Virus record (IMG/VR): IMGVR_UViG_3300028837_002886
Span: 1 to 64,000 of that record
DNA: 64,000 nt
Source: a virus
Strand: one strand, 5' to 3'
Position 1 is the first letter of the stretch. Every line of letters begins with the position of its first letter. Of the stretch, positions 1 to 64,000 are shown piece after piece. A program made the translations under genes and the position numbers. The notes under the pieces are model-generated. The model did no database searches. It saw nothing but the letters and a program-made list of their open reading frames with translations, and had not been told where the DNA came from.

Positions 1-2497
1 CCATAGTGTGTTTCTCTGAAATACAAACTAGGAGTCTCTGCGTCAAGAGCGAGTGCAATTATAACGGCAGCTGTGCTTCCTGTGCTTATATCACTCAGGA
101 TAGTTATCGTGTGCCCATCTGCATCTTCGCTGTAATCCGTTCCTTCTCTTTGTACGACGCCATTGATGTATAACCTCAACGAATCATCACCGAAACCGTA
201 TGTTTGAGACGTCTTGTATTCAGTAATGTTTTCATCGAGCACATAATCTTCTCTAACATATCTCTTAGAATCTGGACCTGTCGATTCTGTTGTTATGTAT
301 CTACAAAATGTTACCAACTCACCCGCGTAAGCTTGTAATACAAAGGTTACACTTCCAGAACCTTGATCGGAAGTATAATCATCGGGCTCTGTCTGCATAA
401 TGCCATTTCGAAATACATATAAATCATCACCAACATTCCAACCGCCTGGAACGATAAATACGGTTTGTCCTGCTGAAGCAGGGGTTAGATCATATCTCTC
501 ATAATAGAATGAATCTCCTGTTACGGTATAAGTTACTGTGTCATAATCGAATAATTCGGGGTCCTGATCTTCTGACATCGCTTGACCATTTCTAAATACC
601 ATTCTGAATATGGTTGATGGCTCAGGAGTATCAAACATGAATTGCTTTTGAGATATAAGCAAGTCCCATTGATCTGTTTCATATTCATACGGAGAATCAA
701 TTACACAAATAGTGACGTTCTGGCCCACCGTCAATGGTGTTCCAAAACTGATCGTGTTGTTGTCTATTTCGGCATAATCATCCAACACGGTTTGACATAT
801 ACCATTTATATATACTAATAGCTGTTTACCATCGGGGACATAGGTTACACCCGTTGGCAAGTCGAAATCTGTTTGACTTGCTATTGAAGTGTATTCGTAC
901 CTGGTGATCGATATATTGTCCCAGAATATGACCTTTATTATATTGTTTGCTGAAAGAGTGTATGCAAAATCTATTCTCCACTTGTCTATAACCAATGTCA
1001 GGGTGTAGTCCACACCTTCTTCAAGCAATTGACCATTTTGATATACGTGAAGATCATTAACGGAATCTGCTATATAATTATTTGTCAACACTTGAGTAGT
1101 TGGTGTCACTATCTCATATGTTTCTTCCAGTGCCACAGCATCGCCCGGGTTACCTGTGTCCTCAAAGTGCCTTATTTGGATTTTGTTTCCCGAACTGATA
1201 TAATCATGAAATTCAGCCTTGAATGCCGTCTCTCCTTGATCTGATGGCATCTGGCTGCATATATTAATTATATCGGAAGAGCTTGTTTGAAAATCGAATT
1301 CCAATCGGCTGTTATCGAATTCTGTATAATCTATTCCTCTTTGTAGTAATACTCCATTGTAATACACAAATAGCGCCTCTGGCTCTAACATGTCGGGCTC
1401 TGTTATGACAATCCTGTTTATATCAGAAGACACTACGTTTTTAGATGTTGCCGTGGTAACTATTTTCTGCCATATGTTATCAACATATACTATTTCTTCG
1501 GATTCCCAGCCTGCGAGATTTGTTAGTTTGTTGATAATTTCGATACGCCTGAATCCCATTGGGACTGTTGCTCTGGCGTAGAAAGATAGAGTGTAGTCTG
1601 TAGCTGCCACGATTTCGTTCGGCATATCTATTTGCACTACATTCCTTATGTTTTGTATGTCCTCGAAATATACTTTAAACGAACCGTCATCATCTATGCT
1701 TGATGTTACACTGCCACTTCCTATACTGCCCGCAGACCAAGCAGAAGTGCCAAAGAGCAGGTTGCCGTTCCAAACCATATTGGTTGTTTGTCCTGCCAAT
1801 TCGACAGCTCCACCAAATCTGCCTGCGTTTTTATCTAGCAAGTAGGTTGTAGGCGTTTGATCGTAATCTACATCATTAGCATCTTTGAATGATAAATACA
1901 GGTCGCGCATGTGAAATATCATACCAGAAGTTAAATTCTTAATCTGTACGAAAAGGCGCGCGTAAGTAGTACCAATCGGCCATTTTTCTAATTCCGATGG
2001 ATCGCCGAAGTTTTCCACACCAGGGTGTCGGACGAATCAAAAGAGACTGTGACGTCATTAATGCCCCATTTATCATAGTCGACCCCAGAAGGACGACCTG
2101 CTGTTACTTTCGTGCTTAAGTCTGTGTAATTAACGGTGCCAGCGTTGACCTTGTTTGCATCTCCAGAATCGCTAACATTCATTAATGAAATAAGCATATA
2201 GTAATTTTGGCTTGTATCTATTTCTACGTAGTCTTTACTGACGAGCGTAATGGTGCCCGTAACTCCTGTTATAACCGCTGTACCATCGTTTTTGATTTCC
2301 ATATTGCTCGCAGAACCGTCCAAGAATTCCCACTTGTCAGGATCGAACTGATATTTCAAGTTCTCATATCTATTAAGAGAGTCAGAGACATTGATATCAT
2401 AATGTAACAGGGCCTGGTTTTCCAGACCTATTGACATTACGTGTCGTTGTCTGTCTAAAATCGATTTTGAGTGAGCAATACTTATGTCTCTACTCAT
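1..2497 (-). CDS. Large fibre/adhesin-like structural protein, partial, apparent frameshift at 2011-2014
   Basis: The 5' part (2497 down to 1988) encodes 169 residues starting MSRDISIAHSK and stops early. The -1 frame then stays open without a stop from about 2012 to the window edge. The two parts read as one protein if one A is added to the AAAA run at 2014-2011: LVWK continues as NFGDPSELEKWP. The first 350 or so residues look like beta-rich carbohydrate-binding-like domains. The rest holds tandem repeats of about 75 residues with a core such as LYVFRNGIMQTEPDDYT, the same repeat type as in the gene at 2839-5586. The likely role is tail fibre or baseplate-attached host recognition, inferred from position and repeat type. 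The C-terminus lies outside the window. Alternatives are two adjacent genes or programmed frameshifting; I favour a sequence error. Confidence 0.7.
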
Positions 2498-2542
2498 AGT
2501 TTTACCAAGTCCATTATAAATATTTTACTAAGTCTTTGAGTC

Positions 2543-2839
2543 TCATTTATTTTTATATTCGCCCTCAAATACTTTCTTTGTGAGTCTTTTCTTGAGCCTC
2601 TCTATGCCATATTCGCATATCAAAGGCATCTTGCGGTAAATTTTGTATCTCGATGACCAATCTTCTTTAGCTACAGCCTGGCTTTGAATACGGCAGTGGC
2701 CGCTATTGTGTAGTGTTACTTGTATTGCATCTAACTCTTTTTTGCCTTTGTATAAAACAAACACATAACCCACGAGGTTAAGTGACGGTCTATTATTCTC
2801 AAACCCCATTCCCTTTCGAATGTTTTTCCAGTCCATCAT
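2543..2839 (-). CDS. Small hypothetical protein in the fibre operon
   Basis: A 98-residue basic protein of unknown function, beginning MMDWKNIRKGMG. Its start overlaps the stop of the upstream fibre gene in a TAATG junction, so the two are probably translationally coupled. The core alternates hydrophobic residues like a small beta-sheet protein (GYVFVLYKGKK, then AIQVTLHNSG) and ends in a Lys-rich helix. Its size and organisation are like the other small genes scattered through the tail module (14587, 16291 and the array at 21-23.6 kb), but I could not align it convincingly with them. No catalytic motif is visible. Confidence 0.7.
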   Translation of the reverse strand: MMDWKNIRKGMGFENNRPSLNLVGYVFVLYKGKKELDAIQVTLHNSGHCRIQSQAVAKEDWSSRYKIYRKMPLICEYGIERLKKRLTKKVFEGEYKNK

Positions 2840-5586
2840 TACACAATCACCTTTCTGTAGCGCCAGTCATACGTCAGATCTGTTTCATACCACTGCTGTA
2901 TTACTTGAGAATTGACGTTTATGCCTTTTATTTCACCGATGTCGATCATTGAATAGTCTATGTCTATTGCCTGCAATACGCCGTTACTATTAATAAAATG
3001 ATATACATAATATGCGTATGGGCTGCTGAAATCCAATTGAGAAGTTGTTGACGATATGCTGAAATATTCATGCTCAACGCTAGATGGAGCGGCTATTTTA
3101 AATATCGTAACAACATCCTCGTTCTGTCTTGCTGCGTGAAAGCTTATTGTTGTTCCATTCGGTTCATAATAATCTCTCGATGGATCTCCGGAGAATCTAT
3201 CGCCTTCCATTTGCATTACGCCATTGGTAAATACCAACAAGTGCTCGCTGTCATTGGTATATGCGCCTATGACAAAATCGCTTTGAACCCCAGCGACTGT
3301 GGTGTCACTTCTGGCAAATGTCGTTGTCTCTTCGTTGACTATCGTTACTTTTATTATATCTCCAGCAACCCTATTGTCATTGAACTTTATCGTGGTTTCG
3401 CCTTCTGCGGAACTAACGGTATAATCGTCCGTCTCTTTTTGTAATAAACCATTGCAGAACACTAATAGGTGATCTTCTGTGCTTTCTGGTGCTTCAATTG
3501 AAACCATGAAATCTGTGCCCGCTTCGGAGACATTGAATATAGTTTCAAATGCGCCAGGCACATTGTCGCCTGGGTTAAGATATATGACATCTACAATATC
3601 GCCGGTCAAGCGCGAGTCAATGAATCTCACAAAGGTTTGATACATATTTATGGGGCCAGGTTCTATTCTTGTATTCTTGAGATACCCATTCAATACATCC
3701 TGAGTGCTAGTTGTATAATCATATGTTTCTGTATCTAATATTCCATTTGAAAACACAAGAACAGAATCTGTTTGTAAATAAGCTGGGTCCAGTCTGAAAT
3801 CTGCCTGGCCCTGAGTTGCTTCAAAATTCTGAATATTAAAATAATCACTGCTTCTAAAAACAAACGCGCTTATTGCATCGTTAAGCTCGCGGCCCGAGTT
3901 AAATGTAAATGTTGTATTGCCAGTTTCAGTATAGTCGTCGGCTGCGCCGAGCGTCATACATAAACCATTGCAGAACAATAACAAATGATTGCCGTCTGTT
4001 GTGTATATTCCGGCCGGTAATGTAAACACCGTCTGTGCGGCGGTTGCTGTCCAGTCATATCTGGTTACATCAGCCCCGGTTGCATCTTCTATAACGTTAA
4101 CTTGTACAGCGTCTCCTGCTGTTCTTGCGGTATTGAATACTACATCAAAAGGAGTAGGAGGCCCTGTTATGTTGAATATGGTATAGTCATCGGTAACTCC
4201 TTCTTTTTGAAGCACTCCTCCGGAGAATACCCAAATTTGATCTGTTGTATTTGTCGGCTCTCCTCTAGGAACAGAGAATACGGTTGTTGGAGCAGAAACC
4301 TGGAAATTGAAGTCCTGCATTTCGCTCGAAGGATTATCATAAAATAACCCAGACCCTGGATTAAAAGCGACAACTTTAACGCGATCTCCTATGTCTCTTG
4401 GATTGAACATAAACACCCGGGCTAACTGCGTGCCGGGTATGAGATTCGGATCAATTGCCACATACAATGCCTTCGACTTTATATCGTTTACAGTATCATC
4501 TTCATAGTATATCAAATTCGAACTGGCAGTTTCGCTATCTTTAAGAATAGCGTCCAAGTATATAGACACTCTATAATCGGAAAATATACCGCTTACCATA
4601 TGCCATTCCCCTTGCGGTAGCAACTCTTGGTCAAAAGACGCTTTCGCGAATGTTCCACCAAATAGCTGTACTGCGAACTCTATTGTGCCAGCAGGATTTT
4701 TCCATAGCTTATAGCCAGAGGTGGCGCAACCTAATATAGTTTGACTTACGTCTTCCTTGTATTTTAGTATTTTAACCCACGTAGACAAAACCACCCGATC
4801 ATCAGGAAAGAAAGCTGGATAAGTAGTATCATCGGCCAGTTTAACATAACCATCTGTTTGTGCTACTCCAGAGTTAATCCATGCAGAAGCAAAACCCAAT
4901 TGCTCAAGTTGCACTGCGCTTATATCTAAATGACCATCGAAGTCAATAATTATTCTTAGTTGTTGGCTAGGGGTTCCATTAAATTGAGATTGCGGATTAA
5001 GGAATGTGATTTTCGCGCGCGTCCATTCAAAAGACAAATCCAAATCTATTGCCAGTAACTCCTCTGCGGTTGGGATATTTTCTAGCTCTATCCTAACCTT
5101 GCCGCTTGTGTTGCCTGTGTCAGTTCTGTAATAAAACGAAAGAGTATATGTTTGATTTGGCGCCGCGTAGGCTTGAGTGTCGGTATATAAAATCACTTCT
5201 TCTGAAGTGTTAGATCCACTGTTCACCCTCAAGAAATTAAACGCCAAATATGTCGGACTATCGGTATCCATTATGGTGATAAAATCAGTGTTGACTCCTG
5301 CGGTGTCTTTTACCGTTACATTCCAACCTGTAGTGGTGGCAAAACCGGTGTCTACATTTAGATATTCTAAAATATTTGTTGAGCCCTCTTCTGCTGCCAA
5401 AACATAGCCTCCTGTTCTTGTCTCAAGAGAAACAAGATTACAGGTAGAGTCTATTACGGGATATTTGCCGTCCGATGAAACAAAATCATGCCATGGATAG
5501 AATATGGTAGTAGGATAAACCGAAAGCACTTCTGTGCTCAGGTTCATATAGCTGTCTCTGTGGGCTGTTATATCTCTTACTGGCAT
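2839..5586 (-). CDS. Fibre/adhesin-like protein: LamG-like domain plus tandem repeats
   Basis: A 915-residue protein. An in-frame ATG at 5622 is possible, but the ATG at 5586 (MPVRDITAHRD) forms a TAATG junction with the upstream gene and is preceded by AGG at good spacing, so I chose it. Residues of about 40-220 look like a carbohydrate-binding or jelly-roll domain, and about 225-400 like a LamG/concanavalin-type domain (VVLSTWVKILK, then YKLWKNPAGTIEFAV). The C-terminal half holds five or six repeats of about 75-80 residues built around hllVFcNGllQke-x-DDYTv, followed by a F-x-x-x-R-x-x-GD-x-V block. It is probably an extended host-binding tail appendage; the role comes from context, not from a characterised homologue. 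Confidence 0.8.
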   Translation of the reverse strand: MPVRDITAHRDSYMNLSTEVLSVYPTTIFYPWHDFVSSDGKYPVIDSTCNLVSLETRTGGYVLAAEEGSTNILEYLNVDTGFATTTGWNVTVKDTAGVNTDFITIMDTDSPTYLAFNFLRVNSGSNTSEEVILYTDTQAYAAPNQTYTLSFYYRTDTGNTSGKVRIELENIPTAEELLAIDLDLSFEWTRAKITFLNPQSQFNGTPSQQLRIIIDFDGHLDISAVQLEQLGFASAWINSGVAQTDGYVKLADDTTYPAFFPDDRVVLSTWVKILKYKEDVSQTILGCATSGYKLWKNPAGTIEFAVQLFGGTFAKASFDQELLPQGEWHMVSGIFSDYRVSIYLDAILKDSETASSNLIYYEDDTVNDIKSKALYVAIDPNLIPGTQLARVFMFNPRDIGDRVKVVAFNPGSGLFYDNPSSEMQDFNFQVSAPTTVFSVPRGEPTNTTDQIWVFSGGVLQKEGVTDDYTIFNITGPPTPFDVVFNTARTAGDAVQVNVIEDATGADVTRYDWTATAAQTVFTLPAGIYTTDGNHLLLFCNGLCMTLGAADDYTETGNTTFTFNSGRELNDAISAFVFRSSDYFNIQNFEATQGQADFRLDPAYLQTDSVLVFSNGILDTETYDYTTSTQDVLNGYLKNTRIEPGPINMYQTFVRFIDSRLTGDIVDVIYLNPGDNVPGAFETIFNVSEAGTDFMVSIEAPESTEDHLLVFCNGLLQKETDDYTVSSAEGETTIKFNDNRVAGDIIKVTIVNEETTTFARSDTTVAGVQSDFVIGAYTNDSEHLLVFTNGVMQMEGDRFSGDPSRDYYEPNGTTISFHAARQNEDVVTIFKIAAPSSVEHEYFSISSTTSQLDFSSPYAYYVYHFINSNGVLQAIDIDYSMIDIGEIKGINVNSQVIQQWYETDLTYDWRYRKVIV

Positions 5587-6836
5587 TATACCTGACCTAC
5601 GTAGTAATATGGATTGTACCATGGCATAGCGTTCGTATATGAATGTTCTATTAAGTGATCTGTAAATACTCGAGAACTTATTACAAAATCACTAGCGTGT
5701 CCATTGAGGAAATCTTGATCATACCAAGTTCCTAGATATAGTAAAGCATTTTGTTCGAACGCCAAATTACGACCATCGGTGACTTCTGTGTCCAAGGCTC
5801 CGTTAATATACGCTCTATATTTTATACTGTCATAAGTTATGATCAAATGTATCCATTCGTCTTCTGATGCATCGTGGTTCGTATCTATATCGAACAATTG
5901 ATTACTAGCGTCTGCTCCTTGAATAACCACTTTGTTACCATACGTGTTGTCAGTGAAGGCCACCAATCTGTTATAATCTCCGTGACTGCTGCATATACTG
6001 AAAAGCGCATTCCGAGTGCCATCGAAGTTTTTAACATTAAACCATCCGCCTATGCTGAACGCTCCCGGATTGAAATACGAATTGCTGTATGCCAGCACTC
6101 CATCGGCACGCGTGTTTGCTATCCAAGAAGTAGCAAAATTATATACTTCTGTTTGCGGATGAAAGATATTCATATAGGTAGCGTTGTTCGATGATTCCAG
6201 GTGAAATTGTCTTATTTCATCACCAGTTCCTACAATGTCACCTGCTTGGACCGTATACGGATTAGAGTCAACATACTGCCACCTGTCGGGGGTTACTGTG
6301 ATATACTCATCATAATGATGTCCCGTGACCGAAGAGTATACAGAGAACCTTACGGCTGTCGCGTCGGTTTTAACCCAACACTGTTGAATAACCTCTTGGC
6401 CGGCGTTAACACTGAAGATAACACCTTGAGCATATGTTATGGCTGTTGTAACGGCAAAATCATCATTATATAGAGAGTTCTCCGAACTGCCCGCGAAATC
6501 TACCGGTTTATTACCATCGCCACCGGCAATATATCCTCCAACTGGTGACGTGGCCCAATTAATAGAAAATTGATCTTCGTCTTGAAGACCTCCATCTTCT
6601 ACTTCGTTTGCTGTGCTTCTTTCTACGGTCATTACTCCTTGCTCAAAAGGGCCTTGACCGAACGTGCGAGTTATAATGGCATCGTTAGGATATAATTTGT
6701 GTCCGTTACCATCGATGCCGAGCGTACTGCTATCACAGCTGAACAAAAGTTCTTGTTCTGTAACAGCGTTTGGATAACCTTTGAGAATATTCAAGGTGTC
6801 TTTATGCGCGCGAGTTACTCTGTATTTTTCTATCAT
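5586..6836 (-). CDS. LamG-like tail appendage protein
   Basis: A 416-residue structural protein. The N-terminal 120 residues resemble the start of other appendage proteins. Residues 130-240 look like a carbohydrate-binding domain (QQCWVKTDATAVRFSVYSS). The C-terminal third (about 250-400) has the laminin-G/pentraxin pattern FSIGGWFNVKN, then DEWIHLIITYDS, then YRAYINGALDTE, then NALLYLGTWYD. Such lectin-like folds are common on phage fibres that contact surface sugars. The stop overlaps the downstream start (TAATG), and the gene begins 3 bases after the stop of the 2574-residue gene, so it belongs to the same operon. Confidence 0.8.
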   Translation of the reverse strand: MIEKYRVTRAHKDTLNILKGYPNAVTEQELLFSCDSSTLGIDGNGHKLYPNDAIITRTFGQGPFEQGVMTVERSTANEVEDGGLQDEDQFSINWATSPVGGYIAGGDGNKPVDFAGSSENSLYNDDFAVTTAITYAQGVIFSVNAGQEVIQQCWVKTDATAVRFSVYSSVTGHHYDEYITVTPDRWQYVDSNPYTVQAGDIVGTGDEIRQFHLESSNNATYMNIFHPQTEVYNFATSWIANTRADGVLAYSNSYFNPGAFSIGGWFNVKNFDGTRNALFSICSSHGDYNRLVAFTDNTYGNKVVIQGADASNQLFDIDTNHDASEDEWIHLIITYDSIKYRAYINGALDTEVTDGRNLAFEQNALLYLGTWYDQDFLNGHASDFVISSRVFTDHLIEHSYTNAMPWYNPYYYVGQV

Positions 6837-6839
6837 AGT

Positions 6840-9800
6840 TTAGCTCATCGTGATTCCGGAAGTAACAGGCACCTGCCCCATGATTGTCACAAATACTTTG
6901 ATATATCCGTCATCAGGATCGACCCAATCGTTTGGATTTGAACTTTCGGTTGTTGTCATTGTGTTTTCATCATCAAGCTTGACTACCAAATTGTTAGCGT
7001 TGCTGAGTGTTGGATCCCAGTAAACGTGTCTCAACGGACTGGAGACTCCAAACATCACGACTGTCTTGTCCAGAGATATATTCAAGTTATGTTGAATGTT
7101 CGCTTGCGTATCGCCTGGTGCGCCAGAGACACGACCGCTGAATGTTATTTTGTATGCCTGTAGATATCGTACGCCGTTGCTTTCGTTGCTATTGCTTAGT
7201 GCGATTTCTGAAGATACTAGCGGTGCTGCCTCGACTGCGCCGGTTCCAGATTGATCTAAGGTGACTCTCACACAATCTTGAGTGCCTAACGTATCGTTAA
7301 GATCCAACTTTACCGATTCAATAACATTATAAATCAACGGGTTAGCCGCACTAGGTTCATCTCTGTTGGTGAGCTGTGCTTGTCTGAAGTATACGTTCGC
7401 ATCAGAGTCAATCTTCATTATTTGGTATATGTCATTATCAGTTGAAAAGATTACTTCGTCGGCATCAGCACCTGGCTCAATATGGCCACTCTTGCTAATC
7501 TGGAGATTGTATTTTTGTATGTTGTCTACCTTGCCACTGAAGGTTGTAATCTCACTGTTGTTGACGATGTTTTCAATATAAGCGGGTCTAATAGCGTTGA
7601 GACTCAGATTACCGTCGGCTCCAGCGTTATTGTAAATATGAAGCTCTACGTTCAGGTTTTCATCTTCTTCAGACTTAAGTGTCATACTGTCGGTCATCAC
7701 GTTGTTGTTTATCCAAAGACCATCGACAGCCATTATTTTGATTGCGCTCTTTGCTCCTTGGTATGTAATAAAAGCTTCTTTGCCTGCGTTGTCTATAGGA
7801 GCAGCTACAATCAACTTCCTTAACCTAAGGTCCTGTGTTTCATTAGGCATTTCATAATTCGTCGAGTCGGTTGTGGTCTTTGCGAACACATCATTTTGAT
7901 GTGACAGACTGCTAGATAAACGACCTGCTGTTGATACTTCAAGGTATATTGTAACTTGTTTTATGTTGTCCGTTTCATATACGACTCGATACATTTGTTC
8001 GGAATATATTGGAGTAACTAAGAACGGATCGCTTATGTGTTCTATTTCGCTCAAATCTTGCAATTGAGCAACCGTATGAATTTTTACATACCACGAACCG
8101 CTGTCGGTGGTTTTGATTTGAGTGCTGAATGTCCAAGTACCGGCCGAGTTACCAAACATCGGTGTCGGTGTGTTATCCGAAGTGGTAACTATAGTATAGA
8201 TTGAATTGTCCTCACCAGTTCCTGTTCCGGATAGGGTACTCCACGATGCCCCTAGCAATACGTTATCGTCATACGTTATATCGAATTTGTCAAGCTCTAT
8301 TAGTTGCCACTCGTCTGCGGTTTCTTCCCATATTAGGGCCGAATCGTAGTCTTCGTCGTCTGGATGTCTAAATGATTTTATACCAGAACGAACGGGGCTT
8401 GCTAATTCAGGTATGCCGACCCAATTGCCATCATCATCGAACTCTTGTATTCTGTTGACTTCGATCATATTGTCTTCGACGATGGCGGTGGTAACGTTAG
8501 CAATAACTTCGTTACCCATGACGTACAGGTCGCCTTCGATGAACATGTCGTTGAGTCTAAGGTTAGCGTATTCTCCAGTTGTACCATTTATAATTTTGAC
8601 TTCATCCGTTAATGTAATAATGTCCTGGAGTACAGGTATATTATTAGCATCCAAGAATGGAAGCTTTTTGTTTATCCAAAGTTGAGCTTTGTCATGATCG
8701 ATGGCGCTTCTTTCTACCCTAAGCTCATTTATAAAGCCTTCTGCGAGACTCTCAGACCATGTAATCGTCTCCGTGCTTGGGTTATAAGATTGCTTGAGCC
8801 AACCACCACCAATCTGAATGCTTTCGGTTAGATTTTCAAGGACGTTCGGATCAATGATAATCAACTTACTTATAGGAGTCAAATTATCAAAATAGAATGT
8901 CATCAAAAACTGCCAATCGTTGTAACCGTCTGAGAATCTTGTTATGTCTGGATATATTTCATCCAGCCTTTGCCATGTAACCAAGAGTGTATGGAATACC
9001 TGAAAAGCTTCGTTGCTTTCGAACTTGTATCTACTTTGGTTTTCGGTATCCCACGTATCAAGAGCATAGCTTCTGTATTCATATTCTATATCGCTCTGAT
9101 CTATGTTCATTTGTTTAGTATAGAATACTATCTTGAACGAGTTCCAGTAACTGCCACCATCTAGAGGCCATCTCGAATACGGATTAGCTACAGTTCCCAG
9201 ATTGTCGAACGTAGCTTTGCTCAGTGATTCGGAAGTGTTGTAGTCTTTGGCGTCGTATATGATTTGAAAGTAATTTTCTTGATTTGCGGTTTTTCTACTA
9301 TCAAACAAAACTACACTGTCTTGATAACTTCCGGCGAGGTTGAAGTTATATTTGAAAGTAGGCTTATATTTTAGATATACCGAACCTGCGAGACCACTGA
9401 GAGGAACGTTGTATTGTATTCTCTCATCGAACCTGGCAGAGCTTTGATAGAACTTGGTATAATCCACACCAGCTCTGTAAACTCTTGGGTTAGATAGATA
9501 CAGATTCAGTTTTGCCCTATAATCGCCAGCGTCAAAATGTGTGGCTCCTACATATCGTGGATCGCCTCCGCCAAACTCATCTGACTCATCCCAACCAGAG
9601 GTAATTATTTCTATTCTCTTTGGTATGACGGCCGCCGCGGTTCTGACGCTGATGGTGTCAAGCTTGTCTTCAATTAAATCGTCTGCGCCGCCAGAGAAAG
9701 CTCTTATTGTGCTGTAGTATAAGTCTCCTGTTGCTCCCTCGTCGCTGTAATATATTCTAACTTCCAGCTTACTTGATGCACCCGCGCCGTAAGCGTTCTC

Positions 9801-12800
9801 GAGATAGTATGACAAATCAAATTGGTAGATATCCTTTGGGTATAATGGTTCGCCGGAGCCATCTAAGAAGCTTTGAGATATGGTCATATTCCTATTAAGC
9901 TGCATGGCGTTTGTGTTATCAAACGCAATACCTGTGCTTCTTGGATCTGTGATGTATAAACCTCTTGGGATACCTGGATTGTCAGGTAGGCCGTCAGCTC
10001 TCCAGCGACGGACACCATATTCATCTACGATAGATAAACCAAAATAGTCAGGTGTATAATCCCAATCTGCCTGAAATTCAGCTTCGCTATCATAGAGCCC
10101 CTGTTCATCAAATTCGCCTGGGAAATTATTAAACTGACACACATTATCGTCGTCGATTTCCTCGATGGTCGAACTCGATACAGTTGTAGCTGGAATATAT
10201 CGTCCATTCGATGATACAAAGCTTCTTGAGAACGGGAAGTAAGCTACTGTATCGGATTTGATGCCGATATAGTAATCCCATAGTTGTAGTTTTGTAATGT
10301 AATATCTTCTATCATAAATGTCGTTCAGGAAGTAATCCTGCTGACTAACATTCATGGTATAAAGTTTAATTGCCTCGTCTGTTGACACAAAGCCATACCA
10401 AACGTGCTGTCTTGTTATGGAACCTCCACCACCCGCAATTGCATCCTGCATCGTTTGCTCATCAAACGTCGATGTATTTGGTTCTTGTGGTGAGTTGTCG
10501 TGTGGTATGCCAGGGGTAATGGCTGTTACAAATCCTTCTTCGTCCCACTCTTCGTTTAGTTGTATTATATCAACGCGCGGTATGCTGAAGTCATAGCTTG
10601 CGTATATCTGGTGTTTGAATTGATCTCTGCTGTAAACCAACAGATGTAGTTTCTCGGACCACACATGCGCGGAAGTAAAGGTTGTAACATAATCATATGG
10701 CTTGAGATTTTCTTTTATTCCTGTAACAGGAGTACTAAAATCCGGGTGGGCCTCATCAATACCCTTGAATTCTTTAGTATAAACCATATCGCAGAACAAT
10801 TCATAGTTTTCAGCCAGAACTCCAGAAGGAAGATTGATTGTTACCGTTCTAGCTGTCAGATCTAGGTTTTTGTAGCCTTCGGTACTTCCAACTACCTCTT
10901 CTAGTATATTAAAATATTTGTATTCTATGTAGACCTTCTGATCTGGATCGATACGGCCATAGCCGGTCATTTCGAACAGAGGGTTCGGCTTCCTTCGAAT
11001 TTTGCCATAATTGCTATTAGTTGGATCATATTCGACTTCATAGTCGCGACCTTCAACATAAGAGACTCTGCTTGATGGAGAGTTTCTCACTATGACGGAG
11101 CCCTTGATGAGACGCATTCTGTCTTTGTTTCCCTCTTGAAGCAGGGTGCTAATCACAAAAGTGTGCCACAAAGGACTTGTTGGATCAATAAGGTCTACGT
11201 CATTATCAGATGCAGGGATGCGGATGATTGTTCTAAATTCAGTTGGATTGTTTGTATCATTAAACAGCTCCACATAGCTGCTGGCGCTTGCTTCTTTTTC
11301 GTCGTGCACCTTGAACAATCTACCCTTGGAACCGCCCCATATTGCCCCATTAGCGTCTTTGAAGAATGTAAAAAAGTCAAGGCCGTATGATGTGTTGTAG
11401 AGCATCAATTGATCTACATAATAAAGACCACCGTTGCTGCTCAAGTACTCTACTACTGCAGACCCGAGAGTATCGGTTGTGCTTCCATCAACAGTATCGA
11501 TTGCCGAATTAATACCACCATCAGGTCTGTTTGGATATTCTTCATCTGCCGGTGCGCCCGTAGGATAACTATAGCCCACCTCATCTTTATGTCCACCCCA
11601 TTCGCCTCTGGTGTCTCTAAGTCCACCCATGAGGATGTGATCGCTATAAGAGACGATATCGTTGATGAAACACGCGTGGTTATCGGATGTAAATGAAGAG
11701 GTGTTTACGCCACCAGAATTAAATGCTGTAGCCGTGGCGCTTTCTTCTAATTTTGCTGCGTCGATGCCGATTTGAACAGCGGCCGTGGATTTTATGTAAA
11801 CTCTGGCCTTTACTGTTGCCACATTGCTAAAAGTATCCGTTACTGTATATCGTGTCCAAACATCTTTGGTCGTAATATTAACCGCGGTGCTGTTACTTTC
11901 TAAAATAACCAAGCCTGTGTTGTCTAACCCCTCTATTCCTATTTCAAGGCTAGCGGCCAAATCGGTCAAATTCTGCATATATATTGAGAATGTAAATGTT
12001 TTGGGTGTGCCAGGCGTGACGCCAAGTCCGCCAGACGGCGAATACGTTTGTGACACTCTAGCCGTGTTGGCATCTATATTGACTAAACCAGCCTGGTAAA
12101 CATTAAAGTTGCCTCCATATCTTCTATCGAGAATAACTGAGCCTGGGATTCCACCAGTGAATGTCCAATCGTCTGGAGGATTGCCGTTCTCAAAGTCAGC
12201 ATTCTCGAGAAAGTTATCTATTCTCCACGTTTCGCTTTCGTAAAGGTTCAATCTTTGATAGGCAAAATGCTCATGGTCCCCTTCGTTGTTGGCATCAACC
12301 AATCTCCAAAGCTCATCGTCGCCAGGCTTATGATTGCCAAAATCATCATCCCATTCTACAGAGCTGTCTCCTATGCCAACTAGCATATAAATAGTGGCAT
12401 CTTGTTGGGTCTTGTGCTTCACAAACGCCTTGATTGTGCAGTAGTTGCTTGAAAAATCGGATGCATACTGTATGGCACCAAGACCATTTAATACGAAGTT
12501 CGTATAATTATCATCATGATGCAGCTGCCGCGTTGAGTTAAAATCGCGATCGCCATAATAATATATACCATTGTTCTCTGTGCCTATAATGAGAACTTGA
12601 ACATAGCCACTGCCATATTTAGATGTCTCTGTGAAAGCCGTCACGCTTGTAGTCGCCAGTGTCGGACTTTCTGTTCCAAGATCGGTAATTGTAACGTTCT
12701 GTGGAGCATCAGCCCCATCATGTTCTAATAATCTAAAACCCAGATCGGTACCAACAGCTAGCTGATCGGGAACAGTCCATACATACAGAGTGTTAACAGC

Positions 12801-14564
12801 TTGCAATGCGGCAGGTATGCCAGCGGCTGTCACTTGCTCTATAGTATTAGTTGCGCCAGTGCCGCCGGACTGAAATCTATAAAGATAGCCATTACTTGTG
12901 CCTATATATAGCCAACCGTCGTAAGTCGCGAGAGCTGTTATTGTTTCTGTTGCATCAAAATCGTCGGCATCGTTACCTTCTACTCTATTTGCGTTCGCAT
13001 CAGCTGTGTGGCCAAACGTCATTTCACCTTCATCTATAGAAGTCGAAATAGTATCAAGAGAATCTCCGGTTGATGCGCTAGCGTTTTTAACCAAACGATA
13101 AAGCTTGTGATGGTATGCAAAATATATCGCACTATCAAACTCAGCTATTGCTGCAACATCTTTGATGGCATACGGATCAGGTTCGTAACCAGAAATCCAT
13201 GTGTTATATAAATCATCCCAACGGCCTTCGCCCTGAATGATATGTTGGGTAAATTCGTAACTTAATTCAACTTGAGTCGACTGATCTTTAATAGGTATAT
13301 CAGGAGTAGCTACGGTGCCTATTGCGCCACTTACATCCAGCTCCGCCTCTTTGCCTTCAAACTCTCTGAATATTCTGGTGTTACTAACAGGCAGAATGCC
13401 TCTATCGTTACAATCAAAGTTCCTACCTCCCTGCCTAATGATGACATCAGGATCTGCCGATTGTGGGTAAGCGTAGCCAGAAGTAGCCGTCTTATAACGA
13501 GGATCGTATTCTCTGAATGGCAGATTTTCTCGTGTAACGTCATACTTTTGAGCAGGATGAGGAATGAGAAGCTCGCCTATGTCAAATGTCATAGCGTATA
13601 GAGCGTCGAGCTCTGGTTTATTAGCCCAGGCTATGGCCGCCAGCATTAATGGAGTATATTGACCATGATAGATAGTCGTGCTTGAAGCTATTGTTACATA
13701 AAAATCATATTCATCATGTGGATCTATGCCTGTTGGATCAAACTCGGTTATAACAAAGGTTACTTTTACTGTGCCATCCTCCGGATACGCTTCTTTGATT
13801 TCATCTTCGATGTCTTTTAGTAGAGTATCTGCGCCGGAGGTTGTATTATAATGAGTCTTACTGCTTATTACACTATAGGAGCTTTCATCATAAATAGCCT
13901 TGGCTGTTTCAACGCTGGAGTAATTACCATTTATAAATGCAACACCTGTATCTGCATGAAGTGGAGTTATATCTGCAAGACGGGCTCTGTTCTGTAATAC
14001 TTCTTTTACAAGGGCTCGGTCGCCTGAATTTGTAATGACGGAAGAACTATCTACTTCGGTGAATTCGTCCTCAATTATGGTACCATCTACCCACTCCTTC
14101 CAATACCATTTGGCTGTATCTGTTTCGTCATAATCTCCAACGACAACAGCTAGGTCCGCCGTGAGGTAGTCTTCGATATTTGCCCAGTAGTATCGGTAGC
14201 CTTTCGGCAGCTGCATATTGATGACCTTGAACCTATCCTCAGTAAAGAGGAACAGGTTATAAAGGTCGTCTCGACTCATTTCGTTGTCGACAATGCTAAC
14301 AAGGAATTTTTCACCAAGCTCCTCGAAGACACCATTACCTATTTGTAATGAGTTTAGTTCTACGTGGGTGTTTAACTTTTCATCATTGTCCGTCAGGTCT
14401 ATGAGAGGTCTGTTGTCGGTTTGCCATTCTACATAATCGGCAGGCACGTAGCCCTGCACGCCGGGTTTACCATCATCATCTATGCCTTGAATATATGTTA
14501 CCCCGTTTATTGTGATTGGACCATCACCCAGCGGTCCCAGTGACCATTTTTTAATTAAAGCCAT
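6840..14564 (-). CDS. Giant (2574 aa) multidomain tail/baseplate-fibre protein
   Basis: The largest gene here. An RBS (GGAG, 8 bases before the ATG) supports the start MALIKKWSLG. Roughly the first 400 residues look like a baseplate-anchoring region. About 440-650 carry repeated blade-like strands (ITALATYDGWLYIGTSNGYL, then FRLLEHDGADA) suggestive of a beta-propeller. Several carbohydrate-binding-like jelly rolls follow (for example ENADFENGNPPDDW). Near residue 2000 is the segment GDLYVMGNEVIANVTTAIVE, followed by DNMIEVNR and ALIWEETADEWQL, a pattern I know from T4-like phage fibre and structural proteins. No protease or glycosidase catalytic site was identified. Expected role: a very long host-recognition fibre or baseplate extension. 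Confidence 0.8.
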   Translation of the reverse strand: MALIKKWSLGPLGDGPITINGVTYIQGIDDDGKPGVQGYVPADYVEWQTDNRPLIDLTDNDEKLNTHVELNSLQIGNGVFEELGEKFLVSIVDNEMSRDDLYNLFLFTEDRFKVINMQLPKGYRYYWANIEDYLTADLAVVVGDYDETDTAKWYWKEWVDGTIIEDEFTEVDSSSVITNSGDRALVKEVLQNRARLADITPLHADTGVAFINGNYSSVETAKAIYDESSYSVISSKTHYNTTSGADTLLKDIEDEIKEAYPEDGTVKVTFVITEFDPTGIDPHDEYDFYVTIASSTTIYHGQYTPLMLAAIAWANKPELDALYAMTFDIGELLIPHPAQKYDVTRENLPFREYDPRYKTATSGYAYPQSADPDVIIRQGGRNFDCNDRGILPVSNTRIFREFEGKEAELDVSGAIGTVATPDIPIKDQSTQVELSYEFTQHIIQGEGRWDDLYNTWISGYEPDPYAIKDVAAIAEFDSAIYFAYHHKLYRLVKNASASTGDSLDTISTSIDEGEMTFGHTADANANRVEGNDADDFDATETITALATYDGWLYIGTSNGYLYRFQSGGTGATNTIEQVTAAGIPAALQAVNTLYVWTVPDQLAVGTDLGFRLLEHDGADAPQNVTITDLGTESPTLATTSVTAFTETSKYGSGYVQVLIIGTENNGIYYYGDRDFNSTRQLHHDDNYTNFVLNGLGAIQYASDFSSNYCTIKAFVKHKTQQDATIYMLVGIGDSSVEWDDDFGNHKPGDDELWRLVDANNEGDHEHFAYQRLNLYESETWRIDNFLENADFENGNPPDDWTFTGGIPGSVILDRRYGGNFNVYQAGLVNIDANTARVSQTYSPSGGLGVTPGTPKTFTFSIYMQNLTDLAASLEIGIEGLDNTGLVILESNSTAVNITTKDVWTRYTVTDTFSNVATVKARVYIKSTAAVQIGIDAAKLEESATATAFNSGGVNTSSFTSDNHACFINDIVSYSDHILMGGLRDTRGEWGGHKDEVGYSYPTGAPADEEYPNRPDGGINSAIDTVDGSTTDTLGSAVVEYLSSNGGLYYVDQLMLYNTSYGLDFFTFFKDANGAIWGGSKGRLFKVHDEKEASASSYVELFNDTNNPTEFRTIIRIPASDNDVDLIDPTSPLWHTFVISTLLQEGNKDRMRLIKGSVIVRNSPSSRVSYVEGRDYEVEYDPTNSNYGKIRRKPNPLFEMTGYGRIDPDQKVYIEYKYFNILEEVVGSTEGYKNLDLTARTVTINLPSGVLAENYELFCDMVYTKEFKGIDEAHPDFSTPVTGIKENLKPYDYVTTFTSAHVWSEKLHLLVYSRDQFKHQIYASYDFSIPRVDIIQLNEEWDEEGFVTAITPGIPHDNSPQEPNTSTFDEQTMQDAIAGGGGSITRQHVWYGFVSTDEAIKLYTMNVSQQDYFLNDIYDRRYYITKLQLWDYYIGIKSDTVAYFPFSRSFVSSNGRYIPATTVSSSTIEEIDDDNVCQFNNFPGEFDEQGLYDSEAEFQADWDYTPDYFGLSIVDEYGVRRWRADGLPDNPGIPRGLYITDPRSTGIAFDNTNAMQLNRNMTISQSFLDGSGEPLYPKDIYQFDLSYYLENAYGAGASSKLEVRIYYSDEGATGDLYYSTIRAFSGGADDLIEDKLDTISVRTAAAVIPKRIEIITSGWDESDEFGGGDPRYVGATHFDAGDYRAKLNLYLSNPRVYRAGVDYTKFYQSSARFDERIQYNVPLSGLAGSVYLKYKPTFKYNFNLAGSYQDSVVLFDSRKTANQENYFQIIYDAKDYNTSESLSKATFDNLGTVANPYSRWPLDGGSYWNSFKIVFYTKQMNIDQSDIEYEYRSYALDTWDTENQSRYKFESNEAFQVFHTLLVTWQRLDEIYPDITRFSDGYNDWQFLMTFYFDNLTPISKLIIIDPNVLENLTESIQIGGGWLKQSYNPSTETITWSESLAEGFINELRVERSAIDHDKAQLWINKKLPFLDANNIPVLQDIITLTDEVKIINGTTGEYANLRLNDMFIEGDLYVMGNEVIANVTTAIVEDNMIEVNRIQEFDDDGNWVGIPELASPVRSGIKSFRHPDDEDYDSALIWEETADEWQLIELDKFDITYDDNVLLGASWSTLSGTGTGEDNSIYTIVTTSDNTPTPMFGNSAGTWTFSTQIKTTDSGSWYVKIHTVAQLQDLSEIEHISDPFLVTPIYSEQMYRVVYETDNIKQVTIYLEVSTAGRLSSSLSHQNDVFAKTTTDSTNYEMPNETQDLRLRKLIVAAPIDNAGKEAFITYQGAKSAIKIMAVDGLWINNNVMTDSMTLKSEEDENLNVELHIYNNAGADGNLSLNAIRPAYIENIVNNSEITTFSGKVDNIQKYNLQISKSGHIEPGADADEVIFSTDNDIYQIMKIDSDANVYFRQAQLTNRDEPSAANPLIYNVIESVKLDLNDTLGTQDCVRVTLDQSGTGAVEAAPLVSSEIALSNSNESNGVRYLQAYKITFSGRVSGAPGDTQANIQHNLNISLDKTVVMFGVSSPLRHVYWDPTLSNANNLVVKLDDENTMTTTESSNPNDWVDPDDGYIKVFVTIMGQVPVTSGITMS

Positions 14565-14586
14565 TTGTATAACTCCATATTATATT

Positions 14587-14904
14587 TCATCGGTTTGCCA
14601 TCAGGTTAAACGATCCTCTGATTATTAATCGCTTGTCTTCTGTGTTGAGATCCCTCATTTTATATAAAGCAGATTTCCCTATTATTCTGCCACTGATGCC
14701 GATGTGTCGTTTGACCGTGAGGTTAGCCCACGAGCCAGATAATCTAAGATTAATCTCGGTGTCATAATATGGTTTTATGCCCATTTTTGTGTGTAGCGAC
14801 CGAACTCCTGAGATTTTATAAAATCGTCGTTCGATTTGACCACTGTACGTCGGGTGCTTAACTTCTACTGCCCAAAATGGGAAATCTCTACCAAATATTT
14901 TCAT
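14587..14904 (-). CDS. Small basic hypothetical protein in the tail operon
   Basis: 105 residues, strongly basic, starting MKIFGRDFPFWAVEVKH. The start overlaps the stop of the upstream gene (TAATG). The middle alternates charged and hydrophobic residues as in a small beta-sheet protein (EINLRLSGSWANLTVKRHIG). No known motif is visible. Its location between a fibre gene and a baseplate gene suggests a virion or assembly role, but function is unknown. Confidence 0.7.
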   Translation of the reverse strand: MKIFGRDFPFWAVEVKHPTYSGQIERRFYKISGVRSLHTKMGIKPYYDTEINLRLSGSWANLTVKRHIGISGRIIGKSALYKMRDLNTEDKRLIIRGSFNLMANR

Positions 14905-15227
14905 TAGTCAGCCTTGGTTATTGCTGTCTTTTTATATCGTCTAATATAGTTAGAAAGAAACGGAAACTGCTCTTTTATTGTTTTATACCTTTTGAGCTTT
15001 TTCTTTTTGTGATAGAACTTTACCTCTGTTTTGACCGTACTGTTAACGAGAGCTCTTATTTCATTTTTGTTGCCTTTGTAGTAATTTAAATTGTAACCCA
15101 GCACGCTATCTCCCTTGTAATTTGGATCCAGCACCAGTACATTGGGAATCGGATCATGAATTGTATAGTCTTCGCGACTTCCCGAATACTTGAATTCTCT
15201 ACCTTTAAGCTTCTCGTCAATTCTCAT
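14904..15227 (-). CDS. Small structural-module protein with HDP-x-P-x-VLVL motif
   Basis: The start at 15227 (MRIDEKLKGREF) was preferred over upstream in-frame ATGs because it gives a TAATG junction with the upstream gene; the product is 107 residues. It contains IHDPIPNVLVLDPNY followed by GYNLNYYKG. The same layout (HDPRPTVFVL, then TGLNTHYLG) occurs in the 204-residue protein at 36534-37148, so the two share a domain. The C-terminal third is Lys/Arg-rich. I have seen this motif in other myophage proteins but cannot give a firm function. Confidence 0.72.
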   Translation of the reverse strand: MRIDEKLKGREFKYSGSREDYTIHDPIPNVLVLDPNYKGDSVLGYNLNYYKGNKNEIRALVNSTVKTEVKFYHKKKKLKRYKTIKEQFPFLSNYIRRYKKTAITKAD

Positions 15228-16174
15228 TAGAAGTAAACGCTCCATACAAATGTGAAGCTCACCGAGTTTTCTTTTGTGATACCATTGAAGTATCTTTTTG
15301 TACAAAGTATGCCAGTCTCCATATCTGCGTTCTCGCCTGGAGTGTCCGGGTCTAATACCAACCCAGCGCTGCAGTATAGTCCCACTTCGTTGATGGTAAC
15401 ACCATCATAAGGATAAGCGCTGCCGGTTCCCGTAGCGCCATATGCCAAGTCCGGTAACGTTACCTGAAAGACTACCCTGTTATTGACATCAGAACCCTGA
15501 GTCGCGCTGACGCTGATATGATACTCATGCTCTCTGTCTATCATGACAAAAGGAGCTGGATCACCATTTGTGTCAGTTGGATCCTCCAACACAGTTCTAT
15601 CGGCATCGATAGTTGAACCTGGTATACCGCCTTGGCCGAACAGGTATTTTGAAATCATGAGCGGATAAATATTATCGCCTGGTGTCATAGTGTGACTTGG
15701 GTCTGGGTTCGCGCCGCCTGTCCATGAGTCGGTATCATTGTACAATAATCGATCATATACACCATATGGTTTAGCTTGACCGTCTGCTGTGGCGTCTATG
15801 TAACCGCTTCGGTATCGCCAAGGACAACCAAATGTTTGGGTTGTGCTGCCTGCTCCCGGGTTGTCAATACCGGTTGTGGAGTTCACATAATAATCTTGTA
15901 GTTGAGTAAATGGAGCAATAGCCGCCATCTGGCCCTCGTCATCCAGATAGCCCGTATGCTCGCCGAAGCTGGAAAACACATAACCAGCCAACAAATAAGC
16001 CAATGGCATTTTCAACCACGTCATGATTTGATTAGGCCCATGGTCCTCGTAAATAACATTGCCTTTTTCTCGGACATAAATGTCCAAGTAGCCGTGCGGT
16101 GTGGTAATTTTTTCAGGATCGAATCCGAACCTTTTATAAATAAGCTCATCGCACTTGTTTTTAAAATTTATCAT
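15227..16174 (-). CDS. Baseplate/tail-fibre-attachment-like protein
   Basis: A 315-residue protein, start MINFKNKCDELIYKRFG, overlapping the stop of the small gene upstream (TAATG). The C-terminal half has the sequence style of phage tail proteins with an immunoglobulin or collar-like beta fold: VVFQVTLPDLAYG, then DGVTINEVGLYCS, then SVSFTFVWSVYF at the end. The INEVGLY element recurs in baseplate and fibre-hinge proteins in my experience. It lies between the gpI-like gene and the giant fibre gene, where P2- and T4-type phages keep their fibre attachment proteins. Role inferred. Confidence 0.7.
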   Translation of the reverse strand: MINFKNKCDELIYKRFGFDPEKITTPHGYLDIYVREKGNVIYEDHGPNQIMTWLKMPLAYLLAGYVFSSFGEHTGYLDDEGQMAAIAPFTQLQDYYVNSTTGIDNPGAGSTTQTFGCPWRYRSGYIDATADGQAKPYGVYDRLLYNDTDSWTGGANPDPSHTMTPGDNIYPLMISKYLFGQGGIPGSTIDADRTVLEDPTDTNGDPAPFVMIDREHEYHISVSATQGSDVNNRVVFQVTLPDLAYGATGTGSAYPYDGVTINEVGLYCSAGLVLDPDTPGENADMETGILCTKRYFNGITKENSVSFTFVWSVYF

Positions 16175-16281
16175 TACTTCTCTCCGTTTTCTTTCTTATT
16201 TTTATCTTTCTTTTGTTTAGGTTTTTTGACTATTATTTTAAGATCATCTTTCGGCATTTCAACTCTATCATCAGGTGCCAT
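16174..16281 (-). CDS. Very small Lys-rich protein (35 aa)
   Basis: An ATG at 16281 is preceded by a strong ribosome site (AGGAG, 6 bases upstream), and the stop at 16176-16174 overlaps the next start in a TAATG junction. It encodes 35 residues, beginning MAPDDRVEMPKDD, then a Lys-rich tail (KKPKQKKDKNKKENGEK). The good ribosome site, tight coupling and lack of any other gene in this 117-base gap make it likely to be translated. Function unknown; a basic linker or assembly peptide is possible. Confidence 0.6.
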   Translation of the reverse strand: MAPDDRVEMPKDDLKIIVKKPKQKKDKNKKENGEK

Positions 16282-16290
16282 TATTTACTC

Positions 16291-16614
16291 CTATTGTAAA
16301 AATATATAACGTAAAATGTCACTTGTGACTTCTCTTTTGGAATTTTTCAGAGCCTTCTCGATATCTTTTTTTTCACCTGGCAACATATCCTTCACTTCAA
16401 GCCAAGTCGATAAGCTGTGTGATAGACTGGCTTTCATTTTATATTTACCTTCCGTGGTTTCAGCTACATATTGATTCACTGATAACAGGATCGGGTAAGA
16501 TTTCCATTCGAACCCTACCGTCGCGATATATCTTCCTGGCTCACCCCATTTTGTACGATACCACTTGAAGGCCTCAAAATCAGCAATCTTTAATCTCTTA
16601 TATTCATCACTCAT
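16291..16614 (-). CDS. Small KWY-motif protein, possible outlier of the 21-23.6 kb array family
   Basis: 107 residues. The segment FEAFKWYRTKWGEPGRYIAT recalls the YYKWYR start of the array proteins between 20968 and 23605, and length and predicted alpha/beta make-up are similar. It ends with a Lys-rich helical tail. The gene overlaps its upstream neighbour by 8 bases. The relationship is my reading of a short motif and needs a profile comparison. Function unknown; location argues for a baseplate or assembly role. Confidence 0.68.
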   Translation of the reverse strand: MSDEYKRLKIADFEAFKWYRTKWGEPGRYIATVGFEWKSYPILLSVNQYVAETTEGKYKMKASLSHSLSTWLEVKDMLPGEKKDIEKALKNSKREVTSDILRYIFLQ

Positions 16615-16837
16615 TCTTGAATAATCCGTTTATAATTTGCTGCTTGTCTTTTATGTTGGCCTCAATAACTTCAAGATAGCCGGTTTCCAAGCCATCAAGA
16701 AACTCTGTATATGTAAACAACTCGCCTGGATAAAATTCAGCTTCGGTTTCTGGATCTATGAGCACAGGACCTTCGGGAGTATACTCTTCAACTTCAGCTA
16801 CCCCTTCAAAACTCATTTCTATCACTCTAAGTGTCAC
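16607..16837 (-). CDS. Small acidic protein in the baseplate operon
   Basis: 76 residues, strongly acidic, start MTLRVIEMSFEGVAEVE. The GTG at 16837 has GAGG at proper spacing, so I keep it over the internal ATG at 16816. The sequence is mainly Glu/Asp with short strands. No motif recognised. It lies between the gpI-like gene and a KWY protein with almost no intergenic space, so expression is coupled to baseplate genes. Confidence 0.65.
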   Translation of the reverse strand: MTLRVIEMSFEGVAEVEEYTPEGPVLIDPETEAEFYPGELFTYTEFLDGLETGYLEVIEANIKDKQQIINGLFKNE

Positions 16838-16846
16838 TTACATACC

Positions 16847-18367
16847 TCACGTTGGATACGGATTAGAGTCTAACCACGTCAAGAATTCCGCACCCGTTAA
16901 TGTAAAAGACCAACCTGCGTTATCGACATAAGTTTGCAAACTGTCAATAGCTGTTTTAAATGTCAGAGTGTGTTGCAATCCTGCGATATGAGATGGATGA
17001 TCAACTCCTCTAGCGTGTACTCCGTTGTGCCGTATATAATCACCTATTACATCTTCGTCTTCGCTTAATGGATATCCTTCGGTTGTAACTACAATATCCG
17101 TCAACAGTTGCTCGTCTGTTATATTTATTACCTGCGTATCATATTCTGTATCGTTTGTATCATAATCCGACTTGAGCTGCTCCCATTCGCTTCCGCTGGA
17201 GTTGATACCTGCTATATCGTAAATCAACTTCAGCAATACGATTGTAAAATCTTCATAAATCGGTACAGGACCATCTGTATAAGGCGACAGGTTGATATTG
17301 ATTGCAGATTGAATATAACTAGGAGATAGAAAATCCATATATTTGTTGATGATCTTATCAACAACGTCAGGATCCTGCGGCATCAAATCTGTGTCGCCCT
17401 GATAGAACTGTGTCAATTCGTGACGGATATAGTTCGTCTTAAAATATGTATAAGGATCCGGGAAACCAGGCACTACACCAAGCAGCTCGTCAACATCTAT
17501 TCCTCTTGCAGCCGGGTCTGCCAAGAAATCAAACATCTCAAGGTTCTTTGTTTCAGTAAACAACGAATTTGGTATAGGAGATGATATCACCTCGTCCGTT
17601 GCTGGATCCGTTTCGAACCTTTCTCTTGGGTCTGTTTCTGTTATGTAGTTCTCTGCCTTGGTTGAGGCTTTGCCAGGATTATCCACATCCCTATCGAAAT
17701 AATTCTCGATGACCTCGTAGTCAAAACCCAAAAACTTGAAGAAAAATTTGAAACTATAATTAGTTCCTTTTATGTGATATATTTCCAGAGCGTTTTTAAC
17801 AATCTCTCTGAATGATGTATCGCCAAGCTGAAAGTCCTCTTTTTCGTATCCAACTAGTTGAGCGAGATATGCCAAATATTCATCAGGCACCGTGTCTATG
17901 TTGCCCAATTTTTCTATGTCCGTAATGACCGCTTCGATTTTGTCGTATTCAATACCGACGGCGCCGAATAGAAGTTTGAGTTTCTCTTTTTCACTTATAA
18001 TGGCGTTGTCATATCTCGGCAAGAAATTGAATATGTTGGTGTTCCAATAAGGATCGTTGGCGCCGAACTTATATACATAACACATGTAAGTATATAAATA
18101 TCGGCTTGTAATACCACGCTCGCCTGAAACATACACGGTTCCATCTGGGTTGTATAGCGGATAGCTAGCTTTATCGGCCATGCGCTGCATCAATGTTTCA
18201 TCCAGATACAGATTTTGAGTAGTTGTGTTGGTAATATATCCCTCTGCATCTTCTGTATCCAATAGCGACGCGACAGCTCGCAGATCGGGTTCTGTGATGT
18301 TAGTAAAGTCCTCGAGCAGGTATTGGATAGCTGCACTATTTATCAACGCCAGAGCTTTGTCTGCCAT
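16847..18367 (-). CDS. P2 gpI-like baseplate protein
   Basis: 506 residues. Residues of about 150-220 carry the signature of P2 tail protein I: an acidic segment on remaining within a domain (VPDEYLAYLAQLVGYE), then SFREIVKNALEIYHIKGTNY. In the family this region contacts baseplate J and anchors fibres. It follows the gp6/J-like gene directly with a TAATG overlap, matching the conserved J-then-I order of contractile tails. The C-terminal half is family-specific and longer than in P2. Confidence is high for the class, moderate for the exact wedge role. Confidence 0.85.
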   Translation of the reverse strand: MADKALALINSAAIQYLLEDFTNITEPDLRAVASLLDTEDAEGYITNTTTQNLYLDETLMQRMADKASYPLYNPDGTVYVSGERGITSRYLYTYMCYVYKFGANDPYWNTNIFNFLPRYDNAIISEKEKLKLLFGAVGIEYDKIEAVITDIEKLGNIDTVPDEYLAYLAQLVGYEKEDFQLGDTSFREIVKNALEIYHIKGTNYSFKFFFKFLGFDYEVIENYFDRDVDNPGKASTKAENYITETDPRERFETDPATDEVISSPIPNSLFTETKNLEMFDFLADPAARGIDVDELLGVVPGFPDPYTYFKTNYIRHELTQFYQGDTDLMPQDPDVVDKIINKYMDFLSPSYIQSAININLSPYTDGPVPIYEDFTIVLLKLIYDIAGINSSGSEWEQLKSDYDTNDTEYDTQVINITDEQLLTDIVVTTEGYPLSEDEDVIGDYIRHNGVHARGVDHPSHIAGLQHTLTFKTAIDSLQTYVDNAGWSFTLTGAEFLTWLDSNPYPT

Positions 18368-20613
18368 TATTCACCACCTACTTCCACATAATCAAACATT
18401 ACACCATGTATTTGAGATGCCACCAGAAGAGATGCGCCTTCAAATTCGTTATTCGAAACAACCATTATCTCGTTATATTTGGTTTCTATATTGTCTAATC
18501 CATAATTCTTCGCTGTCGCTGGTGGAGTGACTGGATCCGCTTTATAGGTTTCATAATCTTTTCCAAAGTAAGCTACCTGTAAATATCTGACACCAGCGAT
18601 TGACTGAACTAACGCTATTATTTCTGGCAGCACAATCGGTTCAGCATAGTCTCGATTTAATAGGCTATAGTTAAGAAACATCAAAGCGTTTACTTGTTCC
18701 TTAACCAGTTCTTGGTTGTAGTTCTTTTCTACGTATACTGTGCCTTTGACGTCGAAAGCGGTATATAGTGTATCTAAGTATACATTATCTATACATAGCA
18801 TCTTCTTGTTTGCCAAATAATTTTCAAATGTAGTAATATCGGAGGCGGCGTCTGTTACTTGATCCCACCACCACCAGGTTATTGTTAAGGCTTGTCCGGC
18901 CGGGATACCATAACCACCCATTTGTTCATATCTGGTCAAGAGACCTCGTGCGTAGTCGAATATGTAATCGACATTCTGCAGGTAAGGAGACAGGCCAACC
19001 GCCACATCAATAGCGGGGTATCTTTGATATACCGGAATGTACTCACTAGGAAGCTGTAGCGTGTATGAACTTATGCCATAGTTTTGATTTACGGCCGCGA
19101 AGCTTGGTGCTTCTTTCAAGTACAGCACATCATCTACACCAGTTTCGATTGACGCTACTACCCCTAGATATATCTCAGAACCTGTGCCAGTTCCTGGAAT
19201 GGAGATAACGTCATCAACAGATAGCTCAGAGCTAAACAGTGTGCCGGCTCCTGTTACTTTAGTTGGTTCCACTCCAGACGGGTCGAATGATATCGTACCG
19301 GTTAAAAGGCTCATTGCTGGAAAAGTAAACACATCACTTTTCACTTCATAAGGTTTAGTTATCTGTAATTGAGTATTGTATTCAGTTCTTGGATCCAAGG
19401 ACGACCAATTAACATAAGAAGGAACAATATAGATCCAACTCTCGAATGTCGGTATTGTATATCCATATTCGTCTGCTATTTCCGCAGGCTCGTTCACTTT
19501 ACCATAGACAACTGCCAACATTACATTTGAATGAGATATAAGTATTCGTTTATAATCCAACGGAGTAACAGTCTTGTCCGCTGTGGTCACATATAATGGA
19601 GCTCTTCGTCTCGCTTCATCGACTGTTTCAGCATTTGTGCCGTTGGCGCCAGCTTCGTTATTGGTGAATGTAATCATTACCGGATTGCCGCCAACAACAT
19701 AAGACTTGGTTTCTTTTATGGCTCCTGTGACTACATTACCAGATGTTCCGCCGCCGACTCTATAATATATTTTGATTGTATCGCCTGCGGCAAACACATT
19801 GGCGATGTCAGAGCTGGCGAATTTAATTGTCGTCGCACTGTTGGCGTCGACATCCACCACATAAGGAGGCACCAACAATGGAGAACCATCTTCTTTCAGT
19901 TGGGCTTCCTCAGATACGAAGCTGTTAACCTCGGGGAGCTTTTCTACTTCCTCACCTGTAGCGTTAAGCGTCCAAATTTGAATACTGCCATCCGCTACGG
20001 GAGATTCGGCTAAAACCAAAAGCTCGTTATCTGTGCCAGTCATAGTTTCTTCTTGAGTTTTAGTACTGCCCTCGTAAAATGTCAAAGCGTCGTCGCCTGT
20101 GAAATTAAGAGTCTGACTGGTAATGGTGCCTGTGTTTAGTGTGACAATAGCATCATCTCCGAAGTATATAAAATCTCCATCGGAATCTTTTAGAATTAAT
20201 TCGAAGTTTGCAGTATCTCCATTTCTGTCTGTACCGGTGAGCGCCAAGAGAACCGGTAAATCAAACGGCTCCACCCAGTTTGATAGAACAGCATCAGTTA
20301 TGACAGAGGCCGCGCCTGGCAGTGTCAGTCTGTAATTAATAAGCTTCAATAGCTCAATAACAGATTGCGTTTGCGTAGCGGTTGCCAGGTATGATTCGTT
20401 AGCCTTCCAATCAACTCGGAATGCCAGCAAATCCATAGTGTATGCGGATATCTCTATCAGCATTCTGCCTGCGTTAGATTCTAAAAAGTCTTCCCAGTTT
20501 TCGTTGTATTCCGGATTTTCACGAACGACACGTTTAATGTCAGTTACTATTGTTTCAAAGTCCAGAGCCGTATAAGAAAATCTGGGTAGAGCAATAAGGT
20601 CATCAGTTGCCAT
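18367..20613 (-). CDS. Baseplate wedge protein, gp6/J-like
   Basis: 748 residues. The N-terminal region NWEDFLESNAGRMLIEISAY, followed by DLLAFRVDWKANESYLATAT, is the typical start of T4 gp6-type wedge proteins, whose helical bundle joins neighbouring wedges. A Baseplate_J-like beta region follows (TVDEARRRAPLYVTTADK near residues 330-350), which is the most conserved part of the family. The gene sits between the gp25-like and gpI-like genes, the expected order. Stop and next start overlap. Confidence 0.92.
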   Translation of the reverse strand: MATDDLIALPRFSYTALDFETIVTDIKRVVRENPEYNENWEDFLESNAGRMLIEISAYTMDLLAFRVDWKANESYLATATQTQSVIELLKLINYRLTLPGAASVITDAVLSNWVEPFDLPVLLALTGTDRNGDTANFELILKDSDGDFIYFGDDAIVTLNTGTITSQTLNFTGDDALTFYEGSTKTQEETMTGTDNELLVLAESPVADGSIQIWTLNATGEEVEKLPEVNSFVSEEAQLKEDGSPLLVPPYVVDVDANSATTIKFASSDIANVFAAGDTIKIYYRVGGGTSGNVVTGAIKETKSYVVGGNPVMITFTNNEAGANGTNAETVDEARRRAPLYVTTADKTVTPLDYKRILISHSNVMLAVVYGKVNEPAEIADEYGYTIPTFESWIYIVPSYVNWSSLDPRTEYNTQLQITKPYEVKSDVFTFPAMSLLTGTISFDPSGVEPTKVTGAGTLFSSELSVDDVISIPGTGTGSEIYLGVVASIETGVDDVLYLKEAPSFAAVNQNYGISSYTLQLPSEYIPVYQRYPAIDVAVGLSPYLQNVDYIFDYARGLLTRYEQMGGYGIPAGQALTITWWWWDQVTDAASDITTFENYLANKKMLCIDNVYLDTLYTAFDVKGTVYVEKNYNQELVKEQVNALMFLNYSLLNRDYAEPIVLPEIIALVQSIAGVRYLQVAYFGKDYETYKADPVTPPATAKNYGLDNIETKYNEIMVVSNNEFEGASLLVASQIHGVMFDYVEVGGE

Positions 20614-20617
20614 ATTA

Positions 20618-20971
20618 TTAACCTTCTAATTCGAATTCGTACTCTAAAAAGTTTTCATTCAACGGATTACCAACTTCATTGAATTGTAATTTAATAAATA
20701 AATTATTGCCTTCTGCGGTAATAATTATATCCTGTAAATTAACGCGCGGTTCATACCTGTTAAGCGCGTTTTCAATCATTCTTTTAACGTCATTGATATA
20801 TATATCGGCTTGAGATTCAAATAATAATTTTCTCAAGTTGCTTCCAAACTGAGGCCTGCCTACGCGTTCGCCGGGCGTAGTCATAAGGATGCGCGTAATA
20901 GATTCTTTTATGAGTGCCTCGTTTGCTTTTATTTTGAAAAAAGCTTCACTATAGAATCCGGGTCCTCTCAT
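20618..20971 (-). CDS. Baseplate wedge protein, gp25/gpW-like
   Basis: 117 residues, the usual length. It shows the gp25 pattern: a helical start, TTPGERVGRPQFGSNLRKLL at 31-50, then NRYEPRVNLQ at 71-80 (the EPR motif that nucleates sheath polymerisation in contractile systems), and beta strands at the end (LFIKLQF). It is adjacent to the gp6-like gene, 4 bases apart. Its own ATG overlaps the stop of the last array gene (ATGA), so the array and the baseplate genes are in one transcript. Confidence 0.95.
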   Translation of the reverse strand: MRGPGFYSEAFFKIKANEALIKESITRILMTTPGERVGRPQFGSNLRKLLFESQADIYINDVKRMIENALNRYEPRVNLQDIIITAEGNNLFIKLQFNEVGNPLNENFLEYEFELEG

Positions 20972-21240
20972 GCGAACTCCAACATTTGTGTTATTATTTC
21001 GGTTTTTGTATCTCTGCTATACAAAGATTTTGCCTCTATTTGTTTCTTACCTGTTTTTAAATCATCCCAGACATTCGGATCGGACGAATAACCACCTACA
21101 TTCATTTTGCCATAATCGTTCAGTTCGGCAATCATATGGCCAAACTTCTTTATGTGTATGCCGAGTGGTAAGTAGTAACACACTTCTGATCTATCTTGTG
21201 TTACTCTTTTTGCGTTATGCCACTTTCCAACCTCTGCCAT
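20968..21240 (-). CDS. Array protein 9 (last transcribed), small KWxx protein
   Basis: 90 residues beginning MAEVGKWHNAKRVTQDR. It shares with the 21257 product the sequence of a KW start, a Y-L-x-LGIH segment (CYYLPLGIHIKKFGHMIAEL) and a Gly/Val strand, so the two form one subfamily of the array. No catalytic residues stand out. It is coupled by ATGA to the gp25-like gene. Position in the operon suggests a virion component or assembly factor; function unknown. Confidence 0.75.
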   Translation of the reverse strand: MAEVGKWHNAKRVTQDRSEVCYYLPLGIHIKKFGHMIAELNDYGKMNVGGYSSDPNVWDDLKTGKKQIEAKSLYSRDTKTEIITQMLEFA

Positions 21241-21256
21241 TATCCAGGTCCTTTCA

Positions 21257-21553
21257 TTATAGCTCCAGGGCTCCTACTAATATTCCAGTTTTTATATATC
21301 TACGATATAGACCTAATTTATTGGCTTCTTCTTTGCTTAATTCTTTGTACCCCCACTTTTCAAGGAACAACGAAAGAAAATATTTTAAATCCAAAGTATT
21401 ATCGGTGACATATAGATCACCGGATTCGCCAACTTCTGCAACCAAGTATCCTGCGCCTTTTTTATGTATTCCAAGCAGCAGATACCAGCGTGTTTTTTCA
21501 TCTGTCGAATGTAGACTTTTGGCCGTACCGTACCATTTTACAAGTTCCGTCAT
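21257..21553 (-). CDS. Array protein 8, small KWY protein
   Basis: The start at 21553 (MTELVKWYGTAK) forms an ATGA overlap with the upstream gene and is preferred to an in-frame ATG 21 bases upstream; the product is 98 residues. The segment RWYLLLGIHKKGAGYLVAEV parallels the LGIHIKKFGHMIAEL segment of the following gene (20968), indicating duplication with strong divergence. The C-terminus is helical and basic. Function unknown. Confidence 0.75.
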   Translation of the reverse strand: MTELVKWYGTAKSLHSTDEKTRWYLLLGIHKKGAGYLVAEVGESGDLYVTDNTLDLKYFLSLFLEKWGYKELSKEEANKLGLYRRYIKTGILVGALEL

Positions 21554-21846
21554 TGTCTCGGTCCAAACAGCCAAAAGTAATTTTCTATAATTTTACCTTT
21601 GTTGCCCTTCAGATATCTCGCGACGTATTTTTTATCTGACGAAGACTCGTCGCAGACAACCATATTTTCTGGTTTTATAAGCCCGGTATTAATCCAAAGT
21701 TTTGTTAATTTATCATCACTTGTTACTAAATTGATATACGCCCACGGCATCAGTAACGAATTTTTGGGTGTTTTTATGGCAAATAAGAAAGTTCTTTCGT
21801 TTTTATATAACCGATGTTCTTGATACCACGTGTGGTATTTAATCAT
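21550..21846 (-). CDS. Array protein 7, subfamily A
   Basis: 98 residues. Shares with the products of 21846 and 22431 a common frame: an aromatic start (HTWYQEHR), FLFAIKTPK, WAYINLVTSDD, LWIN, then SDKKYVARYLKGNKGKIIEN and a F-x-x-FG-P end. These conserved blocks spread over the whole length show true paralogy rather than chance similarity. Both ends overlap neighbouring genes. Function unknown. Confidence 0.8.
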   Translation of the reverse strand: MIKYHTWYQEHRLYKNERTFLFAIKTPKNSLLMPWAYINLVTSDDKLTKLWINTGLIKPENMVVCDESSSDKKYVARYLKGNKGKIIENYFWLFGPRQ

Positions 21847-22148
21847 TATTCAGTTCCAAACTTATTGAAATATGCTAATACAATATTTCTTTTGTTGCCT
21901 TTCAGATGTCGCCAAATATGCTCTTCATCTTTTTTTGTTGCGCGCGCGAAGGGCAACTTTTCCGGTTTCGAGAGCAGCGAATGAATCCAAATCCTTCCAA
22001 AATCATCATCACTCGTCTGCAAAGTGATATACGCCCACGTATCGTCAGAGTAGCCGTGTTTAGGCGTTCTTATCGCGAACATGAAAATCTTTTTGTGTCC
22101 ACTTAATACTTCTTCCTCTCGTTTATACCATTTATAATACTCAGCCAT
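21846..22148 (-). CDS. Array protein 6, subfamily A
   Basis: 100 residues starting MAEYYKWYKREEE. Blocks shared with the 22431 and 21550 products: FMFAIRTPK, WAYITLQTSDDD, IWIHSLLSKPEKL and HLKGNKRNIVLAYFNKFG. It ends in a TAATG junction with the next array gene. The alternation A (this gene), B (22141), A (22431), B (22729) indicates duplication of a two-gene unit. Function unknown. Confidence 0.8.
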   Translation of the reverse strand: MAEYYKWYKREEEVLSGHKKIFMFAIRTPKHGYSDDTWAYITLQTSDDDFGRIWIHSLLSKPEKLPFARATKKDEEHIWRHLKGNKRNIVLAYFNKFGTE

Positions 22149-22431
22149 TTCGTATCTCGGTGTGATACTTAAATATATCGTCTATTAAATTGTGTTTCAA
22201 TTTAAGTCTTCGCATCGTTTTGAAAAGCTCGTCTTGTGTTTTTTTAGAAGGCTCTTTAACCAGGGACCAATATTGAGGTCCTAAAAATTGCGGACTAATG
22301 TGTCCATCATCAATCTTTGGTGTTATGACCATGGTATAACCGTGGCCGCCTTTACCCGGTACTGGCACGTTGATGGCCAGAAGGTAAAAGTTGTTTCTAT
22401 CCTGCCTATACCACTTGTAATAGTCAGCCAT
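22141..22431 (-). CDS. Array protein 5, subfamily B
   Basis: 96 residues starting MADYYKWYRQDRN. It pairs with the 22729 product: both have a G-rich segment after a YLL or YIL strand (NVPVPGKGGHGY here), then a Thr-Gln-Asp helix leading into MRRLKLKHNLIDDIF. The DNA encoding the last block is also nearly the same in both genes, so this duplication is more recent than the others. Overlaps the next gene by 8 bases. Function unknown. Confidence 0.8.
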   Translation of the reverse strand: MADYYKWYRQDRNNFYLLAINVPVPGKGGHGYTMVITPKIDDGHISPQFLGPQYWSLVKEPSKKTQDELFKTMRRLKLKHNLIDDIFKYHTEIRNG

Positions 22432-22736
22432 TATCCAGGTCCAAACATATTAAAATATTGTACTATAAATTTGCCCTTGTTTCCTTTCAAATATCGGCCG
22501 AGATATTCTTTATCCGATTTGCATTCGCGTCGGACGATCAACTCTCTCGGGCTCACGTACTCGTCATTAATCCAAAGTCTTGATAATTCATCCTCCGATG
22601 TTTCCAAAGTGAGATACACCCACGGCTCGCGCATGTTTTTTGATTTTGGCCTTTTTATACCAAACAAGAAGGACTTTAAGTCTCGCTTTGACCCTCCTCT
22701 CCTGTCTTCTCTATACCATTTATAGTAATCAGCCAC
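22431..22736 (-). CDS. Array protein 4, subfamily A
   Basis: 101 residues starting MADYYKWYREDRRGG. Contains the A-subfamily blocks FLFGIKRPK, WVYLTLETSEDELSRLWIN, and YLGRYLKGNKGKFIVQYF, ending in MFGPG. The start MADYYKWYR is also shared with the B genes on either side, so the subfamilies have a common N-terminal element and different bodies. Overlaps the next gene in a TAATG junction. Function unknown. Confidence 0.8.
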   Translation of the reverse strand: MADYYKWYREDRRGGSKRDLKSFLFGIKRPKSKNMREPWVYLTLETSEDELSRLWINDEYVSPRELIVRRECKSDKEYLGRYLKGNKGKFIVQYFNMFGPG

Positions 22737-23031
22737 TTTTCATTCCATAGTATCCAAACATCTCTTCTATCAAATTGTGTTTCAATTTGAGTCTTCGCAT
22801 CACTTCAAAAAGCCTGTCTTGTGTTTCTTTCGCAGGGTAGCTAATAGCGGGCCATGGGCCGCTATCGGCCCAACCTTTAGCCGATGCGAAGTCTAAACTA
22901 ACGTACCCCTCGTTATTGGGTTTTATGACCATAGCACAAAAACGGTAGCTTATGCCTGGTCCTGGCCCTTTAAAGCCCAGAATGTAATGCTTATTTACCT
23001 CTTGCTTATACCATTTATAGTAATCAGCCAT
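22729..23031 (-). CDS. Array protein 3, subfamily B
   Basis: 100 residues starting MADYYKWYKQEVN. The body has HYILGFKGPGPG, then ETQDRLFEVMRRLKLKHNLI, the same block order as the 22141 product. It overlaps the next gene by 8 bases, exactly as its B-subfamily paralogue does, which fits duplication of an A-B gene pair. No enzyme motif. Function unknown. Confidence 0.8.
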   Translation of the reverse strand: MADYYKWYKQEVNKHYILGFKGPGPGISYRFCAMVIKPNNEGYVSLDFASAKGWADSGPWPAISYPAKETQDRLFEVMRRLKLKHNLIEEMFGYYGMKSG

Positions 23032-23295
23032 TTATTGTGACCCGTGTATTGAGAATACCTTTTTTATCGCGCGCAACTTATCTCGAGAATCGCTAAGCTT
23101 AAATTTCCGTGGCATACCTGGTTCGAGTTCGTTTACGTATGTCGGAGGTTCATATTTTCCGGCGCGCACTCGCTCATCCTCTGTAAAGTAATATATACCT
23201 AAGGATTTATAAGCCGGCCAACCTGGCAATATAAGATACCAGTACATCTCTAATCTGCTTTTTGGAGATCGAAGCCACTCGCCCGTAGGAATCAT
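23032..23295 (-). CDS. Array protein 2, divergent member
   Basis: 87 residues starting MIPTGEWLRSPKSRLEM. The only similarity to the other array proteins is general: length, an aromatic start (GEWLR), an early Y-x-Y-L-I-L strand and a helical Lys-rich end. I place it in the array on position and architecture; homology is not proven. It ends one base before the next array gene begins. Function unknown. Confidence 0.65.
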   Translation of the reverse strand: MIPTGEWLRSPKSRLEMYWYLILPGWPAYKSLGIYYFTEDERVRAGKYEPPTYVNELEPGMPRKFKLSDSRDKLRAIKKVFSIHGSQ

Positions 23296-23305
23296 TTATG
23301 CCTCT

Positions 23306-23605
23306 TCAAATATACAAATTATAATTACTAATAAAATCTTTCAACGCCCACTGTTTATGATAAGCAGCCTTTTTTTTGAAAGCTCTGACCAGTTCGTTCC
23401 CCTCGTTGCTTAGCTCATCCAGTTCGGTCACATACTTATTATTTAGGCCAAAAGCAAGGTGAAGACTGACGGCCTCAACCGCGGTGCCAGATGTTAAATA
23501 AAAATACAAGCTCGTACCATCTTTCATCTTTATGGGCGTCATGTAAACTGCTGGCCTGTTGCTTGTGGTGCCTATGGATACCCACTTTTTTAATGTTGCT
23601 TTCAC
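23306..23605 (-). CDS. Array protein 1 (first transcribed), GTG start
   Basis: 99 residues. The start is GTG at 23605-23603, and it overlaps the TGA of the upstream structural gene once that gene's reading frame is corrected (GTGA). The protein starts MKATLKKWVSIG, then beta strands (YMTPIKMKDGTSLYFYLTSG) and a helical end. It resembles the other array proteins only in size and general layout. Function unknown. Confidence 0.7.
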   Translation of the reverse strand: MKATLKKWVSIGTTSNRPAVYMTPIKMKDGTSLYFYLTSGTAVEAVSLHLAFGLNNKYVTELDELSNEGNELVRAFKKKAAYHKQWALKDFISNYNLYI

Positions 23606-25436
23606 GATGGTTTAATCGCTCCAGAGTTAAGAAATCCATCAAGTATAACAAGCGAACCGTCTACTATTGCTCGCCACACTTTACTATCGTAAAAATTCAA
23701 ACTCAAAAAACTCTCACTGCTCGGCTGACCCGTCGTAGACTCGTCGTTCTCATCATACGGCGGTGGGAATCCTGTACCATCATTGAGAATTTTGATTTTA
23801 TAACTGGTCCATCTGGAGTATTGTAAAGCCTACCGGCATCACCGGTGCCAGCATCAAAACGATGAATCTCGTATTGTGCTGTCTGCATAACCATTTTCCA
23901 CGAGATTCTTATCCTGTCTGTATACTCCATTCGACTGCAGTCAACCTCATCGGTTCTCGGCTCGCGCTCCTCATATGGTATCCTCAAAGACTCAAGCTGT
24001 TGATCCAACAAGTTTACTTTTCCTGTTAATATATCAACGCCTTGAATGGTTGCGTTGTGTTTAACTAAAGTCCCACCACTTTTGTTTAATCTCGAATCTG
24101 TCCAAAGATATCTGAGCGCTCTCAAACCAGCAAACGCACCGTTTTTTGTCGCCGGAGTAAGAGTACCGAGGATGTCGTTTCCATTAATCTCTGACGTTCT
24201 GCTGTTTATCTTTGTTTTGGAGTCGCCGGCTATAGTATTTACAGCCCCGATTTCAGCATCGCTATAGCCGGCACCGTGCGATGTAGAACTGGCAGGTAAA
24301 TGAGCAGTTAGTTGACTCGCCCAAGAGCCACTGCCGCCACCAGTTGTAACTTCGCTATAAAAATCGTTTGTCTCCGTCCAACCTATTGCAATATCCCCCG
24401 GATTGTCCCATGTTCCAGTACCACCAAGAACTTCCCATGTTGGTGTAGTCTCGCCCAAAAGTGTTATATCGCTTTTATAATAAGCTATAATATCTTCTAA
24501 AACTGGTACCAAGGCGTTAATGTCTGTTATCAGAGTCGTCATGCCATTATAGTATGTACTCAGCGCTGTTGGGAACTCCTGCCAACCTGCGCCGCCCTGA
24601 TTCGACCACCAATCACCGTTGTTAACTCTTTGATTATTAGTCCATTTGTAATAATTCTGTATAACGGCATTGTGAGGACCACCTACCCAATCTGGATTCC
24701 AGTTGCCACCTTCTTCGTGTTCCGGAACCACGGTATAATAACCTTTAAAATAATAAGTTCCAGTAGACATATTCAACGCCATTGACGCGGTTAATGTACC
24801 CAAGAATTTAACTCCATTTGCCTCGATATAGTATTTACCATTCGTCAGAGGCGGAGATCCCGCTCCAGGAATATTAACTATAACTCCTAAGTACTTAGGA
24901 GGCGTTGGCCAATCTGGATTAAGCTTCAACGTAACAGTAGAGCCCACAGGAGCGCTGTATCTTGTGCTTCCTGCTGCCCCGGAAAATATCCAGCCATTTT
25001 GTAGCTGATCGGAATAAGTAGCCAAGTTGTTTATCAGCGCCACCATGCCCGCTGTGCCGCTGCCTGATTGTTGATTGCGATACATCTGCTCGCAAAGCTT
25101 GTAAACATTCATGTCCAGATACCCTTCGGTTATTGTTGGAAAGGTATCATAATCAGGAGCTGTCATAGAAAGAATCCATGGAGAAGTACCCGAAAGGGAT
25201 GCTAATGGTCCCCATGTGCCCATGAACTTGCTGACTGTCTGACCGTTTAAATGGTTTCTTTCACCATAGTACTTTATTATAGCATTTTCTACGCCTGTGA
25301 AGAGTTCGCCATTCACCTGATCCGATTGCGCAAATGCTTCTTTCTGTTGAGTATCCATATACCAGACGCTAAATTTGTTTAATCTGGTATCTTTCTTGAT
25401 AGACTCCTTTTTTATTTGTAACTCTGTTAGTGCCAT
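23602..25436 (-). CDS. Tail structural protein, apparent frameshift near 23787-23799
   Basis: As sequenced, the frame from 25436 ends at 23703 after 577 residues, finishing with an unnatural Arg-rich tail (DSHRRMMRTTSLRR). One extra A in either AAAA run (23799-23796 or shortly after) joins the frame that reads ILNDGTGFPPPYDENDES and continues to a TGA at 23604-23602, which forms a GTGA junction with the next gene. The corrected length is 611 residues. The protein is rich in Gly, Trp and Thr, with a helical N-terminus and beta-rich middle, and near residue 520 a fibronectin-like strand (RIRISWKMVMQTAQYEIHRF). It lies next to the spike gene; a baseplate or spike-associated role is inferred. Confidence 0.72.
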
Positions 25437-25439
25437 TTT

Positions 25440-26960
25440 TTAACCTTTAGCTAATACTTGACCTGCGAATGGAATTGTACAAGGGCCTCCTGATGTGCCA
25501 GGAGGAGATATTATCATAGCTGTCTTGTTTAGTATATCTCCAATCGCGGCGCCTAAATCTACCAAATTTCCTATTTCAACCTTCGCGTTGCCTATTATTT
25601 TGACTTTAGCGTTGCCTATGATTTCTACGTTTGCGCTGGCGTTTACCTTGAAGTTCATGCTGTCGGATTTTGTATCATTAGCGTCTAGCCTAAATACACC
25701 CAAACTGTCCGTTATAGTAACCAACATAGGCTCTATGGTAATTGCGCCTTGTGCGTTAGCCGTACTGAGTTGCAGCAATCCCTCATTTATGTGTAGGTAT
25801 TCTTTAGTGCTGCCGCCGGTATCCAACCTTGTCATTTCAACACTACCCAATGTGTTGATTAATAAACCGGGAGTTTCGTTGTTGAATCTGAGCACTTCAA
25901 AATCATTACCATATTCATATGTTCCTGATGGATCTGAGACTTGCGGATTATCCTGCTCGTTTGCGCCGTGCAACCACATTCCACTTTGCTGCATCTTGAC
26001 GAAGTTGCCCCAATCATCTTCTAGAGAAAACACACCTGCTCCAGCGCTGCCCGTGGAAACGATAGATATTCCATCTCGAGTGGTATTAATTAAATTATTC
26101 CATATATCGCCAATATGAACACCATCATCATCCATCCAAATACTGCTATATGCAGAAAACCCTACTTCTTCTTGGGATTCATTTTTTTTCGTTACTTTTG
26201 TTCTATAAAACCACCTGGTTTCCTCATCTTGAATTCTGAAGAAATTAGAATAATTAAGATTTAGTGGATCTGTTGTATCCTCATCGTCAGCTATTTCGCC
26301 TTCAAGCATTACATCATCTTCAATAGTATAAGATTCGAAGTTGTATGTATATCCTATCGCGTAACTGTCTTTACTTGTGCGGCCTTGATTATATTTTAAT
26401 ATAGTGAACTCGTCTTCAGACAGCTTAAGTAAGTTCTCAGATTTAATCCACGTTTCTGATTCATCGCTATCTGCGCCGATATCCGTATTAGTTACATCAT
26501 TTTCCCTTGTTGGATACTGTGTCTTCCAAACTATTGTAGTCGGATCATCATCCATTTCTACGGGAAGAGATGGAATAGTATACAGAACCTCCTCGTCCTC
26601 TTCAACAGGAAACTCTTTAAGGTTCGAGCCACCCAGCCAAATAGCAGTGGCGCCATCGGCGTCGAGATATCCAACAAAGCCAACAGAGCCTATTGGTGGT
26701 ATAATATGTATACCTGAGTTTTGAGGGCCTCCCAATAAGTTTAAAACGAATGCCCACTCGTAGTTCTCATCCAGTTCGTTCACAGAGTCAAATTTAAATG
26801 TTCTTATGAGAATGCGGCCTCTGTTTTGCGGATCGTTTGTGTTTATTACTTTGCCACGATAAATGGCGTTATACTGGCCCTGGCTAAGCGTCTGCTTTTC
26901 GGTTGGCAGGTATCGCTTGGTAAGATGTTCTCTTGATGCTGGACGGACAATGGCTTCCAC
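25440..26960 (-). CDS. Baseplate spike protein, gp5/gpV-like, without lysozyme domain
   Basis: 506 residues. The N-terminal OB-fold region is visible at about 30-112: YRGKVINTNDPQNRGRILIR, then IHIIPPIGSVGFVGYLDADG. The C-terminal part reads as a repetitive beta-helix (ASANVEIIGNAKVKIIGNAK near 445-465), as in T4 gp5 and VgrG spikes that puncture the outer membrane. The lysozyme domain that T4 gp5 carries between these parts is absent; residues 120-290 are acidic and unrecognised. Genes on both sides are baseplate genes. Confidence 0.85.
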   Translation of the reverse strand: MEAIVRPASREHLTKRYLPTEKQTLSQGQYNAIYRGKVINTNDPQNRGRILIRTFKFDSVNELDENYEWAFVLNLLGGPQNSGIHIIPPIGSVGFVGYLDADGATAIWLGGSNLKEFPVEEDEEVLYTIPSLPVEMDDDPTTIVWKTQYPTRENDVTNTDIGADSDESETWIKSENLLKLSEDEFTILKYNQGRTSKDSYAIGYTYNFESYTIEDDVMLEGEIADDEDTTDPLNLNYSNFFRIQDEETRWFYRTKVTKKNESQEEVGFSAYSSIWMDDDGVHIGDIWNNLINTTRDGISIVSTGSAGAGVFSLEDDWGNFVKMQQSGMWLHGANEQDNPQVSDPSGTYEYGNDFEVLRFNNETPGLLINTLGSVEMTRLDTGGSTKEYLHINEGLLQLSTANAQGAITIEPMLVTITDSLGVFRLDANDTKSDSMNFKVNASANVEIIGNAKVKIIGNAKVEIGNLVDLGAAIGDILNKTAMIISPPGTSGGPCTIPFAGQVLAKG

Positions 26961-26963
26961 GCA

Positions 26964-27317
26964 TTACGCTCCTGAAGAACCTAGCACTCTAAAGGCATCT
27001 GGAATTCTGACGGTTATGCCCGAATCTAAATCTCTTACTGGATGCTCAATATTGTTTTCCTTTGCTATGACCCACCACAGTTTTGTTGTTCCATAGAACT
27101 TCAAAGAAATAAGATCTGGTCTTCCCGCTAAATACTTTTCTATAACATAATAAGTATCCTCAGGACCTTCGGGATAACTCGGTAGATTATTATATCCCAA
27201 CCCTATTCTGAAATCAGACACCACTTCGTCGTATATGATTGTATAATATTGAAAACGGTTGTAGGTATCGTATAGATTATTTTGTTTGCCCGACGTTGTT
27301 TTCTTTGTTATAGCCAT
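26964..27317 (-). CDS. LysM-like baseplate wedge protein (gp53-like)
   Basis: 117 residues. Residues 66-111 carry a LysM-like pattern: RPDLISLKFYGTTKLWWVIA, then EN, then SGITVRIPD. In contractile phages this type of small protein (T4 gp53 or tail X-like) clamps wedges or the hub. Position between the spike gene and the 1291-residue gene, 3 bases from the former, agrees with a baseplate role. The LysM match is good; equivalence to gp53 itself is inference. Confidence 0.8.
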   Translation of the reverse strand: MAITKKTTSGKQNNLYDTYNRFQYYTIIYDEVVSDFRIGLGYNNLPSYPEGPEDTYYVIEKYLAGRPDLISLKFYGTTKLWWVIAKENNIEHPVRDLDSGITVRIPDAFRVLGSSGA

Positions 27318-27327
27318 AGCTTACTCC

Positions 27328-30300
27328 TTAGAAAAGACCACCAATTCCACCGATTTTGTCGAGAACAGATTGTTTCAAGCTTGGGTTCTGGAGTTGTTGT
27401 TTGTATGGTAAATAGCCAGACAGGTCTGCCATGCCCTCGAAAGTGAAGATATCCTCATCTACTTCTATCATACTCAATGCGATTTTTACTATTTGATATC
27501 GTTTCGTTTCTTGATTTATTTGGCCCTCAAATGTTACCGCAACTTGATTTATAATAAACAATGGATCTATATCTGTTTTTTGGACATACTCGCCGTTTTT
27601 ATCTCTCAAGCTCACGCGCTTCTTAAAGTAATTACCGTATACCAGTCTAACTACAGCTGGTGCTGTTGCGTCTTCCCGGTGGTATTGTGGAACCACCAAA
27701 CCTCTGATAGTATTAAGAATCCAGTAGACTGTGTTTTCATCCCAACCTTGAAGGTCTTCCATGCCTTGATAATCATTAGCAAGATATCTCTCAAGCGTTT
27801 TGGCACCCGAACTCAGAATGTCCTTGTCTATAGCAGATCTAGCCAAGTCCGCAATGGTAGTTGATGCCAAATCTATGCGCTTGGCCGAATCACTGACGGG
27901 TGCTGGCTCTAATACCGCATAAGTAAGGTTCATTGACAGTGTCCTGTTTTCAGAACCTGTATATGTATAAAGACTGTTTGAGCGGCCAAGAATCTGAAGT
28001 GGCGCCCAGCTGGCCGATTTGGAATCGCCAGTGATCTCTGGAGTAAATTGAAATGGCAGTCTTGCCGGTATATTCAACGGCTCTTGGCCGCCATATCCAA
28101 CCGCGCCGCTTCCCCATGGTGTGTATTTCTTACGGCCCTTGTAAATGTGATCCTGATCTCCAGCCTCTTCGGCTATGTTCATCGGGTTGCCTTCGGCGTC
28201 TTTGATGTTGCCCTTGCTGAACACCTCCAAATAGCCGTAACCTCTCAGGCTCTTTCCGCCTATTGTTAGGACTCTAGGTTTTACTTTGTCTAGATTGGCT
28301 TCAGATGTTTTTGGAACCTTGCCAGGTTCCGCATTCTGACCTTGACTGTCACCTGGCTTGAATAAGTTTTTTATGCCGGTTTTTGCCCAATCCGCCATGG
28401 CTCCACGAGGACCCACTGGTCTGGATAATTTATTCAACGAAAAATACATGTCATAGTATGGCAAGTTCTGGCCTATGGTAAAAGGTCCGCCGTATGCTAT
28501 CCTGACTTCTTCGGGTATGTTGTTTAGGTTTCTGGGATTAACCCCTAGGCTACCAGCGGCCTCTGCTGTTGTTCTAAATCCTGGTATGTTTGTCAAATGT
28601 AAATCCAATGGAAGTTTCTTTTCAAATCCCATACCGGCTTCGGCTCTGTATGTTCTAACATAACCAGCCGCATTTCTGCGCTCATCATAACTTCTATCAT
28701 CTAGATAAGTAATGATGACCTGGTTATCGCCACTGTCTTTGGTGAGTGTGCCTTTTGGAAACGTTTCTAATGGCACGCTTTCGCCCGGTAAAATAGTCGG
28801 AGCTGGAGTCACAAACCCCGATGGATCGAATGGATACTCAGGAGCGTCCTTTGTAAAGTCTCTGTCAGGATCCTCGTTTACAGTTAAAACATCGACGGGT
28901 ATTCTTGGTGCGTCTTGTGTCCCTTTGGTCGCTCCAGCATAAGCGGCCATGCTGACATCCAGATCGACATCCAATGGGGAATGTTCATCGGGATCTTTGG
29001 CAAATGCGCTGAACACTTTTTCATTGCCTTCGGCATCCACATTCTCAACTAATGTATCATAATTAGGAGAATCTTTTATTTGACTTGCATCAGTCAACAT
29101 TGACTCTTCTGTTAGTCCAGTGAGGTTCTTTGAATAAGGATTTATTGCGGGATCTACATCTGTATTTCTTGTTATGTCCAGTTCAATTTTCGGATCCCCT
29201 TCGGTGCCTTTGACTACACTGGCATCTGGTAGCATACCTCGATCAGTCAAGCCGTTCTCGTTTTGTCCTGGAGTTATTTTTTCTTCGTGAACAGTTCTAT
29301 CTATCTGTTCTAATGGCTCAACTTGATCCAACTTGGCGTTATGCGCTCCTATCATCATACCGCCATCTTCTTGTGTGCCGGGTTTATTTGTTCCAGCCAA
29401 AGGAGTATCCAGCGGTTTGAATGTATAGTTAGGAGTTTGAGCCTCGGTTTTGATAAGAGAAGCGTCGGCCGCGTCAAATGTGTTAAATGTATCTCTTAGC
29501 CCTCCGCCCGATGTGACGCCTGTAACGTTTACTCTTCCGCTGGGACTTTCAGGTTTTGGTCTGATTTGATCTGCAGGTCCTTGTTCTTGAACGCCAGGTA
29601 TAACAGCTTCTATCTCTTCCTTTTGTGCTTCTCTTGCGGTAAACGTGTATTCGAGTTCGTTATCGCTTTTTGCAGGAGAACCAACCGTGACTGATGGTAT
29701 GCGTTCGTTAGAGGATACCGCAGGGCCTTCGATTGTTACGGCCTCCGAAAAATTGTCTGGAGATATAATAGTTGAATATCCCTGCTCCTCGCGATTGTCC
29801 ACTTGAACACGAATGTTAGTAAATAATTGTTCTAACGTTTCTGCTTTTATGCCTTTATCTGTCTGATGAAACACGTCCGTCAAATACGTATCTGTTCCCG
29901 GAGGTAGCTCAAATTCTGCATCAGCTATATTTAGTTCTTCCTTGCTGACGTGAGCAGCTACTTCCGCTACCAATGCGGCCATTACTTCTTGTGCGCTTAG
30001 TGGTTTTACGGAGCTGCTGTCCTGTGCCGGGTTGTTTCTAATATAATTCAAATCCGCTTCCAAATCTCCGCGGCTTATTGTTATAACATTTTCCTCGGTT
30101 TTTGCATTTTTATTATATATTTCTCCCAATGGCTTATCGCCATAAAGCTCCTGAATTTTGTCTCTGCTGAACTGCTCTATGTCTATAATCTTTTGATTTG
30201 CCACCACATTTTTGATGTTCTCTATAACATCATCCCAATTGATTTCCTGATCTTCTTTGTTGGTTTGTAGTTCAGAAGGAAGTATCTCTTGAAGCTCTTT

Positions 30301-31203
30301 GGCTAAGTGTTGAAGCTCTGGAATAGTCTCTTCTGTTTTAGCCAGATGTTCTACTTCTTCAACCGTCTGCTCTGTTTTCGCTTCATGTTCCGGCGTATAA
30401 ATGTCTACGAAGTCTTTTGTTAGATGCTCGTAAACGATAACATCCACTTGATCCTTGAATTGATGCGGTCTATCCTCCACATCAAGATCTTCCTTGAACT
30501 TATGTTCATCGGCTTCGGCTATCTCAACTATGGATTTTTCGTCGCCATCAGGGGACACTATTTCTATTTCTGTTTTTTCTTCACCTTCTGCAGCAGGAGC
30601 TATTTCTAATTCAGTCTTGTTGAGGTTGGCATCTGCCGTGATTGTAAGATCTGATTTTTGCTGCTCTCTTAATACATCTATTACCTCTTCCTGCTTCACC
30701 GTTCTGTCTACTACGTCAGAAAGCTGCTGCTCCGATTTGGCGCCGCGGACAACATCTTCTTCTTCTATGCTGGTCTCTGTTTTGGCGGCGTCACTTGCGG
30801 CCATGTTGATATTTCTTAGTTGTTTCCATATATAGTCGCCTGAAATGTTTGTCTCTATCTCTTCTTTTTTGGAACGCTCAGCGGCTTCGGCCACATTGAC
30901 CGTTTCTTTCTGCTCGCCTTCGGAAGCCGGTATTATTTCCTGTTCTTCTTTATTGGTTGCTTCTGGAGGTGTTACCTCTATTTCGGTTTTGCCCTCTCCC
31001 GGCGTTATAACTATGTCTTCCTGTTCCTTTTTGGTTTGTGGGCCCGCTTCACTGATGTTTTGGTCTTCTTTGATATCGCGATCGGTCGGTATACTTACAA
31101 TCTGTTCTTCTTTGCGCGCGTCTTCCGATCGATCTACTCCATCAACCGAGTAACCATAACTACCGAGATCTGGAGGAGTTGTGAGATCGTTTTCATCAGG
31201 CAT
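27328..31203 (-). CDS. 1291-aa tail protein with acidic repeat region and tail-tube/baseplate-cap-like C-terminus
   Basis: The first 340 or so residues are made of short repeats, about 14-16 residues each, in which a Lys-Glu/Thr-Glu pair is followed by an Ile/Val strand (KTEIEVTPPEA, KEEQEIIPASEGE, EKTEIEIVSPDGD). A less regular acidic, proline-rich segment follows to about 850. The last 350 residues look like a folded domain with FQFTPEITGDSKSASWAPLQ, then LYTYTGSENRTLSMNLTY, which recalls proteins joining the tail tube to the baseplate. It is encoded right after the tape measure. The C-terminal assignment is tentative; the repeat region is unlike anything I know in this position. Confidence 0.72.
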   Translation of the reverse strand: MPDENDLTTPPDLGSYGYSVDGVDRSEDARKEEQIVSIPTDRDIKEDQNISEAGPQTKKEQEDIVITPGEGKTEIEVTPPEATNKEEQEIIPASEGEQKETVNVAEAAERSKKEEIETNISGDYIWKQLRNINMAASDAAKTETSIEEEDVVRGAKSEQQLSDVVDRTVKQEEVIDVLREQQKSDLTITADANLNKTELEIAPAAEGEEKTEIEIVSPDGDEKSIVEIAEADEHKFKEDLDVEDRPHQFKDQVDVIVYEHLTKDFVDIYTPEHEAKTEQTVEEVEHLAKTEETIPELQHLAKELQEILPSELQTNKEDQEINWDDVIENIKNVVANQKIIDIEQFSRDKIQELYGDKPLGEIYNKNAKTEENVITISRGDLEADLNYIRNNPAQDSSSVKPLSAQEVMAALVAEVAAHVSKEELNIADAEFELPPGTDTYLTDVFHQTDKGIKAETLEQLFTNIRVQVDNREEQGYSTIISPDNFSEAVTIEGPAVSSNERIPSVTVGSPAKSDNELEYTFTAREAQKEEIEAVIPGVQEQGPADQIRPKPESPSGRVNVTGVTSGGGLRDTFNTFDAADASLIKTEAQTPNYTFKPLDTPLAGTNKPGTQEDGGMMIGAHNAKLDQVEPLEQIDRTVHEEKITPGQNENGLTDRGMLPDASVVKGTEGDPKIELDITRNTDVDPAINPYSKNLTGLTEESMLTDASQIKDSPNYDTLVENVDAEGNEKVFSAFAKDPDEHSPLDVDLDVSMAAYAGATKGTQDAPRIPVDVLTVNEDPDRDFTKDAPEYPFDPSGFVTPAPTILPGESVPLETFPKGTLTKDSGDNQVIITYLDDRSYDERRNAAGYVRTYRAEAGMGFEKKLPLDLHLTNIPGFRTTAEAAGSLGVNPRNLNNIPEEVRIAYGGPFTIGQNLPYYDMYFSLNKLSRPVGPRGAMADWAKTGIKNLFKPGDSQGQNAEPGKVPKTSEANLDKVKPRVLTIGGKSLRGYGYLEVFSKGNIKDAEGNPMNIAEEAGDQDHIYKGRKKYTPWGSGAVGYGGQEPLNIPARLPFQFTPEITGDSKSASWAPLQILGRSNSLYTYTGSENRTLSMNLTYAVLEPAPVSDSAKRIDLASTTIADLARSAIDKDILSSGAKTLERYLANDYQGMEDLQGWDENTVYWILNTIRGLVVPQYHREDATAPAVVRLVYGNYFKKRVSLRDKNGEYVQKTDIDPLFIINQVAVTFEGQINQETKRYQIVKIALSMIEVDEDIFTFEGMADLSGYLPYKQQLQNPSLKQSVLDKIGGIGGLF

Positions 31204-31214
31204 TTTATTACCTC

Positions 31215-34200
31215 TTACGAGCGTTTAACGAGTTCTGGCAAGTTGTTCTCAAGCACGATAACCATCCTTGATGTATCCTGTGCTATGTCCGCCATTAAGT
31301 TTGCCGCAACTCTCATCGCTTCTGTTGATTGCTCTGTTAATTTAGCATTCCTGTCCATTCTGCTGACCATCTTTTCAGCAGTTTCTTGTTCTATCTGTTT
31401 CGCCGATTCGGCGGTCATTGTTTGTTTTTCTACTTGAGCTGCATAGTCAGTAGCTTTAACTCTTGTTTCTCCAGCCTTCCAAGGACGGTCGCCTTGATCC
31501 GGCAGATCTAATCCTGGTGGCTCGTAGCCGTACCCTTCTGCTGCGGCCCCTTCTACGTCGAAGCTCCAATCGAGACCCTTTAATAAATCCGCCAAAAAGC
31601 CTTTTCTTTCTTCAGATGCTTTGGCCGCCGCTTTAGCCGCGGCTTTCTCTCTCTTAGGAAGCTTGTCTATTATGTCGCTGATCCAGCCAAATGCTCGCTC
31701 CATGACTTTTGCGATACCTTCTATGGCCGCGGAGATTATCCTCACGATTATGACAACTAGATTAAGTGCATATTTAATCAACGGCCCGAAAACGTGCATT
31801 AGCATTTCTGCCATTTTTATGCCGAGATCGAATAACGGCATCATGGCATCCAATGCTGGTATTAGAGCATCTATAAGAGCTTCTAGAATAGGACCTAGCA
31901 TTTCAAATACCATGGCTACTATATTGGCTGCCATTTCAAAAGCTGGGGCGAGTTCAAACAGCAGCTCACCGATAATATCACCAATCTTAGCGGCGATTTT
32001 CGCTATAACATCAAATATCGGTTCTAATGCTTTTATAATTCTCATTATAGCAGGTAATATGGCGTTTATGATATTCACAACAGCTTTGATAATCTTAGTC
32101 AAAGGTCCCTTAAGTTGAGCCAGCATATTGGAAATTATTTTCCCGAATGTTTTAAATATTTGCGCCAATACTTTACCAAGCGGAGCAATTACCGGGATTA
32201 GTTCGTCTATTAGGTCTGTAAACAGTTCCGCAATAGGTGTTATGATTCGGCTGACAAAACTCAATACGGCCGAAATCGCGGGGCTCAATGCTTCGATTAT
32301 TTTCATTACGGCGCTTAGTATTGGCGGTACGACAGTCATGAAGGCGTCTATAAGAGTGGTTAGTATCTGTTCTACGATTGGCATAAACCCCATGGCCATG
32401 TCTACGATTTGCTCCACTATTTTTACTATTTTAGAGAAAATAGATTCCTCGGCACCAGCAAAAAACAAATCTGTCAAGCGTTTAATCATTTCAAATATCG
32501 GAGGAATAATTTTGGAAACACTTTGCATAGCTTGGCCGATATAAACAGCCAACTCTTTTACATAAGGAGCCATGTCTTTGAGGAGTTTGTTAACATGCAC
32601 CATTATTTCGCGGATAACCTCTAATATCGGCTGAAGTGTTTCCATGAACAGTAGGGCCATTCTGTTTTTGGCCTGTTCGAACTGTTCCTTCAATTGTTTT
32701 TGTTGTCGTTCTCTTTGTTTTGCCAAAACATCTTCTTGTGCCTCGCCAGCACGACCCATTAACTTGTTGACTTCACCCGCTTGGTCTGCGGTGAGGCTCG
32801 CGAGCTGCTGGGCCATGCCGTAAGACATATTCATTGTTTTGGCGTAGGCTCTACCTGCTATTGGACCCATCGCCACAATCCGCTTGGATAGTGAAACGAA
32901 CTTGGCCGCCATATCTTCTGGTATTTCACCTGCGCCCTGCATGATAGCAGTTGCGTCTGTGACGCTCATGCCTAACTGAGAATATAACGCTATGTTTTGT
33001 TCGAGGGATTCAGGGTCAAACAGGTCTTTAACTTTGGCTGCGGCCGCATCGGCCTCCAGGCCTACTTGAATAAATGTTGCTGCCAATCTTGTTGTTTCTC
33101 TTGAATATTGTTGTATCTGACGCTGGGTAGCGCCCATTGATTTCAATCTACGTGTTGATTCTGTTATGTTCTGTGCCAGAGCCTGTGTTTCGGCTGCTGA
33201 CAATCCTAATGTTTGCTGTAAGGAGGCAAACTGATTCAACATGCCTCTGATTTCAGTTTGGCTCAAGCGACCTACGTGTTGTAGTGTTCCTACCAACTGG
33301 CTCGTTTGTTCAAAGCTCATTCCAAGGCCCTTGGCTGCTTCCCAAGATAGGTCAGCTAAACCCTTGAGATCTTCAACAGGAATGTGCATGGCGGCCAGTC
33401 CTTGATAGACAGCAGCCATATCTTGAACTGCAGCACCAGCCTCCATGGCTGAGTTCTTAATATCTGTCATTAATCTATTGCTGGTTTTTCGAAAAGCTTC
33501 GGCAGACTCAACACCACCAGTCATTGTTCGCGCAATATCGTTAACGGCGGCATCTAAGTCCATGGCTCCTTGTATGGCAGTTACGAACGAAAGTCCACCT
33601 AGTATACCTACAAACCATTTCATCAATTTGATGACTGGAGCCAGTGGTCCCATTATAGCTGTCCACATCACCTTGGCCATTTTGTGCGCGGCTTTGAATG
33701 AAGACGCCATAGTTCTTCCCATAATGACAGCAGATCGACCGGCAATCTTAAAGGCGGTTCCCAGGCCTCTTATTGCGAGGCCAAGTGTACCACCTTCTTC
33801 TCCGGCAGATTTTAATCTTTTCTGGAGGCGTTTGAATACATTTTCAGATTCGTGTTCCATATTGGTAAGAGCGGTTTGTGCCAAATCGGCGGCTCTGGCG
33901 CCCTCTTTTAGTACTTCTTGTTGAGTGCCGAATACCTTGTTGACTGTCAGCCCCACTTTATCGACCAGGTCGCCAAAGGGACCAAGAGTTTTGCGACTGT
34001 CTTCTTGCGCTTTGTTGAAATCTTCAGCTATATCTCTACGCACCTCTTCCATTTTAATTTCTTTCTGTAATACTTCGGCGCGCTCTTCTGCATCCTTCAT
34101 CTGCTGGTCGGCCATTTCCACGGTTTTTTCGCTAAGCTCATCTGTTTTGTCGATGGCCGTGGTCAGAGCGTCGGCCGTGACGCCGTGCACTTGTTGAAAT

Positions 34201-34433
34201 ATCGATACTAATTTCTTAACTTCTACAGTAAGCCCTTGTATGCCCGAAGCCAACTGAATGCTCAAAACATCACCTAAACTAACGCCCCACTTTTTGGTCG
34301 AGTCTTCGATAATACTCAATTGACTTCTGATTTGACCACCAACAGCCTGGAACATTCGGCCCAGTTCTGTAAGATTGCTTTCTACATTAAGCATGAAATC
34401 CAAGTTGGTTGTCATCGTGTCGCCTGCGGGCAT
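31215..34433 (-). CDS. Tail tape measure protein
   Basis: 1072 residues, largely helical. The N-terminal half is Gln/Glu/Lys-rich coiled coil. A hydrophobic stretch lies around residues 265-290 (MKWFVGILGGLSFVTAIQG). The middle carries a TMP-type core (MAAVYQGLAAMHIPVEDLKG, then GMSFEQTSQLVGTLQHVG). About 600-950 is a very long Ile/Ala/Met-rich amphipathic region (LEPIFDVIAKIAAKIGDIIG). This composition, the length and the location between hub and tube-proximal genes are typical of tape measures, whose length sets tail length. AGGAG precedes the ATG. Confidence 0.9.
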   Translation of the reverse strand: MPAGDTMTTNLDFMLNVESNLTELGRMFQAVGGQIRSQLSIIEDSTKKWGVSLGDVLSIQLASGIQGLTVEVKKLVSIFQQVHGVTADALTTAIDKTDELSEKTVEMADQQMKDAEERAEVLQKEIKMEEVRRDIAEDFNKAQEDSRKTLGPFGDLVDKVGLTVNKVFGTQQEVLKEGARAADLAQTALTNMEHESENVFKRLQKRLKSAGEEGGTLGLAIRGLGTAFKIAGRSAVIMGRTMASSFKAAHKMAKVMWTAIMGPLAPVIKLMKWFVGILGGLSFVTAIQGAMDLDAAVNDIARTMTGGVESAEAFRKTSNRLMTDIKNSAMEAGAAVQDMAAVYQGLAAMHIPVEDLKGLADLSWEAAKGLGMSFEQTSQLVGTLQHVGRLSQTEIRGMLNQFASLQQTLGLSAAETQALAQNITESTRRLKSMGATQRQIQQYSRETTRLAATFIQVGLEADAAAAKVKDLFDPESLEQNIALYSQLGMSVTDATAIMQGAGEIPEDMAAKFVSLSKRIVAMGPIAGRAYAKTMNMSYGMAQQLASLTADQAGEVNKLMGRAGEAQEDVLAKQRERQQKQLKEQFEQAKNRMALLFMETLQPILEVIREIMVHVNKLLKDMAPYVKELAVYIGQAMQSVSKIIPPIFEMIKRLTDLFFAGAEESIFSKIVKIVEQIVDMAMGFMPIVEQILTTLIDAFMTVVPPILSAVMKIIEALSPAISAVLSFVSRIITPIAELFTDLIDELIPVIAPLGKVLAQIFKTFGKIISNMLAQLKGPLTKIIKAVVNIINAILPAIMRIIKALEPIFDVIAKIAAKIGDIIGELLFELAPAFEMAANIVAMVFEMLGPILEALIDALIPALDAMMPLFDLGIKMAEMLMHVFGPLIKYALNLVVIIVRIISAAIEGIAKVMERAFGWISDIIDKLPKREKAAAKAAAKASEERKGFLADLLKGLDWSFDVEGAAAEGYGYEPPGLDLPDQGDRPWKAGETRVKATDYAAQVEKQTMTAESAKQIEQETAEKMVSRMDRNAKLTEQSTEAMRVAANLMADIAQDTSRMVIVLENNLPELVKRS

Positions 34434-34437
34434 CTAC

Positions 34438-36477
34438 TTACTCCTGTTGTTCCAGTGACGTTTTCATCGCTTCCTCTTGGGCATCCCTTGCGGTCATCAA
34501 CGTCATTGAGGTTGTATATCCGGCTCTGGTTATATTGTGCGTCACATCAGCCGGTACAAATAAATAATAGTTGGTTAGTAATGACGGTTTTCCATCCGGC
34601 CTATGCACAATAACCCTCACTCTTTCTGTGTTAAAATCTACATGTGTTCCATCAAGAAATGGATCTCCCAAAATAGTTAATCTAAGTGTAAGAACCATGT
34701 CTTCATTTATATTAATCATCAAGCGCTCAAGCAGCCATTGATCTCTCTGCGCTTTTTCATCCAAGTCTAATCCATCTGCGCTTTGGGTGTTGAGTGGAAT
34801 TGGGAGAAACTCGCTGTGATTCTTGATATATGTGTTCCATTCTTGCTCTATTTGTTTTTCTCCTTCAACTTGCCGCTGTCTAACCTCTGCGTTCTCGGAA
34901 TCTCTTTTATTGATGGACTGTTGAACCTGATTGTCTATAGCCGCATACTCTTCCCTTAAATCTCCAGTTGTCTTTGGTCTTGTTTCGCCGGTTTCAGCAT
35001 CCACAATGGTGTCGGTTTCGATTTCTCTTAATATATAATTGCCTTGATCATCCTTGACTATATGACCATTGTCGTCTTTAACGGCATATTTGTCAAGAAA
35101 TTTATTCATAGGCGCATATAAATCATCGTATCCTTTTTCATTTTGATTTATTTTAGCCTGTGCCGCCTGGAGTCTCATCACAGAATCCGGGTCCTCACCC
35201 TGTTCTGTTATGTGTCTTTCCTTTTGGTGCTGCGTTTGTACTTCAGAATTAAGAGTGCTTAATGAAACAAGGCCTTCGGATTTACTAGGATCAAATCTTA
35301 CCACATGTTCGGCAATATTACCATTGTCATCTAATGTAAAGCCCATGAAACTCAGGCTTGCATAACCCAAGAAATAACCCTCTGGTATATTGGCCTCCAA
35401 GCTCTGTATTACAGATGTTGGGGTATTGCGCCACTCGTAAATCCTGGCTACTTTTGTTCGTTTCTCGAGAGGCGGCTTTAATATCCACTTTTTGACGAGA
35501 CCATATTTCTCAAAATATTTATCCTCAGGGCGATATGTCGTTATCTCTATTGTGGTTATTTTCGCTTTACGGGTATCTGTATCCTCCAATTGGAGACTTA
35601 GTGCTTTGTTGATAAACGACATCAGTGTTGTTTCACTTTTGCGAAATTGATTAGTATATCCTTTGAAATCCGAGACAGTCATGCTTCTGTTGAACTCTTC
35701 TGGTATATAATAATGAACTTCGTTCTGAAGGCTAAATCTTTTAAGCATAGCTATAACGAATTCCTGCAAGGTGCCGTTATCTTTTTCCGCCCCAGTATTT
35801 GGATCTACAGGCTTAACGACGTCGGTTCTCGTGCCCAGTTTGGTAATATCAAAAAAATATTGGCTGTTGCCAATCATATCAAGGCTTATATCTAGCCATG
35901 TGGCTCGAATGTTATATTTGAAACCTATAAGAATCATGGTAATCCAGTCGCTGGATATGGGTTGACTAACGCCTTCCCAGCCCCATCTTATTTTAGCAAA
36001 ACCTGGAGCCACAAACGGTTCGCCCTCAGCTTGCCAGTAACCTTGTTGTCTTTTTAATATGGTCTCATTGTATAGCGCGAGAGCTGTTAAAGCAAACCTT
36101 TCGATATATGTGAATTCTTGATCCGAAATAGTCAAGCTGCATTTTGGATAAGGATATGTGCTTACTGAAAAGTTAGTAACGAAATTATATGGTATTCTAA
36201 ACAAATTCTGGCTGTATGTGAGTTCATCTGCGCTAGCGTCTGACAAAAATTTAATTTCTATAAACGGCTTAAAAGGATATGTAGGTCTTAGGTATTCCCC
36301 AGTGTTTGGGTCTTGCCAGAATTGAGCTACGCGTTTATCGTTAGGATCGAATGCGTTTTGTCGCGCGATTTGATCCTTGCTTTTCTCTTCAAGGCTCTTC
36401 AGTTTCTTTGCGGTAGATGTTTCGTATACTTTTTCCTTGGCTTTCTGGTATTGGTCTGAAGTGAACTTGATAGCCAT
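34438..36477 (-). CDS. Baseplate hub-like protein (gp27/gpD type, tentative)
   Basis: 679 residues. Beta-rich with segments such as YPYPKCSLTISDQEFTYIER and DWITMILIGFKYNIRATWLD, then a charged coiled-coil insert at about 430-570, then a second beta region (VLTLRLTILGDPFLDGTHVD). Two beta domains flanking inserts, located directly upstream of the tape measure, fit a hub or tail-proximal protein. I do not see a diagnostic motif, so the gp27/gpD assignment rests on architecture and order. Confidence 0.6.
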   Translation of the reverse strand: MAIKFTSDQYQKAKEKVYETSTAKKLKSLEEKSKDQIARQNAFDPNDKRVAQFWQDPNTGEYLRPTYPFKPFIEIKFLSDASADELTYSQNLFRIPYNFVTNFSVSTYPYPKCSLTISDQEFTYIERFALTALALYNETILKRQQGYWQAEGEPFVAPGFAKIRWGWEGVSQPISSDWITMILIGFKYNIRATWLDISLDMIGNSQYFFDITKLGTRTDVVKPVDPNTGAEKDNGTLQEFVIAMLKRFSLQNEVHYYIPEEFNRSMTVSDFKGYTNQFRKSETTLMSFINKALSLQLEDTDTRKAKITTIEITTYRPEDKYFEKYGLVKKWILKPPLEKRTKVARIYEWRNTPTSVIQSLEANIPEGYFLGYASLSFMGFTLDDNGNIAEHVVRFDPSKSEGLVSLSTLNSEVQTQHQKERHITEQGEDPDSVMRLQAAQAKINQNEKGYDDLYAPMNKFLDKYAVKDDNGHIVKDDQGNYILREIETDTIVDAETGETRPKTTGDLREEYAAIDNQVQQSINKRDSENAEVRQRQVEGEKQIEQEWNTYIKNHSEFLPIPLNTQSADGLDLDEKAQRDQWLLERLMININEDMVLTLRLTILGDPFLDGTHVDFNTERVRVIVHRPDGKPSLLTNYYLFVPADVTHNITRAGYTTSMTLMTARDAQEEAMKTSLEQQE

Positions 36478-36533
36478 AGTGTTATATCCTCACCTATTAT
36501 CTTCAAGCGAGAGAAAAAATCATCGTAGTTTTG

Positions 36534-37148
36534 TTATACTTCTGGCATTGGAGGAGGAGTTAATGATGGTGGCTCATACTGCGTTCTTTGTGCAAACGGA
36601 GCCCCAGGAGTGGGATTGTACTGAGTCCTTCTGGAGGTGTCGACGATATTCTGTGCCATGGCTTTGGTGTCGGCTGGCGTCTTGACTGCAGGGTTATAAA
36701 TTGTTTGATTGATTTTTCTTATCCAAGGCTCCGCGATGGACTGATTGGCATGAGGCTCTGGAACATTTGACATTCCTGAACTGACCAATCTACCCCTAAG
36801 GTTTTTGGTAAAATAACGGCGAAAGCTTAATCTTGGGATAGCTGGATAAGTTTTCTTTAGCAATTGATATATCACCAAACCGTTCAATGGAACTCCTGAA
36901 TCCCTTGCTGATATAACCCAATTGGCTAGACTGTATTGCAATGCCCCTAAGTAGTGCGTATTCAATCCGGTAGTGTACATTTGGTCAGAGCTCAATACAA
37001 ATACAGTAGGTCTTGGGTCATGTATAATATAACCTGGTACGCCAGATCTATATGTGCATTGATATATGCGGCCTGGGCTGAATGGAATTACTCCAGATCT
37101 AAAGCTGCGTCTGAAGATTAAACCCATAATGCGCTGCCAAAGTCCCAT
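36534..37148 (-). CDS. Virion-associated protein with HDP-x-P-x-VFVL motif
   Basis: 204 residues. Residues of about 25-80 hold GRIYQCTYRSGVPGYIIHDP followed by RPTVFVL and TGLNTHYLGAL, the same motif layout as the 107-residue protein at 14904-15227. The N-terminus is basic and aromatic. The last 60 residues are Pro/Thr/Gln-rich and probably disordered. I recall such PxVLVL...GxNxxYL proteins from other myophages but not with an established function. The stop of the HNH gene overlaps its start (TAATG). Confidence 0.7.
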   Translation of the reverse strand: MGLWQRIMGLIFRRSFRSGVIPFSPGRIYQCTYRSGVPGYIIHDPRPTVFVLSSDQMYTTGLNTHYLGALQYSLANWVISARDSGVPLNGLVIYQLLKKTYPAIPRLSFRRYFTKNLRGRLVSSGMSNVPEPHANQSIAEPWIRKINQTIYNPAVKTPADTKAMAQNIVDTSRRTQYNPTPGAPFAQRTQYEPPSLTPPPMPEV

Positions 37149-37504
37149 TACTTACGCTCCAACAATAACTTTTGACGCTCATTGTTAATGTATCCCCACG
37201 CGGCTTTGTATATTTGATACCTGTGAGCGCCTTCTTGTAACATCATCCATGCGACCTTTTCTACCTTGGGGTGGCACTTCCGACAAAGAGTAACTAAATT
37301 CAAATCTTCGTTGCTGTGAGATATTTTGAAAGGGATAATATGATGAACGTGAAGACCTTTTTTCTCTTCACATATTTTACACCGGCCACCGTCACGTCTT
37401 ACTATACGGGCTCTTATTTTAGGCCAATCTTTGCCGTACTTCGCTTTGCCGTGAAAGTGTATATTATACTTCTGTCTTAGACTTGGATTTTTCTTCATTT
37501 TCAA
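37148..37504 (-). CDS. HNH nuclease-like protein
   Basis: 118 residues. Zinc-binding HNH layout: C42 and C45 (CKIC), H54-H55 (HVHHIIPF), N65, then C74 and C77-H78 (LCRKCH). In HNH nucleases the second His of the HH pair activates water for phosphodiester cleavage. The small size and basic N-terminus match free-standing HNH proteins, which act in packaging or as homing enzymes in phages. It sits between structural genes rather than beside terminase, so homing is possible. Its 5' end overlaps the PAS gene by 41 bases; no downstream start would keep the domain. Confidence 0.85.
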   Translation of the reverse strand: MKMKKNPSLRQKYNIHFHGKAKYGKDWPKIRARIVRRDGGRCKICEEKKGLHVHHIIPFKISHSNEDLNLVTLCRKCHPKVEKVAWMMLQEGAHRYQIYKAAWGYINNERQKLLLERK

Positions 37505-38027
37505 GTATCAACTTGTATACTTTACCCAGCAGAGCGACGGCTTGTTTCAAGACAAGATCAAGGTCATCGACGATTTTGTAGGTTTCGGGCTCTTTTAGTT
37601 TTATTTTCAACAGTTGAGAATAACCATATATCTGATCCAACAGCGCTTTGATGTTCAAGATCAAGTCAGGGAACAGCTCTGAAATCTTGTTTGGATGTTT
37701 GACGGCCTCTCGTATTTTCTCTAGGTGTTCAGCTTCTATCATCAGAAGGATAACAGACTTTTCCTCGCCTTTGATGAGATATCCTATGTGCAACACCAAT
37801 GCTGTATCGTTGACCATAACGACAACTTGTCCTGTTGCATCTTGCTTGATTATCCCATAATACTCTTTGAGAGAATCATCATCAGGGAAAAAATCAGTGG
37901 CACTATAGTCCTCAGCCGCATTTTTATTCATACCATAATAATCTCGGGCTTTTTTATTGGCCTGGATTATTTTTCCAGCTTCACTTAAAACAACTACCCC
38001 TATTGGTAATCTTCCAAAATGTAGCAT
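37464..38027 (-). CDS. PAS-domain protein with HisKA-like helices but no kinase domain
   Basis: 187 residues. Residues 5-100 read as a PAS domain (PIGVVVLSEAGKIIQANKKA, then five-strand pattern to SVILLMIEAE). Residues 118-176 form two helices resembling a histidine-kinase dimerisation hairpin (LILNIKALLDQIYGYSQLL), but the phospho-accepting His position is not His and no ATPase domain follows. It could bind a small ligand and dimerise with, or mimic, a host sensor kinase; that is inference. The RBS GGAGGA precedes the ATG at good distance, and it is the first gene after the terminator at 38.1 kb, so it probably heads the tail operon. Confidence 0.78.
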   Translation of the reverse strand: MLHFGRLPIGVVVLSEAGKIIQANKKARDYYGMNKNAAEDYSATDFFPDDDSLKEYYGIIKQDATGQVVVMVNDTALVLHIGYLIKGEEKSVILLMIEAEHLEKIREAVKHPNKISELFPDLILNIKALLDQIYGYSQLLKIKLKEPETYKIVDDLDLVLKQAVALLGKVYKLILENEEKSKSKTEV

Positions 38028-38083
38028 AATTTCCTCCCTATGGTCTACAAACTTATCTTAGGTGATTATCATTCTGTATGCGC

Positions 38084-38120
38084 AAAAAAATGTTCCGTGC
38101 GCCTAAACACACGGAACATA
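38084..38120 (-). terminator. Rho-independent terminator
   Basis: On the minus strand, a perfect 10-bp stem (ATGTTCCGTG at 38119-38110 pairing with CACGGAACAT at 38099-38090) with a 10-base loop is followed by a run of seven T's (38090-38084). It lies about 50 bases after the stop of the 38168 gene and ahead of the PAS gene, so it separates the right-hand transcription unit from the tail operon. Confidence 0.9.
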
Positions 38121-38134
38121 AGACAGGAGGAGTT

Positions 38135-38157
38135 TCCCCGACCTACGTACGGCCGGG
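38135..38157 (-). other. Second hairpin just upstream of the terminator
   Basis: On the minus strand, CCCGGCC (38157-38151) can pair with GGTCGGG around a seven-base loop, with one G-U pair. It stands between the stop codon of the 38168 gene and the terminator. It might stabilise the transcript 3' end or be part of a small structured RNA; no T-run follows it, so it is not itself a terminator. Confidence 0.4.
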
Positions 38158-38167
38158 CTAGGAGAAG

Positions 38168-38602
38168 CTATGTGGTTGATAGGTTAAGTATTTTATTTAG
38201 CTTATCTCTTTCTTTTCGCATTCTTTCACCGGCGGATTGCAGCTGCAATTTGAGCATGTTTTTCAACGCAGTAATTGCTTCTTGCATCGCCTTGGTAGAA
38301 CTTTCATCTATCTCACTACTTATATATGTATTGCCACGAAAGACAACCTCCGCCAACCGATCGCCTTCTTCAGAAAAAACTTCGTACACTCTTACGATGT
38401 CTCGACTGCCTTCTGGTCTGTATTGATTTCTTTGGAATCTATATTTACCCACAGCAACAGCCGATTGCGGCTCGGTTTGCTCACTTAAATCTATTAACAG
38501 ATCCACCATTTTTGTCAAACTGCTCCAGGAAACTGCCATTTCGGCGCGCATGCGGGATTCTACACTGATGAGTCTGTTTGTCTCAGCATCCATTATTTCC
38601 AT
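38168..38602 (-). CDS. Hypothetical protein after the methyltransferase
   Basis: The ATG at 38602 (MEIMDAETNRL) has AAGGTG at good spacing; an upstream in-frame ATG at 38665 would give 165 residues but lacks this. The product is 144 residues: a helical start (MAVSWSSLTKMVDLLIDLSE), a beta middle (VRVYEVFSEEGDRLAEVVFR) and a helical end with many Lys/Arg. It overlaps the methyltransferase 3' end by 20 bases. I do not recognise the family. Confidence 0.7.
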   Translation of the reverse strand: MEIMDAETNRLISVESRMRAEMAVSWSSLTKMVDLLIDLSEQTEPQSAVAVGKYRFQRNQYRPEGSRDIVRVYEVFSEEGDRLAEVVFRGNTYISSEIDESSTKAMQEAITALKNMLKLQLQSAGERMRKERDKLNKILNLSTT

Positions 38603-40184
38603 TATTTTCACCTTGAATAAATTTATTCGCCAAATCGATATATTCTTGTGAGATATCGAAACCAAGCCAACGGTATTTTCTATTATATTTATTGTTTAGC
38701 CTGACAGCAGCCTGTGCACTGGATCCCGAACCAACAAAAGGATCCACAATAAGACCATCTTCAGGCAAATACAATTCAATAAATCTCATTGGTAAGTCAA
38801 CCGAAAAGGGGGCAGGATGATTGCGGACTTTTGTGTTGGTGGGCGCGATGTCCCAGTTGTCGGTAAACTGCCGCCAAAACACGGCGAAGCTCTCCGCCAA
38901 CGCTTCTTTTGTCTCCTCTTCGCCTTTCTTAATAGCACTTATCAAAGACCTCGAAACCTGTGATGCCATTTTTGTTTTCAGCTGTGTTACGTTGTCTTCG
39001 TAAATCTGTTTAAGAGCGCGATTGATTTTAGTAGGGGTTAAATCGCTCTCTTTTTTTAGCTTCGGCCTCACCTTAAGCAAGGCTTTTTCAGCCAAATCTG
39101 AAATAGTTTCGCTATAACCCTCTAAAACTTTATTAACGTAGTTTAATGACACACTTGCTATATTATCTTTAATTATCTTTTTGTCCAAATCGCTTCCGGT
39201 CATACTTTTTTTTAACTTTTCTTTGATGTCTAATGTGGTTTTATCATACCAAACGTTATAAAGCTGATCTTTCACCTGTTTCAAATCAATACACGTGTGG
39301 TTTGTTATATCATCACCTTTGGTAAGTATCCAGATATACTCTGTAATCGGATTTGGTCTGTAAACTTGCGAGGCCTCGTCTTTGAGGGTTTGTTTTATTT
39401 CTTTTTGCTTTTTATTCTCGGATAATAATTCTAATACGCGAATGTTATTGTTAAGCTCAAGCCTGTCGTTATCCAGGTTGCGATATTCATCCGTATCCTC
39501 ATTGCCATCTTTTTTGAGTTCTCGTAGTTTCGCCAGCAAAGCTTTTTTTAGATCCTTGTATTCGCTCAGCTTTTGTGCTGGCTCAGGCAGGTCCTTGAAT
39601 TTCTTTATTGCCTTTAGCCTGTCTTGATATTTCTGGTAAGAAAGGATGTAGGAGCCAGTTCTTTGTTTGCCAGCACCGAGAGGTTTGACCCACATGATTT
39701 GCTCTTGAAATGTAAAACCGACATCTACGGCTATATTCAGCAAATCAATTCCAGTCGGACGCTTCTGTCCTTCGGCCATTATGTTTGATATGTTGAGGCC
39801 GAACACTCCGCCATCTTTGAGAGCAACATAAGCCGAGGACATCCATTCCTTCATTTGTATTAGATAATCTTCATAAGGTTGGCTGTCGTCATAGGAATAT
39901 TCTTTGCTTTTTCCATCTTCATAAGCTTTGCCTGCACAATAGGGAGGCGATGTAAATATGGCATCTACTCGATCACGAAGACGCAACAGGCCTGTGCGGC
40001 AATCTTCCAGGTGGTTCTTGTTTTCTTCCAAGCCCTCTTTTATATCTATTACTTCTCTTTTGGCTTCTTTGAATATGTTTCGTGTGAGAGCTCTTTGATT
40101 GAGGCCAGTTATTGAGTTTTCGACTTCATCGAGGTCATATAGCCATACGTCGCCATGGTGCGTTATTTTCAGGTACTTTGGCAT
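38583..40184 (-). CDS. DNA methyltransferase (N4-cytosine or N6-adenine) with long coiled-coil insert
   Basis: 533 residues. The catalytic motif IV SPPY is at 79-82, and the SAM-binding motif I DPFVGSG at 481-487, with GFDISQEYIDLA after it, so the motif order is that of beta-class amino-methyltransferases. Between them lies an unusual insert of more than 200 residues with Lys/Glu/Leu helices (about 160-270 and 330-430), interrupted by RPNPITEYIWILTKG. No restriction endonuclease gene is next to it, so it is an orphan methylase, probably protecting phage DNA or regulating it. Target sequence cannot be read from the protein. A strong GGAG precedes the ATG. Confidence 0.9.
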   Translation of the reverse strand: MPKYLKITHHGDVWLYDLDEVENSITGLNQRALTRNIFKEAKREVIDIKEGLEENKNHLEDCRTGLLRLRDRVDAIFTSPPYCAGKAYEDGKSKEYSYDDSQPYEDYLIQMKEWMSSAYVALKDGGVFGLNISNIMAEGQKRPTGIDLLNIAVDVGFTFQEQIMWVKPLGAGKQRTGSYILSYQKYQDRLKAIKKFKDLPEPAQKLSEYKDLKKALLAKLRELKKDGNEDTDEYRNLDNDRLELNNNIRVLELLSENKKQKEIKQTLKDEASQVYRPNPITEYIWILTKGDDITNHTCIDLKQVKDQLYNVWYDKTTLDIKEKLKKSMTGSDLDKKIIKDNIASVSLNYVNKVLEGYSETISDLAEKALLKVRPKLKKESDLTPTKINRALKQIYEDNVTQLKTKMASQVSRSLISAIKKGEEETKEALAESFAVFWRQFTDNWDIAPTNTKVRNHPAPFSVDLPMRFIELYLPEDGLIVDPFVGSGSSAQAAVRLNNKYNRKYRWLGFDISQEYIDLANKFIQGENNGNNGC

Positions 40185-40211
40185 CTTAACTCCGGTTTGC
40201 TTGTGTATATA

Positions 40212-40436
40212 CTATATATGCTTTCTGAACTTTAGCTTATAAAACAAAAAAGCGCTGACTGGGATGATAGCAAAGTTTAGGAAAACATACAAGAGGACGT
40301 TTCGAACGGTGAATGGAACTGTGAACATCATAAGAAATACCGCGCTTATTGCACCCGTGATAGCACTACAGCAGATGCCAAACAAAATAGAGGCGACTCT
40401 TCTACATCGGTGTTTTACTTCTTTAAGTTTATACAT
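40212..40436 (-). CDS. Small inner-membrane protein with two transmembrane helices
   Basis: 74 residues. Two hydrophobic segments, about 15-36 (ASILFGICCSAITGAISAVF) and 46-66 (NVLLYVFLNFAIIPVSAFLF), are joined by a short loop, with basic residues at both ends, so both termini are predicted to be cytoplasmic. GGAG lies upstream of the ATG. Size and topology would fit a holin or antiholin, but many phage orphans look like this and no lysin gene is nearby, so I leave it as unknown. Confidence 0.7.
   Translation of the reverse strand: MYKLKEVKHRCRRVASILFGICCSAITGAISAVFLMMFTVPFTVRNVLLYVFLNFAIIPVSAFLFYKLKFRKHI
40213..40224 (-). promoter_or_regulatory. AAAGCATATATA motif, copy 1 (candidate promoter element)
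   Basis: This 12-base sequence on the minus strand occurs exactly three times in the window (also 42068-42079 and 43364-43375), each time at the very end of one gene and just upstream of the next. Here it overlaps the stop of the 40212 gene and ends 28 bases before the methyltransferase start. The A/T-rich part may be a -10-like or phage-specific promoter element; this is inference from repetition and position. Confidence 0.5.
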
Positions 40437-40597
40437 TTTCGTTTAGACTCCACATAGCACATATATTTAAAATTGGATCCCCAGCATTTACGTCTCTCTG
40501 AGCACTTGCCACAACCGCACAATATATTACCTTCGTTTACGATGGCCCTGCGTAATTGTTCCAGGTACCAATTGGTTTTCCGGAACATATCTCTCAT
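40415..40597 (-). CDS. Small Cys-rich protein
   Basis: 60 residues, helical start, then a cysteine cluster: CGCGKCSERRKC, followed by C-x-V-E-S-K-R-K-C. Six cysteines in 30 residues suggest metal binding or an Fe-S site. It does not show the AK-x-LLL start of the other Cys-rich proteins at 46.9-47.9 and 56.6-57.1 kb. It overlaps the membrane protein gene downstream. Function unknown; the start could also be the internal ATG at 40588. Confidence 0.6.
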   Translation of the reverse strand: MRDMFRKTNWYLEQLRRAIVNEGNILCGCGKCSERRKCWGSNFKYMCYVESKRKCINLKK

Positions 40598-40617
40598 TTC
40601 GTTGAACTGCTCTATGT

Positions 40618-41025
40618 TTATTGTTCATACTCCTTGATGTATTCCGATAGATAATTGTGTACGGTATCCCCGCCTCCCTCCCAGGGCGACTCGATCCATT
40701 TATAATCCCCGTTTATTTCTACTATTTTAATTTCACCTTCGATGTAATCCCTTTGGCCCTCCATATAGGCATACTCCATAGACATCCTTAAAGAAGCTGC
40801 CGCTCCTTCGTATTGTTCCTCTTCTTTGACTTCAGGTGCTTTTTTCACAGGGTTTTCTTGTACTGCGGTAGTGAGTCCTGGATACTTTTCAGCGTCTCGT
40901 TCGTTTCTAACAGAACTTATTATGCAAAGCAGGATGAAAAAAACAACCACAATCACGGAAATCACAAGCCAATGTTTTCGGAAAAATGTAGACAATTTCA
41001 ATCTAAACCTAAACAAACTGCTCAT
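40618..41025 (-). CDS. Single-pass membrane protein
   Basis: The ATG at 41025 (MSSLFRFRLKL) follows GGAGG by seven bases, so it is preferred over an upstream in-frame ATG at 41067; the product is 135 residues. A basic N-terminus precedes one transmembrane helix (LVISVIVVVFFILLCIISSV). The rest is acidic and probably faces the periplasm. No family recognised. It is the first minus-strand gene left of the lone plus-strand gene, so the 62 bases between them must hold divergent start signals. Confidence 0.7.
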   Translation of the reverse strand: MSSLFRFRLKLSTFFRKHWLVISVIVVVFFILLCIISSVRNERDAEKYPGLTTAVQENPVKKAPEVKEEEQYEGAAASLRMSMEYAYMEGQRDYIEGEIKIVEINGDYKWIESPWEGGGDTVHNYLSEYIKEYEQ

Positions 41026-41087
41026 TTGATGTCCTCCTTTTTTTCCTCTATATCTATGTATCCGCAAAGATAAAATTGAGGTAAATT

Positions 41088-41369
41088 ATGGACTTCACAA
41101 AGGGTGATATTATAAAGTTTGGTGAGATGTTGGTGTTTATCCGCGAGCCCAAAGAAATCGGCATCATTTTCGCCAAGAGGCCCGATTGGCTTCCCGGCGA
41201 ACGTACAAACGAAATGTATATTTTTTTGAAGCCCTATGGTCTTACTCAAATGGCGCCATCAGGGACGTACGGTTGGGGATGGGAAGAGCTAACGATTGAC
41301 GATAAGGATCAAATAAACAAGAAGATTAATATAGAAGTAGCTAAACGTTTTGTTAAGTGGATGTTCTAA
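41088..41369 (+). CDS. Small hypothetical protein, the only plus-strand gene in the window
   Basis: 93 residues starting MDFTKGDIIKFGEMLVFI. GAGG precedes the ATG at five to six bases. The composition is that of a normal small beta-barrel-like protein (GDIIKFGEMLVFIREPKEIG, then EMYIFLKPYG), unlike the antisense frame at 41022-41249, which has no ribosome site. Its stop lies 3 bases from the 3' end of the convergent nuclease gene. No function recognised. Its isolation in reverse orientation suggests separate regulation or recent insertion. Confidence 0.75.
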   Translation: MDFTKGDIIKFGEMLVFIREPKEIGIIFAKRPDWLPGERTNEMYIFLKPYGLTQMAPSGTYGWGWEELTIDDKDQINKKINIEVAKRFVKWMF

Positions 41370-41374
41370 TGTGA

Positions 41375-42049
41375 TTATTCCCACGCAGGACAATCTTCTT
41401 TATAGGCACAAAAATCACACAATCTGTTTTTAGTAGGTGTCCAACTCCTGGTTTTATTTATCCTATTCGCAACATCTTTCAAGTATTCTAAAAAGTAGTC
41501 TATTTCATCTGATGTGTACGTGTTGGAATCTATAGAACCCAGAAAGCTGTAATATACGATAGTTTCTATTTGCTCTGGAGGGATGCTTCTTTCTTTCGAT
41601 AACACCAACGAATAAAACTTTAGTTGTAGATCGTTCATCCCCTTCCAGAATTTTTTGGAAGTTTTAAAGTCTATAATAATCAAACCCTCGTCAGTGGTGT
41701 AAATCTTGTCGCTTTTTCCCGCCAGATACAGGTTGCCGACGTTGGTTTTTATTTTTTGCTCGTTCTCACCCTTGTAGCCTTCGTATTGTTTAATATATTT
41801 GACAGTATTACCTATGGCCATTATGAGATTACTTTCCATGCGCTTGGGAATGTTAAACTCTCTCTTGAGCTGTTGTAAGATATCACTGACCTTTTTATGC
41901 TCATAGAGTTCCATGAAGCGGTGTACATAACTGCCAAAAACTAAAGCGTCGGTCTCTGGCTGCGGTTTTTCAATCCTGTCAACATAGCGCCACTTATACT
42001 GTAATTTACATATTTCGTAGGTTTTAATTAAACTTGGGGATAAGTACAT
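41375..42049 (-). CDS. RecB/Cas4-family PD-(D/E)XK nuclease with probable Fe-S cluster
   Basis: 224 residues. H43 (FGSYVHRFME), D114 (AGKSDKI) and D127-x-K129 (IIIDFKTSKK) are the RecB-nuclease catalytic residues. C14, C211, C214 and C220 (CDFCAYKEDC) match the four-cysteine Fe-S cage of Cas4 and AddB-type nucleases. Such enzymes resect or process DNA ends in recombination. No Cas1, Cas2 or CRISPR array is present, so a phage recombination or host-DNA degradation role is likely. The AAAGCATATATA motif lies 18 bases before its start. Confidence 0.9.
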   Translation of the reverse strand: MYLSPSLIKTYEICKLQYKWRYVDRIEKPQPETDALVFGSYVHRFMELYEHKKVSDILQQLKREFNIPKRMESNLIMAIGNTVKYIKQYEGYKGENEQKIKTNVGNLYLAGKSDKIYTTDEGLIIIDFKTSKKFWKGMNDLQLKFYSLVLSKERSIPPEQIETIVYYSFLGSIDSNTYTSDEIDYFLEYLKDVANRINKTRSWTPTKNRLCDFCAYKEDCPAWE

Positions 42050-42067
42050 ATCACATCCTGATGAGAT

Positions 42068-42079
42068 TATATATGCTTT
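42068..42079 (-). promoter_or_regulatory. AAAGCATATATA motif, copy 2
   Basis: Exact second copy of the 12-base motif. It begins one base after the TGA of the 42081 gene and ends 18 bases before the ATG of the Cas4/RecB-like nuclease; the sequence continues as ATATAATC. See copy 1 for interpretation. Confidence 0.5.
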
Positions 42080-42080
42080 G

Positions 42081-42452
42081 TCATTTGGTCAGATATGACA
42101 AATCCATAATAAAGAACTTAACAAGCAGATCTCTCTTTCCTTGACTGGTGCTCACAAGAAGGCTCGATTTGCTCAACCTGGTGAATTGCTTCGACACAAA
42201 ACTGCCGGTTGTGCCTCGGAATATATCACGCCAGTATATTCTTCCATCCTTGACGTCTGTTATCTGTATAAGTATATCTGAACCGAACAAACCACCAGCT
42301 GGCCGTTGGGTTTCTCCCCAATATACCTCACCAACTGTAAATGTTTTTGGGTCTTCCCATTTGTTTCCAGGTATGGTTGCTGACTTCATAACATTATCTT
42401 TGGCCAAAAAAATACCCGCGCGAGGGTTATCTAATACAACACCGGAAAACAC
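42081..42452 (-). CDS. Hypothetical protein, start uncertain
   Basis: The open frame from the GTG at 42452 encodes 123 residues; the first ATG (MKSATIPGNKWED, 42389) gives 102. The region between contains a strong hairpin followed by seven T's (see 42406-42462), so I suspect the shorter form, though neither start has a clear ribosome site. The body has beta-like segments (TVGEVYWGETQRPAGGLFGS, then ILIQITDVKDGRIYW) and a basic helical end. No family recognised. Confidence 0.6.
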   Translation of the reverse strand: MFSGVVLDNPRAGIFLAKDNVMKSATIPGNKWEDPKTFTVGEVYWGETQRPAGGLFGSDILIQITDVKDGRIYWRDIFRGTTGSFVSKQFTRLSKSSLLVSTSQGKRDLLVKFFIMDLSYLTK

Positions 42453-42462
42453 TTCGCGCGGG
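42406..42462 (-). terminator. GC-rich hairpin plus T-run: terminator or leader attenuator
   Basis: On the minus strand CCCGCGCGA (42462-42454) pairs perfectly with TCGCGCGGG (42423-42415) across a 30-base loop, followed by TA and seven T's (42412-42406). This has the features of an intrinsic terminator, but the loop is long and the element overlaps the possible 5' end of the 42081 gene. A perfect TATAAT lies just upstream (42478-42473), so the hairpin could be in a leader and act as an attenuator. Interpretation uncertain. Confidence 0.5.
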
Positions 42463-42559
42463 GAGAAACTGAATTATATGTGATCGTCAAGCGCCGGCCG
42501 CAAGGTGACGCCTAACTGTCAGTCATCGTCAGCAAGGATTATCTTAGTGATACAATAGC

Positions 42560-43054
42560 TCACGATTGCTGCTGTTTGAAGAAAGATTCGTTTGGAAATT
42601 TTAGTATATTGTCAAGCAGGCACACTAAAAAGTCTTCATACTTGACAAATCTAACGCTGGCATTATACAATATCGCTTCGTTTTCTCCGTCTATAAAGGC
42701 AAGTATTTTTCTATTATTATATTTTACTATTACAATGGGCTGTTTATTCGCTCTGTGGGCATCTTCACAAGCTTGTTTCCACCAATCAAGCCATTCTGTT
42801 TCCTTGGCGTCGCCAAGCAGACCCCAAAGACTAAACTCTTTGCGAGATTTACATTCAACTGAAAATCTGAAGTTCTTGGGGCAGATTATATCACCGGTTA
42901 AGATACCCTTGGCTTCTTCGGTGAGTATATCTTTTTGTGCTGTTCCTATTGCGCCAGACGTAGGAACACGATTAAATGGTTGATTAAATCTTTCTTTTAA
43001 TATCCCGCAAACCTGACGCTCGAAGGCGTTACCCTTGTGCTTGCTCTGAATCAT
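42560..43054 (-). CDS. PD-(D/E)XK nuclease / Holliday-junction-resolvase-like protein
   Basis: 164 residues from the ATG at 43054 (MIQSKHKGNAFERQV); a TTG at 43066 is possible but its AGGA is too close. The pattern of a resolvase-type nuclease is clear: GNAFERQVCGILKERF with a conserved Glu, then PTSGA, then GDIICPKNFRFSVECKSRKE, where the Asp and the E-x-K form the catalytic site. Such enzymes cut branched DNA during replication and packaging. A 105-base intergenic stretch follows it with a hairpin and a TATAAT. Confidence 0.78.
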   Translation of the reverse strand: MIQSKHKGNAFERQVCGILKERFNQPFNRVPTSGAIGTAQKDILTEEAKGILTGDIICPKNFRFSVECKSRKEFSLWGLLGDAKETEWLDWWKQACEDAHRANKQPIVIVKYNNRKILAFIDGENEAILYNASVRFVKYEDFLVCLLDNILKFPNESFFKQQQS

Positions 43055-43358
43055 TGTATTTTTCAATTTCCTTTTTGGTGCTATTTATTAGATCGTTTAA
43101 CATTTCGGTTCTGTCTTTTGTTCTATCATAGGTGAAATGTATATCAGAAAATTTTTCATATGAGCCGTTCTGGGTAGGATTATCAAAAACAATAAAAGGT
43201 ATTTCTATTCTCGTTCTCCCAATACTTAAGTCTATAGCCGCGTGTACTTGTTCGTATAAAAGAGCGTAAGGGCTGTGCTGCCCACGGTACAAAAGGCGAA
43301 TAAAATTATCTGCTTCTATTGCTATTTCCTTAATGTGCAGGAGGTCGATATTATTCAC
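43029..43358 (-). CDS. Hypothetical protein, GTG start
   Basis: 109 residues starting at GTG 43358 (MNNIDLLHIKEIAIEAD). It has a helical N-terminus, then RTRIEIPFIVFDNPTQNG and a helical, charged end. No family recognised. Its 3' end overlaps the nuclease gene by 26 bases, and the AAAGCATATATA motif ends five bases before the start, so if that motif is a promoter the mRNA would be nearly leaderless. Confidence 0.65.
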   Translation of the reverse strand: MNNIDLLHIKEIAIEADNFIRLLYRGQHSPYALLYEQVHAAIDLSIGRTRIEIPFIVFDNPTQNGSYEKFSDIHFTYDRTKDRTEMLNDLINSTKKEIEKYNDSEQAQG

Positions 43359-43363
43359 ATAGT

Positions 43364-43375
43364 TATATATGCTTT
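43364..43375 (-). promoter_or_regulatory. AAAGCATATATA motif, copy 3
   Basis: Exact third copy of the 12-base motif, overlapping the TAA stop of the 43374 gene and ending five bases before the GTG of the 43029 gene. A looser relative (GAAGCATAGATATATACA) lies at the stop of the 57094 gene, directly before the 57084 start. Confidence 0.5.
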
Positions 43376-44120
43376 ATGGTTTGAGGGCTTTTTTGACACC
43401 GAAGGCCGTGGCTAATGTGCCAAGTATTACTGTGTTTTTGAGGGTCAAAATCCACTCTAACTTGAACCAATCAACATTGTAGTGAAAGAAATCAGGATTG
43501 ACTTTATCGAGCCACTTGTAATACTTTTGAAACTTCATAGCTGACCGGTTCTTTCTGAAATAGGTATTCAGATTCCTACAGAGAAAAGTGGTGAGAAAAG
43601 CCCGGGAGTATTTCGTCATTGGCAAATCTGGTATCGGAACTGTCCACTTAATAAACACTTTGTTTGGGATATAACCGATTGTCGCCTTGGCATTTTTCAG
43701 AGTATCTTTAAACCAGGTGTTATGATCAAAAGCGAAAGTTATAGTTCTGTCGTCCAGTTTTTTTATGACTATATATTTGCTTTTTTTGTCTGAGTTGGAT
43801 AGGATCCTGTCTTTCAACCAGGATATTATGTCATTGCGAGTATATATCAACTTTTCTTTGGGAGTTATCCACAAATAATCCCACTTGAATATCATAGTGC
43901 CCATGTGGTCGCCGGAATAAACAAACGTTACTGTCAAAGGGTTGGCGCCTGGTTTTTTCTTTGGAATGGGCTTGTTGAGTTCAGCTGGAGCGAAGTCGCT
44001 TGTTCCAGCCGGTTTTATAGAGTAACCTGGAGCCGTATATCGCTTAGTGTGAAATGTTTTGATAGCGTGTGCGCCAACGATACCTATTGCCGCGGCTTTG
44101 AGTATTTTGCTTATTTTCAT
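43374..44120 (-). CDS. Hypothetical protein with hydrophobic N-terminus
   Basis: 248 residues, basic (many Lys). Residues 6-20 (LKAAAIGIVGAHAIK) are hydrophobic and could be a short membrane anchor or amphipathic helix; a similar Ala/Gly-rich stretch occurs at the C-terminus (LGTLATAFGVKKALK). The middle alternates beta strands (NPLTVTFVYSGDHMGTMIFK). No domain recognised. It lies directly downstream of the 44138 gene. Confidence 0.65.
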   Translation of the reverse strand: MKISKILKAAAIGIVGAHAIKTFHTKRYTAPGYSIKPAGTSDFAPAELNKPIPKKKPGANPLTVTFVYSGDHMGTMIFKWDYLWITPKEKLIYTRNDIISWLKDRILSNSDKKSKYIVIKKLDDRTITFAFDHNTWFKDTLKNAKATIGYIPNKVFIKWTVPIPDLPMTKYSRAFLTTFLCRNLNTYFRKNRSAMKFQKYYKWLDKVNPDFFHYNVDWFKLEWILTLKNTVILGTLATAFGVKKALKP

Positions 44121-44137
44121 TAATGTGATCTCGGAGA

Positions 44138-44584
44138 TTATTGTTTACTATCTTTCTCGTCATCGTAGCGAGCCTGAGGATTTCTTTTGTAGTTCTCTCT
44201 GCTCCAACTTCTTTCTCTGTCAAGATCGTAAAGCCTCTTGTATTTGAAATCGCTAAATATGCCGTCCGAGTCATAGTCTTTTACACACTCAACTATGACA
44301 GGCAACTTGGACGTAAGCGCGCTGATTTCAGTTAACAGATGAGCCACATAAACTGGTAAACCCGGCAGATTGACCACAACAGGAACACCGGAGCAGAAAT
44401 AATCCTTATTTTTTTCTACGATGTCATGTACTTGTATATAAGTGCTGTGCTTCTTGAGATTGAGAGAGGCTCTAATGTGTACCTGTTCAACATTAGATAT
44501 TTCGTGGTCTTTCTTTATTGCCTTTATTATCCCATCGGACAAGAGGGCACCAAAGTTCAACAGATATGCTTTCTCCACGCTCAT
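44138..44584 (-). CDS. Small Rossmann-like protein resembling CRISPR-associated Csx15-type proteins (tentative)
   Basis: 148 residues; AGGAG precedes the ATG. The start YLLNFGALLSDGIIKAI, then QVHDIVEKN, and above all VVVNLPGLPVYVAHLLTEIS followed by KLPVIVEC (69-100), recall from memory the Csx15-type family found beside type III CRISPR systems, where the strand-loop PGL and the following helix are conserved. If right, it may bind or degrade cyclic oligoadenylate and counter type III immunity. The match is from memory and a short motif; a generic Rossmann-like phage protein is the main alternative. The last 40 residues are charged and probably disordered. Confidence 0.55.
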   Translation of the reverse strand: MSVEKAYLLNFGALLSDGIIKAIKKDHEISNVEQVHIRASLNLKKHSTYIQVHDIVEKNKDYFCSGVPVVVNLPGLPVYVAHLLTEISALTSKLPVIVECVKDYDSDGIFSDFKYKRLYDLDRERSWSRENYKRNPQARYDDEKDSKQ

Positions 44585-44642
44585 TGTACACTCCTAATTG
44601 TCGACTTGGTGTTATTTCATTTATCTTTATTGGAAAGAAGTA

Positions 44643-44996
44643 TTAGTCTTTATAAAACTTTAAAAAAGTTACAATATAAGCGCGCTTCCACATCGCACGA
44701 CCATTTTCATACAGATACTTTATCTTGTCGCGCTTATTCTCAATATTATACTTAACAGGAGAGTAGTCTGTATCGACAGTGACACTTATTTTTTGTGCGT
44801 CAGGAAGGCCAAGCATTTGAGCAGCCAGCCCTATTGATCGCTTCATATAAGGAAGGCCCTGTGCTCCTGGTTCCGTAAGAGCGACGCGTTCCTTGTGCGA
44901 AATGATAGCAAGGACATGCTGCTCTCTTTTGTCGTCTATGGTGAGCGCTGTATCTTCTTCGTCGAAATCTTTGTAGTTTATTGGTTTTCTTTTCAT
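44643..44996 (-). CDS. Hypothetical protein
   Basis: 117 residues from the ATG at 44996 (MKRKPINYKDFDEED); a GTG lies one codon upstream. It contains EQHVLAIISHKERVALTEPG and KISVTVDTDYSPVKY, alternating strands and helices, and ends in a basic helix. No family recognised. A 58-base gap to the next gene shows no clear promoter. Confidence 0.65.
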   Translation of the reverse strand: MKRKPINYKDFDEEDTALTIDDKREQHVLAIISHKERVALTEPGAQGLPYMKRSIGLAAQMLGLPDAQKISVTVDTDYSPVKYNIENKRDKIKYLYENGRAMWKRAYIVTFLKFYKD

Positions 44997-45009
44997 CACA
45001 AGGTTATCT

Positions 45010-45561
45010 TTAGATGAGGAAGTCTTTTATTTGATTCCAGTTTTCAAATGTGTGTTCGAAGGCGTTGTAATTACGGTTGGCGGGGGTTCTAAAGAGTATC
45101 CCTGTTCCCGAAAAGCGGCGCAAACACAAAGGTCTATCATCAATCATGTAGTTTCCTTTTAATCGCCACTTGTCGGTAATGAATATCATTTGTTCATTTT
45201 TGATAAAAGGAAAGTATTTATTCAGCCACTGTATTTTCTCGGGGATACAGTTTTTGCATGGAAACGGGGCGGTACAAACATATACTTGATATTTTTCGTT
45301 GAGCAGTTTTAATACTTCCGCGGCATCTGGTTTTGGCTCGAGATTGAACCAAAAGCCCTTTTTAGAGAATATTTTAGTAAGAATCTCAAAACCCTCTTCG
45401 TCGTTATGACCGAAGCATCTATAAAATTCCCATTGATATATTTCTTCCGGGCGCCGATTAGTGCCCATTAATTCGTTGTATCCATCGACGATGCCCACGA
45501 TCATGTCTGCCAGAACATCATCCATATCTACGTATATAATCTTTTTATACATGTATCTCAT
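45010..45561 (-). CDS. 5'(3')-deoxyribonucleotidase-like HAD phosphatase
   Basis: 183 residues. The HAD nucleophile motif VDMDDVLADM (D12 and D14, counting from the first ATG) and the later YMIDDRPLCL acidic motif are those of 5'(3')-deoxyribonucleotidases, which remove phosphate from dNMPs and help set nucleotide pools. Phages encode them with other nucleotide-metabolism genes. ATG at 45561 or 45552 are both possible. Upstream is a TATAAT (45569-45564) directly after the terminator of the cca gene, so it may have its own promoter with hardly any leader. Confidence 0.88.
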   Translation of the reverse strand: MRYMYKKIIYVDMDDVLADMIVGIVDGYNELMGTNRRPEEIYQWEFYRCFGHNDEEGFEILTKIFSKKGFWFNLEPKPDAAEVLKLLNEKYQVYVCTAPFPCKNCIPEKIQWLNKYFPFIKNEQMIFITDKWRLKGNYMIDDRPLCLRRFSGTGILFRTPANRNYNAFEHTFENWNQIKDFLI

Positions 45562-45581
45562 GCTATTATATATGTCATGAC

Positions 45582-45613
45582 AAAAAAAAAAGACAGCTCC
45601 CTAAGGAGCTGCC
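45582..45613 (-). terminator. Rho-independent terminator of the cca gene
   Basis: On the minus strand, GGCAGCTCC TTAG GGAGCTGTC forms a nine-bp stem with a four-base loop and one G-U pair, followed by ten T's (45591-45582). It begins at the base after the TAA of the tRNA nucleotidyltransferase gene. Together with the promoter at 46.9 kb it makes that gene a single-gene transcription unit. Confidence 0.95.
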
Positions 45614-46927
45614 TTAGTTGTCAATCTTCTCTTTGATATATCTGATAGCATCTTCCTTGCTTTTCAGAACATCTTCGAGTTGCTTGTCGGTTACATCTTC
45701 CAAAAGCTCCCGGAAGATAGGCCCTGGTTCAAGACCGAGTTCGATCAAATCATGACCGTCGATTAGTCGTGGAGGCTTAATCTCTTCGGGCTCAAAAGTG
45801 TCGAGTTTCTCGTTAATATAATCGTACCACTCAATCATCTTGGTAGAAGAAAGAGAATCGGCACGACATAGTTGCATCAACTCAACCAAATAAGGCTGAG
45901 CGAGCATTCTCTTGAGTTTAGCGGTACGCATCTTGGTTGCTTTCTTAATGCGCATATGGTCATGAATCAAATTATATACCAACTCAATGAACTTGGTTGA
46001 AAACTTAAGCTCTTTGAGCCGCTCTTTGGCCATGTCAGCCCCAACAAACTCATGAGCGCGACTTCTGACTCTGCCGTTCTCATAGACAGTCACCGGAGGC
46101 TTCCCGATGTCATGAAGCAGAGTCGCCCAAATGGTCTCGTCTTTGAGGTCCTCGTTCTCCTCGAAAAGAAGGTCCATTACAATCTTGGTATGCTCAAAAA
46201 CATCACCCTCTGGATGCCACTTGGGTTCTTGTGGACAGCCCTTCATGTTTGCGACTTCCGGAAGAACTTGTTTAAGAAGACCAGAAGACCATAGGAGATC
46301 CAACGCTCTTGTAGATTCACCAAGCCTGAACAGCTTGGACAACTCATCCTGGATCCTCTCGTTAGAAACCTCATGGATTTTATGAGAGTTGCGGACGATA
46401 GCCTGAAAAGACTCGTCTTCAATCTTCATATCAAAACGAACTGCGAACCTAACGGCCCGTAGCATTCTCAACTTATCCTCATCGATTCTTTTTTGAGAGT
46501 CGCCGACAAACCTTAAGTTTTTGTTTTCCAGGTCTTTCTTGCCGTCAACCAGATCGATGAAATGGTCTTCGATAGGATCATAAAACATGGCGTTGATAGT
46601 AAAGTCCCTGCGCTCGGCATCCTCTTGAATGGTAGCATAGGTTACTTTAGAAGGGTGACGGCCGTCCAAATACTCACCGTCGGTTCTGAAGGTGGCCACC
46701 TCAAAAGGGTCGCCGTCCATCATAACCACAACAACACCGAAAGTTTTACCGATGGGAAGGGTGAGGTCAAAAAGCTCCTCAACCTTTTCCGGAAGAGCAT
46801 TGGTGGCGATGTCATAATCATGAGGCTTGTGGCCGAGAAGCATATCGCGGACAGAACCGCCGGCATATACAGCATCATAGCCATTGTCTTGAAGTTTTTT
46901 GACGATGTTTAGTGCTTTGTCTTTCAT
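45614..46927 (-). CDS. cca: tRNA nucleotidyltransferase (CCA-adding) / poly(A) polymerase family with HD domain
   Basis: 437 residues from the ATG at 46927 (MKDKALNIVKKLQ); an ATG at 46996 is inside the upstream gene's end and would precede the promoter, so it is rejected. Class II nucleotidyltransferase motifs: YAGGSVRDMLLG, DYDIATNALP, RRDFTINAM and the RNA-binding EDKLRMLRAVRFA. An HD domain follows (FEHTKIVMDLL, then LLHDIGKP), giving possible phosphatase or phosphodiesterase activity. It repairs or completes tRNA 3' ends; no tRNA genes lie in this window. Transcription unit is bounded by its own promoter and terminator, and the mRNA appears leaderless. Confidence 0.93.
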   Translation of the reverse strand: MKDKALNIVKKLQDNGYDAVYAGGSVRDMLLGHKPHDYDIATNALPEKVEELFDLTLPIGKTFGVVVVMMDGDPFEVATFRTDGEYLDGRHPSKVTYATIQEDAERRDFTINAMFYDPIEDHFIDLVDGKKDLENKNLRFVGDSQKRIDEDKLRMLRAVRFAVRFDMKIEDESFQAIVRNSHKIHEVSNERIQDELSKLFRLGESTRALDLLWSSGLLKQVLPEVANMKGCPQEPKWHPEGDVFEHTKIVMDLLFEENEDLKDETIWATLLHDIGKPPVTVYENGRVRSRAHEFVGADMAKERLKELKFSTKFIELVYNLIHDHMRIKKATKMRTAKLKRMLAQPYLVELMQLCRADSLSSTKMIEWYDYINEKLDTFEPEEIKPPRLIDGHDLIELGLEPGPIFRELLEDVTDKQLEDVLKSKEDAIRYIKEKIDN

Positions 46928-46933
46928 GTTTAT

Positions 46934-46962
46934 ATTATAACCTATATTGCTCGTCCTGTAAA
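46934..46962 (-). promoter_or_regulatory. Sigma70-type promoter of cca (TTTACA-N17-TATAAT)
   Basis: Minus strand: TTTACA (46962-46957), 17 bases, TATAAT (46939-46934), then six bases to the ATG. The -10 is perfect and the -35 matches five of six. The predicted start of transcription falls at or within a base or two of the ATG, and no ribosome site exists, so the mRNA should be leaderless. The -35 lies inside the 3' end of the preceding gene. Confidence 0.85.
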
Positions 46963-47151
46963 GGCCGATCGGCCAGAAGAAATGACGGGTTTCCACTGCG
47001 CGCAGGTGGGTATCTTTGGTGATCGATACACGTTTAAGTTAATACACTTAGAAGTGGTGCCAATTGGAATATTCACACGCCAACGACACGTCAAGCATGT
47101 TTTATTCATCAAAAGCATTTTAGCTTTTTTCTTGCGTGTCCAGTTTGCCAT
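46942..47151 (-). CDS. Four-cysteine AK-x-LL protein
   Basis: 69 residues from the ATG at 47151 (MANWTRKKKAKMLLM); an upstream in-frame start at 47235 is rejected because it lies within the preceding gene and extends past the family N-terminus. It has the family layout: a basic AKMLLMNK start, CLTC, a spaced Cys (TTSKC) and a last Cys (IPTC). This suggests a small zinc- or Fe-S-binding fold. First of four relatives in a row from 46942 to 47852. Its 3' end contains the -35 of the cca promoter. Confidence 0.72.
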   Translation of the reverse strand: MANWTRKKKAKMLLMNKTCLTCRWRVNIPIGTTSKCINLNVYRSPKIPTCAQWKPVISSGRSAFTGRAI

Positions 47152-47428
47152 TATGTTTTTTCCGCATAAGAGATATGTATTTTTTATGCGTACGTTCCAC
47201 ATGTTGCCAGAAGTCATCACGCTTATGGGCGTCATTCACATGAGGATAGTAATCTTCACAAAACAGTTCTTTTGGGACATCACACATTCCGCTGTCGTGT
47301 AAAAATGTGTTTCTTTCTTCAAGTCGACAATACCAGTCTTTATATTCAAAAGAGCCCTTTATACAATAGAGGCAATTTATACATCCTTTATCTAATAGCA
47401 GTTTTTTGGCGACGTTCGCTTTTTTCAT
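47120..47428 (-). CDS. Four-cysteine AK-x-LLL protein
   Basis: 102 residues from the ATG at 47428 (MKKANVAKKLLLDKG), chosen because it overlaps the upstream stop (ATGA) and brings the AKKLLL motif to the expected position. Cysteines: CINCLYC, then WYC, then SGMC and LFC. Longer than its relatives by a basic C-terminal helix (HVERTHKKYISLMRKKH). Function unknown; probable metal binding. Confidence 0.72.
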   Translation of the reverse strand: MKKANVAKKLLLDKGCINCLYCIKGSFEYKDWYCRLEERNTFLHDSGMCDVPKELFCEDYYPHVNDAHKRDDFWQHVERTHKKYISLMRKKHNGKLDTQEKS

Positions 47429-47652
47429 ACTATACGTTTTGAACCTTCCCAAAAATCACATGTTCCCATGACATTTATTTTACAAACTTTACCAATAAAG
47501 TCATGATTTTTATTGTTACTCCAAAGCGGGTGCGCGCAATAATGCCCTATATTATTGCCGTATGCATCTAAATGATAAAAATGTATGCACCTCTGACATG
47601 TTTTACCTAATAATAATTTTTTTGCGCACTCTTTTGTAAATCTATCTCTCAT
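47425..47652 (-). CDS. Four-cysteine AK-x-LLL protein
   Basis: 75 residues starting MRDRFTKECAKKLLLGK. Layout CQRC, then HYC, then VC and a final TC, equivalent to its neighbours. Start overlaps the upstream stop (ATGA). A Tyr/His-rich stretch lies between the first two pairs. Function unknown; the conserved cysteines point to a metal site rather than disulfides, since the protein has no signal peptide. Confidence 0.72.
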   Translation of the reverse strand: MRDRFTKECAKKLLLGKTCQRCIHFYHLDAYGNNIGHYCAHPLWSNNKNHDFIGKVCKINVMGTCDFWEGSKRIV

Positions 47653-47852
47653 TTCGTTTTATAACCGCGGTAAAAGTCCCGACATGTATAATCATTGGAA
47701 ATATTTTCGTCTACACCACTCTGCCGCGAACGCAACATGCATAAGTATTGGTATTTATGTGTTTTTGGATGAAGACGTCGGTATCCGTAAAGGCACTTGC
47801 AACAGTTTTTGTCCAACAATAATTTTTTAGCTACAACGCTCTTGCTTATCAT
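47649..47852 (-). CDS. Four-cysteine AK-x-LLL protein
   Basis: 67 residues starting MISKSVVAKKLLLDKN. Layout CCKC, then YLC, then YTC. Start overlaps the stop of the exonuclease gene (ATGA). Middle region YRRLHPKTHKYQY is basic and aromatic, suggesting contact with nucleic acid. It belongs to the same family as 46942, 47120 and 47425. Function unknown. Confidence 0.72.
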   Translation of the reverse strand: MISKSVVAKKLLLDKNCCKCLYGYRRLHPKTHKYQYLCMLRSRQSGVDENISNDYTCRDFYRGYKTK

Positions 47853-48448
47853 GGCATAGTTTCAGGATTAGAAAGCATACTGATAAAGGACCTGTATTCG
47901 CGTATCATGTTTATGAATATGTGTCCTTGTTCAATAGCATCATCAATAGCCTTGTGAGTGTGCTTGTGTGCCGTATTCATCCACCGGCCTGGCATCCTGG
48001 CTTTTGTTACTTTTCGGTACTCGCAATTTATCAAAAACATTGCAAAAGTTTTCATGTCCAGCGCAGAAAACGAAAATGGCGAATGCTTCATGAATCTTAT
48101 GAGATACCAGTATACAAAAGTGAAATCAAAACCTGCGGGAAAAGCAACGAGCACGGGTTTGCAGTTAAACTTCAAAGCGGTTGCAGTGACCCACTTGTGA
48201 AACCGTTTCATTACTTCTTCCGGATCTCCGGGATTCTTTCGGCATTCATCCCACGCCTCTTTGTTGCGACTCCAGAACTTCATGGTATTAGGATCCTGCT
48301 CTGCATCCGGAAGTTCCTTGAGATTAGCTTCAAATGTTCCTACCATGTTTCCTTCACGGTCAAATGCCGCGGCCGCAATGCTCAACATAGAGTTAGGACC
48401 AGGTATGGGACCGTCTGCTTCTACGTCAACACTAAAGTACATTTCCAT
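47849..48448 (-). CDS. DnaQ-like 3'-5' exonuclease (DEDDh)
   Basis: 199 residues. Exo I motif D8-x-E10 (SVDVEADGP), Exo II D108 (PAGFDFTFVYW) and Exo III H165-x4-D170 (HKAIDDAIEQG) are all present, so the enzyme should be active on DNA or RNA 3' ends. It is a stand-alone domain, as in RNase T, oligoribonuclease or phage proofreading subunits; I cannot tell which substrate. It is followed by the four-cysteine family with ATGA coupling. Confidence 0.9.
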   Translation of the reverse strand: MEMYFSVDVEADGPIPGPNSMLSIAAAAFDREGNMVGTFEANLKELPDAEQDPNTMKFWSRNKEAWDECRKNPGDPEEVMKRFHKWVTATALKFNCKPVLVAFPAGFDFTFVYWYLIRFMKHSPFSFSALDMKTFAMFLINCEYRKVTKARMPGRWMNTAHKHTHKAIDDAIEQGHIFINMIREYRSFISMLSNPETMP

Positions 48449-48839
48449 CTTGTTTACCCTTTTCCATTATTTTATTCAAATCCATATTGAATGGATCAAA
48501 TCTTTTTTTGTATGCATCAGTTTTTTTATAGTTTTCTTCCTGATAATGTCTGGCCAAAACTATTTGTTCGGTGGCCTTTTTAATCTTTTTAGATATACGC
48601 ATCATTATGCGCTCTTCCCAATGTTTAGGATACCTGATGCGCCAGCTATACACTATTTTGTAAGCGTGACCGCCGACCTTCATCATACAATACATAAAAG
48701 CCGCATACAGCGCAACTTTAATATACCACGTCATGAGCTCGTGATTGTGAAACATACACAGCCCTATGGCCAACAAAGCACCTACGCCGATCCAAATAAT
48801 AATGCCGCTCCATACGCTTGCTTCTTTCTCCTTTTTCAT
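48432..48839 (-). CDS. Membrane protein with two hydrophobic helices, next to yejE
   Basis: 135 residues from the ATG at 48839 (MKKEKEASVWSG), preferred over 48899 because of the purine-rich site GGAGAAGGGG upstream and the location after the yejE stop. Two hydrophobic segments: VWSGIIIWIGVGALLAIGLC and WYIKVALYAAFMYCMMKVGG. The C-terminal half is a basic, charged helix in the cytoplasm. No family recognised. It directly follows yejE, so it may be an accessory to the transporter or an unrelated phage membrane protein. Confidence 0.65.
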   Translation of the reverse strand: MKKEKEASVWSGIIIWIGVGALLAIGLCMFHNHELMTWYIKVALYAAFMYCMMKVGGHAYKIVYSWRIRYPKHWEERIMMRISKKIKKATEQIVLARHYQEENYKKTDAYKKRFDPFNMDLNKIMEKGKQDGNVL

Positions 48840-48867
48840 AAACAGCCCCTTCTCCTGTAAATTATTA

Positions 48868-49896
48868 TCATGATAAGTTCTTCCGCGAATCAAACGCATC
48901 TCTCACGCCTTCTCCAACAAAGATGAGAAGTGAAAGTAAAACCGAAAGCACCACAAATGAAGTAATTCCTAACCAAGGCGCCTGCAAATTGGCCTTTCCT
49001 TGAGCCAGTAATCTCCCTAACGAAGGAGATCCGGCTGGAAGCCCGAATCCCAGAAAATCAAGAGAAGTAAGAGCGACGATGGAACCATTTAGAATGAACG
49101 GCAAAAACGTTAACGTAGCAACCATTGCGTTAGGAAGTATATGCTTAAACATAATCTTAAAATCTTTGACACCCAAGGCTCTTGCGGCTTTAACATACTC
49201 AAAATTTCGGGTCCGTAAAAATTCTGCGCGCACTACCCCAACTAACGACAGCCATGAAAACAAAAGTAAGATTAACAACAGCAACGCAAAGTTTGGAGTA
49301 ATAATACTAGTAATAATTATTATCAAAAACAATGTTGGTATCGAGCCCCAGATTTCAATGAACCTTTGCATCAATAGATCAACTCTACCACCAAAATAAC
49401 CCTGAACCGCTCCTGCCATTATTCCGATAGCAGAACTACATGTGGTCAATACAAGTCCGAAAATTACAGATATCCTGAAACCGTAAATCACCAGCGCGAC
49501 TACATCATGACCTTGGTCATCGGTTCCCAGCCAATGTCTCAGAGAAGGTTTAGTTGGTGCTGGTTCCGTCATTATATAATCAATTGTATCAAATTTATAC
49601 TTAATCGCTGGCCAGATAATCCAGCCGTTGTTTTTTATCAACTCTTCAAGATATGGATCATGATAATCTGCCTTTATGTTTAATGTCCCGCCGAAATCCA
49701 TCTCCGTATAATTTTTGGTTATTGGAAAGTAAAACCGATCTGCGTATCTTATAAGCAGAGGACTATCGTTTGCTATGAACTCGGCAAAAAGTGAAAAAAC
49801 AAAAAGAAAAAGGAATATCCAGAGCGACCAGTACGCCCTTCTGTTTGCTATAAAATTATCTAATCTTCTTCTTGCTACCAGGCTTAGTTCTTTCAT
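48868..49896 (-). CDS. yejE: ABC peptide transporter permease, YejE homologue
   Basis: 342 residues, the full length of the family. Close to E. coli YejE over the whole chain as I remember it: RRAYWSLWIFLFLFVFSLFA at the start, LGTDDQGHDVVALVIYGFRI, VGVVRAEFLRTRNFEYVKAA, the EAA loop with ARALGVKDFKIMFKHILPNA, and SLDFLGFGLPAGSPSLGRLL. It is an inner-membrane subunit (about six helices) that, with YejB and YejF, imports peptides; in E. coli the system takes up microcin C. Nothing looks broken. It is separated from yejB by four or five small phage genes. Confidence 0.95.
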   Translation of the reverse strand: MKELSLVARRRLDNFIANRRAYWSLWIFLFLFVFSLFAEFIANDSPLLIRYADRFYFPITKNYTEMDFGGTLNIKADYHDPYLEELIKNNGWIIWPAIKYKFDTIDYIMTEPAPTKPSLRHWLGTDDQGHDVVALVIYGFRISVIFGLVLTTCSSAIGIMAGAVQGYFGGRVDLLMQRFIEIWGSIPTLFLIIIITSIITPNFALLLLILLLFSWLSLVGVVRAEFLRTRNFEYVKAARALGVKDFKIMFKHILPNAMVATLTFLPFILNGSIVALTSLDFLGFGLPAGSPSLGRLLAQGKANLQAPWLGITSFVVLSVLLSLLIFVGEGVRDAFDSRKNLS

Positions 49897-49905
49897 CCCT
49901 AATCC

Positions 49906-50325
49906 TTATTCCAGGACTGCTTCGGTCACTCCCCAAATTTTAATTTCCACGACCTCTCGATGTTCAGTAAACACAAATACACCAAAATACTCTTCGCGCG
50001 AGTCAACACGTCTATTGCCTTGGTGATATACTTTTAGATGCTGCACTACCTGCTTGTTCTGCGTATTCATATAGACATACAAGTACTCCATCGTCCATCC
50101 TATTACCACTTCGCTTCCCTTGTTAGTCAAAACATACGAAACTGAAACCAGCGAACCAACCTGGGTCCAATCTCTTAATTCAATCTGTAAGGGAGACATA
50201 ATGCCCTGTTTCTCATAGGCCTTCTTGGATGAAAAGTGGTTCGGATATTTTGCCACACTTCCTACAATCACCGCAAAACCTATAAGAAATGAGATAAATA
50301 ATATATCACGGCCGCGTTTTGTCAT
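49906..50325 (-). CDS. Membrane-anchored periplasmic small protein within the yej locus
   Basis: 139 residues. A basic start (MTKRGRD) leads into one transmembrane helix (ILFISFLIGFAVIVGSVA), then a predicted periplasmic beta domain (GSLVSVSYVLTNKGSEVVIG, then EYFGVFVFTEHREVVEIKIW). No match to a substrate-binding protein. It stands between yejB and yejE, where bacteria have no gene, so it could be a phage accessory of the transporter or just an interleaved gene. Nine bases before yejE. Confidence 0.65.
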   Translation of the reverse strand: MTKRGRDILFISFLIGFAVIVGSVAKYPNHFSSKKAYEKQGIMSPLQIELRDWTQVGSLVSVSYVLTNKGSEVVIGWTMEYLYVYMNTQNKQVVQHLKVYHQGNRRVDSREEYFGVFVFTEHREVVEIKIWGVTEAVLE

Positions 50326-50340
50326 GTCATGACCCCTTTA

Positions 50341-50535
50341 TTAAGACGTCTCATTTATCTCAGCAAGTCGTTTCACGCTCTTTGCGTGAAACTCTGCGTG
50401 CTTAGTCAAATGAGACTTTTCCCACTCAATCATTGCTTCTAGGTTGGCAATATGTTGTGCGCCTTCTGCCAGGTACTTCTCATTCCAAGCAATCTTTGCT
50501 TCAAGCTGTTCTTTAGTCATATGATTACAACTCAT
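50341..50535 (-). CDS. Small helical protein
   Basis: 64 residues, almost wholly helical with His/Glu/Lys (HLTKHAEFHAKSVKRLAEIN), probably a coiled coil. AAGGA precedes the ATG. Four His residues in the second half could bind metal but no motif is clear. Unknown function; part of the set of small genes between yejB and yejE. Confidence 0.65.
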   Translation of the reverse strand: MSCNHMTKEQLEAKIAWNEKYLAEGAQHIANLEAMIEWEKSHLTKHAEFHAKSVKRLAEINETS

Positions 50536-50564
50536 CTCTACTTTCCTTAATTAAGTATTTACTT

Positions 50565-50699
50565 TTAATACCCGCCATTTATATAGGACGGCCGGCAATG
50601 CTTTCTCATTTTCCGATCCATATAACCCTTGTAGTACACATGATGGAACCGAAAAGTGTACTTAAACCATCTTCCTATGATCCTACTCAATCTTTTCAT
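50565..50699 (-). CDS. Small basic protein (44 aa), relative of the 51011 gene
   Basis: Begins MKRLSRIIGRWFKYTFRFHH, with AAGGAG eight bases upstream of the ATG, and overlaps the upstream gene by 17 bases. Its start resembles that of the 52-residue protein at 51011-51169 (MERLKKIWNRLVKCKHQW): M-x-R-L-x-x-I-x-x-R-x-x-K, then paired Tyr. Strongly basic and aromatic; nucleic-acid or membrane association is possible. Function unknown. Confidence 0.6.
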   Translation of the reverse strand: MKRLSRIIGRWFKYTFRFHHVYYKGYMDRKMRKHCRPSYINGGY

Positions 50700-50925
50700 G
50701 ACGCATCTCCTTTAGTTTCTTTTTTTCAATCCGTATTGAAACACAATCGCTATATGTTCTCACATAGTAGGCCCAGCCCTTAATTACTTTCACCTGCCAC
50801 TCATATTTGTCACCATAAAGATCTTGAATCTCAGCCACTCGCTCACGCGCATCAATAAGATGCTTAAAAACTTCTACGGAGACATCAGTATGGGTATCTT
50901 CTGTAATAACTATGTACACTTCCAT
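50683..50925 (-). CDS. Small hypothetical protein
   Basis: 80 residues from the ATG at 50925 (MEVYIVITEDTHTDVSVEVF), with AAGGTGG at a distance that fits this or the ATG two codons upstream. The sequence has a ferredoxin-like or small alpha/beta pattern: strand, helix (DARERVAEIQDLYG), strand (KYEWQVKVIKGW), and a Lys-rich end. Not recognised. It follows the duplicated yejB tail. Confidence 0.65.
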   Translation of the reverse strand: MEVYIVITEDTHTDVSVEVFKHLIDARERVAEIQDLYGDKYEWQVKVIKGWAYYVRTYSDCVSIRIEKKKLKEMRHEKIE

Positions 50926-50960
50926 TTTCAACCACCTTGGTTTATTTTTAATCTCACTTT

Positions 50961-51011
50961 TTACACCTCGCGCGTTTCAAAGTCAATACGAGGATCTATG
51001 AACATATACAT
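50961..51011 (-). pseudogene. Duplicated 3' end of yejB (16 codons plus stop)
   Basis: Reads MYMFIDPRIDFETREV and stop, the same C-terminal peptide as yejB. Thirty-eight bases are identical to the yejB 3' end at 51182-51219, but the last four codons differ only at synonymous positions and in the stop (TAA here, TGA in yejB). Its first ATG overlaps the stop of the 52-residue gene. It is a remnant of an older or homologous yejB end left behind when the small gene was inserted, or a recombination scar; probably not functional. Confidence 0.8.
50974..51011. repeat. 38-bp direct repeat, copy A (yejB 3' end)
   Basis: Identical to 51182-51219, offset 208 bp. Copy B is inside yejB; this copy is the orphan tail. 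The two flank the 52-residue gene at 51011-51169. Confidence 0.95.
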
Positions 51012-51169
51012 CACAACCACAACCACCTATCTTTTTTTTCTCTACCGCATTTCTCACATCGAAAAATAGCTATGCGCAGAGTTCCTCCCCATATAGCATA
51101 ATACATGCCACGTTTCCACTGATGCTTACATTTCACCAAACGATTCCATATTTTCTTTAATCTTTCCAT
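51011..51169 (-). CDS. Small zinc-ribbon-like protein inserted behind yejB (52 aa)
   Basis: Starts at the ATG that overlaps the yejB stop (TGATG) and ends in a TGA that overlaps the first ATG of the duplicated yejB tail. AGAGG lies just upstream. The protein begins MERLKKIWNRLVKCKHQWKR and contains C14, H16, then FRCEKCGREKK with C38 and C41, a likely zinc-binding set. It is a relative of the 44-residue protein at 50565. Flanking direct repeats show that it arrived with a recoded copy of the yejB 3' end. Confidence 0.68.
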   Translation of the reverse strand: MERLKKIWNRLVKCKHQWKRGMYYAIWGGTLRIAIFRCEKCGREKKDRWLWL

Positions 51170-52272
51170 CAAACCTCTCTAGTTTCAAAGTCAATACGAG
51201 GATCTATGAACATATACATTAGATCTCCGATTAGTTTTAGAAATAAACCCATGAGACTAAATACATATAGTGTCGCAAACATTACCGCATAATCCCTGCC
51301 CAAGGCCGACTCGAACCCCAAGAGCCCTAGCCCATCAAGAGAGAAAATTACTTCTATTAAAACAGAACCGGTGAATAGAACGCTTATAAATGCAGATGGA
51401 AACCCGGCAATAATAATCAACATGGCATTTCTAAACACGTGACCATAAAGAATTTTCTTCTGCTTGAGGCCTTTTGATTGAGCTGTGATTACATACTGCT
51501 TGCTTATTTCAGCCAAAAACGCGTTCTTTGTGAATATAGTAAGGCCTGCAAACCCGCCTATTGTCATCGCAAATATAGGTAGTACCAAATGCCAAAAGTA
51601 ATCGGCTATCTTCATGCCAAATGAAAAGGTGGCCCACCCATCTGAGACCAATCCTCTTAAAGGAAATATATTCAAAAAGCTCCCGCCAGAGAAGAGTATT
51701 ATCAACATAATGGCAAATAAGAAACTGGGTATTGCATAACCAATTGTTACAACAAATGAACTCCATAAATCGAATTTTGTTCCATCTCTTATTGCTTTCT
51801 TGATGCCTAGTGGAATTGAGATTAGATAAGTCAATAGCGTTGTCCATATACCCAACGAGATTGACACTGGCATTTTCTCTAAAACCAAATCAAGAACTTT
51901 TCTGTCTCTGTAATAGCTGGTTCCAAAATCAAACCTTATGTAATTCCACATCATAATAAAAAACCGTTTATAAAGTGGTTTATCAAAACCATACATCTCT
52001 TCAATTTCCATAATCAGTTCGGGATCCAATCCTTGAGCTCCTCGATACTTTGACTCCATCCCAACCTGCTTGTCTGTTTTTGTTTGACTAACCTCGCCAC
52101 CACCACCTTTCGTTATTCTTTCAGTAACTGCAACATCAACGCCTTTGAGCCGAGCAATCGTTTTTTCAACAGGACCACCTGGGGCCGATTGTATTATGAA
52201 AAAATTAATAATCATAATCCCAATTAGTGTAGGAATAATAAGACCCAAGCGTCTGAGGATATAGGATATCAC
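51169..52272 (-). CDS. yejB: ABC peptide transporter permease, YejB homologue
   Basis: 367 residues, full length. Strongly like E. coli YejB as I recall it: YILRRLGLIIPTLIGIMIIN at the start, FIIQSAPGGPVEKTIARLKG, RGAQGLDPELIMEIEEMYGF, RFFIMMWNYIRFDFGTSYYR, the EAA-type segment YVITAQSKGLKQKKILYGHV and the end DPRIDFETREV. It forms the translocation pore with YejE. It overlaps the upstream gene by 4 bases (ATGA). The short Gly-rich linker in residues 50-75 is also where bacterial YejB proteins vary. No frameshift is visible. Confidence 0.96.
   Translation of the reverse strand: MISYILRRLGLIIPTLIGIMIINFFIIQSAPGGPVEKTIARLKGVDVAVTERITKGGGGEVSQTKTDKQVGMESKYRGAQGLDPELIMEIEEMYGFDKPLYKRFFIMMWNYIRFDFGTSYYRDRKVLDLVLEKMPVSISLGIWTTLLTYLISIPLGIKKAIRDGTKFDLWSSFVVTIGYAIPSFLFAIMLIILFSGGSFLNIFPLRGLVSDGWATFSFGMKIADYFWHLVLPIFAMTIGGFAGLTIFTKNAFLAEISKQYVITAQSKGLKQKKILYGHVFRNAMLIIIAGFPSAFISVLFTGSVLIEVIFSLDGLGLLGFESALGRDYAVMFATLYVFSLMGLFLKLIGDLMYMFIDPRIDFETREV
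51182..51219. repeat. 38-bp direct repeat, copy B (inside yejB)
   Basis: Identical to 50974-51011. Encodes the last residues of YejB (YMFIDPRIDFETR). See the pseudogene entry at 50961. Confidence 0.95.
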
Positions 52273-52619
52273 TTCACAATCCTTGCTAAAAAGTCCCCAC
52301 CTATTATAATAACCCTATCGTCCTTAGTTCGAACAACCAGCACCCCACCATCTTCAAGCGACCAAGATTTACATGTTTCTATAACAGAGGCACTCCTGTA
52401 TGGTACATCAATATCAATCCAAGTTGTAGTCGCTACTCCGTCAATCACAACGGTGGGCTCGGTTAACATGGGCTCACTAACCTCTTGAGCCTGTGCCATT
52501 TCTGGTTGATCAAATTGAAGCCTACTTGCGATAAAGAGTACGGCGACAAAAACAAGAACCACAATAACAAAAATAATCACAAAACGTAAGGTTGTGGACA
52601 CACTTTTTAACCAACTCAT
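52269..52619 (-). CDS. Membrane-anchored periplasmic small protein coupled to yejB
   Basis: 116 residues. One transmembrane helix near the N-terminus (FVIIFVIVVLVFVAVLFIAS), then about 85 residues facing the periplasm with an Ala/Glu-rich linker and a beta-rich end (GGVLVVRTKDDRVIIIGGDF). GGAGG precedes the ATG. It lies between yejF and yejB and its stop overlaps the yejB start, so translation is coupled. Too short to be the substrate-binding protein YejA. An accessory or regulator of the transporter is possible but unproven. Confidence 0.68.
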   Translation of the reverse strand: MSWLKSVSTTLRFVIIFVIVVLVFVAVLFIASRLQFDQPEMAQAQEVSEPMLTEPTVVIDGVATTTWIDIDVPYRSASVIETCKSWSLEDGGVLVVRTKDDRVIIIGGDFLARIVK

Positions 52620-52632
52620 TTTTAAAAACCTC

Positions 52633-54210
52633 CTAAATTATATCAAATGCAGCCTTAACTAGAGCTTGTGTATATACGCTCTTTGGTTTCTCAAGGACCT
52701 CTCCAGCCTTGCCCTCCTCCATAACTACACCATCTTTAATAACGATAATCAAATGACTCATCGCCTTTACAACGCGAAGATCGTGACTTATAAATAAATA
52801 TGCCAGTTTATAGGTGCGCTGCAACTCTAATAAGAGATCTATCAGCTGATTTTGAATTGATCGATCCAAAGCTGATGTAGGCTCATCTAGAATTAAAAGT
52901 TTGGGTTTTAACACTAGCGCTCTAGCTATACATATGCGTTGTCTTTGACCTCCACTAAACTCGTGTGGATATCTATTTCGGATGTCTGGCTCCAAGCCTA
53001 CTTTGATTAAAGTTTGCCATACCATATCATTCCAACAACCCTTAATGTTGTGAGCGGATAATCCTTCTTCTATAATTTGGCCTACAGTTAAACGAGGGTT
53101 AAGGCTTGCGAAAGGATCTTGAAACACAATTTGAATTTCTTGTCTGTAAGGTCTCATTTCTCCACTTAGAAGATTGTTTAATTCTACGCCTTGAAACTTG
53201 ATCTGGCCTTTACTAGAAATCAATCTCAAAACCGCTAACCCAAACGAGGTTTTGCCCGATCCGCTTTCTCCAACCAAACCGACCGTCTCTCCCTCTTTGA
53301 TTTTAATCGTGATTCCATCAACAGCTTTCACATATCCTTTTACTTTCCTGAACATGCCTTTATATATAGGATAATGTACTTTAAGATCGTTGGTTTCTAA
53401 AACTAGTTTTTTCTTGGTAGTTTCTATAGGCTTTTGCTTTGGAATAGACGCAAGCAAATACTTTGTATATGAGTGTTGAGGATGTTTAAAAATACTAAGA
53501 TTATCCCCGCTTTCTACAATCTCCCCATCTTTCATTACGCCAATACGGTCAGCCATTTTTTCTACTATATAAAGATCGTGCGTGATTAACAACATTGACA
53601 TATGTAACTTGTCGCGAAGCTCTCTTATGAGCTTCAATATCTCTCGCTGTATCGTGACATCCAGAGCGGTTGTGGGTTCGTCTGCTATTAATAAATCTGG
53701 CTTGTTTGCGAGAGCTAAGGCTATCATAACTCGCTGTCTCTGACCGCCAGACAACTGGTGCGGAAATGAACTCAAGCGCTGCTCGGCATGATCTAGCTGA
53801 ACCTGATCCAACAACTCGATCGTTCTTGCCCTTCTTTCGCCCCCTGTTACATCTTGATGAAGATCGATAATCTCACCGATTTGCTTCTCGATTGTATGGA
53901 GAGGATTAAGCGATGTCATAGGCTCTTGGAATATTATAGAAACATCATTTCCTCTAATCTTTCTCAATCTCTCCTCGGAACATTCAAAAACATTGTTGTT
54001 CTTTAATATTATTGAGCCATCGTATCTCGTATAAGCAGGTAACAGTTGCATAATCGCATGAGCGGTGGCCGACTTACCTGCTCCACTTTCCCCTACGAGA
54101 GCAAAAGTTTCTCCTTTTTTAATGTCAAAAGAGACACCTCGGACAGCATCAATGCGCTGTTGAGGCATCTCAAACTTTACAAATAGATTCTTTATAGTGA
54201 GTAAGCTCAT
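52633..54210 (-). CDS. yejF: Double-domain ABC ATPase of a peptide transporter, YejF homologue
   Basis: 525 residues, the length of YejF. Two complete ATPase domains in tandem: first Walker A GESGAGKSATA (40-50), signature LSGGQRQRV and Walker B LLIADEPTTALD; second Walker A VGESGSGKTS, signature FSGGQRQRI and Walker B LLILDEPTSALD. Each half has the oligopeptide-type C-terminal extension. All catalytic residues look intact. It powers the YejB/YejE pore. It precedes the 116-residue gene and yejB in the transcript. Confidence 0.96.
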   Translation of the reverse strand: MSLLTIKNLFVKFEMPQQRIDAVRGVSFDIKKGETFALVGESGAGKSATAHAIMQLLPAYTRYDGSIILKNNNVFECSEERLRKIRGNDVSIIFQEPMTSLNPLHTIEKQIGEIIDLHQDVTGGERRARTIELLDQVQLDHAEQRLSSFPHQLSGGQRQRVMIALALANKPDLLIADEPTTALDVTIQREILKLIRELRDKLHMSMLLITHDLYIVEKMADRIGVMKDGEIVESGDNLSIFKHPQHSYTKYLLASIPKQKPIETTKKKLVLETNDLKVHYPIYKGMFRKVKGYVKAVDGITIKIKEGETVGLVGESGSGKTSFGLAVLRLISSKGQIKFQGVELNNLLSGEMRPYRQEIQIVFQDPFASLNPRLTVGQIIEEGLSAHNIKGCWNDMVWQTLIKVGLEPDIRNRYPHEFSGGQRQRICIARALVLKPKLLILDEPTSALDRSIQNQLIDLLLELQRTYKLAYLFISHDLRVVKAMSHLIIVIKDGVVMEEGKAGEVLEKPKSVYTQALVKAAFDII

Positions 54211-54235
54211 AATAACCTTGAGGGGTCAGTTACAT

Positions 54236-55324
54236 TTACCAGCGCTTTTTAAGTGTATGCGTGAGAACCTCGCACCCGCCCTTTGTTACAAGAATGTCAT
54301 CCTCAAGACGAACCCCATAATCACCAGGTAAATAGATACCTGGTTCTACTGTTAAAACCATGTTTTCTTCAAACACGTCAGGATATTGGCTGTCATGAAT
54401 GTCAAGCCCAATACCATGCCCAAGTCCATGAATCCAGCTGTTCTTATATCTCCCATATCCAGTTGTTATTTTCTTCGCCTCTTTTATTACATCTTCCGAC
54501 TTAATCCCAGGTTTAATCATGCTAATGGCAAGCAGCTGCGCTTCAAGAACTTTATTGTACATATGTTTTTTCCATCGATCTGGAGTTCCCATAAAATATA
54601 CCTGAGTAATATCAGACTTGTAGCCCTCGACCTCAGCACCAAAATCAATGAGTACTACATCATCTTTCATTAGGGTGGTGGTTCCAGAAGAGTGGTGAGG
54701 TACACTGGTATTCTTTTCAAAGGCCACGATGGTAGAGAACGCAGGATCATCTGAACCCATCTTCTTCATATGATACTCCACCTCGGCCGCTAAATCCATC
54801 TCGCTCATTCCCTCATGTAAAAATGTAGGTAATATTACAGTTAGTCTACTAACTATTTCGCATGCGCGTTTTATTTTATCTATCTCATCCGGAGATTTGA
54901 TACTTCTGCGCTTTGCAAAAAGATCCGTTACATCGAAAATTGAGTTACGAGCTACAAAGATTTCCTCTATTGTACGATAAGAGCTGTGTAAAAGAGAGCC
55001 AAAGCAAAGTCCTATCTTATAGAACTTTGGGAGGATTTTCTTAAGCATTTCATCTCGCTCTTGTATTTTACTCCAAACTACAAATTCGTCATAGCTTGCC
55101 TGGCGTCGATTTAGCTCTTGATCTCGACTTGGTGAAAATAATGTAATCTTCCCGCTTTTCTCCAGGAGTACTGCAGCCCCCTCGCTTTTGGAGGAAGTAA
55201 AGCCCGTTACATACGTGAGATTCTTATCTACAATCATATCGCTCCAGAGAAATATTGCGTCACAGTTGCCTGGCATTCCGTCTATGATATTCTTAATCCT
55301 CGGTTTACACTCGTCTTTAATCAC
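54236..55324 (-). CDS. M24 metallopeptidase, Xaa-Pro aminopeptidase/dipeptidase type
   Basis: 362 residues starting at GTG 55324 with AAGGA eight bases upstream. All five metal ligands of the pita-bread fold are present: D227 (VLIDFGAE), D238 (YKSDITQVY), H303 (GLGHGIGLD), E327 (TVEPGIY) and E341 (RLEDD); the catalytic His area VPHHSSG is at 209-214. It should cut the bond before proline in short peptides. The N-terminal creatinase-like domain is complete. There is no signal peptide, so it is cytosolic. Located 26 bases upstream of yejF, it fits breakdown of the peptides imported by the transporter. Confidence 0.93.
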   Translation of the reverse strand: MIKDECKPRIKNIIDGMPGNCDAIFLWSDMIVDKNLTYVTGFTSSKSEGAAVLLEKSGKITLFSPSRDQELNRRQASYDEFVVWSKIQERDEMLKKILPKFYKIGLCFGSLLHSSYRTIEEIFVARNSIFDVTDLFAKRRSIKSPDEIDKIKRACEIVSRLTVILPTFLHEGMSEMDLAAEVEYHMKKMGSDDPAFSTIVAFEKNTSVPHHSSGTTTLMKDDVVLIDFGAEVEGYKSDITQVYFMGTPDRWKKHMYNKVLEAQLLAISMIKPGIKSEDVIKEAKKITTGYGRYKNSWIHGLGHGIGLDIHDSQYPDVFEENMVLTVEPGIYLPGDYGVRLEDDILVTKGGCEVLTHTLKKRW

Positions 55325-55336
55325 ATGCCGATCCTT

Positions 55337-56359
55337 TTAAACAGATTTTACTTGCTCATCAAGATAACTAAATACGTTTTCGGACTTTACAACATGATGA
55401 TTTATTTCAATCTTGTCCAAATCGTGTGCTGTTATAAAATCAAATATGAAGTCCTTTTGTCTGTTGGAAAAGTCGCCATCTAAATTATACATTCTAAAGG
55501 ATGAAATCTTAACCCAGTTCTGTCGTTCTAAATCGTTCTCCTGTGTGACGTTTTCCACAATTCCCTCTTCTGCTAATGCTTCCATAAGAACAATGTGTCC
55601 CATATAAGGACAAGGATAAAAATCTCCATCGGGGCTAAGCCATCCAGAAGAAGAATCTTTCGGTTTTCCCTTTGTTGCTCCAAGGCTATCTATTTTTGTT
55701 TCATTTTCGATAAACTCATCTGTCGTCCTGGGGCCGGCCGCTATGCTCTCGTTAAGCTTTCTTATTGATGCATCAAAAAGCGTTTTTGCGTTTTGAGCAT
55801 CTAGATCGTCTTTTATATAACTCGCATCTTTGCTGAACTCGGCATTTCTTAACGCCTCTTCGACTTTGTTTTCAAAATCCGTAATGGATCTGTTTGATAT
55901 GTTATAAAGAAACATTAAATTTCTCAAATATTCAAATGTTTTTTTCTCCATACTCAAGGCGGCGTTTTTGGCTTCTGTTTGTGTATCAAGTATTCCAACT
56001 CCCCGACCAAGACCAAGATATTTAATCATGTTGTTTCTAAGGGTGAGATCATATTTAAGTTTATCGGTCCTTAGCTCGATATATTTCTTTTCGAACCAGT
56101 CCATCATCTCATCAGTAGTGATTCCCTTGTAATTGTCGGTTTCTGAATAAAGATTTGGATCGTTGCGAGTATCTCCACCTAGTTTCATGCGGCCTTCGAA
56201 CAAACTAATAGCTTGTTCTTCATTCATTCCCAGACCCTCTTTTGCTGTTTTAAAAGCATGTATACAACTTCTTTCTTCCCAGAGATCCCTCATAATTTTA
56301 GTCAGGTGTTCTCCGGTTGTCCAGAATGTTAAGCTTTGATCCTTCATTTGTTTATCCAT
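55337..56359 (-). CDS. Hypothetical 340-aa protein upstream of the peptidase
   Basis: 340 residues. The N-terminal two-thirds is helical and charged. The last 100 residues contain a distinct block, SSGWLSPDGDFYPCPYMGHI, then LERQNWVKISSF and NRQKDFIFDFITAHD, which I have seen as a C-terminal module in phage orphan proteins but cannot name. Cys and His in that block could bind metal. Overlaps the WGR gene in a TAATG junction and precedes the peptidase by 12 bases, so it is in the same operon as the transporter. Confidence 0.65.
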   Translation of the reverse strand: MDKQMKDQSLTFWTTGEHLTKIMRDLWEERSCIHAFKTAKEGLGMNEEQAISLFEGRMKLGGDTRNDPNLYSETDNYKGITTDEMMDWFEKKYIELRTDKLKYDLTLRNNMIKYLGLGRGVGILDTQTEAKNAALSMEKKTFEYLRNLMFLYNISNRSITDFENKVEEALRNAEFSKDASYIKDDLDAQNAKTLFDASIRKLNESIAAGPRTTDEFIENETKIDSLGATKGKPKDSSSGWLSPDGDFYPCPYMGHIVLMEALAEEGIVENVTQENDLERQNWVKISSFRMYNLDGDFSNRQKDFIFDFITAHDLDKIEINHHVVKSENVFSYLDEQVKSV

Positions 56360-56631
56360 TAGATACTGAGCTCCTCGTAATCCTTAGTGTACAGTTTTTC
56401 GTTTATTTTTTCAATGGCATAATGTTTTGCGTCCCAAGAATCATGAAAATCTTTGACCTTAACCTGGAGTTTTTTATTCAGCTCTATACGCCCCCACTTG
56501 GTGATCACCTGATTGCCTTTTACCGAAACCATCCAAACCTTGTAATGGTTGTCGCTGGTACAGAAAAAAACTCTTTCATCACACTCTTTTGTGAGCATAT
56601 ATCTCGCGAGCTCAGAGTTTTTAAGTTCCAC
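56359..56631 (-). CDS. WGR-domain-like small protein
   Basis: 90 residues. Residues 30-88 have the WGR pattern: KVWMVSVKGNQVITKWGRIE, then LQVKVKDFHDSWDAKHYAIE, as in PARP and MolR proteins where the domain contacts DNA ends or protein. WGR itself is at 46-48. The start MELKNSELARYMLTKECDER belongs to the AK/AR-x-LLL start shared by neighbouring small proteins. Being single-domain, it may be a DNA-binding or adaptor protein. Overlaps the upstream Cys-rich gene by 11 bases. Confidence 0.8.
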   Translation of the reverse strand: MELKNSELARYMLTKECDERVFFCTSDNHYKVWMVSVKGNQVITKWGRIELNKKLQVKVKDFHDSWDAKHYAIEKINEKLYTKDYEELSI

Positions 56632-56860
56632 TCAACTCCTCCCTCAAAGCTTTTAACTCTTTATAGTGTTCGCATGTTCTAGTCGTTGGCACATCAGACA
56701 CACGTCTCTCGAGTGTTCTCTTTCGATCTGGTTCCCGGTATTCTGGAACGCACCAAACAGGGTAGCCGGAATCCATAATACTCCCCCGAGTTCGCCATCC
56801 ACACGTCTCACAGTTTTTAAGTAAAAGCCCCTTGGCTATTTCTGCTTTGGCTGAAACCAT
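56621..56860 (-). CDS. Four-cysteine AK-x-LLL protein
   Basis: 79 residues from the ATG at 56860 (MVSAKAEIAKGLLLKN), which has GGGA at the right distance; an ATG two codons upstream is the alternative. Layout AKGLLLKN, CETC, then VWC and a final TC, matching the relatives at 46.9-47.9 kb. Basic and charged between cysteines. The gene overlaps its neighbours on both sides. Function unknown. Confidence 0.72.
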   Translation of the reverse strand: MVSAKAEIAKGLLLKNCETCGWRTRGSIMDSGYPVWCVPEYREPDRKRTLERRVSDVPTTRTCEHYKELKALREELSGT

Positions 56861-57084
56861 TCGCATTTCCCATCGTGGTTCAGGATTTCATCACAAGTCC
56901 CGGCATGTTCCAACTTCAAACGTTTGTATTTCTTTTTCCGCAATATTCTTTTTCTGCCAGGAAGCTTGCAAAAAGAAAATCCGTAATCCAATCCCATGGT
57001 GAAAATATAATGCCGGCATCCTTCGCATGAGTGAATATCTCTTCCCAACAGAAGATTTTTGGCTTCTGCCGACTTATAATCCAT
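56836..57084 (-). CDS. Four-cysteine AK-x-LLL protein
   Basis: 82 residues starting MDYKSAEAKNLLLGRD. Layout CEGC, then FSFC, then TC and KC, with a very basic linker (KRILRKKKYKRLKL). Nucleic-acid contact is plausible from the charge. A variant of the AAAGCATATATA motif (GAAGCATAGATATATACA) lies directly before its ATG. Function unknown. Confidence 0.72.
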   Translation of the reverse strand: MDYKSAEAKNLLLGRDIHSCEGCRHYIFTMGLDYGFSFCKLPGRKRILRKKKYKRLKLEHAGTCDEILNHDGKCEWFQPKQK

Positions 57085-57093
57085 TGTATATAT

Positions 57094-57279
57094 CTATGCT
57101 TCAGGGTAATCAGAGCCCATATTCATGAGTTCAGAAGGTCTTATGGCGCCCGCGACATAAAGCAAATGAGCCAAGTCTTTAGACAGACAGTCTTTACAGT
57201 TATTTGGGTAACAGTTACAGAAAGCCTTGCAGCCACTATCTACCAACATTGGTTTGTGTAGTATATAAGGATTATTCAT
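57094..57279 (-). CDS. Small Cys-rich protein
   Basis: 61 residues starting MNNPYILHKPMLVDSG. Five cysteines between 17 and 31 (CKAFCNCYPNNCKDC) suggest metal binding; it lacks the AK-x-LLL start, so it is a separate small Cys protein. Start overlaps the upstream gene by 8 bases. Function unknown. Confidence 0.65.
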   Translation of the reverse strand: MNNPYILHKPMLVDSGCKAFCNCYPNNCKDCLSKDLAHLLYVAGAIRPSELMNMGSDYPEA

Positions 57280-57613
57280 TGGAACTCCCTAGAAGTGATT
57301 TTGCTGTGTTTCTTTTTTCGATTTGTTTTTCGTTGGCTATGTCAGCAAGCTGTTTAGAGTATTTCACTATAAGATTACGACCTTTTTCAATATGCTCGCT
57401 GGTGAGATGTCGGCCATTTTTGAGCCATTCTGCATAATAACTGCCGCGCTTGGCATCAAAAGCACTAAAACCGACCCCATTGCTATATAGAGTGGATTCA
57501 GCAACTTGCTCGGAAACTGCTTGTTTGCCGTAAATGGCCAGTATTCCTCTTTCAACAGCCTTGTCTGATTTTGATAGTAACTCTTTGATTTCTTCTTTGG
57601 TATAAGTTTTCAT
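57272..57613 (-). CDS. Phage conserved hypothetical (MKTYTKEEIKELL type)
   Basis: 113 residues: MKTYTKEEIKELLSKSDKAV, then NGVGFSAFDAKRGSYYAEWL and GRHLTSEHIEKGRNLIVKYS. I recognise this as a small family that recurs across unrelated phages (often beginning MKTFTKEEIKELL), with no known function. It begins six bases after a strong promoter (see 57620-57648), so its mRNA is probably leaderless or nearly so, like cca. Confidence 0.78.
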   Translation of the reverse strand: MKTYTKEEIKELLSKSDKAVERGILAIYGKQAVSEQVAESTLYSNGVGFSAFDAKRGSYYAEWLKNGRHLTSEHIEKGRNLIVKYSKQLADIANEKQIEKRNTAKSLLGSSNE

Positions 57614-57619
57614 GATATA

Positions 57620-57648
57620 AGTATATCACAGTTAGGGAGGTTTGTAAA
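57620..57648 (-). promoter_or_regulatory. Sigma70-type promoter (TTTACA-N17-TATACT)
   Basis: Minus strand: TTTACA (57648-57643), 17 bases, TATACT (57625-57620), then six bases to the ATG of the 57272 gene. Same hexamer, spacing and near-zero leader as the cca promoter. Confidence 0.8.
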
Positions 57649-57675
57649 GTTAAAAAACGGTGTGACTTTCATTTG

Positions 57676-57875
57676 TCAGAACGTAAAGCCATAGAAGTGC
57701 TTCGTTCTTCGTGTGGCCTCTTCGAGTGCCTCCTTGTGAGTCATACCGTGTTTTGATTCCAAATGAGTCGTGGTTCTGTGTATCATGCCATCAAACTCGC
57801 ATATGACGAGTCTATTTTTTCGCCTTTAAGAAGCTGCTTGGCATAATCCCGTCGGAGTTTCTTGTTGCCGCTCAC
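57676..57875 (-). CDS. Small AK-x-LL protein, apparent frameshift in an A6 run (57820-57815)
   Basis: A GTG at 57875 overlaps the stop of the 57872 gene (GTGA) and starts MSGNKKLRRDYAKQLLKGEK. As sequenced the frame stops after 30 residues (57783). One more A in the A6 run at 57820-57815 would continue it as NRLVICEFDGMIHRTTTHLE, SKHGMTHKEALEEATRR and a TGA at 57676, giving 66 residues. The corrected product looks more protein-like than the truncated one. An alternative is a separate 36-residue gene starting at the ATG within it. Function unknown. Confidence 0.55.
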
Positions 57876-58066
57876 TCGTACCATTTATCTATCTCATCGA
57901 ACCAGTATGAGACTTCAGGTTCGTTAATATATTCCAGAAGCAGTTTGTCGGCTTTTACGTGATCTTCAACAACATGGCTGCTGTTGATTGCCACGTCTTT
58001 TAATTCAGCTATCAATCTCTTTATTCGATCGGTCAGAAGATATTTCGCGAACTGGGGCTTTGTCAT
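57872..58066 (-). CDS. Small AK-x-LL protein without cysteines
   Basis: 64 residues starting MTKPQFAKYLLTDRIKRL, with AGGTGG before the ATG. Helical throughout, ending in aromatic/acidic residues (WFDEIDKWYE). Only the N-terminal AK-x-LL element is shared with its neighbours. Function unknown. Confidence 0.68.
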   Translation of the reverse strand: MTKPQFAKYLLTDRIKRLIAELKDVAINSSHVVEDHVKADKLLLEYINEPEVSYWFDEIDKWYE

Positions 58067-58187
58067 TTCTCAGCCACCTTTCTATAAAAGTTCCCATTGA
58101 GACTTTTTTTTCTTCTAAAAGAAGACGCTTGGCTACCTCTTTTCTGTACCAAACATCAAAGTCGTCGAAGTTTCTGATCTTGTTCAA
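58005..58187 (-). CDS. Small AK-x-LLL protein, TTG start
   Basis: 60 residues starting at TTG 58187 (MNKIRNFDDFDVWYRKEV), then AKRLLLEEKK. No ATG is available for this frame and the ribosome site is weak (AAAAGG ten bases upstream), so the start is uncertain; the gene overlaps both neighbours. The frame is kept because the AK-x-LLL motif is preserved. Function unknown. Confidence 0.5.
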   Translation of the reverse strand: MNKIRNFDDFDVWYRKEVAKRLLLEEKKVSMGTFIERWLRNDKAPVREISSDRSNKEIDS

Positions 58188-58332
58188 TTTTAGTATGCCT
58201 TTTCTCTTCGTCTATTTTGACACGCATCTGCCAGGCATCTCCAATAAGCCTAAAAAGGTACTTTGTTTTTAATGGCTTCTTGAGAAAAGCCTTGGCCCAT
58301 ACTGCTTTGCTTTTACGACTGAGTTCTTTCAT
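58156..58332 (-). CDS. Small basic protein (58 aa) with AKAFLKKP motif
   Basis: Starts MKELSRKSKAVWAKAFLKKP, overlapping the end of the Nudix gene by 20 bases, and runs to a TGA at 58156. Strongly basic, helical. The AKAFLKKP segment is a variant of the AK-x-LLL start in neighbouring genes. It fills an otherwise empty gap. Function unknown. Confidence 0.58.
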   Translation of the reverse strand: MKELSRKSKAVWAKAFLKKPLKTKYLFRLIGDAWQMRVKIDEEKRHTKIEQDQKLRRL

Positions 58333-58753
58333 ATATTTTTTCTATCTCAATTTTGGCTTTTTTTAACAGCGGCTTTTGATACGTATAAGCCATTTCTACA
58401 GCTTGATCCACCGGGTAGAACTTGGAAACATCAACCTCGCTCTTATCATATCCAACAGTGTGCTTTTTGTCATCTATCTGACCGGCCTTTACTTTGGCGA
58501 GATATGCATGAACTCGCTTTTTCTTGCCATAGTGCCTGTCAACGTGCCCGAGATATTTGATGATCTCGGGGGTGATGCCAGTTTCTTCCTTGGTTTCTCT
58601 TATGGCGGTTTGTTCTAACTTTTCGCCGCGGTCAATATTGCCTTTAGGAAATCCGAATCGTTTTATCTTCCAGTTGCCCGCTCCATGTACCATGAGAATG
58701 TGCGGAACTCCATCATAATCCTGTACAACAATACAGCCAGATGATTCTTCCAT
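58313..58753 (-). CDS. Nudix hydrolase
   Basis: 146 residues. The complete Nudix box GX5EX7REUXEEXGU is visible at 38-60: GNIDRGEKLEQ, then TAIRETKEETGI. The fold and length fit the MutT/ADP-ribose/Ap4A-type hydrolases. Tyr and Lys in HYGKKKRVHAYLAKV suggest a negatively charged nucleotide substrate, but the specific substrate cannot be told. Phage Nudix enzymes may clear alarmones or NADH caps; here it is followed by the AK-x-LLL cluster. Confidence 0.92.
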   Translation of the reverse strand: MEESSGCIVVQDYDGVPHILMVHGAGNWKIKRFGFPKGNIDRGEKLEQTAIRETKEETGITPEIIKYLGHVDRHYGKKKRVHAYLAKVKAGQIDDKKHTVGYDKSEVDVSKFYPVDQAVEMAYTYQKPLLKKAKIEIEKIYERTQS

Positions 58754-58764
58754 TAGTGTTATCC

Positions 58765-58977
58765 TTAGTAATCTATGTCTTCAATGGCGCCGAATATTCC
58801 CATGATTCTCAACACGACGAATAAAACGAAGACGAGAAACACCATGGGTATCAGCATAATAAATCCAAATGAGCACCTCGCGGTTGTTTTTATACCTTTA
58901 CGAATCGGCCTGGGTTTTACCCAGTTCGGATTTTTCAAAAGGTTCTTCGCTACGAATACTTTTCTATTTCTTCTCAC
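58765..58977 (-). CDS. Small membrane protein with AK-x-LL start
   Basis: 70 residues starting at GTG 58977 (MRRNRKVFVAKNLLKNPN), overlapping the upstream TGA (GTGA). A basic cytoplasmic part precedes one transmembrane helix (FIMLIPMVFLVFVLFVVLRI). Its first 11 codons lie inside the 90-bp direct repeat, and a truncated second copy of its start exists after the VWA gene (59277-59218). Function unknown. Confidence 0.68.
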   Translation of the reverse strand: MRRNRKVFVAKNLLKNPNWVKPRPIRKGIKTTARCSFGFIMLIPMVFLVFVLFVVLRIMGIFGAIEDIDY

Positions 58978-59034
58978 TTGTCTTTCTTTATATGAACCGC
59001 GAGTCCTTTGTTTCTGGGTGCATCTTCTACATCC
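58945..59034. repeat. 90-bp direct repeat, copy A
   Basis: Matches 59245-59334 with three differences, at an offset of exactly 300 bp. Copy A covers the 3' end of the 58974 gene and the 5' end of the 58765 gene; copy B covers the 3' end of the VWA gene and the broken start of the same small gene. Confidence 0.95.
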
Positions 59035-59231
59035 TTTACTATCCGCTCAAGTTCGGTTACAAATTCCTCATAATGAAACATCTGTAAACTTCTATCTCCT
59101 TCTGCATCTTGAATTTTCCATTTCAATTCGGCTATCTTTTCTGCTATCCATGTATCCACCTCATCGGCTATATACATATCCGTATATGGATTCCCAATTC
59201 CCAAAATTATCTTTGCATTATACCGCTTCAT
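58974..59231 (-). CDS. Small protein with a C-terminal tail shared with the VWA protein
   Basis: 85 residues starting MKRYNAKIILGIGNPYTDMY, with GGGGAG before the ATG. Helical middle (WIAEKIAELKWKIQDAEGD), then ELERIVKDV and the tail EDAPRNKGLAVHIKKDK, nearly identical to the end of the VWA protein upstream. The tail is encoded by the 90-bp repeat, so either this gene or the VWA gene acquired it by recombination. N-terminal AK-x-IL recalls the local AK-x-LLL motif. Function unknown. Confidence 0.7.
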   Translation of the reverse strand: MKRYNAKIILGIGNPYTDMYIADEVDTWIAEKIAELKWKIQDAEGDRSLQMFHYEEFVTELERIVKDVEDAPRNKGLAVHIKKDK

Positions 59232-59277
59232 CCTCTCCCCCCAACTTCGCTACGAATACTTTTCTATTTCTTCTCAC
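59218..59277 (-). pseudogene. Truncated duplicate of the 58765 gene start
   Basis: A GTG overlapping the VWA stop starts MRRNRKVFVAK, identical to the 58765 gene, then diverges into LGGEDEAV and a stop. It is the broken end of a gene whose intact copy lies 300 bp downstream, created by the duplication around the 85-residue gene. Confidence 0.75.
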
Positions 59278-59334
59278 TTGTCTTTCTTTATATGAACCGT
59301 GAGCCCTTTGTTTCTGGGTGCATCTTCTCCATCC
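59245..59334. repeat. 90-bp direct repeat, copy B
   Basis: Second copy of the repeat at 58945-59034. It encodes the VWA C-terminal tail EDAPRNKGLTVHIKKDK and the first 11 codons of a small gene. Confidence 0.95.
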
Positions 59335-60578
59335 GAGGGAGTGCACCAAATACAACGGATGTTATGAATCTCAAAGTTCCAGTCAGCCCACAGGTCAGTG
59401 AAATACACGAGAAGCGCTTTATCTTTTTTGTGCTCTTTCATCCAATCAAACACAGGACCGAATGATGTACCGCCGCGACCGTGAAGTTCTATCTTCTTGT
59501 AATCTCCGCGACGATATTTGTAATACACCTTGTTGATTTGAGTATCACACTCAAGGATAGTAAGCCTGTCCTTGTCCTTGGCTATTGTTTCGATTTCTTT
59601 GAAGAACATCTGGAAATATTCCTGGTCAATGGAACCAGACGTATCAACAGCCACAACCAGTTCGTTGTGAGGCCGTTTATATCCAGGCAGTGGAAGCTGT
59701 CGCCGGTTTCTCTTGTTCCAGGTTCGGAAACGAACCGGGCCTTTGCCCCATGTCCAGTTGTTTGTGTATTTTCGTAGTAGCTGTTTCCAGTTTAGAGCTT
59801 TATCCCTGGTAAGCTCATCCAGTTTTTCAACCATTTCACCAGACATTGAACCCCAACTACGCATCCTGGCGCTTTTGACGATCTCTTCGACGACCTTTTT
59901 ATCCATCTCAGTCATCTGCTTCTGTATCCAATCGTGTACATCCATCTGCTTGAACATCTTTTTTAGAGGAGATTCGTCATCTCCACCACCTTTGCCTTTT
60001 CCATCTTGGTCTTGATCTCCCTGTCCATCTTGATCTCCCTGTCCACCTTTTCCATCACCAGGACCTTTAAGGCCAGCTTGCTGCATTTCCGAGCCGTATT
60101 TTTGTTTATACTGCTCATACTTTTTCAGCAACCATTCGTACAGAGGTTCAGAAATCTTTTCTCCTTGATAGCCTTCATCTACAGCATGAGAGAAGTATGT
60201 TCCCTGATCCCAGCACTTGATCGGCCGGCCGGCTATTTTGAGAGTGGTAATGCTATCGTTGATAATCATATCGGCTGCGATGTTCCACACCATTTTTTCT
60301 GGCATGGCTCGCTCCGTATGAAGGGAAATTACGTGCATGATCTCATGGATCATGACAAACTCAAGGATATCACTCGGGCATTTATTGACAAATTCTTTAT
60401 CGTAATACAGGTTCAGGCGTCCCTTTTCAACGCCAACACCCATTGTGGGCATCGGCAATTCGCCTGGGCCGCACTCGTGATAGTAAAACCTAAGAGTGAA
60501 CTCAGAGAAGAAAGGGGCCTCTTGAACCCACTTTGTTGAAATGATTTCAATCTTCCTGGGTATTCTGGCCCGCTTCAT
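59274..60578 (-). CDS. HExxH metallopeptidase-like / VWA-domain protein, partner of MoxR
   Basis: 434 residues. The N-terminal region has HEIMH at 78-82 followed by AADMIINDS, as in the putative metallopeptidase domain of the DUF2201 type. A Gly/Asp/Gln-rich linker (about 185-210) leads to helices and a VWA-like domain with the MIDAS motif DTSGS at 312-316, GGTSF near 370 and FTD near 394. MoxR plus VWA pairs act as ATP-driven chaperones that insert metal or remodel complexes. Starts in a TAATG overlap with moxR. The last 17 residues lie in the 90-bp repeat. Confidence 0.9.
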   Translation of the reverse strand: MKRARIPRKIEIISTKWVQEAPFFSEFTLRFYYHECGPGELPMPTMGVGVEKGRLNLYYDKEFVNKCPSDILEFVMIHEIMHVISLHTERAMPEKMVWNIAADMIINDSITTLKIAGRPIKCWDQGTYFSHAVDEGYQGEKISEPLYEWLLKKYEQYKQKYGSEMQQAGLKGPGDGKGGQGDQDGQGDQDQDGKGKGGGDDESPLKKMFKQMDVHDWIQKQMTEMDKKVVEEIVKSARMRSWGSMSGEMVEKLDELTRDKALNWKQLLRKYTNNWTWGKGPVRFRTWNKRNRRQLPLPGYKRPHNELVVAVDTSGSIDQEYFQMFFKEIETIAKDKDRLTILECDTQINKVYYKYRRGDYKKIELHGRGGTSFGPVFDWMKEHKKDKALLVYFTDLWADWNFEIHNIRCIWCTPSDGEDAPRNKGLTVHIKKDK

Positions 60579-61672
60579 TATTTCTGCTCCTTTGACATCA
60601 ACTCGATGACCTTGTCTGATTCGTCATCAAACTTGTCGAGATACTTGTCAATGAAATGGTTTCCATCTGGACTGTCGGTCTTTTTGGCCACTTCCTTGAG
60701 GAAAGCCATGTGAATGTCATCCTCCATGTAATCTGTCATGTAGCGGTGGAGGTTTTCCAGATGCTTCTCCATGATCTTTTTCATTTTGCTGATGGTAACA
60801 ACCAGCTCCTGGTTGGCGGCATATCGTTGCTCACGTGCCATCTTCTCGAGCTTCGGTTTGACCTCGTCGTACTTGTTGAGGATGTCCTTTGGATCGACCA
60901 GGTTTTTTTCCTCCAGATACTTCATGAAATGAACCGCGGCGTCAGAGATTATATCGGCCGCGAGGATGTTGGTAACCTTTTTGATACCCAAGTCGCTATT
61001 CATCGCGATAAGGTCAGAAAACTTTTCCCAACTACGAGGAGTAATAAGAAACTCGTCATCGCTTTTAGTCTTGGTTTTTTTGTACAGGTAAGCTGGCTTG
61101 GCGCCAAGGAAAGCGACAACATCTTCATTGATGCTGTTCTTTTCGGCCCACTTTAGCCAACTTGGCAGGTCAGGATCCATGAAGAAATGAATGAACCTGT
61201 TGTTGAGAGCCGGATCTAAATCAACAACATCACAGCCATCTTCTGCTCCCAAGTTACCAGCACAGACAATGTGCCACTCGTCGACGAGTTCAAGGTTTCC
61301 AACCTGTCTGTCAAGAACCAGCTGGAAAACCGTTTGCAGTACATCTGGTGCAGCTCTGTTTAGCTCGTCGAGAAACAGGATGCCTGATGTTCCCTGATAC
61401 TTTGTGGTTGTCTTGAAAGGTAGGAACTCCGGAGGAAGCCATCTTGAGATACTTTCTTCCGGAACCGGGTAAGGAATACCCTTGATGTCGGATGCTTCGT
61501 GTTGTGACAGCCTAAGGTCTATAAATAGGATGCCTCGTTCCTCGGCAATTTGCTTGACGATTGCCGACTTGCCAATACCAGGCACTCCATGAATAAAAGG
61601 GGTGACTGTTTGCTTTCCTTCCAAAGGAAGGACCAGATCAAGTTTCTTTTTTACTTGCTGGGGATTTGCCAC
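60578..61672 (-). CDS. MoxR-family AAA+ ATPase
   Basis: 364 residues, GTG start at 61672 with AGGAG upstream. Walker A GVPGIGKS at 29-36, Walker B ILFLDE at 98-103, sensor N140 and a probable Arg finger at R159 (ALNNRF). The rest is a helical lid. MoxR ATPases work with VWA partners; here the partner is encoded immediately after it with overlapping start and stop. In phages such pairs have no settled function, though chaperone-like virion maturation or defence roles are possible. Confidence 0.93.
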   Translation of the reverse strand: MANPQQVKKKLDLVLPLEGKQTVTPFIHGVPGIGKSAIVKQIAEERGILFIDLRLSQHEASDIKGIPYPVPEESISRWLPPEFLPFKTTTKYQGTSGILFLDELNRAAPDVLQTVFQLVLDRQVGNLELVDEWHIVCAGNLGAEDGCDVVDLDPALNNRFIHFFMDPDLPSWLKWAEKNSINEDVVAFLGAKPAYLYKKTKTKSDDEFLITPRSWEKFSDLIAMNSDLGIKKVTNILAADIISDAAVHFMKYLEEKNLVDPKDILNKYDEVKPKLEKMAREQRYAANQELVVTISKMKKIMEKHLENLHRYMTDYMEDDIHMAFLKEVAKKTDSPDGNHFIDKYLDKFDDESDKVIELMSKEQK

Positions 61673-61709
61673 TTGTTTACTCCTTGTGTTGGTTTGTTAT
61701 ATGTATGTT

Positions 61710-62315
61710 TCAATAGCTACCTAATGAAGGCCTATAGTTCTTGTATTTATTCATATGGGCCTTTCGCTTGTTTATGAGATTCCGCCGAGACTTAGCTTTC
61801 GCCAGTTTGTTTAGAGGACCTCTGATTTTGGTTTCATATAAATTCATTATGGGCGATTTTGGATACCAACCGGCTTTGTTTTGTACATCCACGCGCTTCG
61901 CTTCTATCGGATATTTTTCGAAATAAGCATCCATCAGCCAATTGCTTTTGGGTTTTAAACAATCCGGAAGAGACTTTCTGATTGATTCACAGGCGTCTGA
62001 TATAGCCTTCAGAAAATCCAGATAAGAGTTCAGTTCGATCGAATCAAGAGGCGCCCGAGACACTTTGATTTTGGTCAGGTACTTTTTATACATCTTAGGA
62101 ACCAAATAAGTCATCGCGAACCAGTGGACATTTTCAAGTACAGCATTTGTGAGCCGAGTTTGTTTTGATGCTTCTACAATCACAACAATCGCGGCTTCGG
62201 GTATGGAAAAATCTTTCATCAAGTGTTGAATAAATGTCTTGTCATCTTTAGCTAAGGTGTATGGGCCTATTATAGCCTCAGCAAGTGCTTGTTCTGCTAT
62301 TTCTTGTGAATTCAT
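61710..62315 (-). CDS. Hypothetical protein upstream of moxR
   Basis: 201 residues, helical, starting MNSQEIAEQALAEAIIGPYT. Basic C-terminus (KLAKAKSRRNLINKRKAHMN). No motif identified. It is separated from moxR by 37 bases, in which GAAACATACATATAAC, a loose relative of the AAAGCATATATA motif, is found. Confidence 0.65.
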   Translation of the reverse strand: MNSQEIAEQALAEAIIGPYTLAKDDKTFIQHLMKDFSIPEAAIVVIVEASKQTRLTNAVLENVHWFAMTYLVPKMYKKYLTKIKVSRAPLDSIELNSYLDFLKAISDACESIRKSLPDCLKPKSNWLMDAYFEKYPIEAKRVDVQNKAGWYPKSPIMNLYETKIRGPLNKLAKAKSRRNLINKRKAHMNKYKNYRPSLGSY

Positions 62316-62486
62316 TTACTTCTCCTCAACTTCATAGGCTTCTCGAAGAAGTGAGTTCCGTTCAATCTCTTCCTTTGTGGGCTTCCAATACTTAGGAGGC
62401 TTTGGCTTAGGAATGTTTGTGACCGGAATGAAATTCATCTTCTTGGTGTTTTTAACCTTATCGTGTTGGTAGTTTTTGTTAGTCAT
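62316..62486 (-). CDS. Small Pro/Lys-rich protein
   Basis: 56 residues from the ATG at 62486 (MTNKNYQHDKVKNTKK), which follows a near-perfect AGGAGG site. An upstream in-frame ATG at 62534 lies within the promoter region and is rejected. Contains IPKPKPPKYWKPTKEEIER, so it is probably extended or disordered before a short helix. Function unknown. It heads the transcription unit that includes the 61710 gene and the MoxR/VWA pair. Confidence 0.72.
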   Translation of the reverse strand: MTNKNYQHDKVKNTKKMNFIPVTNIPKPKPPKYWKPTKEEIERNSLLREAYEVEEK

Positions 62487-62522
62487 TTTTAAACCCTCCT
62501 GAAAGTTTATCGAACATACTTT

Positions 62523-62551
62523 ATTATAATACAAAACAGAAGGATTGTAAA
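62523..62551 (-). promoter_or_regulatory. Sigma70-type promoter (TTTACA-N17-TATAAT)
   Basis: Minus strand: TTTACA (62551-62546), 17 bases, TATAAT (62528-62523), and a leader of about 30 bases with an AGGAGG ribosome site before the 62486 start. Same hexamers and spacing as the cca promoter, but with an ordinary leader. It likely drives 62316, 61710, moxR and VWA. Confidence 0.88.
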
Positions 62552-62557
62552 GGAAAA

Positions 62558-63118
62558 TCAGAGACTTTCGCGTAATATTTTGATGAATTTTTTGATTTTT
62601 GATTCCAGTCCGAGCTTTTTATAAAGTCTCTTGCGGATTTCTTTGTGAGGTTTTATCTGAACTTCGGGAGCTTTGGCCGGTTCAACTTCGTAGATATTAG
62701 AACCGCCTGTTTTGGAGATGGTGCCAACCTTGTATTCGTCCTGTTTATTGAGTACATCATTCTTACCGAGAGCTCGCAGTATGGCTTCAATAACGTTTGA
62801 ATCGGGCTGTCCCCATAGGTTGATTTGAGTTCTTGCCGAGTTGGTTCTACCTCGTATCCAGTTAGCCTTGTCTTCGTTGGATTTCATAGCATCATTATAA
62901 TGCTTCATCATGTTGCTGTGGGTGACTCTTTTAGATAAGACTTCTGCTATGTTAGCAATCGCCTTTCCGTTGAGAAATAATGTGGTTTTGTTTTTATCTT
63001 TATCTGCGTACAAAAGATTACCGGACTTGTATGAGAAAGCTACAACGTTTGGTAATCCGAAATAATGATCGGGGGATGTCTTAAGTTCCGGTTTTTCGGA
63101 GCTGTAAATAGCTTTCAT
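62558..63118 (-). CDS. Hypothetical basic protein
   Basis: 186 residues starting MKAIYSSEKPELKTSPDHYF, with GAGG before the ATG. Beta-like start (VVAFSYKSGNLLYADKDKNK), then helices, and a Lys-rich C-terminus (EIRKRLYKKLGLESKIKKFI). Could bind nucleic acid, but no motif is recognised. It has its own promoter at 63147-63175. Confidence 0.68.
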   Translation of the reverse strand: MKAIYSSEKPELKTSPDHYFGLPNVVAFSYKSGNLLYADKDKNKTTLFLNGKAIANIAEVLSKRVTHSNMMKHYNDAMKSNEDKANWIRGRTNSARTQINLWGQPDSNVIEAILRALGKNDVLNKQDEYKVGTISKTGGSNIYEVEPAKAPEVQIKPHKEIRKRLYKKLGLESKIKKFIKILRESL

Positions 63119-63146
63119 GCTTGTACCTCGTTGCTATTATCTTATA

Positions 63147-63175
63147 ATAATAACACTTATCACTTGTTTTGTAAA
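63147..63175 (-). promoter_or_regulatory. Sigma70-type promoter (TTTACA-N17-TATTAT)
   Basis: Minus strand: TTTACA (63175-63170), 17 bases, TATTAT (63152-63147), then about 28 bases to the ATG of the 62558 gene. The -35 lies within the final codons of the upstream gene, as at cca. Confidence 0.75.
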
Positions 63176-64000
63176 GCAGAAAGTATAATATTACTCGCGA
63201 CTTTTCCAGAAGCGTGATTTATGCGCCTCCTGAAATCATTTGTGTTTATGCTCTTACCGCTTAGAAAATATGCCACTCTTTCTCGGAGCTTGTTATAGTC
63301 CAGCGGAACAACAAGTCCCGAGGTGCTGTAAAACTTACCCTGGTCATTTTGAGTGTCTAGTATAACAGTAGGTTTATTTAGAAATATTGATTCAACACCG
63401 GCTCCAGACCAACTAGTTACAACGACTCTCGCCTTCCTCATGAGTTCTACTGAGTTGATTTCGTTTTCGCTGTAAACCTTGTTTACCACACCTTTGAACT
63501 CTCCCTCACAGTCGGCGTGCTCCTTGATTATAATAGGGAGCTTGAAATCCTCCGTGAGTTTCAAAAGATTGAGTTTGCCAAGTATGTTTATTTTGTTTGT
63601 TATACCCTTGCCTTGTGTCAGATATAAAATATAACCTCCTTGTTCAGCGGGATAAATATCAAACAACTTGGTAGGAGAATAACCGGCTATATTGGAGTTA
63701 GGATTATCAAACTCCCTGTGACTGATTTCACCAAAGTTGAAATGATGGTCCACAAAAGGAATCATTTTCTTTTCAACCCAGGTCCCATAACCGTGTTGTA
63801 TGCCTATTTTTAATATATCTATCTGGGGCAGTATTTGATTGTGCACCTTGTTCAAACAAGGAGTTATCAGAGCTTTGACCCTGTATTGTTTGATGGTTTT
63901 CTTGATAAAATCTACCATTGGAGAAACGTCTTTAACCTGAAAAAAGCCACCGTCGACATTCTGCCCGCACATTATTATAATATTGTAGTATCCAAGCCTC
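63160..64000 (-). CDS. GT-B-like glycosyl/glycerophosphotransferase, 5' end cut by the window
   Basis: The frame is open up to the window edge; an internal ATG at 63972 would give 270 residues, but upstream codons read GYYNIIIMCGQNV, so the real start is probably outside. It has IGIQHGYGTW, then IIIKEHADCEGEFK, then RVVVTSWSGAGVESIFLNKP, which are the acceptor/donor-site patterns of CDP-glycerol glycerophosphotransferase and capsule-type GT-B enzymes. It may modify surface polysaccharide or phage proteins. Family level is fairly sure; substrate is not known. Confidence 0.75.
   Translation of the reverse strand, partial: RLGYYNIIIMCGQNVDGGFFQVKDVSPMVDFIKKTIKQYRVKALITPCLNKVHNQILPQIDILKIGIQHGYGTWVEKKMIPFVDHHFNFGEISHREFDNPNSNIAGYSPTKLFDIYPAEQGGYILYLTQGKGITNKINILGKLNLLKLTEDFKLPIIIKEHADCEGEFKGVVNKVYSENEINSVELMRKARVVVTSWSGAGVESIFLNKPTVILDTQNDQGKFYSTSGLVVPLDYNKLRERVAYFLSGKSINTNDFRRRINHASGKVASNIILSALQNK

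Follow-up and report, generated by a model that had tools for sequence, protein, structure and literature searches.

In contractile-tailed phages the baseplate genes rank among the better conserved, and this locus raises the question of what nine short, tightly packed genes (20968-23605, minus strand) are doing in a baseplate operon. The window, the whole 64,000-nt stretch analysed here, covers positions 1 to 64,000 of IMG/VR record IMGVR_UViG_3300028837_002886, from a large phage that is uncultured. We compared it with a near-identical record (L004) and with a distant relative, the 108.6-kb record IMGVR_UViG_3300019850_000208 (G001). The array and its surroundings contain the following features.

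16291..16614, minus strand: x, 107 aa, a possible tenth member (...FKWYR...) after the tail-protein-I-like gene, with weak similarity
16847..18367, minus strand: tail protein I-like, 506 aa (PF09684, E=3e-8)
18367..20613, minus strand: gp6/BaseplateJ-like wedge protein, 748 aa (PHROG 219, E=1e-17), 68% identical in G001
20618..20971, minus strand: gp25-like baseplate wedge protein (PF04965, E=6e-16; PHROG 261, E=7e-24), directly downstream of the array
20968..21240, minus strand: C2, 90 aa, overlapping the gp25-like gene by 4 nt; C1 paralogue (E=1e-7)
21257..21553, minus strand: C1, 98 aa, its ATG at 21553 overlapping the A3 stop; 32% identical to C2
21550..21846, minus strand: A3, 98 aa, paralogue of A1 and A2
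21846..22148, minus strand: A2, 100 aa, overlapping B2 by 8 nt; paralogue of A1 and A3
22141..22431, minus strand: B2, 96 aa, paralogue of B1
22431..22736, minus strand: A1, 101 aa, GTG start, overlapping B1 by 8 nt; 48% identical to A3, 43% to A2
22729..23031, minus strand: B1, 100 aa, start MADYYKWYK; 45% identical to B2 (E=2e-25)
23032..23295, minus strand: g2, 87 aa, singleton ORF
23306..23605, minus strand: g1, 99 aa, GTG start, singleton ORF and first gene of the array
23703..25436, minus strand: 577 aa in the window, 648 aa and intact in L004; lies upstream of the array
25440..26960, minus strand: gp5-like spike (Phage_base_V OB domain; PF04717, E=9e-8)
26964..27317, minus strand: gp53-like wedge protein (PHROG 7145, E=4e-13)

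All nine genes are present in the ORF list of the window where the original prediction had placed them, on the minus strand, with one start corrected. For C1 the ORF finder gave a TTG at 21574 (105 aa); we moved the start to the in-frame ATG at 21553 (an ATGA junction), giving 98 aa with the N-terminus MTELVKWYG, and because of this start the predicted range of 87-101 residues holds. Junctions within the array are overlaps of 8, 4 or 1 nt or gaps of 0, 10 or 16 nt, and promoter or terminator signals that would split the operon did not rise above chance. Since starts and stops overlap, the array is tied to gp25. The array had been described as separating the spike region from the gp25-like gene; it does lie before gp25, but the 577/648-aa gene stands between it and the spike. 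Compared with L004, this upstream gene appears to have lost 112 bp at 23803/23804 in the window. The 648-aa protein, which has no credible family match in the profile libraries, is 62.6% identical to a 644-aa protein of G001 and conserved to the C-terminus.

Seven of the nine genes belong to three paralogue families, with three A, two B and two C members. The A proteins (genes at 22431, 21846 and 21550) share 41-48% identity (E 1e-21 to 1e-31), the B proteins (22729 and 22141) 45% (E=2e-25), and the C pair (21257 and 20968) 32% (E=1e-7, shuffled z=15.7). Tandem paralogy in the array is far beyond chance; the three A and two B genes account for the at least five paralogues proposed earlier, and the C pair is an addition. 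The remaining two, g1 and g2, showed no detectable similarity to other array genes in profile comparisons or shuffled alignments. Many of the proteins had been described as beginning MADYYKWYR; MADYYKWY opens three and MAEYYKWY one, and B1 reads MADYYKWYK. The A and B proteins have a common start and different bodies, as had been noticed, their similarity being confined to the first ~12 residues (the KWY start). Smith-Waterman alignment of A1 or A2 with B gave z 7-10 over the whole length and z 0-1.3 once the start was trimmed, hhalign of A against B gave E=1.3e-7 over 31 columns and nothing without the first 14 aa, and the DNA of A1 and B1 is near-identical at the KWY N-terminus and at chance-level identity after it.

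Structure prediction, proposed earlier as a check on the A and B types, gave the same order of elements in both, four strands followed by a C-terminal helix, but at a pLDDT of only 72 and 58. The AF2 model of A1 reads E7-10 E20-28 E39-47 E50-57 H73-98 (pTM 0.63) and that of B1 E5-10 E15-21 E31-36 E42-45 H68-80 H83-94; at moderate (A) and low (B) confidence, the models do not indicate unrelated folds. Foldseek with the A model returned nothing in PDB or BFVD. Full-length profile similarity across all nine genes was not significant (A and B at the N-terminus only; none for C, g1, g2 or x). A single family comprising all nine is unproven, as a joint profile recovers the members it was built from but independent profiles, compared in pairs, give no such match. 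The possible tenth member x (E=0.06 with the nine-member profile; z=3.3-4.6 against A2) is statistically unsecured.

We searched for relatives of the small proteins in several collections. Against PHROGs, Pfam and NCBIfam there was no usable match (best E 0.041 in PHROGs and 0.11 in Pfam, none in NCBIfam), PADLOC, which covers defence but not counter-defence families, returned none, and no homologue of known function was found. Using tblastn with A1, B1, C1 and the G001 gene described below, we obtained only chance matches (E>=3) in 50,697 phage records, and no relatives were found in INPHARED phages. The suggested profile search for the KWY family in other phages, run on IMG/VR with A, B and A plus G001-gene profiles, recovered the near-identical record and G001 only; GTDB genomes scanned with the profiles yielded none. 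With gp25 as bait we recovered, besides the near-identical record and G001, 56 loci that are more distant, and these 56 contained no KWY genes; a gp25 search of GTDB genomes gave three weak matches only. Among titles and abstracts on tandem paralogues in phage baseplates, nothing was directly relevant.

The distant relative G001 keeps the tail and baseplate gene order at mostly 47-75% amino acid identity, and the larger structural proteins flanking the array all have clear orthologues there. Its slot (L015:5710-5991) holds a single gene, a diverged A-type with ~30% identity (A profile E=6.5e-15). Like the window array, this gene lies between the 644-aa gene and gp25 and has a KWY start, and like the A family it carries a GNKG motif near the C-terminus. 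The slot before gp25 is occupied by an A-type gene in both phages, a conserved position in the virion module. What differs is the copy number, one in this nearest relative against nine in the window phage, and no counterpart of B, C, g1 (which has no homologue there), g2 or x was detected anywhere in the 108.6-kb record. That G001 carries one A-type gene where the window phage has the nine-gene array is a new observation. The huge uncultured phage LR756511 has the same baseplate order, read from its ORFs (gp53-like, hub-like, spike, gp25, gp6, gp7-like, fibre-collar-like), but its gp25 follows the spike gene directly, with neither small genes nor a 648-aa gene between them. The slot also lacks a small gene in a phage with a 43% identical gp25 (L046); hence the small-gene family is not a general part of baseplates. 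Moorella phage MTATph1, the top phage match for the DNA polymerase (32%), was considered and set aside; its baseplate region is annotated differently.

The earlier suggestion that an A-B pair was duplicated is borne out at the DNA level. Aligned without gaps, [B1 A1] and [B2 A2] are identical at 381 of 579 positions (66%), compared with 38-44% in shuffles and poorer identity in other registers; the unit copied as DNA was a B-A pair. The pS values of A1/A2 (0.50, 95% 0.36-0.66) and B1/B2 (0.48, 0.33-0.64) are lower than those of orthologues in the window phage and G001 (gp6 0.81, 0.76-0.86; spike 0.83; gp7 0.86); their intervals lie below those of the 648-aa gene, gp6, gp7, gp25 and spike, and reach the edge of that for gp53. 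In contrast, pN is higher in A1/A2 (0.35) and B1/B2 (0.30) than in the orthologues (0.19-0.25). By this combination both pairs were duplicated after the two phages split and evolved fast. The A1/A2 and B1/B2 duplications are younger than the split from G001, and amino acid change is faster in the duplicated family than in all neighbouring structural genes compared, in line with the view of a diversifying family within a conserved module. Within the A family, A2 has its lowest pS to A1, the timing of A3 is marginal (A1-A3 pS 0.50-0.79), and synonymous sites of C1/C2 are saturated. Maximum-likelihood omega was 0.37-0.74 in the A and B pairs versus at most 0.02 in the orthologues, whose dS is saturated. 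The A1/A2 interval includes 1, and a raised omega after duplication is compatible also with relaxed constraint.

Several explanations can be weighed against these data. The functions proposed earlier, interchangeable virion decorations, baseplate chaperones and early-injected effectors, are guesses that neither a homologue of known function nor a fold match supports. The array genes are orphan, fast-evolving and variable in copy number, as would be expected of small host-takeover or counter-defence proteins outside the virion that multiply in an arms race with the host like a gene accordion. The same phage has other duplicated small genes (record positions 89328/89573; 101201+101748 vs 102100+102447; 73656/75328), tandem or near-tandem and in at least one case as a pair; they lie outside the baseplate module, unlike the KWY array, and a link to it was not borne out, with no significant profile similarity. 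Because these families are duplicated too, tandem diversification is a habit of this phage and not specific to the baseplate. Nevertheless, an A-type gene holds the slot against gp25 in a phage with ~66% identical neighbours, a structural operon is an odd location for early functions, and PADLOC (defence, not counter-defence), Pfam, PHROGs and NCBIfam gave no match, so that we regard such a non-virion role as possible but somewhat unlikely. Gene accordions such as csa1 of Staphylococcus aureus (PMC7360770) likewise differ in tandem copy number between related genomes; the array copies are strongly diverged (41-48% identity) and therefore not a recent amplification of near-identical copies. Relaxed, neutral duplication, in which surplus copies would be tolerated and would drift without gaining a function, could accommodate both the A1/A2 omega interval and the small genes duplicated elsewhere. 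We consider it decidedly improbable, given that none of the nine frames is interrupted even though the paralogues differ by a synonymous divergence of roughly 0.7-4, and that both the coupling of starts to stops at the junctions and the KWY start have been preserved.

The proteins might instead be chaperones used in wedge or spike assembly and absent from the finished virion, with different copies serving different subunits. Small basic proteins packed against wedge genes with acidic products would suit this role, and one copy may suffice in G001; yet G001 manages with that one copy although the larger structural proteins flanking the array all have orthologues there, and rapid divergence is unlike chaperones of conserved clients, which makes this explanation unlikely. 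Polyimmunity loci consist of closely spaced tandem genes in the same orientation that encode distantly related paralogues (PMC3482391), and the array matches this architecture of one orientation, small gaps and diverged copies. It is nonetheless highly improbable that the proteins neutralise variable toxins as in SUKH loci: Pfam gave no match to SUKH or any other immunity domain, no toxin gene was recognised beside the array, where the recognisable neighbours are those of a phage structural operon, and in G001 conservation of the 648-aa protein upstream extends as far as the C-terminus.

The reading we favour, at a probability of about one half, is that an accessory gene of the baseplate operon underwent a lineage-specific tandem expansion and that its small, mostly basic products dock on the baseplate. 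The expansion itself is seen in the tandem paralogues, the fewer copies at the G001 locus and the A1/A2 and B1/B2 duplications, which are younger than the split by the above comparison. In the common ancestor the space between the 648-aa gene and gp25 most likely held an A-type gene, a state that G001 retains; in the lineage of the window phage A-type copies would have multiplied, once as a joined B-A pair, and their proteins diverged quickly. Each gene is predicted to give a protein of ~11-12 kDa with four strands and a C-terminal helix, probably made by translational coupling immediately ahead of gp25 in the late operon. The pI is 9.2-9.6 for A, B, g1 and g2 and near neutral for C1 and C2, and many ORFs of 80-110 aa in the same genome have a basic pI as well (median 9.2); spike, gp25, gp6, gp7 and a 1291-aa protein have a pI of 4.2-5.1. 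The proteins may use the conserved N-terminal KWY segment and a basic surface to dock on the acidic baseplate, or on the 648-aa protein as one of its components, and the changing bodies may alter baseplate display or assembly. Association with the virion or baseplate, a docking role for KWY and selected rather than tolerated diversity are what we infer from this arrangement. A more specific version, in which the KWY N-terminus serves as a shared docking tag and the bodies that follow it are duplicated, exchanged and diversified, seems quite unlikely; if true, the array would be a set of alternative baseplate-attached modules whose number and kind vary between relatives.

Overall, a small gene of a baseplate operon that is single in one phage and has become a packed array of nine in another is well suited to asking how innovation arises in a machine that is otherwise fixed, and since related genomes with one and with nine copies are at hand, this question can be tested without guessing ancestry from a single genome. 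The array moreover gives an orphan family whose position is defined and whose short, conserved N-terminal segment is a candidate docking signal. At this locus a phage has multiplied and diversified a small gene within an otherwise conserved machine.

The original prediction placed nine small genes in tandem at 20968-23605, and all nine ORFs were found there on the minus strand at the predicted positions. They are, in transcription order and followed by the gp25-like gene:

23306-23605, minus strand: g1
23032-23295, minus strand: g2
22729-23031, minus strand: B1
22431-22736, minus strand: A1
22141-22431, minus strand: B2
21846-22148, minus strand: A2
21550-21846, minus strand: A3
21257-21553, minus strand: C1 (start ATG at 21553, overlapping the A3 stop)
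20968-21240, minus strand: C2
20618-20971, minus strand: gp25-like gene, directly after C2

For C1, the TTG at 21574 chosen by the ORF finder is the less likely start. Neighboring array genes overlap by 8, 4 or 1 nt or are separated by 0, 10 or 16 nt, and at B1-A1 and B2-A2 the downstream start (ATGGCTGA or GTGGCTGA) contains the upstream stop TGA. No promoter- or terminator-like signals exceeding chance were detected in the array region. Profile searches established the baseplate context, with a spike OB domain (PF04717), gp25-like (PF04965) and tail protein I-like (PF09684) genes, and gp53-like and gp6-like genes beside the array. A 577-aa gene (23703-25436) sits between the spike gene and the array. 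Its version in a near-identical record (L004, IMGVR_UViG_3300008516_000190) has 648 aa because 112 bp are absent from the window at 23803/23804, shifting the frame; the rest of the ∼25 kb compared is 100% identical, and the absence is either a real deletion or an assembly error. The region also encodes an acidic 1291-aa protein (27328-31203, pI 4.5) without a match in a Pfam search, whose N-terminal ∼700 residues resemble a degenerate repeat with many KEEQ/EI-type segments.

BLASTP among the window ORFs grouped the array proteins into A (22431, 21846 and 21550; 41-48% identity), B (22729 and 22141; 45%) and C (21257 and 20968; 32%, E=1e-7), the last missed in the original prediction; g1 and g2 matched no other array protein. 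Between the tail-protein-I-like gene and a 315-aa gene, 16291-16837 holds two further small genes, of 76 and 107 aa; the 107-aa protein (x, 16291-16614) carries FKWYR and is, by sequence, a possible tenth member. A and B proteins are strongly alike in their first 8-12 residues, with no significant similarity once these are trimmed. At the DNA level, 24 of the first 27 nt agree between A1 and B1, but only 8 of the next 27, which is chance level. Aligning [B1 A1] with [B2 A2] gave 66% identity over 607 columns with 28 gaps (shuffles, 38-44%), and the repeat spacings of 585 nt are consistent with the same unit. From these alignments, the B-A pair is the unit that was duplicated.

As direct queries, the small array proteins retrieved only the near-identical record. 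With gp25 as bait we found a distant relative, G001 (IMGVR_UViG_3300019850_000208, 108,574 bp), whose structural module is colinear with window positions 1-40184, mostly at 47-75% amino-acid identity, with a few small genes lower; the counterpart of the 1291-aa protein is 47% identical. Between its 644-aa gene and gp25, G001 has one 93-aa gene, starting MMSPGLYKWYEEES..., which the A profile matches (E=6.5e-15). Thus, the comparison of copy number proposed originally gave one A-type gene in G001 versus nine genes here, favoring expansion. No counterparts of B, C, g1, g2 or x were detected in the G001 record, where a gap of ∼250 nt replaces the two small genes of 16291-16837. The uncultured huge phage LR756511 has the same gene order, but its spike directly adjoins gp25, and at a more distant locus (L046) a 1220-aa gene adjoins gp25 without a small gene. 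Homology to G001 (E≤1e-10) is limited to the structural module (window 1-40184 versus G001 68724-108082); the remaining 90 kb of the 130,931-bp record holding the window and 68 kb of G001 have nothing in common at this threshold, which suggests strong mosaicism or incomplete records.

The proportion of synonymous differences (pS) was 0.50 (0.36-0.66) for A1/A2 and 0.48 (0.33-0.64) for B1/B2, below the 0.76-0.86 across six structural genes compared with G001 (gp6, 0.81 [0.76-0.86]); hence, these duplicates are younger than the phage split. For C1/C2, pS is saturated at 0.76, so that duplication may predate the split. Nonsynonymous proportions were 0.35 (A1/A2), 0.30 (B1/B2) and 0.47 (A versus the G001 slot protein), versus 0.19-0.25 for structural genes. 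A pairwise codon model gave omega values, with wide intervals, of 0.74 (A1-A2), 0.37 (A1-A3), 0.48 (A2-A3) and 0.49 (B1-B2), and of 0.01-0.02 for orthologues, where dS is saturated and only 'low' is meaningful. The fast divergence of A and B reflects either relaxed constraint or positive selection, which these data do not distinguish. Overall, the best-supported reading is a lineage-specific, rapidly diverging tandem expansion of a small gene fixed in the baseplate operon.

In the AlphaFold2 model of A1 (ten-row alignment; pLDDT 72, pTM 0.63), four strands precede a long C-terminal helix; that of B1 (aligned with B2 only; pLDDT 58) has four strands followed by helices. The matching element order favors a common fold, at a confidence too low for proof. 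Foldseek searches of PDB and BFVD with the A model found no relative. A, B, g1, g2, x and the G001 slot protein have pI values of 9.2-9.6 and C1/C2 of 7.8-7.9, versus 4.2-5.1 for spike, gp25, gp6, gp7-like and 1291-aa proteins and 5.8 for the gp53-like protein. Such opposite charges would suit docking on the baseplate but support it weakly, because small basic ORFs are common in the genome (median pI 9.2 at 80-110 aa). From position, coupling and slot persistence, we infer that the array products act at the baseplate; they could be decorations or assembly factors, or have a non-virion function.

Elsewhere in the record (G000:C1), a DnaE-like DNA polymerase is encoded in two separate ORFs, 118672-120780 (PHROG 405 positions 441-1053) and 125662-126882 (42-440), separated by ∼4.9 kb of other genes; the N-terminal part contains no intein-sized extra sequence. 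About 18 otherwise dissimilar small proteins carry a short terminal motif, mostly AKxLL, at the N- or C-terminus (47120-47452, 47425-47652, 47649-47852, 56836-57084 and 57272-57613 in the window, and ∼13 small ORFs at 84.6-118.4 kb of the record). Terminal matches number 22 in 204 ORFs (shuffles: mean 4.8, maximum 12; middle segments: 1/204), an excess biased upward since the pattern was picked after viewing the sequences. One candidate role for the motif, which is not enriched in G001, is as a tag for sorting or packaging. Small genes are also duplicated at 89328-89833 (tandem pair 89328/89573, 51%), 101201-102767 (gene pair, 101201+101748 / 102100+102447, 31-32%) and 73656-75591 (73656/75328, 38%). 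Hence, small-gene duplication is a general process in this phage, of which the baseplate site may be one instance.
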